A stretch of 64,000 nucleotides of DNA, taken from assembly GCF_033705735.1 (NCBI RefSeq), contig NZ_CP131132.1:62001-126000 (forward strand), written 5' to 3'. The notes under the pieces are model-generated. The model worked only from the letters and a program-made list of their open reading frames with translations. It did no database searches and was not told the DNA's origin. The DNA comes from Shinella zoogloeoides (GTDB lineage: Bacteria > Pseudomonadota > Alphaproteobacteria > Rhizobiales > Rhizobiaceae). Of this stretch, positions 1 to 64,000 are shown one piece after another; positions within the stretch are counted from its first letter, which is position 1; each line of letters opens with the position of its first letter. Position numbers and translations under genes: made by a program.

Positions 1-1467
1 CTCATCAAAATCGCGCATTGTAAGCGCGTCAGGCGACTGTTTTCTGGCTTCTTGGACGATGGCCGTTATCGTGCTTTCCGCAATCTCAGGCCGTGTGCGG
101 CCGGTCTTCAGAACAAGCTCTGTCTGCCAGTGATCGTACATTCCAGCCGCTTCCGGGCAGGGGGTTTGCATGCCGACATAGTTTAGAAAACGCCACATGC
201 TTCTGTCGGCAAACCGCAGCCAGAGGAACGTGTTTGGTGCCATGACCCCGGCAGATCGAGCGGCTTTAAGTGTACCATCCTTGCCGTCAGTAAGCGACGA
301 TGCCAAGACGCCAAATACGTATCCGTGCCGCTGCACGATCCTGTCTATCACATCGACCGGGCGCTTCGGATCGATCCCGGTGGCGGGCTTCACGATGATC
401 TTTGCCAGCTCTTCTTTCGCCCGCTTCGTTGTTTTGAAATTGGGGCCGACCTTTGCCAGATGTTCCGACAGGATTATCATGTTGGATGGCTGCTCGATGC
501 CGGTGCCGATATCAGCACCCTTTGCTTTCTTTTTCTTAGGCTTCCCGGCCTTTTTATCGGGATCAGGGTAGTCGTATGGCCCGATCACAAGACTGTCGCC
601 AAGCTTGGTCTTTTCACGGTTGATGTCGCGCCAGACATCTCGAAGGAACTCTTCGCTCGCATCCAAGACACTTGAGAGCTTGATGTCGCTGTCGTGAAGC
701 GCATTCACGCGCACAAGGGCCGAGTACAGGATCACGGTCGCGTACCATGGCAATTCATCTATCGCAGCCCTTACAGCGGCGTCATTACGAAGGTTCACAT
801 TTAGAAACGGGTTGTGCGGCCCAAAGGGCTTCTCTAGGGCCTTTCGCAGAGCGCTGCGATTGATTGCCCGTTCACCTGCCTTTCGGTCCTCGTCGGCTTC
901 TTCCGGCTTGGGGGAGGTCTGTTCTTCGTCGTTCTCAGGAACCTTGAATTTATCAGCGACGATAGCGCCGCTGTCGATCAGCAGCTCAAGTGCTGACATC
1001 GGCTGAGACGCAGGGCCGGAGCTGGCCGAATATCTGTGCATGGGGAATTTCAGGAAGAACTCGCAATGAGGATAGAACGGCGCGAAGCGCTGCATCAGCT
1101 CCTTGTGGCTCATTGCATACTCTGCATCCTTCTTCGGCCGCAGATAGGTAATGATGTGCTTGCTCTCGACCTTCGCTCTCATAAAGAGGCCGACCAGAAC
1201 TATGATCCCGGCGCACACCACGCCGAAGGGAAGGGACGACAGAAAGATCGACTGGATACTCAGGTCCTTGCCCGGCGTGTAGGCGAAATAGTCGCCCCAC
1301 GCGGTCAGTTTCCAAAGCGTGCCGGTTTCAGCAGTGCGAGCCGCGCGATAGAGCATTCCTACTGGCGCGCGGAAAATCACCCATACTACAGTTAGGATCG
1401 CCAGACAGAAAAACAGCGCCGTGCCGATTTCCAGCCATCCGACGCTCTTCTGATCCCTTGGTGCCAT
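1..1467 (-). CDS. dotM: DotM/IcmP-like coupling-complex protein (C-terminus cut by window)
   Basis: Open from ATG at 1467 to the window edge (489 codons). The right-arm copy shows that about 38 more residues would follow. Two N-terminal membrane segments are visible (about residues 10-31 and 67-88), then a motif FFLKFPMHRYSASSGPA and PMSALELL, as in DotM/IcmP/TrbA proteins. The C-terminal signature FLWLRFADRSMWRFLNYVG followed by TPCPEAAG and an HW pair is the family hallmark. DotM works with DotL at the inner membrane to recruit substrates to Dot/Icm and IncI-type secretion systems. It is divergent from topA. The left arm is unbroken here; the right-arm copy has indels. Confidence 0.85.
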   Translation of the reverse strand, partial: MAPRDQKSVGWLEIGTALFFCLAILTVVWVIFRAPVGMLYRAARTAETGTLWKLTAWGDYFAYTPGKDLSIQSIFLSSLPFGVVCAGIIVLVGLFMRAKVESKHIITYLRPKKDAEYAMSHKELMQRFAPFYPHCEFFLKFPMHRYSASSGPASQPMSALELLIDSGAIVADKFKVPENDEEQTSPKPEEADEDRKAGERAINRSALRKALEKPFGPHNPFLNVNLRNDAAVRAAIDELPWYATVILYSALVRVNALHDSDIKLSSVLDASEEFLRDVWRDINREKTKLGDSLVIGPYDYPDPDKKAGKPKKKKAKGADIGTGIEQPSNMIILSEHLAKVGPNFKTTKRAKEELAKIIVKPATGIDPKRPVDVIDRIVQRHGYVFGVLASSLTDGKDGTLKAARSAGVMAPNTFLWLRFADRSMWRFLNYVGMQTPCPEAAGMYDHWQTELVLKTGRTRPEIAESTITAIVQEARKQSPDALTMRDFDE

Positions 1468-1555
1468 TTTCCCTTTTCCCACTCGATCATTGACAATGAT
1501 TTCATTAGCGGAAACGTTATCAAATGTTTCAGCGATTTGCTATCAGGAGGGTGCA
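1468..1555. promoter_or_regulatory. Divergent dotM/topA promoter region
   Basis: The 88 bases between the two divergent starts hold a TTGACA hexamer at 1490-1495, pointing toward topA, with a weak AACGTT-type -10 region about 17 bases later. GAAAC (1511-1515) and GTTTC (1526-1530) form an imperfect inverted repeat that could be an operator. The topA ribosome-binding site AGGAGG lies at about 1546-1551. Binding partners are unknown. Confidence 0.4.
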
Positions 1556-3667
1556 GTGAAACTCATGATTGTCGAAAGCCCTACCAAGGCTAAGAAAATT
1601 GGATCGCTGCTTGGTTCCGATTGGCGAGTAGAGGCCAGCATGGGCCATATTGTAGATCTTCCAACGGACCAGATGGCCGTTGAACCGCAAACATACCAGC
1701 TCACCTATGTAGCATCCGAGCGCGGCCGATCTGTCATCAGCCGGTTGAAGCCATTGGTCGCCGAGGCCGATGCCATTTATCTTGCAACGGACCCGGATCG
1801 TGAGGGGGAGGCGATTTCCGAGCATCTGAAGCGTTACTTGCGCATCGAGCGGTATCAGCGGGTCACATTCAACGAGATAACCGAGACCGGTATAAAGGCG
1901 GCACTCGCCGCGCCTCGCCCGATTGATCGGCGGCTTGTCGCGGCACAGGAGGCACGCAGAGCAGCGGATCGGTTGATCGGCTACCGAGTGTCCTTTCCGA
2001 TATCGACGGCAGCGGGGCAGTCCCTGACAGCCGGTCGTTGCCAGTCGCCCGCAGTCCGCCTCGTTGTCGAACGGCAGAATGAGATAGACCGCTTCAAGGT
2101 GACAGACCATTTTTCGGCGTTAGCGGAGTTTGAGAACGGCTCGTGGACCGCCGAGTGGCAGACCAAATCCTTTCTGCAGGGCGATGACGAATACATCCTC
2201 GATCAGAGTTTGGCCGAGCGAGCTGCGGCTTGCCGCCGCTTCACGGTGACGGCAGCGGCCGAGAAGCCCGTTGCCAAGGGACCACCCGCACCGTTTACGA
2301 CCTCCGCGCTCTTGCAGGCGGCGGGAGCCACCCTTGGATACCCTCCAGCCCTGACACAGAAGCTTGCACAGAGCCTTTTCGAAGCCGGTTTGATTACCTA
2401 CCACCGGACAGACAATCCGAACCTCTCAGATGACGGGATTGCGGCTATCGGTGCCTATGCTGAGGGGCAGGGATGGCAGCTTTCGGAAAAAAAACGACGC
2501 TGGCCGCTGCCTGAAGGAGCACAGGAGGCTCATGAGGCTATTCGACCAACTCATGTTGAGGATCGTGAGGCGGGGGAGGATGACAAGCAAAAAGCGCTAT
2601 ACAAGCTGATTTGGCAGCGCGCCGTTGCCTCGCAGCTCGCAGATGCCGTCTACAAAACAGTGACGCTCGATCTCACGGCCGATGCCGGTGGCGAGCGCTT
2701 CCATTTCCGTGCTCGCAGCGCCGAGCTGGTTAAGCAAGGGTGGAGGATCGTTGCTGCGGATGAAAAGAGCGATGACGAAGATGAGGACGAGTCGACCAAC
2801 GGGCGCGTCCCGATGCTACAGCCAGGTACTTCCGTGACAGCGACGGGAGGCAAGATTTTGCGCAAGGCGACAAAGCCGCCCCGGCGCTACACCGAAACCA
2901 GCTTGATCCGCAAACTTGAGCAGATGGGCATCGGTAGGCCATCGACCTTTGCGGCTATCGTATCGAATATCTGCAACAAGAAATATGTTGTGGTGGAAAA
3001 ACGGTATCTCGTCCCGACACAGAGCGGCCGGGCCATCGTCGGAAACCTCGTCGGCCGTTTTGACTTCGCCGAATACGACTTCACCAAAGACCTCGAAAAA
3101 CGCCTCGATCTCATAGCGGAAGGCAGAGAACGCTATGTCGATGTGATCGCTGATCTTGATCAGCGCCTCGATGTTGAGCTTGGGAAGCTCGCGAGCGTGA
3201 AGCCTGCCCACCCATGTCCTAAGTGCGGCAAGGCGCTGCGACTTGTGACGGGTAAGTCGCGGAGCTTTTTCGGTTGTTCGGGCTATCGCGATGGATGCCC
3301 TGTCATTTGTGAAAACGACAACGGCAAGCCGGGAGCAGTCATCGAGCGGTCGGATACGCCTTCTGAGAAGCAGGCAGCGTTTGCAAAGCGGATCGCGGAA
3401 GAGAATGGCTTATCTCTGCCGGAAGAGGTTATGGCGTCTGCAAAAGCTCTCTCGGTGTGGATTGATGAGGCCCTTGCCGCCGCGCCGCCTCGACTTGCCA
3501 GCGACAAGCAGCGTGAGTTCATCGCGACCTTGATCGAGCAAAATGGGCTACAGCCCCCTGCCGGATGGCCGGATAATGTCACAAGCGATGTGGCGAGCGC
3601 CTTCATTTCCAAGAACGGGAAGGCTAAGGGAAAATCGAAGCCCGCGCGCAGGCGTAAAGCTTCATGA
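1556..3667 (+). CDS. topA: Type IA DNA topoisomerase
   Basis: About 703 residues; relaxes negatively supercoiled DNA by single-strand passage. The N-terminal TOPRIM domain has IVESPTKAKKI and the acidic metal motif DPDREGEAIS. The catalytic tyrosine is residue 282 in GLITYHRTDN. A four-cysteine zinc ribbon lies near residues 554-585 (CPKCGK, then FFGCSGY and GCPVIC). An unusual C-terminal half follows, ending in a basic KPARRRKAS tail. The GTG start at 1556 is preferred because AGGAGG lies five bases upstream and it gives the conserved N-terminus; an upstream TTG at 1490 would overlap the promoter. Plasmid topoisomerases of this kind (compare TraE of RP4) often accompany conjugation genes. 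The right-arm copy is broken by many indels. Confidence 0.92.
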   Translation: MKLMIVESPTKAKKIGSLLGSDWRVEASMGHIVDLPTDQMAVEPQTYQLTYVASERGRSVISRLKPLVAEADAIYLATDPDREGEAISEHLKRYLRIERYQRVTFNEITETGIKAALAAPRPIDRRLVAAQEARRAADRLIGYRVSFPISTAAGQSLTAGRCQSPAVRLVVERQNEIDRFKVTDHFSALAEFENGSWTAEWQTKSFLQGDDEYILDQSLAERAAACRRFTVTAAAEKPVAKGPPAPFTTSALLQAAGATLGYPPALTQKLAQSLFEAGLITYHRTDNPNLSDDGIAAIGAYAEGQGWQLSEKKRRWPLPEGAQEAHEAIRPTHVEDREAGEDDKQKALYKLIWQRAVASQLADAVYKTVTLDLTADAGGERFHFRARSAELVKQGWRIVAADEKSDDEDEDESTNGRVPMLQPGTSVTATGGKILRKATKPPRRYTETSLIRKLEQMGIGRPSTFAAIVSNICNKKYVVVEKRYLVPTQSGRAIVGNLVGRFDFAEYDFTKDLEKRLDLIAEGRERYVDVIADLDQRLDVELGKLASVKPAHPCPKCGKALRLVTGKSRSFFGCSGYRDGCPVICENDNGKPGAVIERSDTPSEKQAAFAKRIAEENGLSLPEEVMASAKALSVWIDEALAAAPPRLASDKQREFIATLIEQNGLQPPAGWPDNVTSDVASAFISKNGKAKGKSKPARRRKAS

Positions 3668-3685
3668 CATCAGCAGGGGAAACAG

Positions 3686-4084
3686 ATGGGCGTTCATCCT
3701 AAACAGCCGAACCAGATTGACATCGATGTGGGCAATAAAATCCGGCTGCGCAGGCGACTTACTGGCATGAGCCAGACGGCTCTAGGAACAGCGCTTGGGA
3801 TCACATTTCAACAGGTCCAGAAGTACGAGAAGGGCACAAACCGGGTCGGCGCAAGCCGACTGTCGGATATGGCCCGCATTCTAGGGGTGCCGGTTTCGTA
3901 TTTCTTTGAAGATGGGCAAAGCCATGATGTGGCTGAAAGCTCCGGGGAGTCTGAACTTCTTACTCAGTTCGTTGGCACTTCCGAAGGTCTAGCCTTGAAT
4001 CGTGCGTTCGCGCAAATACCCGATGGGGGTATCAGACGAAAGGTTCTCTCACTGGTGAAGGCTCTAGCCGACGAAGAGCAATGA
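3686..4084 (+). CDS. XRE/Cro-type helix-turn-helix regulator
   Basis: 132 residues. The helix-turn-helix spans about residues 17-70 (NKIRLRRRLTGMSQ, then GITFQQVQKYEKG and RLSDMARILGVPVSYFFED), a form very common in Rhizobiales. The C-terminus is acidic and ends LVKALADEEQ. It starts 18 bases after topA with an AGGGGAAACAG leader, so probably shares the topA transcript. It ends 13 bases from the convergent PH-domain gene. Probably a repressor of plasmid genes; its target is not visible. Confidence 0.85.
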   Translation: MGVHPKQPNQIDIDVGNKIRLRRRLTGMSQTALGTALGITFQQVQKYEKGTNRVGASRLSDMARILGVPVSYFFEDGQSHDVAESSGESELLTQFVGTSEGLALNRAFAQIPDGGIRRKVLSLVKALADEEQ

Positions 4085-4097
4085 CCGGATGGCCGTC

Positions 4098-4619
4098 CTA
4101 TTCGGCGTTGTTCTTGAGTGCCATAATCGTTCGTGATGCCTGCGGCGCTCCGCTGATCAGGTCAGCTACGATCTGATCGTCCCCTCGCGTACTGATCGAT
4201 ATCGAGCCGAAGCCGAGTATCCGGCCGAGAACGGATTGCGTAAGCTGAACGCCTATGATCTCTCGAACAGAGGTCGTGAACATATCTCGGCTGATGAAAC
4301 CGGTTCGCCAGAGCACGCGGTTACTGAAAACTCTAAGCTCTGTTGTCATGTACCTGATGAGGCACACGAGCACTTGTGTTGCAAAGCCCATGGCAATGAT
4401 GGCGGTCGCAATTCGGCAGACAAGGAAGATCGTGGGGTAAAAGCTCTCGTAAAGAGATAACCCGAGCACCATCGGGCCAAGATTGTGCATAAGGTAGAGG
4501 TCAGAGGTCCAGACGTACCAGAGAGCCGCTGTTCCGAGGCCAGCAATCAGCACCGGCCCGACGAATATGATTTTCGAGAGACGGTAGATCGTCAGTGGTT
4601 CTTGTTCGCCGTCTTCCAT
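4098..4619 (-). CDS. Membrane protein with bacterial PH-like (bPH2) domain
   Basis: 173 residues. Two hydrophobic hairpins at about residues 15-35 and 45-85 precede a soluble part reading VFSNRVLWRTGFISRD, REIIGVQLTQSVLGRILG and GSISISTRG. That order (membrane hairpins, TNRVLI-like strand, GRILGFG turn, short beta strands) is typical of YdbS/YdbT-type bPH2 proteins of unknown function. A GGAAG ribosome-binding site lies just upstream. It faces the XRE gene tail to tail. An almost complete second copy lies at 18015-18532. Confidence 0.7.
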   Translation of the reverse strand: MEDGEQEPLTIYRLSKIIFVGPVLIAGLGTAALWYVWTSDLYLMHNLGPMVLGLSLYESFYPTIFLVCRIATAIIAMGFATQVLVCLIRYMTTELRVFSNRVLWRTGFISRDMFTTSVREIIGVQLTQSVLGRILGFGSISISTRGDDQIVADLISGAPQASRTIMALKNNAE

Positions 4620-4714
4620 CCATCACTTCCGTTGTTTGTTTCACAACGAAGTCATATCATTTTTTGTTGTCGAAGGAAAAGCGGGAAAGGGGCGCATGAG
4701 CGCCCCTTCTGGTT

Positions 4715-4885
4715 TCAAGGTAGCCAGCGTTCGCGCGAGCACCAGTCGTCCAGCCAGTCGGCGGCAACCTTGTAAACGATCCACATGACGAATGCACCGC
4801 CGAGACCGATTGATGGAAATCCGGCCATAAAAGCGACAGTGAGGACGATAAGGGCGTGAAAGCTTGCTTCGATAGATGTGCTCAT
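4715..4885 (-). CDS. Small single-span membrane protein
   Basis: 56 residues starting MSTSIEASFHALIVLTV; one or two hydrophobic segments (residues 8-27 and 30-45), then DWLDDWCSRERW. GGAG lies 9 bases before the ATG at 4885. A longer reading starting at 4960 has no ribosome-binding site and is unlikely. No family recognised. It sits between the PH-domain gene and the cluster read leftward from the telomere. Confidence 0.55.
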   Translation of the reverse strand: MSTSIEASFHALIVLTVAFMAGFPSIGLGGAFVMWIVYKVAADWLDDWCSRERWLP

Positions 4886-5015
4886 TTTGTATCTCCAAGG
4901 TTTGAGCCGCAGGGAGATAACCCCTGCACCTTGATTCTCTCCCGCTTCCTTGCAAGGCACAAAAAGGCCCTCGAATCCGCCGATAGCCGATCAGACAGGG
5001 TTGGGTCGGAACCGC
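4886..5015. other. Short intergenic stretch
   Basis: About 130 bases between two genes read in the same direction. It contains the leader of the small membrane protein. No terminator or repeat was seen. Confidence 0.3.
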
Positions 5016-6048
5016 TCAGGTTTCCTTGTTTCGGGTTTTGACGAGCCGATACTCCTTGGAGACGACGCCGCTCTCACTGGCTGCACCAACCATGGCAGCT
5101 CTTACCCACACGGTCTTTTCAGGTAGACGACGAAGGTGGCCCCGGCGAAGATGAAGACGGGGGCTGGCGTGTGTTCCACTTGCGCTGCCGGTATTACCGG
5201 GGGACGGACGATCAGCGGCCAGCGCCAGAACCTTATAAGAAAAGAAAGGCTGCTTCCCCTTGGCAATCCGCGCCTTGTTCAGTTTGGCAGGGGCTTCAAT
5301 ATCCGCCGTCGCTACGTTTTCGCAGTTGAGGACTGCACACGCTTGAACCACGGCCATACCTTCATCCCTCGTGTCGTTCATTATGTTCGAATCCGGTTTC
5401 ACGGTCGCTTCTCGCAATGACCGCTTCGAAATGCTCCGGCTGAAGAATGAACGGCTCTGCTGCAAACTGCTGCGGCTTTTTGGGCAGCAAACCGGCGCTG
5501 TTAAGGGCTTCCATCGCGCGGGCGCTCAAAGGGCTGACTTGAGCCTGATCGACTGCTGCCAAGCTGTTCTCGTAGGGAACGAAAGCCCCGCCGATACCTA
5601 CATTCCACGTCTCGATGACATCCAGCCATGAAATAGGAAGGATAAAGACGCCTCCCTGCGGAAAGCGATCTAGGATGACGTTGAGATGCGCCAGTTGCGG
5701 CGGCGTTGCACCTGGCTCCCAACAAAGGGCAATGCGACGGGTTGACTTGTAGTGATCGAGATAACCCGCGTCCTTTGCATCGGTTTTCTGCCAAGGAGCT
5801 TCGAAAGCAACGAGCGGGAAGGGGAGCTTCAGGAGGTCTATGTGCGCTTGCGATACGTGCAGCGGATCAAGCAGCTCTGCGCAGTTGGGCAGGATAAATT
5901 TCACTGATCTGCGAAGCATATCGCTGACGATGCGGATCGCGTTGATGGACTGAACAAAATGCGGGGGGAGACGCTGTACGACCTCTTTCATGCTCTCAAT
6001 CGCATGGGCGCTATAGTTCAGCGCCGTAAAGTTCTCGCCTGTCTCCAT
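5016..6048 (-). CDS. Unknown protein with C-terminal RRGH motif, one gene split by a read error
   Basis: In this arm the gene is two overlapping frames (228 residues ending at 5362, and a frame ending at 5016). The right arm reads through the break with two extra bases, giving GFANIMNDTRDEGMAVV, so the true product is a single protein of about 343 residues. The N-terminal part (VVQRLPPHFVQSI) is mixed alpha/beta. The C-terminal part has KLNKARIAKGKQPFFSYKVL, then HASPRLHLRRGHLRRLPEKT and a WVRAAMVG end. The same C-terminal plan occurs in the neighbour at 6310-7113, so the two are paralogues. Proteins with this tail occur in phages and plasmids without known function. Confidence 0.7.
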
Positions 6049-6050
6049 TT

Positions 6051-6305
6051 CTAGTCTCCTTGCCCGTAGATCACTTCCAGAAGACCACGGGCATCCGCGT
6101 CTTCAATTGCTTTCAAAGCCGCCGCATGTCCGGCGACATTTTCACGTTCTCGTGCGAAGCGCGCTTCAACATCGCGCTTGAGAGTTTGGATCAGCTCGTG
6201 CTTCTCGGCGGTAGGAAAGACGGCATAGTGCTCAGCGGCCGCGAAGGCGACGTGCGGGATCGTAAACTCGTCAAGCGTCGGTTCATCTACATGATCCGAA
6301 GGCAT
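6051..6305 (-). CDS. Small acidic protein of unknown function
   Basis: 84 residues, mostly helical, with a charged centre (EKHELIQTLKRDVEARFARE) and EDADARGLLEVIYGQGD at the end. It lies between the two paralogous RRGH-motif genes, 2 bases from one and 4 from the other, so the three form an operon. The right-arm copy at 16374-16628 encodes the same protein, which confirms the frame. Confidence 0.75.
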   Translation of the reverse strand: MPSDHVDEPTLDEFTIPHVAFAAAEHYAVFPTAEKHELIQTLKRDVEARFARERENVAGHAAALKAIEDADARGLLEVIYGQGD

Positions 6306-6309
6306 GGGA

Positions 6310-7113
6310 TCAGACCTTCACAACATATTCGGGCTTGATGGGAATGCCTGTTTCCATATTGACGCAGCAAGGCGGGATGGGGATCATGCGGCCATCAGCC
6401 AGATGGCGAATATGACCTCTTCGCCAGTGTGGTTTGACGGTCCAGCCGCCCTCTCCCTTCCGGTTTTGTGATGCCTGTTGGCTGGCGCGAACATCGATCA
6501 CGATCATTGGGCCAATAGGCGGCTTTTTCTTCTGCAAGCGCTGCTTGTTCAAGCGCGCCGGGGCAGGCTCTTCCCGGCGGATGGCTTGCGGAGTGGCAAG
6601 GGCGCCGATCAGCGCCGCTGACACACCAAAGCCCGTGTCCACGAGCAGTTGCGTCGAATCGTTGTCGGCGTGGCTGACAAGGACGTGCTTGTGATCGCCG
6701 CAAACTCTCTGTCCGACTTGATTCAGGAAGACCAAGCCATTGCGGCGATGATTTTCGAACATGACGCGCACGGAAAGCGAGACGAGCTTTCCATCGATAG
6801 GGCTCATATTTTTCTCACAGAGAGCCGCCATATGGACGTGCTCATCGAGCACCTTCTGCACCCACGAGACCCAAAAAACATCGTGAGGGATAGGAGCAAC
6901 TTCCGCGTCCCATAGCTCGTTGGCAAAGTCTATGAATGTTTGGAGGGTATCGTCTTTGGGGTCTGCATCGAGAAAGCTGAAGGTAAATTCGGCGGCGCTG
7001 GCGGCGCACGCCTCAACATGCCGGGCCATCTCATCGATCTCATTGGCCTTCCATGGCTCCATTGAGCGGTAGTGGCCGGATTTCAGGTGTTCGAGGGCTG
7101 TGTGCAATCGCAT
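6310..7113 (-). CDS. Unknown protein, paralogue of the 5016-6048 product
   Basis: 267 residues in one frame. It starts MRLHTALEHLKSGHY. The C-terminal third has ARLNKQRLQKKKPPIGPMIV, then KPHWRRGHIRHLADGRMI and IPPCCVN. The order of a basic LNK-R-KK segment, a hydrophobic strand and an HWRRGHIR motif is shared with the neighbouring larger gene. The conserved Arg-Gly-His and paired cysteines might bind metal or nucleic acid, but no catalytic family is recognised. First gene after the nuclease gene in a leftward operon. Confidence 0.75.
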   Translation of the reverse strand: MRLHTALEHLKSGHYRSMEPWKANEIDEMARHVEACAASAAEFTFSFLDADPKDDTLQTFIDFANELWDAEVAPIPHDVFWVSWVQKVLDEHVHMAALCEKNMSPIDGKLVSLSVRVMFENHRRNGLVFLNQVGQRVCGDHKHVLVSHADNDSTQLLVDTGFGVSAALIGALATPQAIRREEPAPARLNKQRLQKKKPPIGPMIVIDVRASQQASQNRKGEGGWTVKPHWRRGHIRHLADGRMIPIPPCCVNMETGIPIKPEYVVKV

Positions 7114-7128
7114 TGATGGATCTCCGGT

Positions 7129-7548
7129 TTACGACTGACACCATTGGTTTCGATCACGGTATCCTCCGCGATAGGCATGGCCGAGGCCGAGCTTGATCAT
7201 CTGGTCTGCAATGTCTCCATGCTGCGTCATCACCTGCGTCAACACGCGGCCATAGCGATCTTCGCCTTGATCTCGGTATTGGATGCCGGGCGTGCTCATG
7301 AGACGCTGAAGCTGTTGGGTAGCGCGATCCGCAAGCGCTCGCTCCTGACCGCAACGAGCGCCTTCGCCAGCTTCTGGTGCGTCATAACCGACGATCCGGT
7401 ACTTAATGCCGTCCCGCCAGAACGTGTCTCCATCGACGATGCAGGTTATCCGCTTGCCCGTAGTGCAGATCGGCCATTGATCCTGTGCTGTTGCGGGTAA
7501 TGAGGTGGTGAGTGCTGCGAGAGCAGCGATTCCAGCTCTGATATGCAA
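7129..7548 (-). CDS. Exported thermonuclease-like (SNase) protein
   Basis: 139 residues. An Ala-rich signal peptide (residues 1-21, ending ATAQ) precedes a staphylococcal-nuclease fold: CIVDGDTF, YRIVGYDAPE (first catalytic Arg and metal Asp), an E after the Cys at about residue 66, and DRYGRVLTQV (second catalytic Arg). Four cysteines suggest periplasmic disulfides. The start appears to be TTG at 7548 with GGGAGC six bases upstream; no in-frame ATG gives the signal peptide. It lies 12 bases after the protelomerase gene, probably in the same transcript. Role could be DNA processing or scavenging. Confidence 0.85.
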   Translation of the reverse strand: MHIRAGIAALAALTTSLPATAQDQWPICTTGKRITCIVDGDTFWRDGIKYRIVGYDAPEAGEGARCGQERALADRATQQLQRLMSTPGIQYRDQGEDRYGRVLTQVMTQHGDIADQMIKLGLGHAYRGGYRDRNQWCQS

Positions 7549-7560
7549 TTCTTGCTCCCT

Positions 7561-9035
7561 TCAATTGTCCTCAGCTTCGCGCTCTTCGGCTGCTGCCTCG
7601 ATCTTTTTCGCCAACTGTTTTTTTACCCGGCGTGTCGCGCCGGCATCTTTTTGATCGGGGAGGTAGTATTTCATGTAGGAAGAGGCCGTTTCGATATCCT
7701 TCTCAGTGTGGCCGAGCGCTTCTGCGAAGAATGCGGCTTTCGTCTTCGACTTAGGCCGGAAAAACTGGTCCGCGATTTCCGCGTACAGTGCGCGAACGTT
7801 ATGCGCCTTGATTTTCTTGGCTTCGATCACGTTCGGCGTGTCTTCGAGCGAGACTTTTGGCCAGAGTTTTTCGAGGATTTCGTCACGGACGGCGGGAAGG
7901 ATGCACTTGGGGTTCGGAGCGCGCAGCAAGTCTGCTTTGAATTCGTCGCTCGTCATCTCGCGCCATATCTGGCCACTTTCACTGTAGCGGAGCACCATCC
8001 AAGCAAAAATGACATCTCGCGCTTTTGTCAGCACGGGGATCGAAACGACTGGTCGAATTGCGTCCCCTCGTTTCCACGAGTCTTTGCCTGTCCGGAGAAT
8101 AGGACGCGCCACGTCTCGTAGCCACGGCCACGGGTATGTTCTGTGTTCGTGGTCGGGTCTGCCATAATCGGCAGGGGCGAGAAGACGCCTTGGCAGAAGA
8201 TTTCGAAAGGGCGACGGCCGGTCAGGATACCGAGAGCCACGCCGATCTCGACGGCGCGTGTTCTCGATATATCAGAGGCCGTTTCACGAGCTGCTTGTTC
8301 CAAGGCGCTCCAAGAGGCGTCTGTGGCCGGAATAAGCTCCTTTGCGCGATCTAGGATATCCTGCCAGTGTGGCATAGGCACCAAGTCGCGGTGTTGCTCA
8401 ACAATTGCATCTCGATATTGGATGGATCGGGCCTTTTGGGCATCTTCGGGTGGTCTGACGATGGAAAGCGTTAGTTCATCATCCAGTCCGCGTCTGCGAA
8501 GCTCGTTGCGATAGGCGGCGGTTGTCGTCAGAACGGTGTTGCTCTTGAGGGTTTGCAGCATTTCGTCCAGCTCCGACTTCCAGAGCTTCCCGAGGCCGCG
8601 CTTATAGACGGCGCTGGCCTGCTTTTCGGTCTTGCCCTCTGCGAGCGAACGATCGTGCTCTTCTTTGAGCGTTTGAGCTGCTGTGCCAAACAGATCAATA
8701 CTATCGGCGCGGGTCGCCTTGCGCCCGCCAGCGCCGCGAGATTCAACCGTGCGGAGTGGATCGTCAGAGCGGTCGAGGACCTTAACGAAGTGCAGCGCCG
8801 GGTGATTGTCACCGTAGGCTTCACGAATTGCATTGCGGTAGCGCGAGGCATAGATGTTGCGCGTCGATACGGACTTGTCCGCAAACGTCTCCCATTCCTT
8901 TTCCCAAAGGTCGGCGTAATCATCGGCGTCGGCTGTCAGGTTTGCAACAAATGTTGCAATGGCATCCTTGACCACCGGGCGACGGCCGGTCTTTGCACGC
9001 TGCTGTTCGTCGGCGTCGGTCTTCTTCGCGTTCAT
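7561..9035 (-). CDS. Telomere resolvase (protelomerase), one artefactual frameshift near 8041
   Basis: Cuts a palindromic target and rejoins strands to form covalently closed hairpin telomeres on linear DNA. After restoring one C missing near 8041 (present in the right arm, giving SFPIPVLTKARD), the product is about 491 residues, close to Agrobacterium TelA and Borrelia ResT in size. Tyrosine-recombinase-type active-site residues are visible: Arg in ILTGRRPFEIF (274/275), Lys318 in FSGQAKTRG, Arg415 in HNVRALYAEIA, His443 in EALGHTE and nucleophile Tyr454 in SSYMKYY, with 11 residues between His and Tyr. The N-terminal 170 residues are helical. Its presumed target is the palindrome at 11624-11679. 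ATG at 9035; SNase follows after 12 bases. Confidence 0.9.
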
Positions 9036-9093
9036 TGAACTTTCTCATTTCCTTGATGTGCGGTGATCATTGGCGAAGGCTTCATGAAGCCGC

Positions 9094-9327
9094 TCACTGC
9101 GGTTCGCTTTCATCGCTGACTGTGAAAACCACCGTTTCACCTTCGATAGTGTACGGCACCTTTTTGCTAAGGAGCTGATCGGCCGCGATTTCCGGCAGAT
9201 TGTAGGTTTCCACGATGACCTTGCGCAGTTGGGGCCTGTCGTCTTCGAAATGATATCCATTAATCGCCCATGCGACGATTCCGGGCGTGTGAACGGCGGG
9301 GCTTGATCCGAGACGGTAGGTTGCCAT
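9094..9327 (-). CDS. Small conserved-looking protein of unknown function
   Basis: 77 residues starting MATYRLGSSPAVHTPGIVAW. ATG at 9327 follows a good AAGGAGATCGCAA leader. The C-terminus is VPYTIEGETVVFTVSDE. The gene lies just upstream of the protelomerase and is probably cotranscribed. One AAAAAGTAAAAATAA repeat sits about 60 bases upstream of its start. No family recognised. Confidence 0.6.
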   Translation of the reverse strand: MATYRLGSSPAVHTPGIVAWAINGYHFEDDRPQLRKVIVETYNLPEIAADQLLSKKVPYTIEGETVVFTVSDESEPQ

Positions 9328-9388
9328 TTGCGATCTCCTTGGATGACTATGGAGGCAGAATAAAATAAAAATATATGGTCGGCAACAT

Positions 9389-9403
9389 AAAAAGTAAAAA
9401 TAA
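9389..9403 (+). repeat. Internal copy of the subtelomeric A-rich repeat
   Basis: AAAAAGTAAAAATAA, preceded by CAACAT exactly as in the telomere-proximal copy at 11289-11303. It lies in the intergenic region between the 77-residue gene (and protelomerase) and higBA, where a regulatory or replication factor could bind. Confidence 0.6.
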
Positions 9404-9450
9404 CGACTGTTTATTTTATTAAATTGAGGGAGCAAAGCCCGATTATGCCC

Positions 9451-9478
9451 TTGTAGCGCGTAGCGTCACATGCTACAT
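9451..9478. promoter_or_regulatory. Likely HigBA operator
   Basis: TGTAGC at 9452-9457 and GCTACA at 9472-9477 form an inverted repeat with 14 bases between the arms, directly in front of higB; a second TAGCG lies between them. Antitoxins of the HigA type repress their own operon through such sites. Confidence 0.5.
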
Positions 9479-9484
9479 AGGAGT

Positions 9485-9763
9485 ATGATAATCGGCTTTC
9501 GACACAAGGGGCTTGAGACCCTTTACAAAACCGGCTCTGCCCGTGGGGTTCAAGCTGCTCATGCGCCGAAGCTGTCCCGTATCCTTGCTGCCTTAAATGC
9601 AGCGGCATCGCCTGCCGAACTGAACCAACCAGCCTACAAGCTACACCCCTTGAAAGGGACGCTGAAGGGGCATTGGTCGATATGGGTAAATGGCAACTGG
9701 AGGGTTACTTTCCGGTTTGTCGGAGCTGACGTGGAGTTGGTCGATTACGTGGATTATCATTGA
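9485..9763 (+). CDS. higB: HigB-type toxin (RelE/ParE superfamily)
   Basis: About 92 residues starting MIIGFRHKGLETLYKTGS, with the family's HPLKG, GHWSIWVNGNWRVTF and DYVDYH segments. HigB toxins are ribosome-dependent mRNA nucleases neutralised by HigA. The ATG at 9485 matches family starts, although GGAG is only one base away; an ATG at 9470 is the alternative. It is followed after 15 bases by higA, the usual toxin-first order. Likely a plasmid addiction module close to the telomere. Confidence 0.85.
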   Translation: MIIGFRHKGLETLYKTGSARGVQAAHAPKLSRILAALNAAASPAELNQPAYKLHPLKGTLKGHWSIWVNGNWRVTFRFVGADVELVDYVDYH

Positions 9764-9778
9764 AGGAGACATACAGTG

Positions 9779-10063
9779 ATGAAGAACCATCCCCATCCGG
9801 GCGAGCTGCTTCGCGAGGATGTTTTGGTGCCTCTCGGCATTGAGGTGACTGACGCGGCGCAGCGCCTTGGAATTGCCCGGTCTACGCTCTCTCGGATCAT
9901 CAACGGGAAGGCTGGCATTAGTCCTGATCTGGCGATCCGGCTTGAACGTGCTGGCGTCAGCACCGCACGGTTTTGGATGAATTTGCAGTTGAACTACGAA
10001 CTGTCCAAGGCCGAAGCGCGGGATCAGCCGGAAGTGAGGCCATTGCAGTCGGCAGCGGCTTGA
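9779..10063 (+). CDS. higA: HigA-type antitoxin
   Basis: 94 residues starting MKNHPHPGELLREDVLVPLG, followed by helix-turn-helix TDAAQRLGIARSTLSRIING and a C-terminal LAIRLERAGVSTARFWMNLQ helix typical of HigA/VapI antitoxins. AAGGAG overlaps the end of higB ten bases before the ATG. Binds HigB and probably represses the operon at the inverted repeat 9452-9477. Confidence 0.88.
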   Translation: MKNHPHPGELLREDVLVPLGIEVTDAAQRLGIARSTLSRIINGKAGISPDLAIRLERAGVSTARFWMNLQLNYELSKAEARDQPEVRPLQSAAA

Positions 10064-10139
10064 AAATCGGAATCGTTCGTTCATTGGATTTGGCACGCCC
10101 AAACGTTACCAGTCTTTGCAGGATATCGAGGGAACCAAG

Positions 10140-10349
10140 ATGAACGTCGTTTTTGCAGCAATAAGCGCCAGCCTCTTTTTGGCAATGCCTGCGATGGCTC
10201 AAAAGAGCGAAGTGAAACGCTCTCAACCATTTCAGGCGCAGGAGCGTTGCGAGACCAGATTGCAGGGACCGGAGCAGGAGCTATGCGAGGTGGCACAAAA
10301 GGCGACCCATGCGCCTAGCGGAAACCAAGAGAGCAGCGGAAGACAATAA
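10140..10349 (+). CDS. Small exported protein
   Basis: 69 residues with a clear signal peptide (MNVVFAAISASLFLAMPAMA, cleavage about residue 21) and a short polar mature part with two cysteines (ERCETRLQ and QELCEV). GAGGGAACC lies before the ATG. It follows higBA in the same direction after 76 bases. Function unknown. Confidence 0.55.
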   Translation: MNVVFAAISASLFLAMPAMAQKSEVKRSQPFQAQERCETRLQGPEQELCEVAQKATHAPSGNQESSGRQ

Positions 10350-10372
10350 GGGCACAGCCAGGTCATCGGGGC

Positions 10373-10624
10373 CTAGCTGCCAAGCGTACCAGCGTCCCGC
10401 GCCATCTCTTCTGCTGTACCCCATGCGTCTTCCCGGTCTTGAGTGTAGTATGCGATTGCCTCTGCCCTTTCACGCGAAAGGTTGGGGCGAGAGATGCGAT
10501 ATTCGCCCTCCCGCTTACTGATTGTCAGGCCGAGGGCGCGCACCGCGCCAAACAGGGCCTTGTCGTTTCGTGTGGGAACGTTGAGAGCATCGGCGATAAT
10601 TTTGGCTACAGTCACCATGTGCAT
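10373..10624 (-). CDS. Small helical protein of unknown function
   Basis: 83 residues starting MHMVTVAKIIADALNVPTRN. A central SKREGEYRISRPNLSRERAE segment resembles short DNA-binding proteins but no family is recognised. The right-arm copy keeps most of the frame. First convergent gene facing the higBA operon, 23 bases from its end. Confidence 0.6.
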   Translation of the reverse strand: MHMVTVAKIIADALNVPTRNDKALFGAVRALGLTISKREGEYRISRPNLSRERAEAIAYYTQDREDAWGTAEEMARDAGTLGS

Positions 10625-10635
10625 TCGATCTCCGG

Positions 10636-10821
10636 TTAGAATTCGTATGTTCGAGTGCCGTCCGGCAGCTCGCAGGCGATTTCCACGTGCAAGCTTTCGA
10701 TCTCGTCCGTCTCGTAGTATTCGTCACGCCACTTGATCGCCGCTCCGTAGCTCTCAGCCGTGTGCACGTCGCATTCGCGCTCGTAGCCTGCGTTTTCCAC
10801 CACAGTGTATCGCTTCTTCAT
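10636..10821 (-). CDS. Small acidic protein of unknown function
   Basis: 61 residues from MKKRYTVVENAGYERECDVH, with WRDEYYETDEIESLHVEIA and a C-terminal GTRTYEF. A GGACGCTGAT leader precedes the ATG. It is 11 bases upstream of the 83-residue gene and 1 base after the next gene, so part of a four-gene operon running away from the telomere. Confidence 0.6.
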   Translation of the reverse strand: MKKRYTVVENAGYERECDVHTAESYGAAIKWRDEYYETDEIESLHVEIACELPDGTRTYEF

Positions 10822-10822
10822 A

Positions 10823-11038
10823 TCAGCGTCCTTTCGGTGATGCTGCGGGCATCGAGGGGATCGTGCCGTAGGTGTACGTATCCAGCTTCTGGTTGGCGTG
10901 CTCGCGCTCGGCCTTGCGGATATCGCGACCATATCTGAGCGGATCAAAGTAGAACTCGATCTCAAGGCCAAGATCGCCATATGTGGCGACGTAGAACCGG
11001 GGCATTTCTACCCCGGCGCTGTTTAGGCATTTTGTCAT
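10823..11038 (-). CDS. Small protein of unknown function
   Basis: 71 residues from ATG 11038, or 60 from the internal MPRFYVATYGDLGLEIEFYF at 11005. Contains FDPLRYGRDIRKAEREHANQ. The first start is 1 base after the stop of the preceding gene, so the two are likely coupled. Confidence 0.55.
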   Translation of the reverse strand: MTKCLNSAGVEMPRFYVATYGDLGLEIEFYFDPLRYGRDIRKAEREHANQKLDTYTYGTIPSMPAASPKGR

Positions 11039-11039
11039 C

Positions 11040-11219
11040 TCATCGTTTCCTTGTGGCTGATTTGAAGGTGTGTTCGACGGTGATTTTGAGGAAGAGGGGG
11101 ATGGAGATTTCGAGGGCGATTTTGGTAGAGCCGTTGGGTTTGAGCTTTGCGAGGATACGGGCGAAGGAAGCCTTGAGGCGTCGGCCGGTTGCGCGGCAGA
11201 ACTGGAACGTCTGGAACAT
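11040..11219 (-). CDS. Small basic telomere-proximal protein
   Basis: 59 residues, MFQTFQFCRATGRRL to HTFKSATRKR, pI clearly basic, with a hydrophobic IALEISIPLFLKI segment. It is the gene nearest the telomere in this arm. The right arm preserves ARILAKLK and the whole C-terminal half, supporting this frame over the proline-rich alternative in another frame. Function unknown. Confidence 0.45.
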   Translation of the reverse strand: MFQTFQFCRATGRRLKASFARILAKLKPNGSTKIALEISIPLFLKITVEHTFKSATRKR

Positions 11220-11288
11220 TTGCGGACCTTTCGTTAGGCATCAGCGCCATGTGAAGACTATAGGCTTGAGGCCGCAGGCGGTCAACAT

Positions 11289-11604
11289 AAAAAGTAAAAA
11301 TAACTGAAAATAATTTTACGAAATAGGCGATTAAGGGGCTTGCGTTTAGTAAAAATATCAGGCATATTGAGACCATGAAGAGCGGGAAAGCGGGTTCCAC
11401 CATGACGACGACGAGAAAAGTAAAAAAAGCGAGAAAAGTAAAAATAATTGTTGACCTGAGCGCAGAAAACGGCCATAGTAGGATTGGAAAAGGCTCCGAT
11501 ATTGGCTGAACGCGCAAGAAAAGTAAAAAAATCGCGATATGGGCGATAAAAAGTAAAAATAATGCTTGCGATTAGTAAAAATAGCTGGTAATATAGTAAA
11601 ATTA
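11289..11604 (+). repeat. Subtelomeric AGTAAAAATA repeats
   Basis: About eight copies of a short motif lie between the last gene and the telomere: AAAAAGTAAAAATAA (11289-11303), AGTAAAAATA (11349-11358), AAAAGTAAAAAAA (11416), AAAAGTAAAAATAA (11434-11447), AGTAAAAAA (11522), AGTAAAAATAA (11552), AGTAAAAATAG (11574) and AGTAAAATTA (about 11596). Spacing is irregular (15-75 bases). All have the same orientation relative to the end. They may bind a replication, partition or telomere factor. Confidence 0.75.
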
Positions 11605-11623
11605 TGCGGGTGAAAGGGACACA

Positions 11624-11679
11624 GGCGGCGCGTTTAATATAAAACTACACCGGTGTAGTTTTATATTAAACGCGCCGCC
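11624..11679. other. Hairpin telomere / protelomerase target palindrome
   Basis: Perfect 56-base palindrome with axis between 11651 and 11652; the centre reads ACTACACCGGTGTAGT, flanked by TATAAA-type and GCGCGTTTAA arms. Beyond it the left arm has three extra bases (ACA near 11621-11623) and then symmetry resumes for kilobases. The size equals the 56-bp telRL target of phage N15 TelN. With a protelomerase gene 2.6 kb away, this is either a replicated telomere junction or the sequence obtained by reading round a closed hairpin. Confidence 0.9.
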
Positions 11680-11704
11680 GTCCCTTTCACCCGCATAATT
11701 TTAC

Positions 11705-12000
11705 TATATTACCAGCTATTTTACTAATCGCAAGCATTATTTTACTTTTTATCGCCCATATCGATTTTTACTTTTTTCTTGCGCGTTCAGCCAATATCGG
11801 AGCCTTTTCAATCTACTATGGCCGTTTTCTGCGCTCAATCAACAATTATTTTTACTTTTCTCGCTTTTTTTACTTTTCTCGTCGTCGTGGTGGAACCCGC
11901 TTTCCCGCTCTTCATGGTCTCAATATGCCTGATATTTTACTAAACGCAAGCCCTAATCGCCTATTTCGTAAAATTATTTTCAGTTATTTTACTTTTTATG
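11705..12000 (-). repeat. Right-arm copy of the subtelomeric repeats
   Basis: Mirror of 11289-11604, with several motif copies shortened by one A (TTATTTTACTTTT instead of TTATTTTTACTTTT), which is typical homopolymer error in this arm. Confidence 0.7.
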
Positions 12001-12055
12001 TTGACCGCCTGCGGCCTCAAGCCTATAGTCTTTGGCATGGCGCTGAGGTCCGCAA

Positions 12056-12221
12056 ATGTTCGACGTTCTGCCGCGCGTTCTGCCGCGCGGCCGGCTCCTT
12101 CGCCCGTATCCTCGCAAAGCTCAAACGGCAACGGCTCAAAATCGCCCTCGAAATCTCCATCCCCCTCTTCCTCAAAATCACCGTCGAACACACCTTCAAA
12201 TCAGCCACAAGGAAACGATGA
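12056..12221 (+). CDS. Mirror copy of the 59-residue basic protein
   Basis: Reverse-strand copy of 11040-11219. The N-terminal third is scrambled by indels; ARILAKLK to SATRKR is preserved. Confidence 0.4.
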
Positions 12222-12222
12222 G

Positions 12223-12432
12223 ATGACAAAATGCCTAAACAGCGCCGGGTAGAAATGCCCCGGTTGTCGCCACATATGGCGATCTTGGCCTTGAGATCGA
12301 GTTCTACTTTGATCCGCTCAGATATGGTCGCGACCATCCAAGGCCGAGCGCGAGCACGCCAACCAGAAGCTGGATACGTACACCTACGGCACGATCCCCT
12401 CGATGCCCGCAGCATCACCGAAAGGACGCTGA
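12223..12432 (+). CDS. Mirror copy of the 71-residue protein
   Basis: Copy of 10823-11038. Start MTKCLNSAG is kept, then an indel shifts the frame; the C-terminal third is recognisable. Confidence 0.45.
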
Positions 12433-12433
12433 T

Positions 12434-12620
12434 ATGAAGAAGCGATACACTGTGGTGGAAAACGCAGGCTACGAGCGCGAATGCGACGATGCACACGGCT
12501 GAAGCCTACGGAGCGGCGATCAAAGTGGCGTGACGAATACTACGAGACGGACGAGATCGAAAGCTTGCACGTGGAAATCGCCTGCAAGCTGCCGGACGCA
12601 CTCGAACATACGAATTCTAA
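12434..12620 (+). CDS. Mirror copy of the 61-residue protein
   Basis: Copy of 10636-10821 starting MKKRYTVVENAGYEREC, with indels near 12488, 12530 and 12597. Confidence 0.45.
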
Positions 12621-12631
12621 CCGGAGATCGA

Positions 12632-12881
12632 ATGCGCATGGTGACTGTGGCCAAAATTATCGCCGATGCTCTCAACGTTCCCACACGAAACGACAAGGCC
12701 CTGTTTGGCGCGGTGCGCGCCCTCGGCCTGACAATCAGTAAGCGGGAGGGCGAATATCGCATCTCTCGCCCCAACCTTTCGCGTGAAAGGGCAGAGGCAA
12801 TCGCATACTACACTCCAAGACCGGGAAGACGCATGAAGAGCAGAAGAGATGGCGCGGGACACTGGTACGCTTGGCGGCTAG
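12632..12881 (+). CDS. Mirror copy of the 83-residue protein
   Basis: Copy of 10373-10624; reads MRMVTVAKIIADALNVPTRN through EAIAYYT in one frame, then shifts near 12814 before the stop. Confidence 0.5.
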
Positions 12882-12904
12882 GCCCCGATGACCTGGCTGT
12901 GCCC

Positions 12905-13108
12905 TTATTGTCTTCCGCTGCTCTCTTGGTTTCCGCTAGGCGCATGGGTCGCCTTTTGTGCCACCTCAAGCTCCTGCTCCGGTCCCTGCAATCTGGTCTC
13001 GCAACGCTCCTGCGCCTGAAATGGTTGAGAGCGTTTCACTTCGCTCTTTGAGCCATCGCAGGCATTGCCAAAGAGGCTGGCGCTTATTGCTGCAAAAACG
13101 ACGTTCAT
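12905..13108 (-). CDS. Mirror copy of the small exported protein
   Basis: Copy of 10140-10349. The signal peptide region has lost a few bases; KSEVKRSQPFQAQERC and the end are intact. Confidence 0.5.
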   Translation of the reverse strand: MNVVFAAISASLFGNACDGSKSEVKRSQPFQAQERCETRLQGPEQELEVAQKATHAPSGNQESSGRQ

Positions 13109-13173
13109 CTTGGTTCCCTCGCAGGCTGGTAACGTTTGGGCGTGCCAAATCAATGAACGAACGATTCCGATTT

Positions 13174-13432
13174 TCAAGCCGCTGCCGACTGCAATGGCCT
13201 CACTTCCGGCTGATCCCGCGCTTCGGCCTTGGACAGTTCGTAGTTCAACTGCAAATTCATCAAAACCGTGCGGTGCTGACGCCAGCACGTTCAACCGGAT
13301 CGCCAGATCGACTAATGCCAGCCTTCCGTTGATGATCCGAGCCAGACCGGGCAATTCCAGGCGCTGCGCCGCGTCAGTCACCTCAATGCCGAGGGCAAAG
13401 ACGATCTCGCCCGGATGAGGATGGTTCTTCAT
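13174..13432 (-). CDS. higA: Mirror copy of higA
   Basis: Copy of 9779-10063, 26 bases shorter, starting MKNHPHPGE. Indels remove parts of the helix-turn-helix and of the C-terminal helix, so the frame is broken. The left copy is the reliable one. Confidence 0.5.
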
Positions 13433-13447
13433 CGCTGTGTGTCTCCT

Positions 13448-13640
13448 TCAATGATAATCCGTAATCGACCAACCCGCGACTCCGACAAACCAGTAACCCT
13501 CCAGTTACCCATGTCGACAGTGCCCGTCCCTTTCAGGGTGTTGGTTCAGTTCGGCGGCGCCGCTGCGCAGCAGGGACGCTTCGGCGCGCGCATGACCCCG
13601 CTTGGGCAGAGCCGGTTTTGTCGAGGCCGATTATCACTCT
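13448..13640 (-). CDS. higB: Mirror copy of higB, heavily damaged
   Basis: Copy of 9485-9763, about 85 bases shorter. Only the C-terminal part and scattered blocks match. Confidence 0.4.
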
Positions 13641-13751
13641 ATGTGGCATGTGACACGAAGACGTACGCTCCCTCGACAATAGAATGGGCGGTCGTTATTT
13701 TACTTTTGCCGACCATATATTTTTATTTTCCTGTCAGGAGAGATCGCAAGC

Positions 13752-13925
13752 TACCATCTCAGGATCAAGCTGCCGTTCCTGCCGCGTCATCGCATATGTG
13801 GATATGCGACATTTCGCGGACAGGCTAACTGATCTGCCGGAAATCTCGGCTCCTTGTAAAGGAACGTACACTATCGAAGGCAGTGGTTTTCACATATCGC
13901 AGGTGATGCGGTGTCATGCAGGTCG
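13752..13925 (+). CDS. Remains of the 77-residue gene
   Basis: Copy of 9094-9327, reduced to blocks such as TYTIEG and the DLPEIS-like segment. This begins the worst stretch of the right arm, where about 490 bases are missing up to 14340. Confidence 0.35.
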
Positions 13926-13974
13926 GCCTTCGCCGTCGCCCGTGTAACCGCCGGCACATCGCCAATGAAGTTCA

Positions 13975-15142
13975 ATGGTACGCGCGACCGACGCCGACGA
14001 CAGCCGACGCCGATGATTCGCCCGTCGTCAGGATGCCGAAAATTTGTTGGAGACCTTGCGCGACGCCGTATCGACGCGCGTTTGCGGACATCTGACGCGC
14101 GCTACGCGCAATGCAATTCGCAAGCAATTGACAATCACCCGGCGCTGCACTTCGTTAAGGTCTCGACCCTCTGACGATCCGCACGGCAAATCACGCGGCG
14201 TGACGCGACCCGCGCCTGATCTGTTTTGGCCTCGACCGATAACGACTTCCATCGTCGACCCGAGAGGCCAGCGCTATCGCAAAGGCCCGATCCATCCAAT
14301 ATCGAGATGCAATTGTTGAGCAACACCGCGACTTGGTGCCTATGCCACACTGGCAGGATATCCTAGATCGCGCAAAGGAGCTTATTCCGGCCACAGACGC
14401 CTCTTGGGATGGCCTTGGAACAAGCGCTCGTGAAACGGCCTCTGATATATCGAGAACACGCGCCGTCGAGATCGGCGTGGCTCTCGGTATCCTGACCGGC
14501 CGTCGCCCTTTCGAAATCTTCTGCCAAGGCGTCTTCTCGCCCTGCCGATTATGGCAGACCCGACCACGAACACAGAACATACCCGTGGCCGTGGCTACGA
14601 GACGTGGCGCGTCTATTCTCGGACAGGCAAAGACTCGTGGAAACGAGGGGACATTCGACCAGTCGTTTCCGATCCCCGTGCTGACAAAAGCGCGAGATGT
14701 CATTTTTGCTTGGATGGTGCTCCGCTACAGTGAAAGTGGCCAGATATGGCGCGAGATGACGAGCGACGAATTCAAAGCAGACTTGCTGCGCGCTCGAACC
14801 CCAAGTGCATCCTTCCCGCCGTCCGTGACGAAATCCTCGAAAAACTCTGGCCAAAAGTCTCGCTCGAAGACACGCCGAACGTGATCGAAGCCAAGAAAAT
14901 CAAGGCGCATAACGTTCGCGCACTGTACGCGGAAATCGCGGACCAGTTTTTCCGGCCTAAGTCGGGAAGAAGCCGCATTCTTCAAAGCGCTCGGCCACAC
15001 TGAAGGATATCGAAACGGCCTCTTCCTACATGAAATACTACCTCCCCGATCAAAAAGATGCCGGCGCGACACGCCGGGTAAAAAAACAGTTGGCGAAAAA
15101 GATCGAGGCAGCAACCGAAGGCGCGAAGCTGAGGACAATTGA
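13975..15142 (+). CDS. Mirror copy of the protelomerase gene
   Basis: Copy of 7561-9035, about 300 bases shorter because the N-terminal half is badly damaged. From about 14320 the sequence is good: LVPMPHWQDILDRAKEL, ILTGRRPFEIF, then GQAKTRGNEGTFDQSFPIPV in one frame. It shows that the C missing from the left arm at 8041 is really present. KIKAHNVRALYAEIADQFF is also intact. The His/Tyr end has small indels. Confidence 0.75.
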
Positions 15143-15155
15143 AGGGGAGCAAGAA

Positions 15156-15575
15156 TTGCATATCAGAGCTGGAATCGCTGCTCTCGCAGCACTCACCACC
15201 TCATTACCCGCAACAGCACAGGATCAATGGCCGATCTGCACTACGGGCAAGCGGATAACCTGCATCGTCGATGGAGACACGTTCTGGCGGGACGGCATTA
15301 AGTACCGGATCGTCGGTTATGACGCAGAAGCTGGCGAAGGCGCTCGTTGCGGTCAGGAGCGAGCGCTTGCGGATCGCGCTACCCAACAGCTTCAGCGTCT
15401 CGGAGCACGCCCGGCATCAATACCGAGATCAAGGCGAAGATCGCTATGGCCGCGTGTTGACGCAGGTGATGACGCAGCATGGAGACATTGCAGACCAGAT
15501 GATCAAAGCTCGGCCTCGGCCATGCCTATCGCGGAGGATACCGTGATCGAAACCAATGGTGTCAGTCCAACCGGA
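15156..15575 (+). CDS. Mirror copy of the SNase-like gene
   Basis: Copy of 7129-7548; identical through the signal peptide and YRIVGYDA. A lost proline codon and an indel near 15400 break the frame; the stop codon is altered. Confidence 0.6.
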
Positions 15576-15584
15576 GATCCATCA

Positions 15585-16369
15585 ATGCGATTGCACACAG
15601 CCCTCGAACACCTGAAATCCGGCCACTACCGCTCAATGGAGCCATGGAAGGCCAATGAGATCGATGAGATGGCCCGGCATGTTGAGGCGTGCGCCGCCAG
15701 CGCCGCCGAATTTACCTTTCTCGCAGACCCCAAGACGATACCCTCCAAACATTCATAGACTTTGCCAACGAGCTATGGGACGCGGAAGTTGCTCTATCCC
15801 TCACGATGTTTTTTGGGTCTCGTGGGTGCAGAAGGTGCTCGATGAGCACGTCCATATGGCGGCTCTCTGTGAGAAAAATATGAGCCCTATCGATGGAAAG
15901 CTCGTCTCGCTTTCCGTGCGCGTCATGTTCGAAAATCATCGCCGCAATGGCTTGGTCTTCCTGAATCAAGTCGGAAAGTTTTGCGGCGATCACAAGCACG
16001 TCCTTGTCAGCCACGCCGACAACGATTCGACGCAACTGCTCGTGGACACGGGCTTTGGTGTGTCAGCGGCGCTGATCGGCGCCCTTGCCACTCCGCAAGC
16101 CATCCGCCGGGAAGAGCCTGCCCCGGCGCGCTTGAACAAGCAGCGCTTGCAGAAGAAAAGCCGCCTATTGGCCCAATGATCGTGATCGATGTTCGCGCCA
16201 GCCAACAGGCATCACAAAACCGGAAGAGGGCGGCTGGACCGTCAAACCACACTGGCGAAGAGGTCATATTCGCCATCTGGCTGATGGCCGCATGATCCCC
16301 ATCCCGCCTTGCTGCGTCAATATGGAAACAGGCATTCCCATCAAGCCCGAATATGTTGTGAAGGTCTGA
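15585..16369 (+). CDS. Mirror copy of the 267-residue RRGH-motif protein
   Basis: Copy of 6310-7113 with frameshifts near 15720, 15797 and 16160. Long blocks including VLDEHVHMAALCEKNMSPI are unchanged. Confidence 0.6.
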
Positions 16370-16373
16370 TCCC

Positions 16374-16628
16374 ATGCCTTCGGATCATGTAGATGAACCG
16401 ACGCTTGACGAGTTTACGATCCCGCACGTCGCCTTCGCGGCCGCTGAGCACTATGCCGTCTTTCCTACCGCCGAGAAGCACGAGCTGATCCAAACTCTCA
16501 AGCGCGATGTTGAAGCGCGCTTCGCACGAGAACGTGAAAATGTCGCCGGACATGCGGCGGCTTTGAAAGCAATTGAAGACGCGGATGCCCGTGGTCTTCT
16601 GGAAGTGATCTACGGGCAAGGAGACTAG
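16374..16628 (+). CDS. Mirror copy of the 84-residue protein, intact
   Basis: Encodes exactly the same 84 residues as 6051-6305. It is the one gene of the repeat with both copies fully open, useful as a check on arm identity. Confidence 0.75.
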   Translation: MPSDHVDEPTLDEFTIPHVAFAAAEHYAVFPTAEKHELIQTLKRDVEARFARERENVAGHAAALKAIEDADARGLLEVIYGQGD

Positions 16629-16630
16629 AA

Positions 16631-17636
16631 ATGGAGACAGGCGAGAACTTTACGGCGCTGAACTATAGCCCATGCGATTGAGAGCATGAAAGAGGTCGTA
16701 CAGCGTCTCCCCCCGCATTTTGTTCAGTCCATCAACGCGATCCGCATCGTCAGCGATATGCTTCGCAGATCAGTGAAATTTATCCTGCCCAACTGCGCAG
16801 AGCTGCTTGATCCGCTGCACGTATCGCAAGCGCATGAAGCTCCCCTTCCCGCTCGTTGCTTTCGAAGCTCCTTGGCAGAAAACCGATGCAAAGGACGCGG
16901 GTTATCTCGATCACTACAAGTCAACCCGTCGCATTGCCCTTTGTTGGGAGCCAGGTGCAACGCCGCCGCAACTGGCGCATCTCAACGTCATCTAGATCGC
17001 TTTCCGCAGGGAGGCGTCTTTATCCTTCCTATTTCATGGCTGGATGTCATCGAGACGTGGAATGTAGGTATCGGCGGGGCTTTCGTTCCCTACGAGAACA
17101 GCTTGGCAGCAGTCGATCAGGCTCAAGTCAGCCCTTTGAGCGCCCGCGCGATGGAAGCCCTTAACAGCGCCGGTTTGCTGCCCAAAAAGCCCGCATAGTT
17201 TGCAGCAGAGCCGTTCATTCTTCAGCCGGAGCATTTCGAAGCGGTCATTGCGAGAAGCGACCGTGAAACCGGATTCGCGAACATAATGAACGACACGAGG
17301 GATGAAGAGTATGGCCGTGGTTCAAGCGTGTGCAGTCCTCAACTGCGAAAACGTAGCGACGGCGGATATTGAAGCCCCTGCCAAACTGAACAAGGCGCGG
17401 ATTGCCAGGAAGCAGCCTTTCTTTTCTTATAGGTTCTGGCGCTGGCCGCTGATCGTCCGTCCCCGGTAATACCGGCAGCGCAAGTGGACACGCCAGCCCC
17501 CGTCTTCATCTTCGCCGGGCCACCTTCGTCGTCTACCTGAAAAGACCGTGTGGAAGAGCTGCCATGGTTGGTGCGGCCAGTGAGAGCGGCGTCGTCTCAG
17601 GAGTATCGGCTCGTCAAAACCCGAAACAAAACCTGA
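16631..17636 (+). CDS. Mirror copy of the 343-residue RRGH-motif protein
   Basis: Copy of 5016-6048. It joins the two halves that are split in the left arm (GFANIMNDTRDE in frame with the N-terminal part), but has its own indels near 16672, 16835, 17307 and 17430, and a false stop at about 17198. Confidence 0.6.
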
Positions 17637-17762
17637 GCGGTTCCGACCCAACCCTGTCTGATCGGCTATCGGCGGATTCGAGGGCCTTTTTGTGCCCGCA
17701 GGAAGCGGGAAGGAATCAAGGTGCGGGGTTATCTCCTGCGGCTCAAACCTTGGAGATACAAA

Positions 17763-17935
17763 ATGAGCACATCTATCGAAGCAAGCTTTCACGCCCTTAT
17801 CGTCCTCACTGTCGCTTTTATGGCCGGATTTCCATCAATCGGTCTCGGCGGTGCATTCGTCATGTGGATCGTTTACAAGGTTGCCGCCGACTGGCTGGAC
17901 GACTGGTGCTCTGGCTGCGAAACCAGAAGGGGCGC
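17763..17935 (+). CDS. Mirror copy of the small membrane protein
   Basis: Copy of 4715-4885; same residues to DWLDDWCS, then an indel replaces the end. Confidence 0.5.
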
Positions 17936-18014
17936 TCATGCGCCCCTTTCCCACTTTCCTTCGACAACAAAAAATGATATGACTTCGTTGTGAAACAAAC
18001 AACGGAAGTGATGG

Positions 18015-18532
18015 ATGGAAGACGGCGAACAAGAACCACTGACGATCTACCGTCTCTCGAAAATCATATTCGTCGGGCCGGTGCTGATTGCTGGCCTCGG
18101 AACAGCGGCTCTCTGGTACGTCTGGACCTCTGACCTCTACCTTATGCACAATCTTGGCCCGATGGTGCTCGGGTTATCTCTTTACAGGCTTTTTACCCCA
18201 CGATCTTCCTTGTCTGCCGAATTGCGACCGCCATCATTGCCATGGGCTTTGCAACACAAGTGCTCATTGTGCCTCATCAGGTACATGACAACAGAGCAGA
18301 GTTTTCAGTAACCGCGTGCTCTGGCGAACCGGTTTCATCAGCCGAGATATGTTCACGACCTCTGTTCGAGAGATCATAGGCGTTCAGCTTACGCAATCCG
18401 TTCTCGGCCGGATACTCGGCTCGGCTCGATATCGATCAGTACGCGAAGGACGATCAGATCGTAGCTGACCTGATCAGCGGAGCGCCGCAGGCATCACGAA
18501 CGATTATGGCACTCAAGAACAACGCCGAATAG
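18015..18532 (+). CDS. Mirror copy of the PH-domain membrane protein
   Basis: Copy of 4098-4619 with the first about 58 residues intact and frameshifts near 18184, 18270, 18295 and 18420. Confidence 0.6.
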
Positions 18533-18545
18533 GACGGCCATCCGG

Positions 18546-18939
18546 TCATTGCTCTTCGTCGGCTAGAGCCTTCACCAGTGAGAGAACCTTTCGTCTGATA
18601 CCCCCATCGGGTATTTGCGCGAACGCACGATTCAGGCTAGACCTTCGGAAGTGCCAAGAACTGAGTAAAGAGTTCGAACTCCCCGGAGCTTTCAGCCACA
18701 TCTGGCTTTGCCCATCTTCAAAGAAATACGAAACCGGCACCCCTAGAATGCGGGCCATATCCGACAGTCGGCTTGCGCCGACCCGGTTTGTGCCCTTCTC
18801 TACTTCTGGACCTGTTGAAATGTGATCCCAAGCGCTGTTCCTAGAGCCGTCTGGCTCATGCCAGTAAGTCGCCTGCGCGGCCGGGTTTATTGCCCGCATC
18901 GATGTCAATCTGGTTCGGCTGTTTAGGATGAACGCCCAT
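18546..18939 (-). CDS. Mirror copy of the XRE regulator
   Basis: Copy of 3686-4084. The stretch KGTNRVGASRLSDMARILGV and the C-terminus are intact; the first helix and the QQVQKY region carry indels. Confidence 0.6.
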
Positions 18940-18957
18940 CTGTTTCCCCTGCTGATG

Positions 18958-21014
18958 TCATGAAGCTTTTACGCCTGCGCGCGGCTTCGATTTTCCCTTA
19001 GCCTTCCCGTTCTTGGGAAATGAAGGCGCTCGCCACATCGCTTGTGACATTATCCGGCCATCCGGCGGGGCTGTAGCCCATTTTGCTCGATCAAGGTCGC
19101 GATGAACTCACGCTGCTTGTCGCTGGCAAGTCGAGGCGGCGGCGGCAAGGCCTCATCAATCCACACCGAGCTTTGCAGACGCCATAACCTCTTCCGGCAG
19201 AGATAAGCCATTCTCTTCCGCGATCCGCTTTGCAAACGCTGCCTGCTTCTCAGAAGGCGTATCCGACCGCTCGACTGCTCCCGGCTTGCGTTGTCGTTTT
19301 CACAAATGACAGGGCATCCATCGCGAGCCCGAACAACCGAAAAAGCTCCGCGACTTACCCGTCTCGCAGCGCCTTGCCGCACTTAGGACATGGGTGGGCA
19401 GGCTTCACGCTCGCGAGCTTCCCAAGCTCAACATCGAGGCGCTGATCAAGATCAGCGATCACATCGACATAGCGTTCTCTGCCTTCCGCTATGAGATCGA
19501 GGCGTTTTCGGGTCTTTGGTGAAGTCGTATTCGGCGAAGTCAAAACGGCCGACGAGGTTTCCGACGATGGCCCGGCCGCTCTGTGTCGGGACGAGATACC
19601 GTTTTTCCACCACAACATATTTCTTGTTGCAGATATTCGATGCGATAGCCGCAAAGGTCGATGGCCTACCGATGCCCATCTGCTCAAGTTTGCGGATCAA
19701 GCTGGTTTCGGTGTAGCGCCGGGGCGGCTTTGTCGCCTTGCGCAAAATCTTGCCTCCCGTCGCTGTCACGGAAGTACCTGGCTGTAGCATCGGGACGCGC
19801 CCGTTGGTTCGTCCTCATCTTCGTCATCGCTCTTTTCATCCGCAGCAACGATCCTCCACCGCTTGTAACCAGCTCGGCGCTGCGAGCACGGAAATGGAAG
19901 CGCTCGCCACCGGCATCGGCCGTGAGATCGAGCGTCACTGTTTTGTAGACGGCATCTGCGAGCTGCGAGGCAACGGCGCGCTGCCAAATCAGCTTAGCGC
20001 TTTTTGCTTGTCATCCTCCCCGCCTCACGATCCTCAACATGAGTTGGTCGAATAGCCTCATGAGCCTCCTGTGCTCCTTCAGGCAGCGGCCAGCGTCGTT
20101 TTTTCCAGCTGCCATCCCTGCCCCTCAGCATAGGCGCCGATGGCCGCAATCCCGTCATCTGAGAGGTTCGGATTGTCTGTCCGGTGGTAGGTAATCAAAC
20201 CGGCTTCGAAAGGCTCTGTGCAAGCTTCTGTGTCGGGGCTGGAGGGTATCAAAGTGGCTCCCGCCGCCTGCAAGAGCGCGGAGGTCGTAAACGGTGCGGG
20301 TGGTCCCTTGGCAACGGGCTTCTCGGCCGCTGCCGTCACCGTGAAGCGGCGGCAAGCCTGGCAGCTCGCTCGGCTCTGATCGAGGATGTATTCGTCATCG
20401 CCCTGCAGAAAGGATTTGGTCTGCCACTCGGCGGTCCACGAGCCGTTCTCAAACTCCGCTAACGCCGAAAAATGGTCTGTCACCTTGAAGCGGTCTATCT
20501 CATTCTGCCGTTCGACAACGGACGGACTGCGGGCGACTGGACGACCGGCTGTCAGGGACTGCCCGCTGCCGTCGATATCGGAAAGGACACTCGGTAGCCG
20601 ATCAACCGATCCGCTGCTCTGCGTGCCTCCTGTGCCGCGACAAGCCGCCGATCAATCGGGCGAGGCGCGGCAGTGCCGCCTTATACCGGTCTCGGTTATC
20701 TCGTTGAATGTGACCCGCTGATACCGCTCGATGCGCAAGTAACGCTTCAGATGCTCGGAAATCGCCTCCCCCTCACGATCCGGGTCCGTTGCAAGATAAA
20801 TGGCATCGGCCTCGGCGACCATGGCTTCAACCGGCTGATGACAGATCGGCCGCGCTCCTACGCCGGTGAGCTGGTATGTTTGCGGTTCAACGGCCATCTG
20901 GTCCGTTGGAAGATCTACAATATGGCCCATGCTGGCCTCTACTCGCCAATCGGAACCAAGCAGCGATCCAATTTTCTTAGCCTTGGTAGGGCTTTCGACA
21001 ATCATGAGTTTCAC
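18958..21014 (-). CDS. topA: Mirror copy of topA, broken
   Basis: Copy of 1556-3667, about 55 bases shorter. IVESPTKAKKIG, DPDREGEAISEHL and LITYHRTDN can all be read, but in several frames because of at least ten indels. Confidence 0.7.
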
Positions 21015-21102
21015 TGCACCCTCCTGATAGCAAATCGCTGAAACATTTGATAACGTTTCCGCTAATGAAATCATTGTCAATGATCGAGTGGGAAAAGGGA
21101 AA

Positions 21103-22663
21103 ATGGCACCAAGGGATCAGAAGAGCGTCGGATGGCTGGAAATCGGCACGGCGCTGTTTTTCTGTCTGGCGATCCTAACTGTAGTATGGGTGATTTTCCG
21201 CGCGCCGATAAAGATGCTCTATCGCGCGGCTCGCGCGCTGCTGAAACCGGCACGCTTTGGAAACTGACCGCGTGGGGCGACTATTTCGCCTACACGCCGC
21301 AGAGACACTGGTATCAGTCGATCTTTCTGTCGTCCTTCCCTTCGGCGTGGTGTGCCGGGATCATAGTTCTGGTCGGCCTCTTTATGAGAGCGAAGGTCGA
21401 GCAAGCACATCATTACCTATCTGCGGCCGAAGAAGGATGCAGAGTATGCAATGAGCCACAAGGAGCTGATGCAGCGCTTCGCGCCGTTCTATCCTCATTG
21501 CAGTTCTTCCTGAAATTCCCCATGCACAGATATTCGGCCAGCTCCGGCCCTGCGTCTCAGCCGATGTCAGCACTTGAGCTGCTGATCGACAGCGGCGCTA
21601 TCGTCGCTGATAAATTCAAGGTTCCTGAGAACGACGAAGAACAGACCTCCCCAAGCCGGAAGAAGCCGACGAGGACCGAAAGGCAGGTGAACGGGCAATC
21701 AATCGCAGCGCTCTGCGAAAGGCCCTAGAGAAGCCCTTTGGGCCGCACAACCCGTTTCTAAATGTGAACCTTCGTAATGACGCCGCTGTAAGGGCTGCGA
21801 TAGATGCCATGGTACGCGACCGTGATCCTGTACTCGGCCCTTGTGCGCGTGAATGCGCTTCACGACAGCGACATCAAGCTCTCAAGTGTCTTGGATGCGA
21901 GCGAAGAGTTCCTTCGAGATGTCTGGCGCGACATCAACCGTGAAAAGACCAAGCTTGGCGACAGTCTTGTGATCGGGCCATACGACTACCCTGATCCCGA
22001 TAAAGGCCGGGAAGCCTAAGAAAAAGAAAGCAAAGGGTGCTGATATCGGCACCGGCATCGAGCAGCCATCCAACATGATAATCCTGTCGGAACATCTGGC
22101 AAAGGTCGGCCCCAATTTCAAAACAACGAAGCGGGCGAAAGAAGAGCTGGCAAAGATCATCGTGAAGCCCGCCACCGGGATCGATCCGAAGCGCCCGGTC
22201 GATGTGATAGACAGGATCGTGCAGCGGCACGGATACGTATTTGGCGTCTTGGCATCGTCGCTTACTGACGGCAAGGATGGTACACTTAAAGCCGCTCGAT
22301 CTGCCGGGGTCATGGCACCAAACACGTTCCTCTGGCTGCGGTTTGCCGACAGAAGCATGTGGCGTTTTCTAAACTATGTCGGCATGCAAACCCCCTGCCC
22401 GGAAGCGGCTGGAATGTACGATCACTGGCAGACAGAGCTTGTTCTGAAGACCGGCCGCACGGCCTGAAGTTGCGGAAAGCACGATAACGGCCATCGTCAA
22501 GAAGCCAGAAAACAGTCGCCTGACGCTTACAATGCGCGATTTTGATGAGCTGGTAGCGAAGGTACGAAACCAGACCAACACGGTCGATGAGATGATTATC
22601 AAGTCGTCCGAAATGTGGAACGACGACAACGCACAAGTGCCAAAGCTGGTGCCGGATCGGTAG
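21103..22663 (+). CDS. dotM: Mirror copy of dotM, with the C-terminus missing from the left arm
   Basis: Copy of 1-1467 extended by about 113 bases to a TAG at 22661. The extra C-terminal part reads MRDFDELVAKVRNQTNTVDE, followed by MIIKSSEMW and KLVPDR. Frames shift several times before 22050; from 22075 the frame is open through FLWLRFADRSMWRFLNYVG. Full-length DotM is therefore about 526 residues. Confidence 0.75.
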
Positions 22664-22671
22664 GGATTACG

Positions 22672-22968
22672 ATGACGAGATCGGATAAATCACAAGCCTC
22701 ATGGGGCACATATTGCCGTAGCTACCTCGTAACACTCGGCGGTCTATTGGGTGGCGGCGCGAGCGTGTTCCTTGTCGCGCACTACACGGAATCTCTCGTG
22801 CTTCCGTGGCAAATCACCCTGCTACTCTCCACTTTCCTGCTAGGTGGAATCATGCTCGCTCTCGCTGGCCTCTTCGGTACGGCAGCGCAGATGGAAGGCT
22901 TGCGGATTCGACCTCAGATTATGAGCTGGTGGGAAGGATCGCGATTGTCGCTCATCCCGTCTATCTGA
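22672..22968 (+). CDS. Small inner-membrane protein after dotM
   Basis: 98 residues with two long hydrophobic segments (YLVTLGGLLGGGASVFLVAH and ITLLLSTFLLGGIMLALAGL) and a basic, tryptophan-containing tail. It starts 8 bases after dotM, so probably the same operon. Could be a small Dot/Icm inner-membrane subunit; no family recognised. Confidence 0.6.
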   Translation: MTRSDKSQASWGTYCRSYLVTLGGLLGGGASVFLVAHYTESLVLPWQITLLLSTFLLGGIMLALAGLFGTAAQMEGLRIRPQIMSWWEGSRLSLIPSI

Positions 22969-23006
22969 TGCTGCGACCGATCTATGAGCGGCGTTAGCGC
23001 CGGGCG

Positions 23007-23471
23007 TCAGCGCTGGCGGCAATAACGCATTACCACATCACCGACGCTGCCCTGCTCGTCAAGCTGGACATCATGGATGGTGATCGAGATGTAGTTGCTG
23101 TCGTGCTGCTCGATGAAACCTTTACGGCCAACCACGCTGTACTCGTGTTCTGCCTTGATCGAAAAAGGCGTGCGCCCTCCCTCAGTCCGGCCGAATTCAA
23201 CGACCCCGGTAACATCTGAGCCTTCTTCATCTGTCTCCATGCGATGGGGCGTGATGGTCAAGATTTTGCCGCTGCACTCTCGTCGGGATCGTACTCGTCT
23301 GACCGCAAAGAAAGCCTCACAGCCTTCATTGTTCTTTGGATCAGGCTCTTCCCCCTCGGCGGTTATCACCCGCAGCCAGTGCCCAACGTATCCATCCGCA
23401 AAAGCAATTTCGGGAGACGCGACCAACGCGCCCCCCGAGAAAACTAACGCGATCACGAAACCGCGGATCAT
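23007..23471 (-). CDS. Periplasmic protein of unknown function
   Basis: About 154 residues with a signal peptide (MIRGFVIALVFSGGALVASP, cleavage near AFA). The mature part starts DGYVGHWLRVI and has several short beta strands and three cysteines. ATG at 23471 overlaps the stop of the upstream hydrolase gene (TGATG), so it is translationally coupled. Last gene of a three-gene operon for exported proteins. Confidence 0.65.
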   Translation of the reverse strand: MIRGFVIALVFSGGALVASPEIAFADGYVGHWLRVITAEGEEPDPKNNEGCEAFFAVRRVRSRRECSGKILTITPHRMETDEEGSDVTGVVEFGRTEGGRTPFSIKAEHEYSVVGRKGFIEQHDSNYISITIHDVQLDEQGSVGDVVMRYCRQR

Positions 23472-24905
23472 CACTGCTGCCCGATCTCTGTTCGCGACAT
23501 CAACAGGAGCATATGTGCGAGAGCACTATCGGTTCGACCTTCAAGGTTCTGCGCCAGCGAAGCTGCTGCGCGAGCTCAGGGCATTCTGCCGGGTCATATT
23601 TATCGCCAGCGAGCGCAAATCCTTGTCGGCGTTTGCCGCCGCGCTGCCTCCGCTGGTCATGTAAGTCCCCTCGCCTCCTGCCATCGCGGCAGAATTGTCG
23701 CTGTCGCCAGAACTGGTCGGTGTCTCGGCAACATCTTGGCCCGGCGTGCAGGTATTGGGGAGCGACTGGCTGCGACCGGCGCGAACAGCAGCCATGCCGA
23801 CGACAGGCACGCGCTCTTTCAAGTAGCGCTCTGGATTCACATAATACCACGTATTCGGGGATGCCGACGACAATGCATCCGAGGTGGCATAGCCGTTCGG
23901 ATCGCGTTTGCCGCCGCCTACGGAAACACGCAATCGTCAGTGCTCGATCCCGGCACGCATTTGCTCGCTTTGACGGCGCTTGCTGGAACTTGCACCTCGA
24001 AATGGAGGTGCGGTTTTTCCTGCCGACTGATTGTCGCCGATCTTGGCGATTTCTTCCCCGCGCTCACGTCTTTCGGGTCAGGCCGCGAATATGAGTGCAG
24101 ATAGAGCGTTCGGAACTGACTGCCTGTCACTTTGACGCCCATCGAACCGACGCTCAGTTTGCCGTCATGGGCAGCAAATAGAGGCTGATTAGTGGAAGCT
24201 TGGCCCTGCGCTCCCTGCGGATAGATGTCCGATCCGCGATGCCAGCCGTTACCAGAACCCGCGCCGGGGCGATTCAGGCACCGTACTCACTGAAGACAAC
24301 AGGACTCTGAACGGGATGGGCTGACAAGCAGGAGCCGCCCCACCTGCCGCGACCTCATCCCGCTGCACGTCTCATTGACCTGATTTTCAGCACATAGGTG
24401 CCCGCGCGCATTGCCGTCCACTGCTCTGCCAGTGCAGGAACCGCCGCTTGTGAGCCAATCTTTGAGGCCCCCGCTCCGACAAGGTGACTGCCGGCGATCC
24501 AAGCCGCCACGGGTGACAGTGACCGTTTATCGTCTGACCAATGTACTGCTGGTAATTCCCGAGATAGGTGAGGTTCCGGTTTCCGTATTCCAGAAATGCG
24601 GCGTCCTGCGCCGACGGCGTATTCAGATAGTCCTCTAGCGAGTTGATGCCATTCTTACCGGTCAAGTGCCGTCGCCGCGCATATACCCGACATCGATCAA
24701 AGCGGATCGGCCCATCTGATAAGCACCATAGTAACCGTTCCCGGTGTTGGTGCTATAGTTCCCCTGCCCTCGCTCTGCCGTATGTTGTTGAGCATCGGCC
24801 GCAATTTGTTGCGGTGGGCTGCGGGTTTCTGGCCGCATGGGCAAACATGGTGCCCGCGAGAAAGATCGTCGCGGCCGTGAACAGGATGCGCGAGGATCTG
24901 ATCAT
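23471..24905 (-). CDS. Two-domain peptidoglycan hydrolase (lysozyme-like plus M23), frameshifted
   Basis: A signal peptide (MIRSSRILFTAATIFLAGTM) is followed by a muramidase/transglycosylase-like region (ERGQGNYSTNTGNGYYGAYQ, ALIDVGYMRG, AFLEYGNRNLTYLGNYQQYI) and then a LytM/M23 endopeptidase part with LYLHSYS and the HxH motif KPHLHFEV. The C-terminus, after correcting a shift near 23550, is LAQNLEGRTDSALAHM. At least five frameshifts occur. Such enzymes open the cell wall for conjugation machines. The ATG overlaps the previous gene's stop (ATGA). Confidence 0.7.
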
Positions 24906-25326
24906 GGAAGCTCCACCTGTTTGCCGCAAATCGAAAGCTTGTCGTCAGTCACATCGACCGTATTCCGGTCTTGGCAAGCGTTGATGCGCTCACTTGTCGC
25001 CAGCACCTTGAAGTCAGGCGAAACACGCTGGACGTACCATGAGCAAGAATTGGCGCCGCACAGAGGCGATCCCATCATCGAGACAAGGTAAGTGTTACCC
25101 TTCGCCTCAAAAGAGGCATACATGAACTCGTAATTCGCGCCCATAACCTCTTGGATATCGTTCTTCCACAAGCGGTTCATAATCGAAGCAACGACATTCT
25201 TCGGATCGTTGATCTCGGCCGGGTTAAAAGCTCTGTGAACGTCAACGGTGCCGCCATGGTGGCGGTAGACGGAAGCGCCGTGGCGACCGAAACAGCAGTA
25301 ATTATGGCCGTTCGCTTCAACTGCAT
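24902..25326 (-). CDS. Exported protein of unknown function
   Basis: About 141 residues: signal peptide MQLKRTAIITAVSVATALPS with AxA site near TMAAP, then after one indel near 25225 NPAEINDPKNVVASIMNRLW and a C-terminal domain with two cysteine pairs (PLCGANSCSWYVQR and NACQD...SICGKQVELP). Overlaps the hydrolase start by ATGA. First gene of the operon; the DNA up to 25500 is its divergent promoter. Confidence 0.6.
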
Positions 25327-25499
25327 GAGTTTTCCTCTCCTTGCTCAGCGCGCGAGTGCTACTCCTACTCGCACAAGGCGCAGACGAAGATTCCAGCGCC
25401 TTGACTGGAAACTGTTTTGCCAGAAGAAAGGCGACATGACAATGTTTCCGTATCGAGATACATTGTCGAATGAAACTCGAAACAGGTCACGGACAAGGT

Positions 25500-25836
25500 A
25501 TGTTTTCACGAATTCTCTTCACGATAACGCTACCGATCCTGTGCGGAGCGCTACCGCAGATGGCCGCAGCTCAGGACGCGCGCGCAGACCCTGTGATTAC
25601 TAGGCCGGGCGGCGAGGCAACGTGTCTCGCTATGAATTTGCGCCAGAAGACCAGCCGACGCTTCAATACAAAGCACCGCCTGCGGGAGCTGACACCGATC
25701 TGTTCGGCAACGAGTCGATATTCTTCGCGATCAGGTCCGCGAGCTGGAGAACGCATTGATGGAGGTTCAGGCGGAGAACCGGAAGCTAAAAGCGTACAAC
25801 GAAACACTTCTGAAGGAATTGGGGAAAGCGGATTAA
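25500..25836 (+). CDS. Exported coiled-coil protein
   Basis: Signal peptide MFSRILFTITLPILCGALPQ with AAAQ site; after an indel near 25620 the mature part continues SRYEFAPEDQPTLQYKAPPA. It ends in a coiled coil (RELENALMEVQAENRKLKAY) about 35 residues long. It is divergent from the exported-protein operon and 3 bases upstream of the IcmC-like gene. Probably a periplasmic part of the transfer apparatus. Confidence 0.5.
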
Positions 25837-25839
25837 AAG

Positions 25840-26414
25840 ATGACCGATCTCACCGAAATCATAATCAATCTCTTCAAAGCCAACTCAATCCTTCTCTCCA
25901 TTATGATCCTGTCGATCACGATCTTTGGGGTCATCGTGGGCGGCATGGGACTTTAGAAGGCTACCAGTACACCAGCGGCAATAGCCGTTTCTCGACGCGT
26001 CAGGCGACGTTTACCGGCGCGATCGAAGCTAGCCCTCGGCAGCGCAGCGGCGATGGGCGCAGTTATTTTCTACCGCTTGGCTGGCACCTTTTCACTCGCC
26101 GAAGATGCGACCACGAGCAATGTTCTCGATTATGCGCAATCTGGCTCGATCACGGGCACGTACTGCCAGCAGTTCCAATACTCCGTAACTCTGATCTGGA
26201 TGATCATCGGCACGGTGGCGCTTTTCAACGCCGCCCGTTCGGCATATCGCAAATCAATGGCGAGATGGTGCCATGGAGCACACCGGTCTACTATCTGATC
26301 GGGGGAATTATGTGCTATTTCGTCAACGGCATCACTGCAATGATCGCGAACACTATCGGCCTTGAAGTCGGACTCGACAACATGTGCAAGGCTTTCGGTA
26401 TGGCCGGGGCTTAA
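25840..26414 (+). CDS. IcmC/DotE-like (TraQ-type) four-span membrane protein, frameshifted
   Basis: MTDLTEIIINLFKANSILLS leads into the first membrane segment, with indels near 25953 and 26245. Further segments are LALGSAAMGAVIFYRLAG, VTLIWMIIGTVALFNAARS and YYLIGGIMCYFVNGITAMIA, ending NMCKAFGMAGA. Length (about 190), four spans, a mid-protein Gly/Ser-rich loop and a Cys near the end agree with IcmC/DotE/TraQ inner-membrane proteins. The family call is tentative. Confidence 0.45.
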
Positions 26415-26428
26415 TCGTCTGTTGCGAG

Positions 26429-26450
26429 GACCGCAAGCAAGGCTGCGGTC
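26429..26450. terminator. Bidirectional terminator-like hairpin
   Basis: GACCGCA (26429-26435) pairs with TGCGGTC (26444-26450) around an 8-base loop, between the ends of two convergent genes. No T-run follows, so it may be a weak or factor-assisted terminator. Confidence 0.45.
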
Positions 26451-26454
26451 TCGC

Positions 26455-26829
26455 GTCGATCCGCCACTAGAGAGCTGGCGGATCCCATCTTCATCCACCC
26501 CTGCCCTTTCCAGAACCCATTCAAGCGTCTCGTCGTAGGGCATGCGCAATGTCTTGGAAAGTTCCACGAACCGGTTGTGGGTTGCCAGACGCACCCGCAT
26601 GTTCAGAGGCTGAACGATCCCTTTGCTTTTGCGCTTGCTGGCGATCTTGAGCGGCTGCTGTCGGATCGTACCTTCCTGCGTTTCTACAATTCGCTCGACT
26701 TCCTTGGCGGTCGGCAGATCGTCGCTTACAGGGTCGGCTTCATGCTGGCAGCAAGGCTAAGCTTGTTTCACATCGGCCGGGTTTGGATCGATATGACGGT
26801 TCCCAAATCCGGAAGGTTTTGCTGCTCAT
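26455..26829 (-). CDS. Small partner gene of parA (possible ParB-like)
   Basis: ATG at 26829 overlaps the parA stop (ATGA). Frames are mixed; clear blocks are IVQPLNMRVRLATHNRFVEL and SKTLRMPYDETLEWVLERAG, resembling a ribbon-helix-helix or small centromere-binding protein, then ADRRETAALLAVLATDD in a shifted frame. About 125 residues. A centromere-binding role is inferred only from position and size. Confidence 0.5.
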
Positions 26830-27500
26830 GCGGCTTTCTCCTGCTTGTTGATGATGTATTCGATAGCTCGGCCGCGAGAAAGGTCGGCATTTGTTATCGC
26901 CTTATCGACACCGTTGTACTCGTCGCGATTTAGCTCTGCGAGTGGAACGCCTTCCAGCATCATGGCCTTGTAAGCAGACCGCTCGTGGAGGTGGGTTGTG
27001 AAGGAAGGCACATCGTTCCCTTGAATTTCAGCCATGATTTTGCGCTCCACGCGCGAAATCATATTCGTACAGTCCTCGACCAGAGAATTCGCTTATCGAC
27101 CGTCCGACCTAGCGTCTCTTCGTCGCTCGTAATCAATGCGAAGGTCTGCGGCTTTTCGTGCGTCTTCTGGACTAGGCTGCATCGGGATAATCATGAGATC
27201 GGCCCTGCTCACGACAGGGGTTCTCATATCGGACGTGAAACCCGCCATATCAACGAACACAAACGCGCTCTTGGCTGAGGCATCTTTGATAGCTTTGTGA
27301 ATGCCGGTGCTCGATGTCTGCTCAATGACTTCAATGGTCGATGTCGTCGCCTGCTCACGCCAGTTAGCGATCGATCGCTGAGGGTCAGTATCGATAACCG
27401 TCACTGAGGCATTCTGTCGTGCCAACAGATCCGCCAGCACGAGCAGGGCCGTGCTTTTGGTTGATCCACCTTTCGAATTAAATGCTGCAATAACGGGCAT
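26826..27500 (-). CDS. parA: ParA/VirC1-like partition ATPase, one frameshift
   Basis: About 225 residues. The deviant Walker A box is FNSKGGSTKST at residues 7-17, then VIDTDPQRSIANWRE (Walker A') and AFVFVDMAGF (Walker B). After a frameshift at 27063-27095 the C-terminal part reads VPSFTTHLHERSAYKAMMLE and PLAELNRDEY, as in VirC1-type ParAs. ATG at 27500; a longer reading up to 27683 would run through the repeat-rich upstream DNA and is not believed. Drives plasmid segregation by ATP-dependent movement on the nucleoid. Confidence 0.85.
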
Positions 27501-27574
27501 ATAAGCGCTCCTTTTGGATTGTAGCGTGAGCACGCACGCAAACTCATTCAAATGCGTTCGGTATCTTTCATATA

Positions 27575-27718
27575 CATTATCAATCTTTAACGTTCTGTAA
27601 ACAGCTTTTGCAAGCGTTCGCGTGCGGTCTCGTTCTTTCGCTTGCTGTTGCGTTCTTGCGCGTTCTTTTGCTTGCACGTGCATGAACGCATTGCGTTCTG
27701 CGTTCTAATGCACGCAGC
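27575..27718. repeat. Repeat-rich region upstream of parA, candidate centromere
   Basis: Read toward parA, the motif AAGAACG(C) or GAACGC occurs at least six times in about 140 bases, together with GCACGTGC palindromes and CAAGCAAAAG blocks. Clustered short repeats directly before a parA gene are the usual form of a parS/centromere or autoregulatory operator. Confidence 0.5.
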
Positions 27719-27720
27719 CT

Positions 27721-27773
27721 GATCGCGAGCGGGAACCGCGCTCCCACATTGCGCCGTAGGTGACGGGGCGATC
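27721..27773. repeat. Structured 53-base element, copy 1
   Basis: Begins GATCGC and ends GCGATC, which pair. Inside, GAGCG/CGCTC closes a small GGAACCG loop and CGCCGT pairs with ACGGGGCG, so a three-way junction or cruciform can form. An almost identical copy lies at 30432-30485. Could be a DNA recognition site or a structured RNA. Confidence 0.6.
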
Positions 27774-27812
27774 TATCAAGGCTGCGAAACTACTAACAGC
27801 CAGGAAAAAACA

Positions 27813-27850
27813 AACCCCGCATTTGCCCGTACAGAGCGAAATGCGAGGTT
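27813..27850. terminator. Terminator-like inverted repeat
   Basis: AACCCCGCATTT and AAATGCGAGGTT pair almost completely around a 14-base loop, downstream of the gene ending at 27908 on the minus strand. An A-run (27804-27810), a T-run on that strand, follows the hairpin in the direction of transcription, as in intrinsic terminators. Confidence 0.6.
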
Positions 27851-27907
27851 CAATGGAAACTAACGTCAGAGGGGCGAAACGCCTCCTACGAAGCTCTGTG
27901 GCCGTTT

Positions 27908-28486
27908 TCAGCCTTCATCATCGTCGTGGCCTTTGCTAACGCGCCTCTTATCCCACACCCGATGTTTCAGGACGACGCCACGCCGCGTGTCTTGGACCTT
28001 CTTGGTCCAAAGCAAATATTCATCTGGCGGCCAAACAGCCTGCGATAATCGTCGGCCGTAATCTCATAGCCGACGAGACTGCGCGATCTGAAACTGGGAG
28101 CCATCAAGCAAGCTGGTGATGTGATCGCTGGTAGTCGCGGTATCGACATCTCTCACGGGCAGAAGGCGAGGGCGGCTGTCGAGGTCATCCAGTTCATCGA
28201 TCACGGTGAGAAAATCTTTGGTGTAATCTCGAAGAGCTGAGTGAGCTTGACGATGTACTGAGTGAGCGTGTCGTGCGCTTGCGCCGGGCGGCGGTATCGA
28301 AATTTTGGAGTTCATCTGCACGAGGCGGGTATGGTCCAGCTCGGCAATCAATGACTGCTCCTGACGCATAAGCTCCGACAACTCACCGATGTACTCACGC
28401 TGCTTCTCGATGACTGCTCGTAAACGCGTTCGCAATCGCCTCTCAGTGGGACGATGGCTACCGCGCTTCTGCGTCTTCCGCGTCAT
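27908..28486 (-). CDS. Unknown charged, helical plasmid protein, frameshifted near its end
   Basis: About 190 residues. Basic N-terminus MTRKTQKRGSHRPTERRLRT, then a coiled coil (AVIEKQREYIGELSELMRQE). The frame shifts near 28080, giving LVGYEITADDYRRLFGRQMN, and again near 28020 to LLWTKKVQDTRRGVVLKHRV with acidic end GHDDDEG. Probable DNA-associated accessory protein; no family recognised. Confidence 0.5.
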
Positions 28487-28571
28487 TGGTACACCTCCCC
28501 ACGCGGCAGAACTTCATTTCTCATTGTCGGGACTAGACTCCTGTAGGTATGCCGTGACAATCAAAGCTTAG

Positions 28572-28704
28572 TGATTTGTCAGATTGTCACAATTAAATAA
28601 AATGGCTGGTGCCCTCGTGTACAGCGTTATCCTTTCGCATTTTATTATTTCTCTACCCCCACCTTATTATTGTTCCATTTAGGATTGTTTTTTAAATATA
28701 TTTG
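28572..28704. other. AT-rich intergenic stretch
   Basis: About 130 bases, clearly richer in A and T than the surroundings (runs such as TTTTTTAAATATATTTG), between divergent promoters and convergent ends. Could contain a promoter or an unwinding element; no iterons seen. Confidence 0.3.
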
Positions 28705-29059
28705 CTAATTCTGCTTGTATGAACTCCCCAAGTGGAGCTTTTCCTCATAAAATCGGTTCTCAGCGACCTGCCAAGCGCGGTAGCGCATAGCGAAAGCAGC
28801 CCATGAAAAGCGGCATCGAAAGCGAAAGGCCGCAAACATCATTAGGCCCGATCCGACAGCCGCTATAAAGCACTGCGGCTGACAAAACCGCGCAAGCAAT
28901 CACAAACAGAATGGTCGCCGATCTAATAAAATAGGCTCTACGAGCCTCGGGAGCATAATGGACGACAGGCCCATTGATGTCCGCAAGCTCACGTAATGTA
29001 ATCTCCCAGTCCGCAATCTGGATCGGAGCATCGTCTAGCGGGCCGTCCGAAATCGGCAC
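28705..29059 (-). CDS. Two-span membrane protein
   Basis: MPISDGPLDDAPIQIADWEI, then a membrane segment SATILFVIACAVLSAAVL and a second one (PLFMGCF or the same DNA in another frame), ending either RYALPRLAGR or, after a shift, YRAWQVAENRFYEEKLHLGS. About 100-118 residues. Unknown function. Confidence 0.5.
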
Positions 29060-29107
29060 AGAACGCCGCTACGGCCTTCACGCTTGCAGTCAGGACAATC
29101 AGGTCGA

Positions 29108-29275
29108 TCAGCGCTGAAGGCCGAGACCGTCATCTTCAACGCGTTGCGGTGAATCTTTAATAGGGCGGGGGATCACCCTGCCGGGCCAACGCAAAAAGCC
29201 CCTCTTATCTGCAACCGGGGGCGTATCATCAGCATCGGTAGTCTGAGCCACCTTGCGGCGTCGGAAGATTTTCAT
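29108..29275 (-). CDS. Small basic protein
   Basis: 55 residues from ATG 29275: MKIFRRRKVAQTTDADDTPP, then GFLRWPGRVIPRPIKDSPQR. It lies upstream of the membrane protein gene on the same strand. Short; supported by a plausible start only. Confidence 0.35.
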   Translation of the reverse strand: MKIFRRRKVAQTTDADDTPPVADKRGFLRWPGRVIPRPIKDSPQRVEDDGLGLQR

Positions 29276-29421
29276 TGTTAGACCAGCTCGCTACTTGTTG
29301 TGGTTCACTGAAGCTGGATGTGCGGGAACCATTCCTCGAATAACTCGACCCGATCCAACTGATCTGCCGGGACAGTAAGCCTCAACCGCTCGCCGTTGTT
29401 ACCAATTACAAGCACAAGACA
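29276..29421. other. Intergenic stretch
   Basis: Contains a possible short continuation of coding sequence on the minus strand (NGERLRLTVPADQLDRVEL) but no clear start. Nothing else seen. Confidence 0.25.
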
Positions 29422-29672
29422 TCACCGGACAAGGAAAAGAGCACCAATCGCCGTCTCCGTTAGGAATTCCGTTGATACAGAAAGATCACCCAGATACTGT
29501 GAATGTATAGCCGCCCCGAGCGCCGTCTGAAGAACCCATAGCCTAAAGGGCTTTTTATTGCAGGGTGAGCCAGCGATTCTGCGACATCCATTGAAAATGC
29601 GAAGGGCAAGGCTTCCCATGCAGCGACGGGCAGGCTCGTTGGCTTATAAGCCATTTCTGAAACGTCAGGCAT
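29422..29672 (-). CDS. Small protein of unknown function, frameshifted
   Basis: Starts MPDVSEMAYKPTSLPVAAWE at 29672; around 29500 the frame changes and continues YLGDLSVSTEFLTETAIGAL to a stop at 29422. About 80 residues. Divergent from the next plus-strand gene, with the TATC-rich region between. Confidence 0.4.
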
Positions 29673-29689
29673 GGGTGTACGCTCCCTAT

Positions 29690-29835
29690 TATCGCTCAGG
29701 ACAGAGTAATCAGATCGTGAACGCTGATATCAAGACCGCCATATTACCACGGCGTACACCGCATGATATCGTGCTATCACCTCATATCGCCTTACATCGC
29801 TATCATGCGCGTGCTAACGGTTGGTAGCATTATAG
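29690..29835. promoter_or_regulatory. TATC-rich divergent regulatory region
   Basis: Many TATC/GATA units, including TGATATCAAG, TGATATCGTGCTATCAC, CATATCG and CGCTATCATGCG. The block TGATATC-GTGCTATCA is repeated at 32401-32418 with two extra bases. Both blocks lie between divergent genes, suggesting a shared regulator. Confidence 0.45.
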
Positions 29836-29995
29836 ATGCACAGCGCGCAATGATCTGATTTAATGAAATGCGTCGTAGATTTCGACATCCCATATCTTAA
29901 TCATTCGCAGGATATCACTTTCCATTGCGCGGTATTGATTGTAACATTAAGCGTCCGCTCCAGATGCGGCGACATAGGTTGGGGAAGGGGAGATA

Positions 29996-30196
29996 ATGGC
30001 TCCGCGAAGAGCATCGAAAGCTGGATCGGGCGGGGCGATAGCCGAACGCCCCATCATTGACATGCATACGTTGCGCCTTCCCCGAGAAGAGGCGGCTTTG
30101 AGACGAGACTTTAAAAAACTCCACCGGCTTCCAACAGGCGACCTTTACCTGATGAACATCACCGGCATCAGATGGATCAAACAGGGTCCTCGTTGA
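29996..30196 (+). CDS. Small basic protein
   Basis: 66 residues starting MAPRRASKAGSGGAIAERPI with GGGGAG 6 bases upstream; DMHTLRLPREEAALRRDFKK may be a short helix pair, then GDLYLMNITGIRWIKQ. It precedes a related-looking small gene at 30249 (both contain an LRLPR/MRLPR block). Confidence 0.5.
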   Translation: MAPRRASKAGSGGAIAERPIIDMHTLRLPREEAALRRDFKKLHRLPTGDLYLMNITGIRWIKQGPR

Positions 30197-30248
30197 CTAC
30201 GCCCGTTTCATTCAGACGATGACGTGACCGACGATAGATAATTCCTCC

Positions 30249-30404
30249 ATGCGTCTGCCACGCGACCGCATCACGAAAACTTCAGAAAAAATCTTGTCTG
30301 TCGGCGAAATGCTGATCTTCATGATGGACAACGCCAAGATTGCCGCCGATGGAAGCACTCGGCTGCTCATCGATTATGAAACCTTGACGCTAATTGAGAA
30401 ATAA
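30249..30404 (+). CDS. Very small protein of unknown function
   Basis: 51 residues: MRLPRDRITKTSEKILSVGE, MLIFMMDNAK and LIDYETLTLIEK. A weak CCTCC-free leader makes the start uncertain. Lies between the 66-residue gene and copy 2 of the structured element. Confidence 0.4.
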   Translation: MRLPRDRITKTSEKILSVGEMLIFMMDNAKIAADGSTRLLIDYETLTLIEK

Positions 30405-30431
30405 TCACCTTACCGAACCGCTCATGAAGCA

Positions 30432-30485
30432 GATCGCGAGCGGGAACCGCGCTCCCAAATTGCGCCGTAGGTGACGGGAGCGATC
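30432..30485. repeat. Structured 54-base element, copy 2
   Basis: Matches 27721-27773 except for A/C at one position and one inserted A near the end. Outer GATCGC/GCGATC and inner stems are kept, so structure rather than coding appears conserved. It lies 28 bases after a small gene. Confidence 0.6.
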
Positions 30486-30688
30486 AAATCGGATCACAGC
30501 CTTACCAGATCAAATGTACTCGTATTGCAAACCGGGATCGATGACACCCGGTTAATTCTCCCGACAATAAACAGTCTACCAAGCGGCTTATGATCACGTT
30601 GATCATCGCGAACACGCCTCATTGTTCGCCTGAAAGACGCCCCATTCAGACGCGCCGCGCGCCCTGCTCGTCAACAGCAATAGAAACT
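30486..30688. other. Intergenic stretch
   Basis: About 200 bases with no convincing frame, repeat or hairpin. Confidence 0.3.
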
Positions 30689-30921
30689 TCAGGTCAGTTG
30701 TGGTAGATGCTTGTCACGAATAGCACAGTCATCGAACATATCGATTGAAACTGGAATACGGATCAAAACCCCCTTAGCGGGCACCGTAAGGCGGTCGGCA
30801 GGAAGCTGGCGCGCTTAGGCGCACGATGAACAGCGCCATCGTTGGCGTTGGCTGCGCCCCGGCGATCCATGCCGCCACGCGGAAAATGATCAATCATCGA
30901 AACTTCAGCCAGGTCGCGCAT
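30689..30921 (-). CDS. Small protein of unknown function, frameshifted
   Basis: MRDLAEVSMIDHFPRGGMDR from ATG 30921 with a GAGGTGTG leader; after an indel near 30780 the end reads LTVPAKGVLIRIPVSIDMFD and RDKHLPQLT. About 77 residues. Third gene of a small minus-strand operon. Confidence 0.4.
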
Positions 30922-30989
30922 CACACCTCATTCTACTCGCTGAGAGAATATACCGGATGTTTGTCTTCATTGGGATGAACCTTCATCCT

Positions 30990-31139
30990 TCAAAAATTTG
31001 ATCGCAGCCCGGCATCGAGCACCCGCACTTCACGAGAGATGCTGAGGTCTTGGAACGTAGCTGTGAAAACAGACATTCTGGCCCCTTTGACCTCTCCATC
31101 ACGAAGGAGGGTCAATATCAAATCAGCATCGCGCTTCAT
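30990..31139 (-). CDS. Small DUF2513-like protein, probably truncated by an indel
   Basis: 49 residues: MKRDADLILTLLRDGEVKGA recalls the start of DUF2513 proteins (phage- and plasmid-borne, unknown function), but the rest is too short to confirm. The ATG overlaps the stop of the upstream 40-residue gene (ATGA). Confidence 0.35.
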   Translation of the reverse strand: MKRDADLILTLLRDGEVKGARMSVFTATFQDLSISREVRVLDAGLRSNF

Positions 31140-31258
31140 CTGTGATTGCTGCGCCCACCTGCATCGTCAGCAAGCTTGCGTGCAAAAATCTCTTTTGCCT
31201 TCTTCGCGTCGTAGCTGAGATTATCATCCCGTTCCGACCTAACGCGTTTTGTCGTCAT
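31136..31258 (-). CDS. Very small charged protein
   Basis: 40 residues: MTTKRVRSERDDNLSYDAKK then AKEIFARKLADD. Coupled by ATGA overlap to the DUF2513-like gene, which supports its being translated. Confidence 0.35.
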   Translation of the reverse strand: MTTKRVRSERDDNLSYDAKKAKEIFARKLADDAGGRSNHR

Positions 31259-31289
31259 CTAAGCCTCACAAAAATAGAGCCAGAAGTTA

Positions 31290-31505
31290 TCAAAGACAGC
31301 AAATAATGCAATACGAGACGGCTTGATTTATGGTTTGAACCCCGATGTCTGTGAGGGTGTTGCGCGCCGTGCTCATTTCATTATTCGTAGTCTGGTTGGA
31401 AGCGCCATTATCAGAAGCTTTCGGTTGAGCAATATTCACGGACTGATTAACGGCTTTAGCAATTGAACCGGCCAACAGCAAGAGACCTTTTATCGACATT
31501 CTCAA
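31290..31505 (-). CDS. Small membrane or exported protein
   Basis: 71 residues with an N-terminal hydrophobic segment (MSIKGLLLLAGSIAKAV) and an Asn/Thr-rich middle (NGASNQTTNNEMSTARNTLT), ending VSYCIICCL. Four bases after the next gene upstream on the strand. No family recognised. Confidence 0.4.
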   Translation of the reverse strand: MRMSIKGLLLLAGSIAKAVNQSVNIAQPKASDNGASNQTTNNEMSTARNTLTDIGVQTINQAVSYCIICCL

Positions 31506-31508
31506 CGC

Positions 31509-31700
31509 TTACAGCGGACGGTTTAACCGGGAGACAACACGCCCTTTCCTACGGTTTCCGTAGGATGTGTGTGCAGGTGCGCTGTCCCATAGCTGCCGCA
31601 ACCTCGCCACCTTGATAATCCAATGTATTTTCGCGTTAGCTGCAAACTGGTGTCTGGCGTAAATTCGCGTTTTCATCTCCTTGGGAGTGATCAGTTTCAT
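31509..31700 (-). CDS. Small basic protein
   Basis: 63 residues: MKLITPKEMKTRIYARHQFA, IIKVARLRQLW and a basic end RKGRVVSRLNRPL. CAAGGAGATG lies within its start region as an alternative leader. Unknown. Confidence 0.35.
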   Translation of the reverse strand: MKLITPKEMKTRIYARHQFAANAKIHWIIKVARLRQLWDSAPAHTSYGNRRKGRVVSRLNRPL

Positions 31701-31705
31701 CTTTC

Positions 31706-32135
31706 TTAGTTCTGCCTTTGCTCACGTAGGGCGCGGCGGCTATGCGTTCCAATGTCATCCCACTCAACGCCATTCAAGGCAGTAATAACCCTATCAATGG
31801 CCGAACGCTGCTCGAACGTAATCACGTCATCTAGCAGGAATAACTCTCTTTTCTCACCATTACCGAAACGCCCGGCCGATACTTTGCGTTCGGAACTGTC
31901 AAGACATCATCAACAAGGCTTGCATCCTTCCATTCAACCGGTCTCAAGCCTGTTGCGATACCAAACTTCAATCATATCTGCGGCAAGAAGCTGGAAGCGT
32001 CCACGATTTCCATTTCGAAGGACATGGATCAAATCCTGTTCTAACTGTGGCCCAACGCCTTTTGGCAGCTTTAGCTTCGGCTTTACGGCAGCTTTTTCTC
32101 ACGAAAAAGGCGCGTAAATCGCTCAGCTTCCTCAT
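31706..32135 (-). CDS. Protein of unknown function, frameshifted
   Basis: ATG 32135 overlaps the upstream stop (ATGA). Readable blocks are LKLPKGVGPQLEQDLIHVLR, NRGRFQLLAADMIEVWYRNR, VEWKDASLVDDVLTVPNAKY and ELFLLDDVITFEQRSAIDRV followed by NGVEWDDIGTHSRRAL. At least three indels. About 142 residues. No family recognised. Confidence 0.45.
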
Positions 32136-32368
32136 GACCAATCTCGCTTGTAATCCACCACTTTATCGCCGCTCTGATGAAGCGCGCAACTCGCATCAGT
32201 TAGATAAGGATCATCTGCCGTGGCGACCACCACATAATTCTCGGGGTCGGCTCCAAACCACAACGAGCCAGTTCTGCATTCCAACAGGTCGCAGCCCTTC
32301 GATATGCCTTCTCCGTTCTCAATGATGGCAAAACAACATCCCCTACGTTTACGGACCACTGATATCAT
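32132..32368 (-). CDS. Small protein of unknown function
   Basis: 78 residues: MISVVRKRRGCCFAIIENGE, RTGSLWFGADPENYVVVATA and HQSGDKVVDYKRDW. Coupled to the following gene. Its promoter contains the second TATC-rich block. Confidence 0.5.
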   Translation of the reverse strand: MISVVRKRRGCCFAIIENGEGISKGCDLLECRTGSLWFGADPENYVVVATADDPYLTDASCALHQSGDKVVDYKRDWS

Positions 32369-32440
32369 CAGATGTATTGCAGCATATCCCTGCCATCAAG
32401 TGATATCACGTGCTATCAGGTGATGGCTTCCCGATGGCCT
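32369..32440. promoter_or_regulatory. Second TATC-rich divergent regulatory block
   Basis: TGATATCATCAGATG, then TGATATCACGTGCTATCAGG at 32401-32420 and several GATG/CATC units, between a minus-strand operon and the plus-strand lipoprotein gene. Closely related to 29764-29780. Confidence 0.45.
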
Positions 32441-32525
32441 CGGCATCAAGCGAATTGGTGCTTTTCATTTCATCCTCTAGCTGGCATAAAAGGACATTGA
32501 ATTTGATTTGTAGAAGGTTGTGAAC

Positions 32526-32678
32526 ATGCTTGGAAAGTCAATTGCTGTGATTGTTGTCGCCGCCACTCTCGCCGATTGCCAGACAACATCAAATGAGCCA
32601 ACTGACGCCTATGTAAAGCGGACGCTGGAGAACAACGCTACCACCATGGCTCACGGGTCTCGGCCTCTGCTGACGTAA
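32526..32678 (+). CDS. Small lipoprotein
   Basis: 50 residues: MLGKSIAVIVVAATLADCQT with lipobox LADC (Cys18), then a short polar tail. Size and lipobox resemble VirB7-like or entry-exclusion lipoproteins of plasmids; the specific role is not shown. Confidence 0.5.
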   Translation: MLGKSIAVIVVAATLADCQTTSNEPTDAYVKRTLENNATTMAHGSRPLLT

Positions 32679-32712
32679 ACACAGCGGCTGCTCCAAATTC
32701 ATAAATATTAGC

Positions 32713-33611
32713 ATGGCAGTAACCGCTCGAAATTGCGCCGTCGGTTCGGTTCCGGTCAAGGCTATGGCGACGGTTCCCGGTGGGACACGTCTGGTTCAGT
32801 TTCCACACGTCTAGGATTGGGGACTCGCGTCTCGGGTCCTCGCGATAAGCCTCCCCAAGTTGTCACTTACGGTGATGCGGTTGTCAGGGTAGGGGACCGT
32901 TCAGATCGGACAGGCTTCGTTGAATCTGAGTTGCCGAAGGCCCTCTCGAATACTCACTCATCGGCGGTGATCGCCGCAGCTTATGACCGCTTGGAAGCTG
33001 GCTCATCAGTCCTAATGGTCGGGTCAGGTGTTGCCCCATCTAGCGATGAAGCGGCATATCTACGTTCTTCTCTTTCGAACTGCCGCTTGTCGAATGGTAG
33101 CGCGTTGTTGGTCTCAAAGTTGGGTGTAATGGGTTCGGCTGAAGCGGTGTTGGCTGATTTCTCGCTGGATCAATTTGCAGGGATTTCACCTCGTGGGGGC
33201 AAAGAGGAAAAGGGACGTTTTGCCGTTGTAGATTTTGGCTCAAAGGAGTGGCGGATCGCACTGGTTTCTGATGGAGCTGAAGGCGATGAGGTCGAGTTTC
33301 GTAAGGTCGATATCGAGACGGCCATGTTCGTTGAAAAGCGCACCTGCGAGATCATTGAGACGAGGTTGAACGTCTCGGTAAATGGGGTCGCTGAGATATT
33401 CGAAACCGGCGTTTGCTACGCCAAGCGAGGCAAGCGCGATATCACTATGCATATTGCGCAAGCTCGTCGCGAAGCGTGGCGGGAGTTTGGGCCAATTCTA
33501 ATTGCTGAGATCGGTCGCCACGGTGCATCAACGATTTATGGGGCTGGCGGTCCTGAAAGAAACCTCATCGAGATAAAAGGACGTGTTTCAAGGTGCGGGC
33601 AATTAGTATAG
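32713..33611 (+). CDS. Actin-like (ParM/StbA-type) protein, frameshifted at the N-terminus
   Basis: About 298 residues. ATG 32713 gives MAVTARNCAV, then GSVPVKAM and RLVQFPHV (the VGSGxVKA and FPSVVG pattern of plasmid actins); indels near 32740 and 32810 lead into the open frame PPQVVTYGDAVVRVGDRSD. Later FAVVDFGSKEWRIALVSDG matches the second phosphate loop and STIYGAGGPERNL the adenosine motif. Such proteins form filaments that separate plasmid copies. The Asp/Gly motifs are imperfect, so the call is probable rather than certain. Confidence 0.6.
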
Positions 33612-33612
33612 T

Positions 33613-33905
33613 ATGGGGGCTGCTCAAAAAGCGCTCGTCGTTGGGAGAAGAGCAGAGTGGTCCAAATGGATGATTTGTTGTATTGAAGAGAAGCTATCAT
33701 CTCTACCGGTTGAAAACGTGCGGCAGCGATAGCGGTCGGATCGAGTTTGAAAGAGCATTTGAAGACTGGGCGATCACCGAGTGTTGCCTTGATTGATTTT
33801 CTAGGAGATGGTTTAGCATGAACTGGCACCGGCAATATTGATGACGAAATTTCCCCTAGCGCATGCCAAGCTCTGCCAGTACGGTACAGATGTGTATCCA
33901 ATCAG
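33613..33905 (+). CDS. Small gene downstream of the actin-like gene (possible partner)
   Basis: ATG at 33613 directly follows the actin-like stop. MGAAQKALVVGRRAEWSKWM, then LPVENVRQR and, after an indel near 33722, GSSLKEHLKTGRSPSVALID. Position suggests a ParR/StbB-type adaptor, but no DNA-binding motif can be shown. Confidence 0.4.
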
Positions 33906-34548
33906 GTGACTGCCTGTCCGGCCTTACGATTTGCTTGTCTGGCAATCACTATGGGTTATCCCGGTTATCCGGCAGTTGTCCGGCGTTTGTCGGCGTTTGT
34001 CGGTGTCGGCATATCAGGCCTATGGCCATGTGACCGGCGGGGATGTGGCCGAAATGCGTCTGTCCTGCGTCCGGTCAGATGCTGCGAAGCACCCAAGGGG
34101 CGGGGTCGAGATGTGGTTGTCGATCGCTCGGTTGCGTGGTCAACGCCTGACCTGATGGACCTGAGATCCCCGCCAGTCTCGGTCCCGCCCGAAAGAGATG
34201 GTCGGCCCTGCTCGCGCTGCCGGCACCATGCGCGGGCTCTCAGCGGATTAACGCCTCCCTCAAGATGATGGCGAATGGTGGACGCACCTATCCTTTTCCT
34301 CGCTATGATCAACGATCGCGCTCTGCAGCCGCGTTAGTCCTCGAATTCTTGAGTTAACGCTGGAAGGTTTGAAATCGTCACTCCTGCGCGAGTGACAGCG
34401 CAGTGGCACTGCATGCAGTCCGATCCTGAAGAATGTCGACTAACGTCCTCATTCAAGAGGACAGCGCAGCAAAGCAGCAGGGGCCGGTCAGTAGTGCCGA
34501 ACCGATGGCTATTTTGAAGATGCGAACGGCGCATGCGGCGTGAAAAAT
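33906..34548. other. Stretch without a supported gene
   Basis: Starts with short tandem similarity (GGTTATCC, TTGTCCGG, TTGTCGG units at 33957-34005). Short frames such as ASLKMMANGGRTYPFPRYDQ look coding-like but cannot be joined. Quality falls through this stretch. Confidence 0.3.
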
Positions 34549-34574
34549 CCCCCCCCCCCCCCCCCCCCCCCCCC
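34549..34574. other. 26-base poly-C run
   Basis: An uninterrupted run of C directly followed by GGGCG. Such a long C tract is not seen elsewhere in the window and marks the change to poor-quality sequence; probably a sequencing or assembly artefact. Confidence 0.6.
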
Positions 34575-34739
34575 GGGCGTATATCGCTTTCTCAGAAGTA
34601 AAGGCTCTCAGGTCAGCCCGTGACGGCCGCGCGTAGCGCTTCGCGGGTAAAACGTCAGATCGTCGCCGAAGACAGGCGGTCCCTGTGAAGTCTGCTGATG
34701 TGACGATGCGCAACGTGCCGGTGCCAATCGCGAAGGGCA

Positions 34740-35800
34740 AATGATGGATTGGCGGCGTATGCGCAGGTTATGTCAGGTAGGCGCGATCACCGTCGCTGAC
34801 GAACTGGCGAGATGTTGCGCATCCTCTCGCACGCTGCGTGTCATTTTCCAGACGCTCCCAATGTGATGGCTCGGCTCGCTGTTCACGACCCAGGCCTTGA
34901 CCTTACGAACTTCATGCGGTGCCATCAGCGGCTCGAAAATGAACGCGGCCGGGGCGCGGTCAATGCCGTGATTTTCGGGGATCGCGTGGTATGGGCGAGC
35001 CGTTTCGAGCGGGCTGTGACCGCTGCGCTTCAGGCCTCGCTGGGGGCAAATGTTCAACGCGCTCATTCCCCGCCCGCCGTTCGAGACGATCAGAGACATT
35101 ATCGCGCAGGATCGTTTTACGAGATGGGGTCTGTAATTTTGTCTGGCCCGACCGGGTCGGGAAGGCACCCTGCAGGGCTTCTTCGACGATGATGGAAGAG
35201 GCGCCCATTGAAACGGTATCGTTACGCTTGAGCAACTGTGGATTCACGTTGATTCAATTCGGTCTCACCACTGCGTAATGCGCAATCAGAAATCCCGGCG
35301 CATTCAGTTTTTGAAGATGGGGATTGAAGAGCTTGATGCGCCGCGTGCCGTTATCGCGGTTGGCGAGCAGCGACTATCAATGGCCGCCCAAAGAGACCAG
35401 CACGCGGTACGGTTCACTCAAACGCACGACGCAACGTCAACGGTGGCGGAATTTCCGCGTGAGCCAAGCATTCAGCGGTGGCGGCAACTCTATGATCATC
35501 GGCCAGACACTGGTGAGGAATGCAAAGTCGCCGAGATGGTACTCAATGACGACGCGCGTGGGGACTACGAAAGTGGCTCTCGTGCCTTTCTACGACCTCG
35601 TAATCGCGGATCAGCTGGCCGATGAACGACTGTCGCGGAACAGTTTAAAAAAATCAGTATCCTCGGAAGAACTGCAATACGGCGCTCAAGCGCTACGGTA
35701 TGGCGGCGCCGGTAGATGCTGGCCGGGTGCTGGGTCGTCGCTCATTCCTCGTAGGGCGTTTTCAGCGCGTGGGCGGGAACGTTGCGGCCGAAAGGTGCGG
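34740..35800 (+). CDS. dotB: DotB/TraJ-like secretion ATPase, many frameshifts
   Basis: Fragments in consecutive frames follow the order of GspE/PilT/DotB ATPases: FNALIPRPPFETIRDIIAQD, Walker A ILSGPTGSGK near 35135-35170, APIETV (the EAPIE segment), ELMRRVP, AVGEQR (VGExRD box) near 35360, a His box remnant HAVRFTQTHDA and FYDLVIADQL near the end. Indels occur every 20-60 bases. DotB powers Dot/Icm-type transfer. Start and end are approximate. Confidence 0.6.
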
Positions 35801-38800
35801 TGAGACGGGATGCGTTCGCGCCGTCGTGATGATGCCGGGGATCGAGACAAAGAGTCGGAAGGCTGCGCCCGAACAGGTCCTCGCACTTCTGGTTTTGGGT
35901 CACTACAGCTCTACCGTGAACTTGGCGGGCGGTATACCCGGCGGCGATGAGACGGGTCGCGCGGTCGCAGATGCATCGCAGTTTCTGGCGAGACAACGAG
36001 GACGCAGGTAAGGCCGCGCTCTGGATCAGGCCCGTGCTGTTCCGGCATTTTCGTGTCGTCCATTCCGTGCTGCCTTTTTATCCTCGCAGGCGCCAATACG
36101 GCATAAAGCTTGCGGCTGCTTCTTCATATGGTGGGCTTGCCGCTGACTGAAGTGCCGGGATGCCCGCCTCGATCACTGTACTCGCGGCGATGACGGCGGG
36201 GCAACATTCCCGCTTCTATATCGGTAAAATCCGCTGCAATTTCATGCAACCAGTTCGCCAGGAGATCGGAATGGCTGATGAAGAGCGGGTAAGTGCCCGC
36301 TCGGTGATGGATGACACAGACAGGCGAGCCGATCAATGGGGTTTTAAGGCTTCATGGTTCAGTGACAACTCCAGGGATCGCGACGAGATGGTGTGGCAGT
36401 TCACAAACTACCCCTCCGCTGGCCGTTCATCGTCATTTTGGGTCGTCCCCATCTGCACGTCCCGTAAGGCCATACGCTCGTGACATCGGCGGTAAATTCA
36501 TTGAGAACTGTTCCAGGTGGAGCGCAAGGTTTGAGCGCCGGATCAACGTACTGGTTCACGATCTCGCAGTAACGCGTTGTCAGTGCGATTTGCGATGGCT
36601 ACCCGATTAATGTCCCAACCCGTTCGATGTCTGGCATGTGATCGTCAGGCGCGCGGCCTCAAAGATCGGATCGGATGCCGCCTTGCGCTTCTTGGTGGCG
36701 ATGGCGCACGCAGAATTCCAGATTTTTGTCGAAGCGCTGTGGCTGGAAGGCCGCTCTGCATTAACGGGGCACTCAGGTTGGCATCGGGAAAATAGTAATC
36801 GGGATGCTGGCGGTTCGTGCGTTTTTCAAAAGCCGCGATAGGCGCGAGGCTACTGCCTTACGGTCAGGTGGTCGCCACATTCGGTACGAGGCCACCGACG
36901 AGATGCATTATCGAATTGTCGATAACACGCTGCTGAACTCGGCATGTCCGTCTCGTCGGTGATTTCGGCGGTGACGCTGAGTCAGCTTGACAATCGAACT
37001 GATTGCTGTCTGTTGACTTTCGCAGTGGTGGCGGGGTCTGTCAGACAGTGACTGTGGTTGGAAGAGCATGGCCAGGCGTGCTTTAAGAAATTTGTAAAAT
37101 GCCTGCCACCCTCGGCAACGGTCGCTCTCGGGTAATGACGAAACCGTTTGTGCTTGGCGTCCGTTAGGGCACTCAACTTCAAAATGGCGAAGAGCTGACC
37201 CCGTCCAACTCATATGCCAGCGCAGCGAGCAGGCCGCCAATGAGGCCGCAATGTGTTGATGATCGTGGTAGTGGAGAGATCGCTTTTGCCGAATCGAAAA
37301 TTATCGGATTCGCCGATAGGACGATCCCAGGCGAGCCGGGCGAAATGTCTTGCTCAACAATACCCGGCTCATTTCAGTGATCGCCAGTTGCGCAGGCAAC
37401 GTAACTGGCGATCAGTTCAGGCAATGGCTCGGTACAGTATCGCTCTCGAATTTTCCGATGTCAATGCGGCAAACCGAACAAACGTGTTACTGTCACTTCC
37501 TCAAGGATGAGCTCAACGCGCTGTCAGAAGACTTTCGACGTTCGGTCACCGGTTATTCTGGCGTTATGTCGAACCATGATCGACAGAAAATGAAGAGGAG
37601 CAGGCCTCAAACAACGTTCTACGCCAGGCGCAAACTGGTGACCTCGAAGATAACGTGCGGTTCCAGTTGTCGAACTGGTGACGCACTGAAAACGTAGCCA
37701 GCTCGATAGCAACTCAGCGGCGACACTTTATTGCTGCGGCCGCGTTCGAAACGCAGATCGTCATCGACCGGGTGTCCAGAAGCGAAGGACAGCGCGGCGC
37801 TGGTTCGCTGGACCTGTTCCCTGTGGTGAAGTCGAGAACGTCGGTTGCTGACGGTGCCAATCCTGGAAGTCGATGGATAATTCGCGGTAACGGGCTTAGA
37901 ACGTCCGGCCGCGACCAACGTCAATTACAGCTTATTCTGCCAAATCCACGCCAGCGTCACACCGACGCCTGCAGGCATGAAGGACGCTGTCGACGGAGAA
38001 AAGCCTTCTCTTCGCTCAAAGTCGCCCGCCGCGCACGTTACCTCGCCGGTCACGCGACCCGGCTAAGAGTATGCCTTCCGTTCCTCCCCGGTCATTGGCA
38101 TCCGGAGCCGCATCAGCCGCGTGCATGCGCGATCTTTGTTGCGACGACCGATGATGTGCGGGCAACCGGGGCGGCTGCGATCATGTGCAATGTGCCCGTT
38201 CTCAATACGGTACGAGGGGCGAAGCCGTCGTAGACCGCCCGGCGTCCCGATCGGCGCTGCGACGCTCCCTCGACTTTTCAACGTCGATGTTGCCGACCGC
38301 GCGCTCTTGTCAAGCGTGCATGAGCGCCGGCGTAGGTGATATGGTCGCCCGCGCCGGATCGCCGGTTCAAGGTATTTGAAACCATCGGGGGCGGTCAACA
38401 AGCGAATGGGCCCACTGCAATACGACCGCTTCAGCAACGGTCGTGAAAAAGGAGCATCGTGATCGCGCGGTCGCAACTGGCGCGGCTGTGGCGCGGCTAT
38501 CGTGCGGAGTGATATCGATCGATAGCCCGATTTACTGGGTGCTGGTTGTCGATAAGATATACCTCGCCCGGCGTTTTCGCCGCGAAGTGAAGCCGCGATG
38601 GTCAACTGCAAACCTCGTGCGGCCGGAGATGGCTCCGTGGTCGCCGGAGGCCCGGTAATGGGTCTACATGAACAATGCGCGAGCAGCCGTTCCTGCGGCA
38701 ACAATAACGCCTCTTGCGATCTCGGCGCAATCGCAGATTCTGTTGCGCGTCCGCGAGAAGAGTTGACGGAAACGAACAGCGGCGCTCGGCACTGCGGCGG

Positions 38801-41800
38801 CGCCGACACATATGGGAAGCCAGGCTGGACAGGCACGCGCAGAAGGCGTGACAGAGCGAAGGGCGGGCGCTTCGATTTGTAAATATCGGGCCGCAAACTT
38901 TTCGAAGTGGTGAGGTGAAGTTTGAATGGCGTTTGACACCGTTCTGTGAGCCCGACGGATCAGGCAGAATGTGGCTGATGAGAGGCCGCACGCTCTCCAT
39001 CTCGCGCCTTGACCATCAGTGTTATGGCGGGCCGTTGGTGACGGATCGCTCGTTCTGGTTGCACGGGTGGTGATGGGCGAGCAGCGAGGCGGCACGCTGC
39101 TCAGCTATCTGTCGCCTTCGAGGTGCTGGCGCTGCCATGCTCACCGACGAGAAGTATCGAGATCCGCTGGTTCCTGTGATCGTCGCGCCCTTGGCCCCCG
39201 GCGAAGCCCTTTCTCCGCTGAGCGAAAAATCCCGATGAGCGCCATACCACTGATCAGCCGATGGCGTGGAACGTGCCGCGTTGTGGACGAGACCATGGCT
39301 CGGCGCTCGACACCCGGGTTGCTGGGACGTTCGTAGCTCCCCGGCGACGACGCTCGAGATGAAACGCCCAACGGTGTGTGCCGGCGCTCTGGTCCCCGGT
39401 CGGTATCCGGGTGTCGAGGAACCGAGTGTTCGAGGCGGTCAGTGGCTGAACTTGGAGGACGGCGCTGATGTGCTGGTCATGACGGTTGACGGTGATCCCG
39501 TTCCAGATCGCATTGTGAAGTCCGCACTCCTTGTTGGTGGCCTGATCCAGATTCAGCGCTGGCGAACGGTCGCGCTGCCCTCGCGGAGCTGGGCACGTTC
39601 GCCGTTGTGGAATGGCCTGTTGCAGACGTATGGCGACTTGGTGGAAGACTGCATGTAGCAGGTCGATGATGTGGAGCTTGCGCTTCATGGCGCTGGCGAC
39701 AGAATCCATTGTCGGAGATCGGGCGGCCGGCAATCTTTCAAAGGGATCGACCCGTGTTGTTCTTCGCCGATGTCACCTCGTTATTTTGTAGCGCGCGATC
39801 TGGCCGCGGTAGCTCAACCAGTAAGCTGCCGCGGTTGTCAGGCCCATCGATCGGCAATGAAAGGTGCATCGATCCTTGGCCGGTGGGGAGCGGCGACATG
39901 GAGGTTTTCGGCATCATCGTCTGCCAAACGTGGACGATTGATCCCGTCGATGAACATGATCTTGTCGGTCGTATTCTGGCTCGGCGCGCGAACTGCGGCG
40001 ATCATGGAGTGGCTTGGCCGGGACGAAGCAGGGCGCGTCATGGACAGCGCCATCGAGTCGCTCTCGATGACGAGGGCGTCAAAGCGGCAGGTATTCCGTT
40101 GCACATATGCCGGGGACGTGCGCGGTTGAATTTGCGCGGGATTCTGCGCTATGCGCTGTCGGGATGCCCGCAACTGGTGAGCTGATCGAAGAGCCGCTGG
40201 CGGAGCGCTTTCTGAGATGGCGCGGTCGGGAGGGCTTGACGCGCGTGGTACTAGTCGCTCGCCGTAAAGATAGATGATCCGAGTTCGCGAAAGGTCGAAG
40301 ATCGATCTTTCGCGCACAAGATGTCCGAGTTGCCCTCATACCAGGTCAGGTGGTCTCAGCATCGACAGCGAACTGGCATGCCGACGAGATGCCGGAATTA
40401 ATACAGTGCTCTATCAATCACCAGCCTCCCGATTTCCATCTGTCCGGGCTACCCTGACGCTGGGTTTTCTGGGTCTTGGAGACCTCGTCGCCGGGCAAAG
40501 GCCTCTGGTGGCGGTCGCCAACCTGGCGACACGTGTGCGCGTTTCATTCGCGAGCCATTGAGGATGATGGCCTCTGGGTGATGCCGACTGTGCAGGCATC
40601 GCTCGAAGGGGTCGATATGTCCTCCTGAAGCCCACCTCACCGATTGCTGACCGTTGAAGCTTATTCGGGGCGGTCTGGTCGCCTTCACAGGCCTCACGAA
40701 GATTGGCTGGCTATTCGTCGCGATGGATGCGGCCGACTTTCGCCTTTGTCGATGACCGTGATCGACGACCGCCGTGGCGCTCGAAAAGCACGGGTTATCA
40801 TGGGAGAAATCACGGGCCGTTCCTTATGACGTTAGCCGAGACAAGGGGCGGATTTATTAGCGCCCGGCCCGAAGCCGCTTTAAGCGCGATGTTGTTTCGG
40901 ATTCCAGTAGCGTCGTGTCGTCCTGAACCAGTCGGCCGCTGGCGCAGGCGATCGCACCAAGTGGTCTGGGCGTGCGGCAGCAGGTGATCAGGCGCAGGCA
41001 GGGCGATGTGACAGGGCGATGGACGGCCGCATATCAGGCATCGTGTCGACCTGCGGTGCCCCTGGGGCTGGCCAGCTCAGCGCAGACGGTTAAACACGCT
41101 CTACGGCCACCAGTCAACGACCGACCTCTCAACAGTGGGGAGCAATTGTCGGCCGCAATCTCAAAGATTAACCCGGATATTGCCGTCACGCTCGATGGCG
41201 GAATCCGATATCCAGACGAAGTATTCTGAAGCTGGGCCGATCGCATGCAGCACGTGGGCGGCTGGACACCTTTCAGATGCGCGTGAAGCCTTGCTGGACG
41301 CCTCGGCGAAAATCCTCTGCGGCTGCGGATATGACTGGCGGGCGCAGGTGAAGAGTAATCGCTGATGAAGTGACGGCGCGGTATCGGCGTATCCAGACGT
41401 CCCCTTGCGCTCAACAAACGACTACAGGGAACAATCAAACAATCGATGTGGCGCAACTGTTGAGACGCGGTAGCGGGGCTGGATGATCGATCAAACCCTT
41501 GGCCGCGAGGATTGAGCGGCTGTTGAAATTCGCGCCAGTGTCGAAATTCGTTTCTCTGATCGATTTTCGACCGTGTGATGAACCGCTCTGACGAAATTGC
41601 GCAGCCTTGGGCGACAGAACACCGATTGACAGAATTTTGGAGATAATCAATGGACGCGATGCTGAAAGGGAAGCGGAAAAGCTCGATGCCCTGCTCATTT
41701 CCTGCTCATTCGACCCGGCGTATCATCGGCGGTTACCCCGAAATGCTCAGGCTGCAAGCTTCGACGTGTTCAATGCCGCCGTCGATGCTCGACGGGACAG

Positions 41801-44800
41801 GTCACACCGATAGAGATCGGTACCGTCCGGCCCCTGAATGCTTGGCGAATGGAGAGCATTGCGGATCGGTACCCGGCGAGAGCCTGATCGATATGCCGAT
41901 AATCTGTCTATGCGTTGCGCGAAGAACACCGAAGCGACGGTTAAGGGGCGTCACGAAGATATGGGCGTTCAAGTGCGCGTCTGGACGATGACGGGATTGG
42001 CCTCGCCTTCGCCCATGTGGTCTATTTCGCTCGAATGGCGAAACTCCCCCGATGGTGGGGCGGAAGCCGTTCTTGGAGATGGCGGTCAGAGACGATGATG
42101 GCCCTGTTCAGAATGTGCGGGGCGGGCGATATGCGGGCGGCCTTTTTGCCCGCCAGAATACTCGCGATGGGCGATACGGACGAAGCGGCGCCACCTTCAG
42201 GCGCGATGAACAGGGTGCTCGAGCAATTGACATCGAGCGTGGCAAGCCGTGTCGGCTTCATGAAAGCATTACAGGAATGACGGGATATCAGCAGACGACG
42301 ACAGCAGGCCCGAAACCACATCGCCTGTGACATGCTCCTGAGATGGTCCACGGTGGCTGCAGGTTACGATTGATCATGTTCGCGATCTGACCTCGGCTGC
42401 AGGATGCATGGTAAATCGAAGCCTGCGGCAGCAAGGGGGCGATCAATACCGATGGCTGTCGGCGCCTTTCGAGAACTCACGACACTTCACTCCAGCGCAT
42501 CGATCCGAAGGTCGGGCTTTCGGACCCAGAATAGCGGAGTGCCGCGTCACTCAGCGAAAGGGACGAAGATTTCGGCGTAATCGTAAAGCCAGAACGTCGG
42601 CGCGACAAGGTATCCAGGATGCGCACAACAGGTGGGTCTGGCACGTTGCGTGATGCGCGGCTCGACAGTGGCAGCTCCTCGGCGTCGGACGTAGCCACCG
42701 CGATATGCGCTGCGGCGGGCGGTAAGTCCCTTGATGGGATGATCGGCTCAAAAATATGAGGTTGGTCTCCCGTGAAACGTCAGTCGGCATTTGGGGCAAA
42801 AAACGGAAATTGCGCTCAGAAGGCCACGTCGGTGCAGCCGTGTAGAATGAGTTACCCGGCGTTATACTGTGTCGGGGTTTCGGTAATTTTGGGCGTCAGT
42901 CAGGGATAAGTAACCCCAGAATACCGGGCAGACGGTCTCCCGTCGGGTCGAAACTAAGATGAAAAGGGCTTGCTGCCGAGCGCCGTTCTCCTAGAGGTGG
43001 GTCGCTTCGGGGCGAAGTCTGAAGTCTTTTGTCTTTTTTCGGCGTTTTCGGCCCCGGCAAGAGGAGAGATGAGTGCTGACGACGTGCCAACCTCGGCGGC
43101 AATTATCTGGCGCGTCAGGGAGAAATACGTGGTCCCTAAACCGTTTGTTGCATCCAGCGCAATGTCGGTGCGCACGCGCGGCGGATGATGAGTTTGGTGG
43201 GTCTGTCTACTGGCGCGGTGAGCCGAGCGGAACTCTCGGCGGGCTTAGCTTGTGCCAGCGTCAGAACACCTGGCCATCCGGTGAGCTTACCTTGGAGGAA
43301 CGGCGTGCGCGAAGAATACGTCAGTGCGGGTTGGTTCTCAGCGAAGCTCGAAGAGCGGGGCAAACGTAGCCGAGATACATGCAGCTCCTCGTGCCGTATA
43401 AAACGTATACGATCGTACCCTGCGCGCGGGCGCGGCGTGATTTCCATTGCGACAATAGCTAAAAAGGCGGTGCAACCGATGTCAGTCGAGCAGCTCATCT
43501 GAAATTTTTTGGTTGAAACGTTAGATCGAGTATACGGCGCTCAACAACCCGGTAAGGTCGTGAATAGGTGGGCATGCCATGCAGGACCGTCTGACCGCCC
43601 GGTTTCCCGCTGCGGGGAACAAACCAACGGAAATCAGATCTTATTTTTTTAAAGATCGCATGATCTGGTTAACCGCGCAGAAGCATTCGACAGCCGGTGG
43701 CATTCCGGCAAACCTCATTATTTTTGGCGTCAGAGCGTCGACGGGCGTCACCCCCTGACCTTCTGCCTCCGAAGTTCTGCTCGAAAAATATCTGATGCTC
43801 AACCCAATCGTCAAAATCGTATTTAGCGTTTTTTCCGCCGACAGGCGTTCTTATTCAACTCTGCCGGATTGCCTGCCTGCGAAGAAGGGTTAATATTGCC
43901 GTGTCGTAAATCTTTTTTTTTCACAGTGAAAATTCAGAGGTCGAGCGAGTGCCAGAACGCAAACCCCGATGCGGTAGCTGGCGGTAAATCCGCTGAAAAT
44001 TGCCGTCCTCGACCGAACCTTCGCGGTCAGCCACTTACCGGCGTACCGATCATCTCGCGGCGGCCGTCGAAATTTGAGTACTGGCCTGGCGCATAAACGG
44101 AAGAACTGGCGGGGGACGGACATGCGTGGCAGGCGACGTTGGTTCGGCGACATTGCGGCTCACCAGCGCTCCGCTCAAGTGCGGGTGGTTCTTTGGATCT
44201 CAAGCGGCCGATGCGGTTCAGAGACGAATGGCGCTTCTCCGTCCGGCGAAAGTGGATGGCTCGAGTTTTTTTAACGGGGCCAACCAGCGGGCCCTCGATC
44301 TCTCAGGCCTGACCTTCAGGCGGGAACGGCGGATGATTGATCAATGGTTTGATCAAGCTCAGCGGCAAGTTTGCCCTGGCTGCGGATGAGAAGATCAACA
44401 ACAATATGTACCAGTTCGATGGGAGGACAGATGAATGAGCTGCCCCGGCGGTTCGAAGATGCTGTGCAGAGCTGAAACTCCGGTATTCCTGACGTCGGAA
44501 GTATGACTTCGCTGGCGTCAATGAGCACCGGCCTGACGACGCCAGCCGGTCATGACCTACCCTGCCGTGCGGGCTGCGTGGCGCAATTAATGGAACACCG
44601 GCAATACCGGAAACGCAACGGCACCGTTCGGAAGCTCAGCGGTAAAGGGGATATCCTGCGAAAACGCTTATTACACTGGTGATTGCGCTTCGCTGGCACG
44701 GCGGTAGGCGCTGCCAGCTCGATCATGGAATGGGCGACTAATTTCCGGCGCTCATGGCTGGCCTGAAGGCGGTTGACCGGCAAGTCTCAACCAGCATCCA

Positions 44801-45640
44801 AACGCAACGCGTGATCAGAATCGAACGGCAGTGAAGCGAGGACTGCGCAAGGGCGACATCAAATAAGCGGAACTGGTCAGGTGGACGTCCTGCGCTGTTG
44901 TGGATGCAGGTCGGTGTCGATATTCCGAAACCGGTCGTCTGATCGAAATACCTGAGCAGCGGCAGAAGAAGCTGCGGCCGCGACATAAGAGGACTCGGCG
45001 AGGATCGGACGATCAGGAGGCGTGCGGCCAGCCCGACACTGCGCCAATCGACCGTTCAACTGAAATTCGAGAATGCAGCGCCGTTTCTCGTGAATAGAAA
45101 TTATGGCGGCGCTGGCAGTGACGGACTTGATGATGTCCTCGCCCCACGAACGCCCACAATGCTGAAGTCGTCTGGGATCGTGGAATGCCCGTAGCGCGGC
45201 GCGTCCCGTTCTGTGACGTGGGTCGTGGCAGCCGATATGCAATGACCATTTCGAAAGGCGTCGCTGCGTCTCGCTGCCCCTGGCGTTTGCCGTGACAGCT
45301 GTTGACATGTAATCCAGCGGGCGCTACAGCCAGCCTGCTGTGACGGCACAGATACGAATCGAAGACGTTGCTCATCTGGAAGAAGATGCGCCAACGCCAG
45401 CTTCTGTTGGCAGCGCTGAATCTGACGAAAATCCTCAGCAAACCTCTACCGTGAAATCTGCTGAAGCGCGCAAATGTTGCAGGTAGGCGTTATCAAGGCC
45501 GATGCGAAAGGCGCATGGCGTCGCGGCTGCCGTTTGCAGACAAAGCCAGTCTTTCTATGCTGCAAACGCGCAATGGCCGCCGCGTCTATCGTACCGGGCC
45601 TATTTAATATGGTCCCCCGAAACCGGGCGTCATTGGCGCG
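35801..45640. other. Low-quality region, no gene can be supported
   Basis: Nearly 10 kb where frames rarely persist beyond 30-60 codons on either strand. Coding-like scraps on the plus strand include SAAISKINPDIAVTLDGGIR with YPDEVF (41145-41230), DRTPIDRILEIINGRDAERE (41610-41670) and GANQRALDLSGLTF with RRMIDQWFDQAQR (44275-44370). By position, this should hold more transfer genes (for example DotI, IcmT, DotO), but none is demonstrable. No repeats or RNA genes seen. Confidence 0.5.
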
Positions 45641-45649
45641 TCGCGGCTG

Positions 45650-46078
45650 ATGCCGAATTCAGCGGCAACAGCTCGGCGGCGGCTGCAATTCGGCGTTGCG
45701 GCGATTGAAACAAGCCGGCTTGTGTGGCGGCGATTTGCAGGACCTTCGAAAAGGAGCAGGAACGATGTTCGTCGTTCGGTGGTGGTTTGTCGTCCATCGC
45801 TGCCGAAAATGAGCCGGGTGGCGAAGCTGGCCTTGGACGGGTGGACGATGGGAATGGGGCAGGCCAGCGCCGACAAGCCGCTGGAGGCCACGCTGCTCGA
45901 CGCTGTTCGGATTGAAGCCGCAAACATCGCTCTGATGGCTTTTCAGGTCAAAGACAATGCGAGAACGGAACTGGCGCTGTCTTCCTATGCCCTGTCTCGG
46001 GTTAACCGAGCTGTGTTCAACGGCAACGAGGGCGTTGTCTCTGTAGGCGCTGGCCAGCGCCGCGCCGGTCTTCAATAG
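45650..46078 (+). CDS. Unknown transfer-region protein, N-terminus damaged
   Basis: A 142-codon frame; the convincing part is MSRVAKLALDGWTMGMGQAS to ALSSYALSRVNRAVFNGNEG (helical). The N-terminus before about 45800 lies in mixed frames. It ends 10 bases before the next gene. No family recognised. Confidence 0.4.
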   Translation: MPNSAATARRRLQFGVAAIETSRLVWRRFAGPSKRSRNDVRRSVVVCRPSLPKMSRVAKLALDGWTMGMGQASADKPLEATLLDAVRIEAANIALMAFQVKDNARTELALSSYALSRVNRAVFNGNEGVVSVGAGQRRAGLQ

Positions 46079-46088
46079 GAGCTGTCCG

Positions 46089-47125
46089 ATGAAAAAGCAT
46101 AAGCGTTTTGTTCTCGGTTCAGTTGTTCTCGGCGGTAGCATGCTGCTTGGCGCTAATTCGGCCGCTGCGGCATGGTGTGCGATTAGCACTGGATGGATTG
46201 CCACCCACGAGCAAGTCGAAAAGCATCTGATCCAAGAAACGCAGATTTTGGAAAATGATGTCGCCAAAGCTGGCTCCGAGACGCTGGAACAGGTCCTCGC
46301 AGCGCTCAAGGTGCTCAACCGGCAAACTTCCGGCGAAGGGCAAAGGTTGCAGCAGGCCACCAAGAAGAGCCAAGAGGCTTACGCAAATACCGTAACTGAG
46401 CAGATGCGGCGCGAGCGTTTGGTCGCGATCAAGGAAAACTACTCGTATGAGACAGGGCAAGGACCCAATGCATGCGCCCAAGTGGCGTTTTTGCAGAAGG
46501 TGACGGGCGCTATTGATGGCACCGGTAGCTCAACCTCGCGTGTTTACAAGCAGATCGACGTATCGCCGGGATCTGTTCCGAGTGTCGCGCAGCAGGCGGC
46601 TGACCGGCGAGATCCGCGCTCGACGGACGCCTCGTTGTTGCTCGATGTAAATGCCTCGGAAGAGGATAAGCGAAAAGTAATCCAGCAGCTCGCTGGTTTT
46701 GCGGTGGAGAAGCCCACGGGTAATGAGACAGGCACTGTTGGAGGTGAATTCTCGATGCTGCGTGCGCGCGGGCAGAGGCTTGGCGCTCGCCTGCGCTAGT
46801 TTCGTTGGCTGCGGTCGCGGCGATGTCGAATAAGGCCAGCGGGGACGGAGATGGGGCGGGGAGCGTCCTTCAGGCCATGGATGCCTTGATAGACAACTAT
46901 GGCGGTGGTCCCGCCTATCAAAAATGGACCAATGCTCTTCAGATGCAGTCAGAGCGTGGCCTGATGATCGAACTTAACCGCTTGCGGGCACTTTCGATGC
47001 GCCTCCGCACCTACCATTCAGGTCAGAGGCTCGCAAGGCCGCGGTCGTTGCAGGAATGCTCGCAGCTAGAGGCACAGGGATCGAATTGACAGGAAATAAG
47101 CCAGCCGAACGCGCAGATCACAACG
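46089..47125 (+). CDS. Exported helical transfer-region protein, frameshifted
   Basis: Signal peptide MKKHKRFVLGSVVLGGSMLL (cleavage near AAAA, residue 28), then a coiled-coil domain (HLIQETQILENDVAKAGSET; GEGQRLQQATKKSQEAYANT) and YETGQGPNACAQVAFLQKVT. Frame shifts near 46770 to RAEAWRSPALVSLAAVAAMS and continues QAMDALIDNYGGGPAYQKWT and MLAARGTGIELTGNK. A long exported helical protein within transfer genes could play a VirB5- or TraW-like role; unproven. RBS AGGAG 9 bases upstream. Confidence 0.55.
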
Positions 47126-47351
47126 ATAGCCACGAGATAGCGACAGTAGACGTTGATGTGGCTGTCCCGGATAACGGCGGCTATTTCGATGATCAGGATT
47201 TCGAGGTCGGCGATGGCGACATCGAAATTACCTATGAGGTGATGATCCCTCGCGCCCCTCGGCTGCACGGGACATCTACGTTTCAGAGCTGGCAACGGCG
47301 GCGAAGCACGAAGAGGCTGACGCAAATCTGATGTGCGCTCAATCCAGACAG
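47126..47351. other. Stretch with unclear coding
   Basis: The plus strand can encode an acidic tail (VDVDVAVPDNGGYFDDQDFE), which may be the end of the previous gene or part of the next. No boundary can be placed. Confidence 0.3.
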
Positions 47352-47824
47352 GATGAAGGCGGCGATCAATGAGGCGTTAGGTCGGATCAGCCGAATGCCG
47401 AAGATGCTCTATGCCGCCAAGCGAATTCAGGAAGCCGTGGAGAGGCTGGCTGACGAGCGACTTGCATCGAGCGGATCAATGCGGAGAGCGACTATGACGG
47501 TTGATGCGTATTCGAGTGTGGAAGATGACGACGATGCTCCGAGCGCTGCAATGATCGAGAAGCAGGCGAAGATCAGGTCGGGTTCTCGGATGAGGATGAG
47601 ATCGGGAATTCGAGCGATCGGAGCGCGAAACGTCGTTCGAGCAGCCTTCTGTTGCCGCCACGCCGAAGCAAGAGGCTTCGCCGCAGGTGAAAAAGGCTGT
47701 CCAGTTGAGTCCCTCACTGAACATCACCCTCAAGAATGCTGCATATGCAGCGGAAAAAGAGGCGTTCATCGATGGTGAGCCGGGCGGCATGCCAATCGGC
47801 GAGTATTGCGCGAATTGGCTGTGA
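47352..47824 (+). CDS. Unknown protein, frameshifted
   Basis: MKAAINEALGRISRMPKMLY and RIQEAVERLADERLA (helical, perhaps coiled coil), then acidic FSDEDEIGNSSDRSAKRRSS, and an end reading VQLSPSLNITLKNAAYAAEK, IDGEPGGMPIGEYCANWL. At least three frames are used. Confidence 0.4.
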
Positions 47825-47829
47825 CGCTA

Positions 47830-48120
47830 TTCCTCCCGGCCGCAGCGTCCTTTGGTTCAAAGGTGATGGGCCGGATTCGGGACTCTGGCTTTTCGTTATA
47901 GCCCCGAAACCGAAGGGGCAGTGCAGCCAGGTTATCGGGTCACTCTGGCCTTCGGCAAAAGGCCGGTGAGATTCAGATGGAGGCGTGTGCCTTGTTGCAG
48001 GCACAGGACAAGAACGGCGAGAAGCTGAAGTTCGATAAATGTTGCCTCGTCAAGCACGATGGAACGAAGTTTGCCCCGGCAGGCGTCATAAACGAGCAGG
48101 GAATTGGTCGGGCGCGTTAG
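47830..48120 (+). CDS. Unknown protein, frameshifted
   Basis: Blocks IPPGRSVLWFKGDGPDSGLW, RVTLAFGKRPGEIQ, MEACALLQAQDKNGEKLKFD and KCCLVKHDGTKFAPAGVINE up to TAG at 48118. May be the C-terminal part of the previous gene. Confidence 0.4.
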
Positions 48121-48172
48121 CGACATAGGATTTGGGATCAACCCGTTCAGCTTCGATGAAAGGTGAGGAGAG

Positions 48173-49649
48173 ATGGACCAGAACGCGAAAAAGTGGTTCG
48201 ATTTCGGCCCCGGCATCTCGCTTTCCTTGAGGCAGAGCGGGGGCCGCTATCTTCTCCGATTGGAGCTAGCGCATAAGCCTAGCCCTGCGGCTGTTGAGAA
48301 GGCATACGAGATGGGCGATGATCAGAGCGGTAACGATGGCCGCTTAACCGATCTATGAGCATATGAACGATGTGCGCTCGCTAAATGATGTCGTGACCCG
48401 GCTGGGCATTCTTTGACAAGGGGCGCATTATGGGGGCACTGAGCGTTACAGCACGGGCGCCAACGAACGCGCGCTCGATCCTCCCGCGAGGTCTGATGCG
48501 GTGCTGAACGCTTTTGCGGCCGACGCGCCGGTTCCCCTCTTGCAGCATATAAACCGTTCAATCCAGCATGCATATGCGGTGATGGGTGCAAGAGCCGCTG
48601 CCAAGCAACTGCCATTTGAGGGGGACGCGTTCGGGGTTTATGACCGCTTAGTAGCCAGGTTGGTCCTTTACGCGCGGCCGAGACATGGGGAACGGTTCTG
48701 CTAGCTGTCTCTACCGGTCGGCATGGATGGCAAGAGAAGCTCGATAGCCTGATGGAATGGGATGCGGGTGGGCGCGAGGCGCAGATCGCGGCCGACACGT
48801 CAATCAAGGCAATGGTGGAAGCCATTGCGCGCGAGGTTTCGGTTATCAATGCCACCGGTCTTGCGGAGGTTGATCTTGCCTCATCGCTGCGCGGGCGGCT
48901 CGTGGAGCTGCGGGCGAACGGATTGGTTATCGTGCCTATGATGGAGCGGGAATTCCAGCCGAAGGGTGCGCCCGATCTCGGCCCGACCTTTACCGTCCAA
49001 CAGGGATTGTCGCTCGATCTTGCCACTGACGCCAAGGCACGTACTCAAGCGCTGTCGGCAGCGGCGGGAAACCTTTGGAATGCCGAGAGATCGCCTTTTC
49101 GGCGATGAAACCGTGAAGTTTTCTTTGCCCCTGATATGGGCCGGGCCGGTGGCTTGGACCGTGGATCGGCAACGCTTTATCGAGCCAACGAAGATATTCA
49201 ACTTCACGCAATTCACATTGTGCCGACGCGGCCCGGTGCCTGATTCACGAGATCGGTCACCAGATACACAATGTTGGCGATAAAGACTTTATCTTGGAAA
49301 AGGTTCGCTCCCATAAATTCGCGCAATCCACCGGAAAGTTGTCTCGGCGCTGGAAGAAAGGGCCTTATCTCTCCGCAGTATGCGGCGTACCTGACCGAAC
49401 CAGCAGAGATATTTGCGCGGGCATTTGAGGCCCACGTGGCGGCTACGCAATCAATGGAACAGATGGGGGATCGCTTTCAAGCGTCGGTTCCCCAAGTTTG
49501 ACGCCTACTGGCGACAGCTTGCTACCTTCATGTCGAATATGAGGGCCGTGGTGCAGGCAAGTAGGTCTGACCTTGATAGCAAGACACGAGCGCGCCCGGC
49601 TGAGCCTAGAAATGCGGCCACACCACGTATGAGTATTTTAACGTCTTAG
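48173..49649 (+). CDS. Zincin-like polyvalent-type metallopeptidase, frameshifted
   Basis: Starts MDQNAKKWFDFGPGISLSLR with GGAGAG upstream. A middle helical domain (AVSTGRHGWQEKLDSLMEWD; TSIKAMVEAIAREVSVINAT) is followed by TLYRANEDIQLHAIHIVPTR and then zinc-binding HEIGH (49246-49260) in LIHEIGHQIHNVGDKDF. A third ligand candidate lies in YLTEPAEIFARAFEAHVA (49390-49440), the ExxARAFE pattern of LPD1-type polyvalent proteins. Likely delivered with, or processes, transferred DNA or proteins. At least four indels. It directly precedes dotA. Confidence 0.6.
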
Positions 49650-49658
49650 GGGGACACA

Positions 49659-51779
49659 ATGGCTGAGCGGCCGGATATTACCAGGCTTTTCACTCCCGAA
49701 GATTATAGTGCGGGCCTCGTATTCCTTCGGCGAATTCTTGGCTGCACGTTCGATTACCTATGGGTGCCGGGTGGTCAAGCGGCTCCGTCTGGCGGTAGCT
49801 GCGATAACACCAACGATATTCTGGCGCAGCTCGTCACAACATTGAATTGGGCGATGCTGGCTGTCATCGCTGTCGTTGCCACCTACCTCATATTCGCGGC
49901 CCTTAAAGATACGGCAAATGATGGCGAGGCCGGTGGTCGTTCAATGAACCCAAGCTGGACGCTTGTTTTAGCCGGTTTGGGCGCGATCCTCTGCTTCCCG
50001 GCCTTCAGGATACAGCGCGTTGCAAATAGGCACGATGCAGGTGGCCGTATGGTCGTCTGGCCTCGGGGACTCGATGTGGCGCATCGCTGGCGATAAAATG
50101 GCAAGTGCCAATGCCGTCAACAAGACGTTCACGAACCTGAATGAGAGCGGCTGGTGGAGTGACGGGGGGATGGCACCAGATCTGATCTGCGGACTGCTGG
50201 CAAGCTTGCAGGCGCGGGTGGGCGGCGAGCTTTGCAAACGTTCGCTGAATAAAAGTCTTGCCAGTATGGCAACGACGAACAGCCAGATTACTCCTGTTTC
50301 GGGGGCAGAGGTACGAGACACCCAGAAGTTGCGCAACGGAGCATCTCAAAGCTCCTGCTTCGCTGAATGACAGCATTGGGCTTTGCGGCGGCGTTACGGC
50401 TACCTATTCCATTGAAAAATCGGTGCCGAACGCTCAGGCGAACGCGAACGCTGATCCTTCAACATCCAGAACCAGATCGCCAGCACAATCAGCAAATATG
50501 CTGCCCGAACAGGTAAGGCCGGTGCCGATGCAATCCTCTCGTCGCTCGATACCGAAGCGCAGAGGTTGACTGACATACTGTACCCTGCAGATGGCATGCG
50601 GAAGCGGCCCGGCAGAAGTGGACGCTACCCAGACTGGTCTATCTCGACGGTTGTGGCGGCGGCTAAGCAAGCCATCAACACTCAGTTTCAGCAATCTGAA
50701 CCGGAGCTGCGCCAGACAATGCGCAGGCAATGTCTGCTTCTAATCGAAACGGCTGGTTCTATGCGGTCCTCTACCAGCGTATTCTCGTGAATGCGACCTC
50801 TGCCCGCGACGGCATCCGCAAGGGGATATCCGTTTCTGCTACTCCTGCCTCGCGCGATCTGGCGGCAGCTTGGGGCTGCGTGGTCTCCAGCTCGTGGGCC
50901 TTCTGGAAATCAACGTGTTCAAATGGCATGAACTGGAAGTCTTCTTCAAGCAGTATTCGTCGGACATGGCCAACCTCGATCAGATGTCGGGCACATTCTT
51001 GAACAACGCAAACCGAGATAGCGGATTGGGGACGAACTCGTCTGATATCGCGGCTATTCGCGGTGCGGGTATGGGTTGGGGCCGTCTGACCGATTGGGTG
51101 CTCGGCATGATGGGCCAGAACAATGAAGGCAACTCTGAACGGAGAAGGTTGGGCCGATCCTATCCCCGCAACTGCAAACGACGGGCGATGCGATGCTCGG
51201 TGCCGGCGGCGCTCTCTCTCGCTGCTGCCAAAGCTGGTGAAATTGCGTCAGGATCGGCGGTGGGGATGGTGAACCCACTGGCGTATATCGGAGGAAGCTG
51301 CGAAATGGTGGGTCCCTCGGCTGGCTATTGGTCGCCATCGGCTTTCTGCTGGCTGTGGTCGTGCCGTACATGCCGCTGATCTACTTCTTTCTCGCCGCAC
51401 TCTCGTGTTGATCTTGGCGGTACAGACGATCATCACGCGCCGTTCTGGCTGATGCAAATGTTCTACCCAAACCGGCAAGGTGGTTTGCAGGGGACGAGCA
51501 TCGCGCGGCGTTGATGGTGCTGCTGGCATTGCTGGTGCGCCCGGCTCTCATCATCATCGGACTTATCTTCTGCATGATGCTCATGCGCGTGGGGCTGGAT
51601 TTCCTCAAACTCACACGAAACGCATATGCGGCCATGGCTTATGCTGGACCGGTCAGCGCCGGGGGCAGTTGGGCAATATCGCGTTGGCAATCGGCGGGTT
51701 CATGATCTACGCCTCGGCGGCGGTAGCGCTGGTTTCCATCTGCTGCGGCCTGATCGACGGCGTTAAGGGGATGCCGTGA
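49659..51779 (+). CDS. dotA: DotA/TraY-like integral membrane transfer protein, frameshifted
   Basis: Starts MAERPDITRLFTPEDYSAGL with GGGGGAC upstream. The first membrane segment WAMLAVIAVVATYLIFAALK is followed by DTANDGEAGGRSMNPSWTLV, ALQIGTMQVAVWSSGLGDSM and MWRIAGDKMA, the DotA/TraY signature (small Gly-rich loop, then W-G-x-xLGDxxW). Near 50730, MSASNRNGWFYAVLYQRILV, and at the C-terminus four more spans (LLVAIGFLLAVVVPYMPLIY; LMVLLALLVRPALIIIGLIF; FMIYASAAVALVSICCGLID). About 700 residues. TGA overlaps the next ATG. Confidence 0.8.
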
Positions 51780-51975
51780 TGGATGGCGTCGAGGCAGGTA
51801 TGAGCCGGTTCCTCGGATCAAGCGCAGCGCGGCGAGGATGCTTGGAAATCCTGCTGCTGCGGCAGCATCGCAGGTGCCATCGGCGGGCGTGGAGTCGTTG
51901 GCCGGAACTGGCAGTCAGATTGCCCGGATGCGGAACCAGCCTGGCAACCCGCCCCGTCGCCTTGGTGGGGAAGTA
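51779..51975 (+). CDS. Small gene between dotA and dotL
   Basis: ATG overlaps the dotA stop (TGATG). MDGVEAGMSRFLGSSAARRG, then after an indel MLGNPAAAAASQVPSAGVES and a Gly/Pro/Arg-rich end. About 65 residues; may also be a read-through tail of DotA after a false stop. Confidence 0.35.
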
Positions 51976-51978
51976 GTT

Positions 51979-53830
51979 GAATGGCGAGAAGCACGAGAGC
52001 GTCCGGGCGTCGACATGCAGACGTTGTTCGCGCGCTCCCGGCGCGAAAGGAGGAAAAGCCTCACCGAATGGGTGAAGGATTGCCACAGCTCCGCTATTCT
52101 CAAGCCTATTTTTTGGCGGCTGTCGCTATGCAACTTCGCCGGTTCTTGGGCACCATTCTGGCCGGAGACTCCGGGCGGTGGCGCGACGATTCGGCTCTGT
52201 CACAGGGGCCTATGCCGCTAGTGATGGGGATGCCCGCGCACCGGGTTCCGATGGACCTCGGCAAAAAGGAGACGAGTCTACAGGCGACGTTGGCGCGGCG
52301 TCGATTTACCACCGGGTAAGGCCGGGGGTGGCCTCGGGAGGTGTGGTCTGCCGCGAGGCAATCCAGACCCACAGAGTGTTCTTGGCGGCACCGGTAACTG
52401 GAGGTCAGAGGATATTTGGACTTGTGTTATGCCACTACCTGAACAGCGGTGCGGTCCATGGTTGACGGTAGGCATCGGCCGATACTGAAAATCACCCGCA
52501 GCTCGGTAGGGATGAGGGACTCTCAGCGCAGCGGTGGCCCGGCCATTCAGCGGGTGTTGGCCCCTTTCAGCCCCTTTTCGATGGGGTCATCTGACCCGGC
52601 ACACGCTGATGGAACATTCATTCCGCCAGCAGAGGATCGAACGGCGCAGCGAAGCTGGCGGCTCAGCTCGGAAAAAACTTCCCCGGCCTCTATCGACCGC
52701 TGGGGCGGGGATATGTTGACTTGCAATCGCAGGGCCGCCAGCCGGGCGCCTCGTGACAGCGCGCACGACGCTCAGCCTGCCCGGCGGATGGCGTTGAGCA
52801 TGAATTTTCTTCTTGAAGCAGGCTTGCCGGAGCTGGAGCAGGTTCTTGATCTGCCGGGCTTCTTCCAGGTCCCGAAGAACGCCGCCTCCGCCGTCGACGC
52901 CAACGATGCGAAGACCTGCGATGGCGCTGCAGTCTGGCGAAAACGAGGTCAGCCGATCTGCCGGGCTATATCACAAAGAGCTGCCTCCCACCTCAACGAT
53001 ACGACGAAAACGAGGTCGAGCCCCGAGAAATGATAGAAAGCTATCGGAAGGGGTACGGGGCGGCGCGCGACCGAACGCTGGAACACTACAGTGACGATGA
53101 GCCTGTCGGAACCCGCTGCGATGCTGACCTATTCCTTCGGGCATGTGTTTAACGCGCAGGTCGGTGAAATCAACATGAGCGACGTTTTTCCTGAACCGTC
53201 GCATAGTGTTTGTAATGATCCCTCGCTCGAAAAAGCTCCACCAAGCACAGCGGCTCTTGGAAAGATCACGGTTGCGGCTGAAACAGGTTCTCGGCAACCT
53301 GCTCCATAAGCCGCTTGAGGGCGACCGCCGCAGTATTGTGGACGCATCACCTAGCAAATCGAACATGCCCTATCCGCTCATTTTCGATGAGTACGGATAT
53401 TATGTTGTCGAGGGATTTTCTGTCGCCGCTGCGCAAGCCCGCTCTTTTGGGGTTTCATGCGTTCGGTATGCAGACGCCCCGACTCTCTCGAAAAGCCTCC
53501 CCCCCGCAGGAAGCCCAAGAGACGCTTCAGAATACCACGTTGAGCGCATATTGGCCGTTTCGTCGGGGCGAAGCAACACATTTAAGCTGATCCGGGGGTG
53601 GGGATCCAAAGTGATGACCCTGTTTCGAGAGGGATGAAGGTTGATCAGCGCGCTGCCTTCAAGACCACCCGTTTGAGTGATGAGGTCAGTTACGAAGAAG
53701 AGGACGCAACATGCCGACATCGCAGGGCAGCAAGACGGCCACCCATTTGATCAGGCACGCAGACGGGAAGGCGTCGGATTCGACGTGGTGAGGACCTTGA
53801 TCCGCTATACCGCTTCATACCGGTGGGCGA
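51979..53830 (+). CDS. dotL: DotL/IcmO-type coupling ATPase, many frameshifts
   Basis: Blocks follow the DotL/IcmO/TrbC(IncI) order: a degraded Walker A stretch (VLGGTGNW...SEDIWT) near 52375-52420; NPFSMGSSD-like FSPFSMGSSD and LTRHTLMEH near 52570-52615; LPGYITKSCLPPQRYDENEV and MIESYRKGYGAARDRTLEHY; FGHVFNAQVGEINMSDVF, LNRRIVFVMIP, TAALGKITVAA; then the strongly conserved PLIFDEYGYYVVEGFSVAAA and AQARSFGVS near 53380-53450; and SYEEE...IADLQGQQDG near 53680-53740. DotL recruits DNA and protein substrates. DotM, its partner, lies next to the telomere. Confidence 0.8.
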
Positions 53831-56800
53831 GAACGGTTGACGGTGCCGGTAGTCCTCGTGATCCCGAATGATAGAGCAGCCTGCAAGCTGCGATCGCCAA
53901 GAAGACGCCGGAGGAGCCACGCGGAGCTTCGCCGCATCAACAAAGAGCGGTCATTACGCAGGTCAACGAGGCGATATCCGACCATAAGGATCGCGGTTCG
54001 CGATACCTTACCGACGTTGCGTGATCCGCGACGAAGCGGTTTGCAGGGAGCAGCCGCCGATACGCCTTACGAGGTTGCACCGAAACCCTGAAAATATGCT
54101 GGACAATTCCGGGCAAAAAGGCCGCAACCGCCCAGACAGCAGCAGCGGGCGCTGGGTAAACCGCGAGATCGGTTCAGCGGATGCGCTACGCTACGCGGAT
54201 AGCATTTGTTATTGTCGGCACGGATAGCGAGCTTGCGGCAAGCTCTGCGCCTTGATTGACCAGCCTGCGCGTGGCAAGGCGCAGCTCTTCGCAACAATTT
54301 GCCTGAGCGGCGACTTTGAATACAGGGGCGCTTGGGCGCCAAGCGTATGAGACTTTAACTCGCGAGCGACCTAAAACTTGATATGATTGTCCTGAAAACG
54401 GAAATTAATGTCGAATTTTGCAGGAGGTCGCCGCCTCTTCGGAAAAACCAAGCCCCAGATGCGCTGCGGATGTTCGCGACCTCTATAACGTTCTTTTAAC
54501 GGCCTGACGCTTTCTGGGTAGAGCGAAACGCAACGGCAGAAGGCATGCTGACGAAACCTCCTGATCCAAGGCGAATGCGGCGCCGCCCCGGTCGATCTGC
54601 TGGAGGAGTTCCGTGCTCTTCACGACGCAGCTTCGGAGAGCCGCCTGACTGGCGACGACTCTCGGAACGCCGCCGTGTCAACTCCGTAACCTGCGAGAGA
54701 CCGAAGGGCAATTCGCCATATAAAAATGGTGCTTTTATTTGGGGTGAATCATTGACAGGAGAGGACATGCAACGAAACGAATAGCTATTTTGAAGAGCCT
54801 GCGGATCGCTTGCTGGCCGCGGAGGAGGCGGAAACCGAAGGAGCTGTGATGCCGCATGGCTAGGAGGTCGCGGCCAGTGTGGTACGCGAGCGGCATGTTA
54901 TCCGCTCAGGCCGTGAAGACGTTCAATCGACAATACTGGTCTCAGGAGGTCCTTATCTTGCCGATGCGTCAGGCGCGAAGGATTACCGGGCCTGAGTTCG
55001 CGGACGATCGGCGGCGTCGTCAGCCAGTAGAGGGCGGCGCGAGGCCTCGCGAAGCGAGACACGGCATTGCCTGAAATGTTTGATGCAGGTTCGATTCTAA
55101 ATCGTCGTCGTTTAGCGTGGCGAGAGCTGTTCTATGAAACCGAAGTCTATCGTGGGTTCCATGTCATGGCTGAGACCACGTCAGCGAAGGGGAACGCAGA
55201 AGATTGTTCAGGGAATTTGGGCTACGGCATCCTTCGGCGGCCTGCTGGGGGGTCTCGTTTTACCGGCAGTTTGCGCCGCAGACCGTCCATGATGGCTACC
55301 GCGCCTTCAGCCGGGCCAATATCCGCAGCAACGTGCGCCAGGACCCGCAGCCTGCAGCAGCCGGCTTTATCCGTGCCGTCAGTTCGCCATAACCTCAGTA
55401 TCAGCGCAACAACTCGCTGCAGCAGCCCACAGCCTCCGCAGGTCCACCGCGCGCCGGTACAGCAGCACCGGTGCAGCAGTCGCTGGGTACGCAGCAGGCT
55501 CAGCCGAACGCCGCATCGGCGCACCTCGGTAGCGGGTCGATCCTGGGTATGAAATTGCCGACCTGATCAGCAAACCAATTGCCGACCGGCCTTGGCCTCA
55601 CTGGCGAGAGCTCGACGCCGCCTCGCCGGTCAGCAGGCGAAGCGAGAAGAACACCATTGTCGTTCTCGACTCTTCGGTGCCGTTGCTTGCTGCTGCGCTG
55701 TTCGTCAGGCCTCGATCCATGCCGGTGAGCGCTCGATCACCACAGCTTGATGCGCCGCCGGGCATTCGGGGTGTCCCGGAAACAACAGGACAAGGTCGGG
55801 TTGCGCTTCACAATCTGGATGCGCCAGCGCATCGCGGTCTCGACATGTCGCCGGATAACCCGACAGCACGGTCAACCAGACTTCGAGGTTTGCTGACGCT
55901 GCGGTAATCTGCCTGATCAGGCCTCAGCTTTCGTAGTGCCGAGCAAAGTCGTTCTCGCTCCATGATGCCGGTTGTCGCCAATGGGGCTTCGATAAGAAGA
56001 AGAAATTCAAGGGTGCCAAAGTCCGCAGCCATACTCCGATAATCGCGCCTTCTATCGCGCGTGAACGTTGCGCAAAGCGTCAGCCAGACGGCGCGCCCGT
56101 GGGGACGCCGCTACGGCGAAAGAGGCCATTTTGTACACCGACCGGTAGATGCAATGCGATCTGCGGAACATGCGCCACGCTGCTGTCGTTGTTCTGATCG
56201 CATTAACGATGCGCAGGCGGTTCGTAAATCTCGGCAACTGCCTCTAAGCACGACTGACGTCATGTGCGCCCATGGCCTTACGAGCCGACGGCGGCAGACG
56301 CATCGCCGCCTGCGGGTAACGCGATCCGCACGACCATACGATTGGACTCTTGGCGCGACTATAGCACGTCGCTTTATATGACGCTTGAAGGCCGCGTCAC
56401 GCCCCGGTCAGCGAGGGGCATCACCGGCATCGTCGTCATCGCAATGCCACGGCCCACGCGGTCCCGCAGCATCGAGCAAGGCCAACCCCGACAGCCGGAC
56501 GGTACGTTCGCCCATGAAGCGGGAAATCGTCGTCCCAATGACGCGCCAACCTACTGGAACTCGCAGGAGCCGTCGGTCGGAAACCGCTTTATGCGTAACG
56601 ATCGCCAAAATATCCCCTCACCCAAAGTAATATTGACGCAGCTCGTCGAAGAAGGGGGCGTCCATGCCGAGAATTGCCTGCGATTACCTTGGCAATCCCG
56701 GGCCTTGGTGTCGCCAGAGCTTCGCGATGACGGCCGACACCTATCTGATGAAACCTTGCCCTGGCGTGAGCGCAACGCTGCGATCAGTCAAGCGAGGTTT

Positions 56801-57100
56801 ATTGATTTCAAGATGCCGCAGACGCACCACGCTTCTGGCTGTGCTCCTATGTTCAGGAAGTACCGGCCCTCTTGTCGCCTTTAGAGAGAACTTCGCCGGC
56901 TTGCTGACCCGGGCGTTCCGAAGAGCATAGGGGACGCCAGCGGCGATGGAGTCCCTATCGTCTGCCAAATGGACACGAGGCGGTCGGACATATTGCTGAC
57001 GATGCCAGGTTCTCCGAGGCCAACCCGAACGGGACCGGGATACCAGCATCAGCGCCACACAGAATTTCAACAAGAACGAGTCCCTGATGGAGCAGGGCGA
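53831..57100. other. Low-quality region
   Basis: No complete gene. Coding-like scraps on the plus strand: KNGAFIWGESLTGEDMQ (54722-54775), a basic leader with a membrane segment (KIVQGIWATASFGGLLGGLV, 55195-55255) followed by a Gln/Ala/Pro-rich tail (NSLQQPTASAGPPRAGTAAP, 55405-55470). They probably belong to further transfer genes. GGCGCTTGGGCGCC (54328-54341) is a short palindrome. Confidence 0.4.
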
Positions 57101-58049
57101 AGAGGCCCTCTCCGTACGAGGTAGGGCGGCCGTCACAAACGTAGACACGTGCCGGTTGGCATAGCGATACCCGGCCAGCAGCGCCAGGCACGCAGACCCA
57201 GGCCCGGCCTTCCAGGCCCGCGAACTCACGCGGAGGGGCGATGTACCCAGCGGGTGATGCGGCGGAACGGACCAGCAGACCTCAAGCTCGACGAGGTCGA
57301 GGACGCCATCGCCCAGTGAGTGCCGCTGTCCGGCCGATCTACTCGACCGACTGGCGCACCGTCCGGGTTGGGGAACGCCGCAAAGACACCGTCGCAGCGG
57401 ATGGCCTGGTCTTTCGTCACCTTCGTTGACAGCGATGGCCATCCAGGCCGGTGGCGAACGGGTCGTATACAGCAGATGCCAGCGCAGGGATGGGCAGATG
57501 CGGAAACGGGCTATGCCAGGCGAGCGAAGCCGGTGAGCGGCCACGACCGTCCTGCACTTCCCCGCTATTTCGAGCGCTTCGGCAATCATCAACGCGGCGC
57601 TTGAGCGCGGCCATATCGTAGCGTTGACGGGGTCCGGCTTCCGGCCGCAGGGCGTCAGAAGGTGAGTATCGACATGCCTTGACCGCCGACGAGGGGCGGT
57701 CTCCGCTCGCTGAAAGAGGCCGGTTTCTCTGAAGGGGCGGAATGCGCCGAGCGGCAGGAATGTCGCCAGAAGGCCGGTGCCGCAGAGCGACTTGGCAGCA
57801 TATCATCGGTAGGATACCGGCCGGGGCAAGGTCAGTAGCCTTGGAGGGTGCGCCTGATCTACGTGGCTATACCACGCCTAACGGTGATCTGGTCGTCGTC
57901 GGTCATGTTGGGAAATGCTCACTCCGCAGTTCGCGCAAAAGGTCCCCCACACCGGATGGGAGACGGCCTATAGGTTCAATGGGCTACCTTATCGCGTGCT
58001 TTTCTCCGACAGATCGGGCGTGGAGCGCCCCGCAGCAGTTCGATACTAA
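57100..58049 (+). CDS. dotH: DotH/TraN-like outer-membrane-complex protein, frameshifted; start unknown
   Basis: SFVTFVDSDGHP near 57410-57445 matches the TFxDxxGxPWP box of DotH/IcmK; then ALPRYFERFGN, LTGSGF, IPAGARSVALEGAPDLRGYT, TPNGDLVVVGHVG and, after an indel near 57915, MLTPQFAQKVPHTGWETAYR and FNGLPYRVLFSDRSGVERPA to a TAA at 58047. The order and the immediate dotG-like gene downstream support DotH. DotH forms the outer-membrane ring of Dot/Icm and IncI systems. Confidence 0.6.
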
Positions 58050-58060
58050 GAGGGTTGACC

Positions 58061-59130
58061 ATGAATAAGCTCGTTATTGGCGCAGCAAGGGGCATTGGTC
58101 GTTGCTATCATGCTTTCGGGGCAAACGGCACCTGACCGTGGCGCTGGCACAGCCAGCAATCTTCCGAATGGCCAAAATGTGCCGCGAAACGATCAAATGA
58201 CGCCGGTTGATACAAACGAGGCCAACAGGCTACCGTCACAATGAGGACGCGCGCGCTGCTCGTTCGCGCCCTACTGCGACAATGTAGCCCGCCGATAAAG
58301 GGCGAAGAACCTGTTGTTCCGCCAGAGAAGGCCGAGCCGGAAGAGCGTCATCGAGACCACGGAAAGAACCGCCCATGCAGGTCTGCGCAGCAACAGTCAG
58401 CAGCCATTCAGGCATGCGCTTGCTCGCAGGCACGGAATGGGAATGCCCCAGGGCAACGCAAAAACACAGCACCGGAAGAGAAACAGGGCAGGGCCAGTGT
58501 TGCCGCGTGACGCTGGCCCGCACTGGCGATGCTGCGCGTTGATCGGGCCATTAATCGACGATCCGGGCGCCTGATTGTCGTGCCGCTCGATGACGCGATC
58601 TACGACCTGGCCAGCACGTAGGCCGCCGACGGGCATGCGTCTGCCAGATCAGCATCTCTGGTCAGGCGGCGATCCTCAATCAGATCGTCACCAACACACT
58701 GCGACGGCACCGCCGTGTCGGAAAAAGGCCCGCACCGGAATTGCAGCAGACGTAGATAAATACGCCGCAGCGATACAGCGGGCTGTTTCTGTCTCTATCC
58801 CGCAGCGCGCCGGCAATAGCAGCTTGTCCAGGACAACAGGACTGCTGGGCGATGGTGTCGTATCTGGCCGCATGTGGACCGCACCTGCCGCTTGGCCAGA
58901 ACCTTTCACAAGCCGCGTCTGCGCCGCCCTTACGATACCGGCATTTGGCGTCGCCTTCTCTGGCGCCAGTGGCCGCAGCGCGGCGGCTGCGGGAGGGCCG
59001 AACCCAAATGTAGAACCCAGAGACCACAAAGGTCGCCTGCATGAGCTTCTGGCACGCCGGTTCGATCCCCGTGACTTTCCACTTGGTCATTTGCCTGAGC
59101 ACTGGCTGATGGTTCAGAGCGAAATGACGG
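58061..59130 (+). CDS. dotG: DotG/IcmE (VirB10)-like core protein, frameshifted
   Basis: ATG 11 bases after dotH. MNKLVIGAARGIG then, after one missing base, VVAIMLSGQTAPDRGAGTAS (membrane anchor) and LPNGQNVPRNDQMTPVDTNE. A charged Glu/Ala-rich middle follows. Near 58730 RTGIAADVDKYAAAIQRAVS recalls the RTxxAxxVDxxY motif of DotG/TraO C-terminal domains. DotG spans the periplasm. Its exact end is uncertain because frames change every 30-80 bases. Confidence 0.55.
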
Positions 59131-62100
59131 TTTCACCGGCCACGGTGAGCAAATCGCGGCGTCAGCGATTTCTGTCTGGTGCCTGCTTCGGGGATTTCGT
59201 CGTCACCCACGCGCTTTCCAGCATTGCGGGGATAATTTCGGCTATCGGTGACCCCGGTGCGTTTTGGCGGCCTGCCCACGGCGCCAGAGCCAGAAAACCG
59301 AAGAGGGTCGAACGACCTGCCGAATTAGCATCGGCAAGGTCGCATGCCTGTTGTCTCCGGCCCACAGGATGAAGCGGCGCCATCGACGGCCGCTGCCGCC
59401 GCGAAGGCGGAGGTGAGATCCAGCGCAAAACATGGCGATATCCACGGAATGTATTTGCTCCTGACGATGGATTTGCAGTACCCCGCGCGTAATGAGCTTT
59501 GCCAGAATGCGCTCGCGGGTCAACGGCACCTGAAGAAATCGATTTTATCGTCTGTCGACAACGAAAGTCCTGAACCGCCTTACGACGCTGAGACAGGCTC
59601 GTACATTGCCAATGCGCCGATGGGGGAAGACTGATGGCGGGAGGAAAGCGTCGCGCCGACATCGAGCTGGGAAGGATGCGGCCTGGCAGCGGCTGACGGC
59701 ACTCACGACGACGGTAACGGATGGGCGTCGAGCAGGCCGTCAGAAGGGTGGTTTTTCGCCGCATGGTTGAACGGAAGGCCGCGATGGAAGACGCGCGGCA
59801 GAGCCGCGTTCGGTGTCTGACCATCGGCCACAGCATCGAGCAGCACCGAGGCGCGGCAGGCGAGGCCCGACCAATCTACCGTCGAGAGACGCCATCCAGA
59901 ACCCGTTCCGGGCAGTTGGGAAAACTCGATCTGCATCGGCCATGCTAATGGCTACGCAGCAGACCTTGCGTCAGCAAAAGTCTTCGAATCTCGCGGGAAC
60001 GCCGGGGTATTCACGCCGCTTCGTCCAGTCGAAGGGCCTGTCCAGCTTCTATCAGATGTAGTCCGGACGCGATAGCCCAATTGAGCGCTCTGAGCGCCAT
60101 GCAGAGTATTGCAGCAGACGCATACCGCACTGGCGCTGATCGAGACGCAAGGCTTCGCTTTGCATCACCAGTATAAATCTTCGAAATCTGCGACTGGCGT
60201 TAAAGGTGCAGACAAACGCGCCAGTAAGGCATATCCGGCCGCGCACAGGCTCCCGGCCGATCTATTGATTCAGCTCTGGATGGCCTTCTCGCCGACTGAC
60301 GGATCATCTGACCGTCGATCTTGATCGCATATGGGTCGATGCGCATTTTTGCTCCCACAGACCGCATTCGCCGTCCAGAACGTCGCCGATCAGTGGTGGA
60401 AGACGGCGGCATGAGCAGCCTGTCAACGCTGGGAATGCCGCCTGAGCGGCAAGCCGACGGTAGAGGAGGCTGGAAGATTAATGCGTTGTTATGCTCATGC
60501 GCGAGCGTCGAAAATAACGAACGCAATTTCGCCATGCACCTTCGCACGGCCAGCCTGACAGCCAGAGCCTACGGTCAGCGTTTGCTGCCGAAAGAGGGAT
60601 GGAGCCGCACGCCGCTTCAGTCGAGCGGAAGAAGCTTGCCGTCCTCCGATGAACTGGCGGCGAATGGTCACCGACAATGAAATTCGGTCGACTCACCTGC
60701 GCACTTCGTTCGTTGAAGCTCGCCGCGTCAGCAGAATACGGCCCTTCAGATGGATGATCACGTCCAGCTTGAATAAGGCGTCGAGCAGTTGTCGCCGCAG
60801 CTCGATCTGTCTCGACATCGAATCGCAAGGTCGCAGATGCCGGCGTTTGGCATACCGCATACAGCCGTAACCTTATACCGGCCAAGTTACCGCCTGAACG
60901 TTCCAACGGTGCGGGACCGCGCGCGAGGGCATCTGGCGGCTGTTAGATCGCGCCTCGCCCGCCTCCAAAGAGGCCCTGCAGGCGGCAAACCAGATTGAAG
61001 ACGCACAGGAGAAACTACAGCGCCACCGCACAGGTCGACAGACAGCAGAATTCGGTGCCCGCCGTGGCCAGAAATAACGCCATCGATGCACCACGGCGAC
61101 GAACAGAGCCGTCCAAGACAACTTCTGCCCGAGTTGCAGGGCAGTGAGGCTATGACAGCACTGATAGCGGGTCGGCAGGCGACCATTTCCTAATCGCCCG
61201 ATGAACTTGAACATCGAGCCGAAGGCCCCGCCCAGCACGTCTCCAACACAGATCTTTGAGAATTTACCGATGACGCCGATTTAGGCGGCTTCGTATCGCT
61301 TTTGCTCTAGGACGCACATGAGCATTGTTCAACCGGGAATGCCGACCAGCCTTGCGATTTGAGCGGCCACCCGCGTCCGCTTCATTTCAGACATGATGGC
61401 CTCGACATCAGCCTGATCGAGATCAGTGGGATCTGTCGATCATTATGCCGGAAGTCGAATGGCGGAGTCGTATGGTCGACATTTTTTCGTCGAGCTGGCG
61501 CAGTGCGGGTTTCCAGCGCCCGGCCATAACATGTCGACTACATGAACGCTCCAGCACGCCGAGAAGGTGCCGGATGAGCATCTGGATCAGGCGCCCGACG
61601 AGGATGCCGCTGAAACAGCTGGGGGTGAGTACATCCGTAACGCGCGATGTTATCCTGAAAAGGGCGGTCAATGAGCGCCACGGGTTTGCCGCCGCAGCGT
61701 GAAATGATGATGCGTGCACAACGATTCGTAGCTGCTGGCGAGCGAAATGGCAGTGTGGCGTCATGTCGAGGATCATGCGACCGAAGCGAGGATCGCGACT
61801 GACATAGCGGCAATCAGGCAGGGCATGAGACCAGATGACTGCCGTTCACGGTCCCGGCGACATCCGCCGATCGCGGCTGCGCAGCCGCCGGTGTTCTTCG
61901 TCAGCTCCGCCGCTCGTATGCGTAACTGGGGGCCGCGCATTCCGCCTAGTCAGGTTCATCGCTCCCGGCCGCTCAACATACTTCGTTCAAAGCCTGCGGT
62001 CGGAAAAATGCCGGTCACCTGCATCTGGAACCCCAATCACGCGGATCGGCGTCATTGGGCTGCGGCCGCCGCGCGCCTTGCCATCTTCACCCACGACAAA

Positions 62101-64000
62101 ACTCATCTTCAGCTCGGGAACGCAGGCGCGCGGTTCGACGAGAGCTGCTCGTGAAGCTCGCGACACGGATCGAGGCCGCAGCCCACGTGCGTGCCCTGCG
62201 GGATACCCTGGGGAGACTGTTCGGCCTCGACGTCCCGCAACCGCGGGTCAGCACGCCGGCGAGCCACATCGAGCAGGATGGCGCTCTGCGCCGGCTCGAC
62301 TTGCAGCAACATGCCTTCGCACTGGCCAGCGCCGGCCGGGCCGGGGATACCTTTCACGGGCTTGCCCCTTCTGGCCACAGCTTCGCCCTGAGCAGCCAGC
62401 ATGGCTCACGCTGGCGCGCCGGTGCGTTGCGTTCGGGTAGCCTTCAACCGGATGAACCTGATTCGATGGCCTGCAGGTCGCGCAGGACCGCGCCATGATG
62501 ATCGCAGACGCGGGTGCGTCAACGAGCGGCGCCGCTAAGCCGAGCGTTTCCGCCTGAGCGGCAGAACGAGGCTCCTGTTCGGCCGAAAACGTCGAGCGGG
62601 CATCTCCTCGACGGCGACCTGAAGAACTCCTTGATCAGCGATCCCGATGAAATGGCGATCTACCGAGCGCTGATGACGACGCGCATTATTCTCGCGCCTA
62701 CGAGGTGAAGAGCGACCCCGCGACGAACCATGTCCTGGCAGGCGAACTGGCCCTGCATATGCCGTTAATGTCGCTGGCAGGCCGCCTTGAGCGACGTTGA
62801 TTTCGCGGAGCCCATGGCGTGCATTTCAACGCTACGCAGCCTGGCTCGCGGATTGCGACCACAGAAAAAAGCCGCAAACGCCAGACTTCGCGACGGAGCC
62901 GAGCGCCACCCGGGAGTGTCGCCCGCCAGCCATACACGATGGAAACCGGCGCTGCTCGAGGTCATGGCCGTCGATCTTCAAGCTTGACGGTCGGCTGTCA
63001 ACGACGAGTTGAGCCGGAAAAACCCTGATGTTCTCATGATGACACGCAAACACCATCCATGACCTCCACAGACGAAAAATATTCGACGTTTCCCCATGAG
63101 GATTACTGGTCGTCAGAGACCTGAAGCGCCTGATGATGGACGAACAATTACGTAACCGGCATCGACACCATTAACATGCACCGGCGACAAATGCGCCAGG
63201 TCGTAAGCGGGAATCCCTGAAGTTTGCTTCGTCAGTCAATCATGAGGGTTCACGTCGCAGGCCACAATCATGATTTGAACTGATCCGCAGGTCATCGAGC
63301 TTGGCGGCAGAAGGCCGATGGCGCCGACGACATATGCGTAACGGTCCTGATTGACCTCGCTCGAAGGCGAATGCGCTGGTGATGTGGCGCTGCAGTTCCA
63401 TCTTTACAGCGCCAAGATTCGTCGTTCTCGAGCGTGATGCTTTCGGCCCACGAAAGGATCGAGCCGTTCGTGATGAATTACCTTTGCAGGGAACCGTACT
63501 TCCGCGATGGAATGAGATCGCACGCCTGAAAGCGGAACAATCGGTCACTCGCGTGGCTGCGCTGGCGGATGAAAAACATGCAGTACGACGCAGCTGCACA
63601 GCAGCGCGAAGAATGTCAGCCAGATTACTGGCCCAGGATACGCCGTGAATGCCAGTGGGTTACCGAAATCGATTGCTCGCCCTGGAAACAGGACGAAAAA
63701 GAGACGGGAATGAGCGGAGCTGCCATACCGTGAATAAAGATGGCGCACGGCTACTGCGAGCGTATCCAATTTCAGTGCTGATCTACCGCAAGGCATCTGT
63801 GCGCCGCTCGATCTCCAGAAACAGGCGCACCGGCCGCAGTCCGAACCTGACGATGCCCACCGGGCCTGAACAATGCTCGGCTCGACCTGTACGCCGGCGC
63901 AGTGCGCTCATCATGTTTCGCGCTCTTCCGTTTCATTAAAGCGGTGGGATGTCACAGAGCCGTCACAGTGCTCGGCGATGCGGCAGCGTGCGCCGCTGGC
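59131..64000. other. Low-quality region at the window end
   Basis: A reading frame ends at 59632-59634 (SYIANAPMGED) with an overlapping ATG (MAGGKRRADIELG), suggesting a gene junction. Coherent scraps: ENSICIGHANGYAADLASAK to LLSDVVRTR (59920-60075); RELLVKLATRIEAAAHVRAL and DTLGRLFGLDVPQP (62140-62245), in a higher-GC stretch open to 62498; and LAWLRWRMKNMQYDAAAQQR (63545-63605), with a competing hydrophobic frame on the minus strand. No gene can be delimited. Confidence 0.4.

Follow-up and report, generated by a model that had tools for sequence, protein, structure and literature searches.

Results

Features around a fold axis in the window

The window, that is the whole 64,000-nucleotide stretch analysed here, corresponds to bases 62001-126000 of contig C3, one of four contigs of a 5.79-Mb genome. 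At positions 11624-11679 it holds a perfect palindrome of 56 bp, with its centre at 11651|11652. No other perfect palindrome of at least 18 bp occurs in these 64 kb, in which a 28-bp arm is expected by chance about 9e-13 times. The features of the window are, in order of position:

1..11651, plus strand: clean copy, last 11.65 kb of a linear plasmid as proposed below, ending at telomere A
1..1482 (contig 61887-63482), minus strand: DotM-like T4BSS protein, truncated where the window begins (Pfam run on the 99.8%-identical copy on plasmid p6 of strain M15)
1490..3667, plus strand: DNA topoisomerase I, 725 aa, a backbone gene
5298..11651, no strand: terminal inverted repeat, 6,354 bp, matching 6,360 bp at the opposite end with 99.89% identity
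6310..7113, minus strand: 267-aa protein in the terminal repeat, 70% amino acid identity to pEL101
7129..7548, minus strand: 139-aa protein with an SNase domain, within the terminal repeat (Pfam searched with the copy at the opposite end)
7570..8049, minus strand: C-terminal remainder of the frameshifted end-A resolvase
8028..9035, minus strand: telomere resolvase, N-terminal 335 aa, end-A copy, frameshifted
11293..11601, minus strand: subtelomeric array of eight TTTTACT (AGTAAAA on the plus strand), single orientation
11624..11679, no strand: fold axis at 11651|11652, perfect 56-bp palindrome, likely hairpin telomere of end A
11647..11656, no strand: telomere core ACACCGGTGT, common to eight other axes
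11649-11654, no strand: predicted 6-bp cleavage stagger ACCGGT, placed by the stagger of known enzymes (PMC3558466)
11652..64000 (contig 73652-126000), minus strand: poor reverse-complement second reading, whose ORFs are mirror copies, many broken by deletions
14234..15004, plus strand: broken mirror image of the resolvase gene, in the noisy strand

A preliminary description of this DNA had reported a perfect 56-base palindrome, which is true of the letters. Without gaps the symmetry ends after 28 bp on either side, because three bases of the left arm are missing from the right arm; this is the first indel between two copies of the same sequence, one clean and one poor (see below), and it sets the limit of 56 bp. 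For this reason the 56 bp are not comparable with the lengths of known resolvase targets, with which they had at first been found to agree. When gaps were allowed, the left arm (11,651 bp) aligned to the right arm in three pieces of 8,454, 1,964 and 89 columns with identities of 97.1%, 92.6% and 88.8%, respectively. The symmetry of more than 11 kb per side that had been noticed at the outset thus extends much further, and the mirror spans, with gaps, nearly the whole 221,542-bp contig.

The contig holds one sequence twice

Self-comparison of C3 (self-alignments shorter than 200 bp were dropped) showed that nearly the entire contig consists of one sequence present twice, on opposite strands, with two turning axes. 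Axis A lies at contig 73651|73652, which is the axis of the window, and axis B, with the same core, at contig 175399|175400. One copy, running from axis B through the contig join to axis A, is clean and contains most of the long ORFs; it measures 119,794 bp, a total length that is not secure because a 944-bp repeat borders on the join (contig 221542/1). This clean copy is called the unit in what follows. The second copy is poor and measures 101,748 bp; it reads across the place of the contig join. Its identity to the clean copy varies along the contig, being 77-80% in the ~70 kb adjoining axis B, 83-90% in the 30 kb that follow and 96-98% in the 20 kb adjoining axis A. At axis B the noisy arm loses the symmetry after 11 bp. 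The aligned part of the poor copy comprises 72,521 matches, 7,970 deletions, 4,341 substitutions and 959 insertions, i.e. deletions outnumber insertions by about 8:1 (alignments shorter than 150 bp and those more than 6% off the expected diagonal were left out of this error profile). From the layout of the two copies it follows that window positions 11652-64000 belong to the poorer second reading.

Nanopore reads of inverted duplicates are described to miss bases in the second arm (Spealman et al., PMC7229812). We infer that sequencing reads ran round a closed end, which would have yielded a deletion-rich second copy, an idea that does not by itself explain the identity of 96-98% within 20 kb of axis A.

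The unit also contains near-identical direct repeats (unit positions 24387-25330 and 45200-46143 as well as 36963-38673 and 39521-41231; C3 199786-216630 and the contig end), and one of them stops exactly at the end of the contig.

Both axes are the ends of a long terminal repeat

Starting from the axes, the clean arms A and B match over 6,360 bp with one mismatch and six gaps, after which there is no match. The core pattern NYACACCGGTGTRN was found at two places in the 5.79-Mb genome, both of them the axes, and the pattern written backwards as a control was found at none. Each end has eight copies of the motif TTTTACT within its first 360 bp, versus five copies, both orientations counted, in the remaining ~118.6 kb; when the first 400 bp were simulated 5,000 times with a first-order Markov model, the motif occurred 0.29 times on average and at most four times. 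A related T-rich array with similar spacing is present at the ends of pEL101 and of the M. denitrificans contigs described below and absent at the Tokpelaia end. The TTTTACT array is possibly a set of candidate binding sites for a telomere or replication protein. The 267-aa protein of the terminal repeat gave no Pfam or PHROGs match when the other end's copy was searched.

A telomere resolvase of the TelA type is encoded in the repeat

An intact resolvase of 491 aa is encoded at end B (contig 178017-179492), and the end-A copy is frameshifted. The latter starts at window position 9035, 2,616 bp from the axis, in line with the distance of 2.6 kb given in the preliminary description. The protein matched PF16684 with E=8e-40, above the curated cut-off, and all matches to the resolvase in its own genome fell on C3. 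In a sequence search of the PDB, the best five distinct sequences were TelA, the lowest E being 2.4e-45, and ResT followed at 0.026. An AlphaFold model of the resolvase (pLDDT 80.9, pTM 0.60) was used for a structure search, in which all six matches at E<=0.001 were TelA (best 2e-16), followed by ResT at 5e-3. By model and alignment, the enzyme shares the fold and the catalytic domain of TelA, the resolvase of the linear chromid of A. tumefaciens, together with five aligned catalytic residues: R275, K318, R415, H443 and Y454, invariant in 29 of 29 aligned rows, align with Arg255, Lys286, Arg366, His394 and Tyr405 of TelA. The chemistry of the reaction therefore looks conserved as far as can be read from sequence.

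Other positions differ from TelA. Overall identity to two Agrobacterium telomere resolvases is 28-29%, and the predicted target hexamer is ACCGGT versus TCATGA. The position of TelA Tyr363 is occupied by His in the Shinella resolvase and by Asn in 12 of 16 rows of its clade. The TelA residues Tyr201 and Arg205, which are needed for hairpin formation by TelA (PMC3558466), align to Gln200 and Ser204, so that this TelA-type feature is absent and the refolding step probably differs from that of TelA. These two residues do not define the family, since the TelA authors call them not well conserved among protelomerases (PMC3558466).

The frameshift indel of the end-A copy was found in no other copy of the gene. 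The four resolvase arms of strain M15 (see below) carry other one-base indels, two of which are present in three of the four arms; at one end the two arms contradict each other, and we therefore read the M15 indels as assembly errors.

The same core lies at the axes of related replicons

The core ACACCGGTGT was found at nine axes including both Shinella ends; in the search of plasmid records for fold axes, inverted repeats shorter than 300 bp were dropped. Outside the core the nine axes fall into three types of half-site (Shinella and M15; pEL101 and M. denitrificans; Tokpelaia), i.e. the flanks have diverged and the core has not. The pattern was built from the Shinella, M. denitrificans C11 and Tokpelaia axes, for which it provides no independent test, and the axes found after it was fixed are those of a second M. 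denitrificans contig, both axes of pEL101 and the axes of M15 p5 and p6, the latter two being near copies of the Shinella element.

Plasmids p5 and p6 of Rhizobium oryzihabitans M15 (NZ_CP048637.1 and NZ_CP048638.1), a strain sequenced by Illumina and PacBio (PMC7232506), fold at positions 8058 and 9865, respectively. Both are deposited as 'complete' linear plasmids, each starting with fold-back arms. With nucleotide matches shorter than 500 bp left out, the clean unit was 99.93% identical over 31.95 kb to the fetched part of p5 and 99.96% identical over 41.58 kb to p6. At ~99.9% identity to the unit, the two M15 replicons together hold both ends of a similar element, and they may be parts of a single linear plasmid. 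No such core was found in the right-hand 40 kb of p5.

The plasmid pEL101-131 of A. deltaense EL101 (NZ_CP143887.1), deposited as a circle of 131,537 bp, has its axes at 16941 and 103060 with long mirrored arms. It resembles the Shinella element in carrying the core at two axes, a syntenic backbone with Dot/Icm, topA and parM-like genes, a resolvase that is 53% identical and a homologous skew minimum, and it differs in that 86,119 bp separate its axes, in its half-site outside the core, and in the lack of matches to the Shinella ORFs of the region shared with M15 p5 (E018-E035). M. denitrificans contigs C11 and C13 start with palindromes of 86 and 92 bp, 43 and 46 bp beyond the axis. Given this start so close to a telomere axis, C11 and C13 may represent both ends of a single linear plasmid; the resolvase has a single match in that genome, on C11, and none on C13. 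M15 p5 and p6, pEL101-131 and Tokpelaia each have a resolvase gene near the fold axis.

Among 394 genomes of the family, the telomere pattern was present in three, all with a resolvase of the clade, a figure that shows rarity more than association because the pattern was made from these genomes. PF16684 was found in 12 of the same 394 genomes (11 over the cut-off): three belong to the long clade, seven to one genus taken as Agrobacterium, one is partial and one weak. The other nine resolvase-bearing genomes lacked the pattern. PF16684 was found in one of 397 genomes of the order, and a model of the clade resolvase found matches in three of 385 genomes of the class, strong only in its own genome. 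Plasmid records of Xanthobacter, Phaeobacter, Paracoccus and Paroceanicella with weaker resolvase matches had no such core in the stretches fetched, and the ends of one Agrobacterium-type chromid assembly showed no recognisable telomere. Two protein scans of viral contigs, with the resolvase and with the clade alignment, retrieved no relative. Twelve viral-contig loci with the pattern AANYACACCGGTGTRNTT were counted as chance occurrences, as their palindromes measured only 10-24 bp and no resolvase lay in the stretches searched around them (tblastn, 14 queries).

A probable chromosomal case in Candidatus Tokpelaia

In Candidatus Tokpelaia sp. JSC161 (QEND01000001.1, axis near 352442) the same core is the centre of a perfect palindrome of 4,866 bp that contains two back-to-back resolvase genes. 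The palindrome is flanked by chromosomal housekeeping genes, metE and acs on one side and pabB-like and metG-like genes on the other, and pyc is present as a full gene of 1,171 aa at one arm and with its last 336 residues only at the other. Likely, the two ends of a linear chromosome were joined here during assembly. In three Tokpelaia relatives the flanking acs is absent and relatives of pyc are only distant.

Backbone and cargo of the plasmid

By its gene content the contig fits p2_Teo12 of Shinella zoogloeoides Teo12, and gyrB of the host has S. zoogloeoides as its best named match, at 98% identity. This plasmid was published with 221.54 kbp as one of three circular plasmids, with genes for TRIS degradation and with a pointer to p5 of M15 (PMC10848231); the main text of that paper does not contain the word 'nanopore'. 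The ORFs at C3 about 188400-206700 are ~99-100% identical to glyA, D-serine ammonia-lyase, choline dehydrogenase and transporter genes of M15 p5, and this gene set agrees with the TRIS-degradation clusters reported for p2_Teo12.

Pfam searches identified DotH/IcmK, DotI/IcmL, the C-terminal domain of DotM, topoisomerase I and a VirC1/ParA-type ATPase on the plasmid, and the proteins matching TrbI-like, T2SSE-type ATPase and T4SS_TraI families are taken for DotG, DotB and DotC. The assignment of the ParM-like gene rests on an actin-like N-terminal domain below its Pfam cut-off, and PHROGs yielded one replication-initiator-like plasmid protein. The relaxase families PF03432 and PF03389 had three and one matches in the genome and none on C3.

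The order of the Dot/Icm, topA and parM-like genes is common to pEL101. The cumulative GC skew has its minimum at unit position 97,792 (C3 about 51650-52060), where transcription diverges beside the ParM-like gene, and that of pEL101 lies at 65,996. The minimum falls at a homologous divergent spot in both plasmids, which suggests an internal origin.

Discussion

The palindrome as a probable hairpin telomere

We consider it very probable that the palindrome in the window is the hairpin end of a linear plasmid of ~119.8 kb, the two strands of which were assembled end to end into a 'circle' of 221.5 kb. The preliminary description had already called the palindrome a telomere, and this reading is strengthened by the presence of two axes in the contig, by terminal repeats that start at the axes and each carry a TelA-type resolvase gene, and by the same core in relatives that encode such an enzyme. 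Covalent closure of the ends and their cleavage by the resolvase are predictions made from the letters.

The proposed cycle would run as follows. Replication would start at the internal origin at element position 97,792 and the forks would pass round both hairpins, leaving a circular dimer joined head to head. At each replicated junction two molecules of the 491-aa resolvase would bind as a dimer and, via Tyr454, make cuts that lie 6 bp apart around ACCGGT, after which the strands would be refolded and resealed as two hairpins.

A true circular head-to-head dimer, as a standing replication intermediate or an unresolved plasmid, would give the same letters if present in the cell, and replication of hairpin-ended replicons is known to pass through such a molecule (PMC3558466). 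The plasmid was published as circular (PMC10848231), near axis A the two copies agree at 96-98%, and one of the two resolvase copies is frameshifted as assembled. The gene at the other end, however, is intact. A stable dimer would moreover be expected to be polished equally in both halves, but one half reaches only ~77-80% over ~70 kb from axis B, and M. denitrificans C11 and C13 start 43 and 46 bp past the axis, as expected of hairpin ends in draft assemblies. Taken together, we regard a non-linear dimer as improbable.

A chimera of library preparation or assembly (snap-back artefact) without any biological end has even less to recommend it. The letters of the noisy mirrored copy are certainly a product of reading or assembly, but a chimera should not stop at one core, and the same axis core is present in the separately made records of M15, EL101, M. 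denitrificans and Tokpelaia, each from a genome encoding a related resolvase, with the pattern in only 3 of 394 family genomes. Equally remote is the idea of open ends protected by a terminal protein, of the kind found on linear Streptomyces plasmids with their long terminal inverted repeats. Such a repeat is present here, but in an open end no strand continues into its complement, yet the contig runs through both axes, and the element encodes a telomere resolvase. Such enzymes are typical of phage-plasmids of the N15 kind and this one matched PHROGs at E 1e-15 (families of unknown function), but a search of 50,697 phage records at E<=1e-5 gave no match to it, two protein scans of viral contigs gave no relatives, no structural PHROG was found among the 9 of 136 ORFs scanned, 7 of the 8 non-resolvase proteins having no match at all, and the backbone carries Dot/Icm-like transfer genes, so that a telomere phage is highly unlikely.

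Relation to known hairpin replicons

The phages N15, phiKO2 and PY54 are linear with hairpin ends formed from a palindromic site by an enzyme of the same superfamily (TelN/TelK). The Shinella element, which very probably has such ends, differs from them in the centre of its site (CGCGCG for TelK, PMC3558466), in its Dot/Icm plasmid backbone and in long repeats that each carry a resolvase gene. The published target centres are TCATGA for TelA, CGCGCG for TelK and GTATAC for the presumed VHML site (PMC3558466); by comparison of these letters with the central ACCGGT, the target specificity would be new, as the preliminary description had guessed.

Linear Rhizobiaceae plasmids with hairpin ends and Dot/Icm genes are known already, having been reported in November 2025: Kuzmanovic et al. 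2025 (PMC13293297) described them in six strains on the basis of fold-back reads and gels. These pLin plasmids share with the Shinella element a terminal repeat, a resolvase, topoisomerase I, ParA, a ParM-like protein and Dot/Icm genes, hairpin ends being predicted in our case. The terminal repeat is 6.36 kb long here versus 1.1-1.25 kb in the pLin plasmids (PMC13293297). No relaxase was found here for the two families searched, nor is there one on the six sequenced plasmids of that study, and the mined AB3 replicon has a gene annotated as relaxase (PMC13293297). For one pLin resolvase, an identity of 67% to the chromid enzyme in the same strain is given, and six further replicons that were mined carry distant resolvases, 28-30% identical to pLin (PMC13293297). 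Because it is 28-29% identical to two Agrobacterium enzymes, the Shinella resolvase probably belongs to this mined second group, a placement made by the level of identity.

The main text of PMC13293297 contains neither 'palindrom' nor 'oryzihabitans' and mentions Shinella once as a genus name, and no target-site analysis was seen there; PMC13077888, in the part available, only cites that study, and the main text of PMC12661939 contains neither 'linear' nor 'telomer'. Among the matches listed from the open literature, there was no account of p2_Teo12 as linear or of a ACACCGGTGT telomere core, and the letters of the core matched unrelated titles. A linear reading of pEL101-131, the 73 kb shared at ~99.9% with the M15 replicons and the Tokpelaia telomere contig were likewise not found in print. 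The new parts are the telomere core common to the clade and the Tokpelaia case.

Implications

We tentatively put forward a broader picture, which we hold with somewhat less than even confidence: a second lineage of telomere resolvases, apart from Agrobacterium TelA and with its own code (fixed ACACCGGTGT, AT-rich flanks), would maintain hairpin-ended Dot/Icm plasmids that cross genera of the Rhizobiaceae with catabolic cargo (TRIS), and would have made the chromosome of Tokpelaia JSC161 linear. If the linear reading is true, a catabolic plasmid published as a circle of 221.5 kb is a linear molecule of ~120 kb, the genes annotated in the second copy of p2_Teo12 are mirror copies, and the pEL101-131 deposit has the same fault. 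The common core provides a ready target for biochemistry on a resolvase lineage distant from TelA and a simple letter pattern with which further hairpin telomeres can be found in assemblies. Finally, because this presumably linear plasmid carries transfer genes and matches replicons of another genus at ~99.9% identity over 73 kb, the passage of closed linear DNA between cells would become testable.
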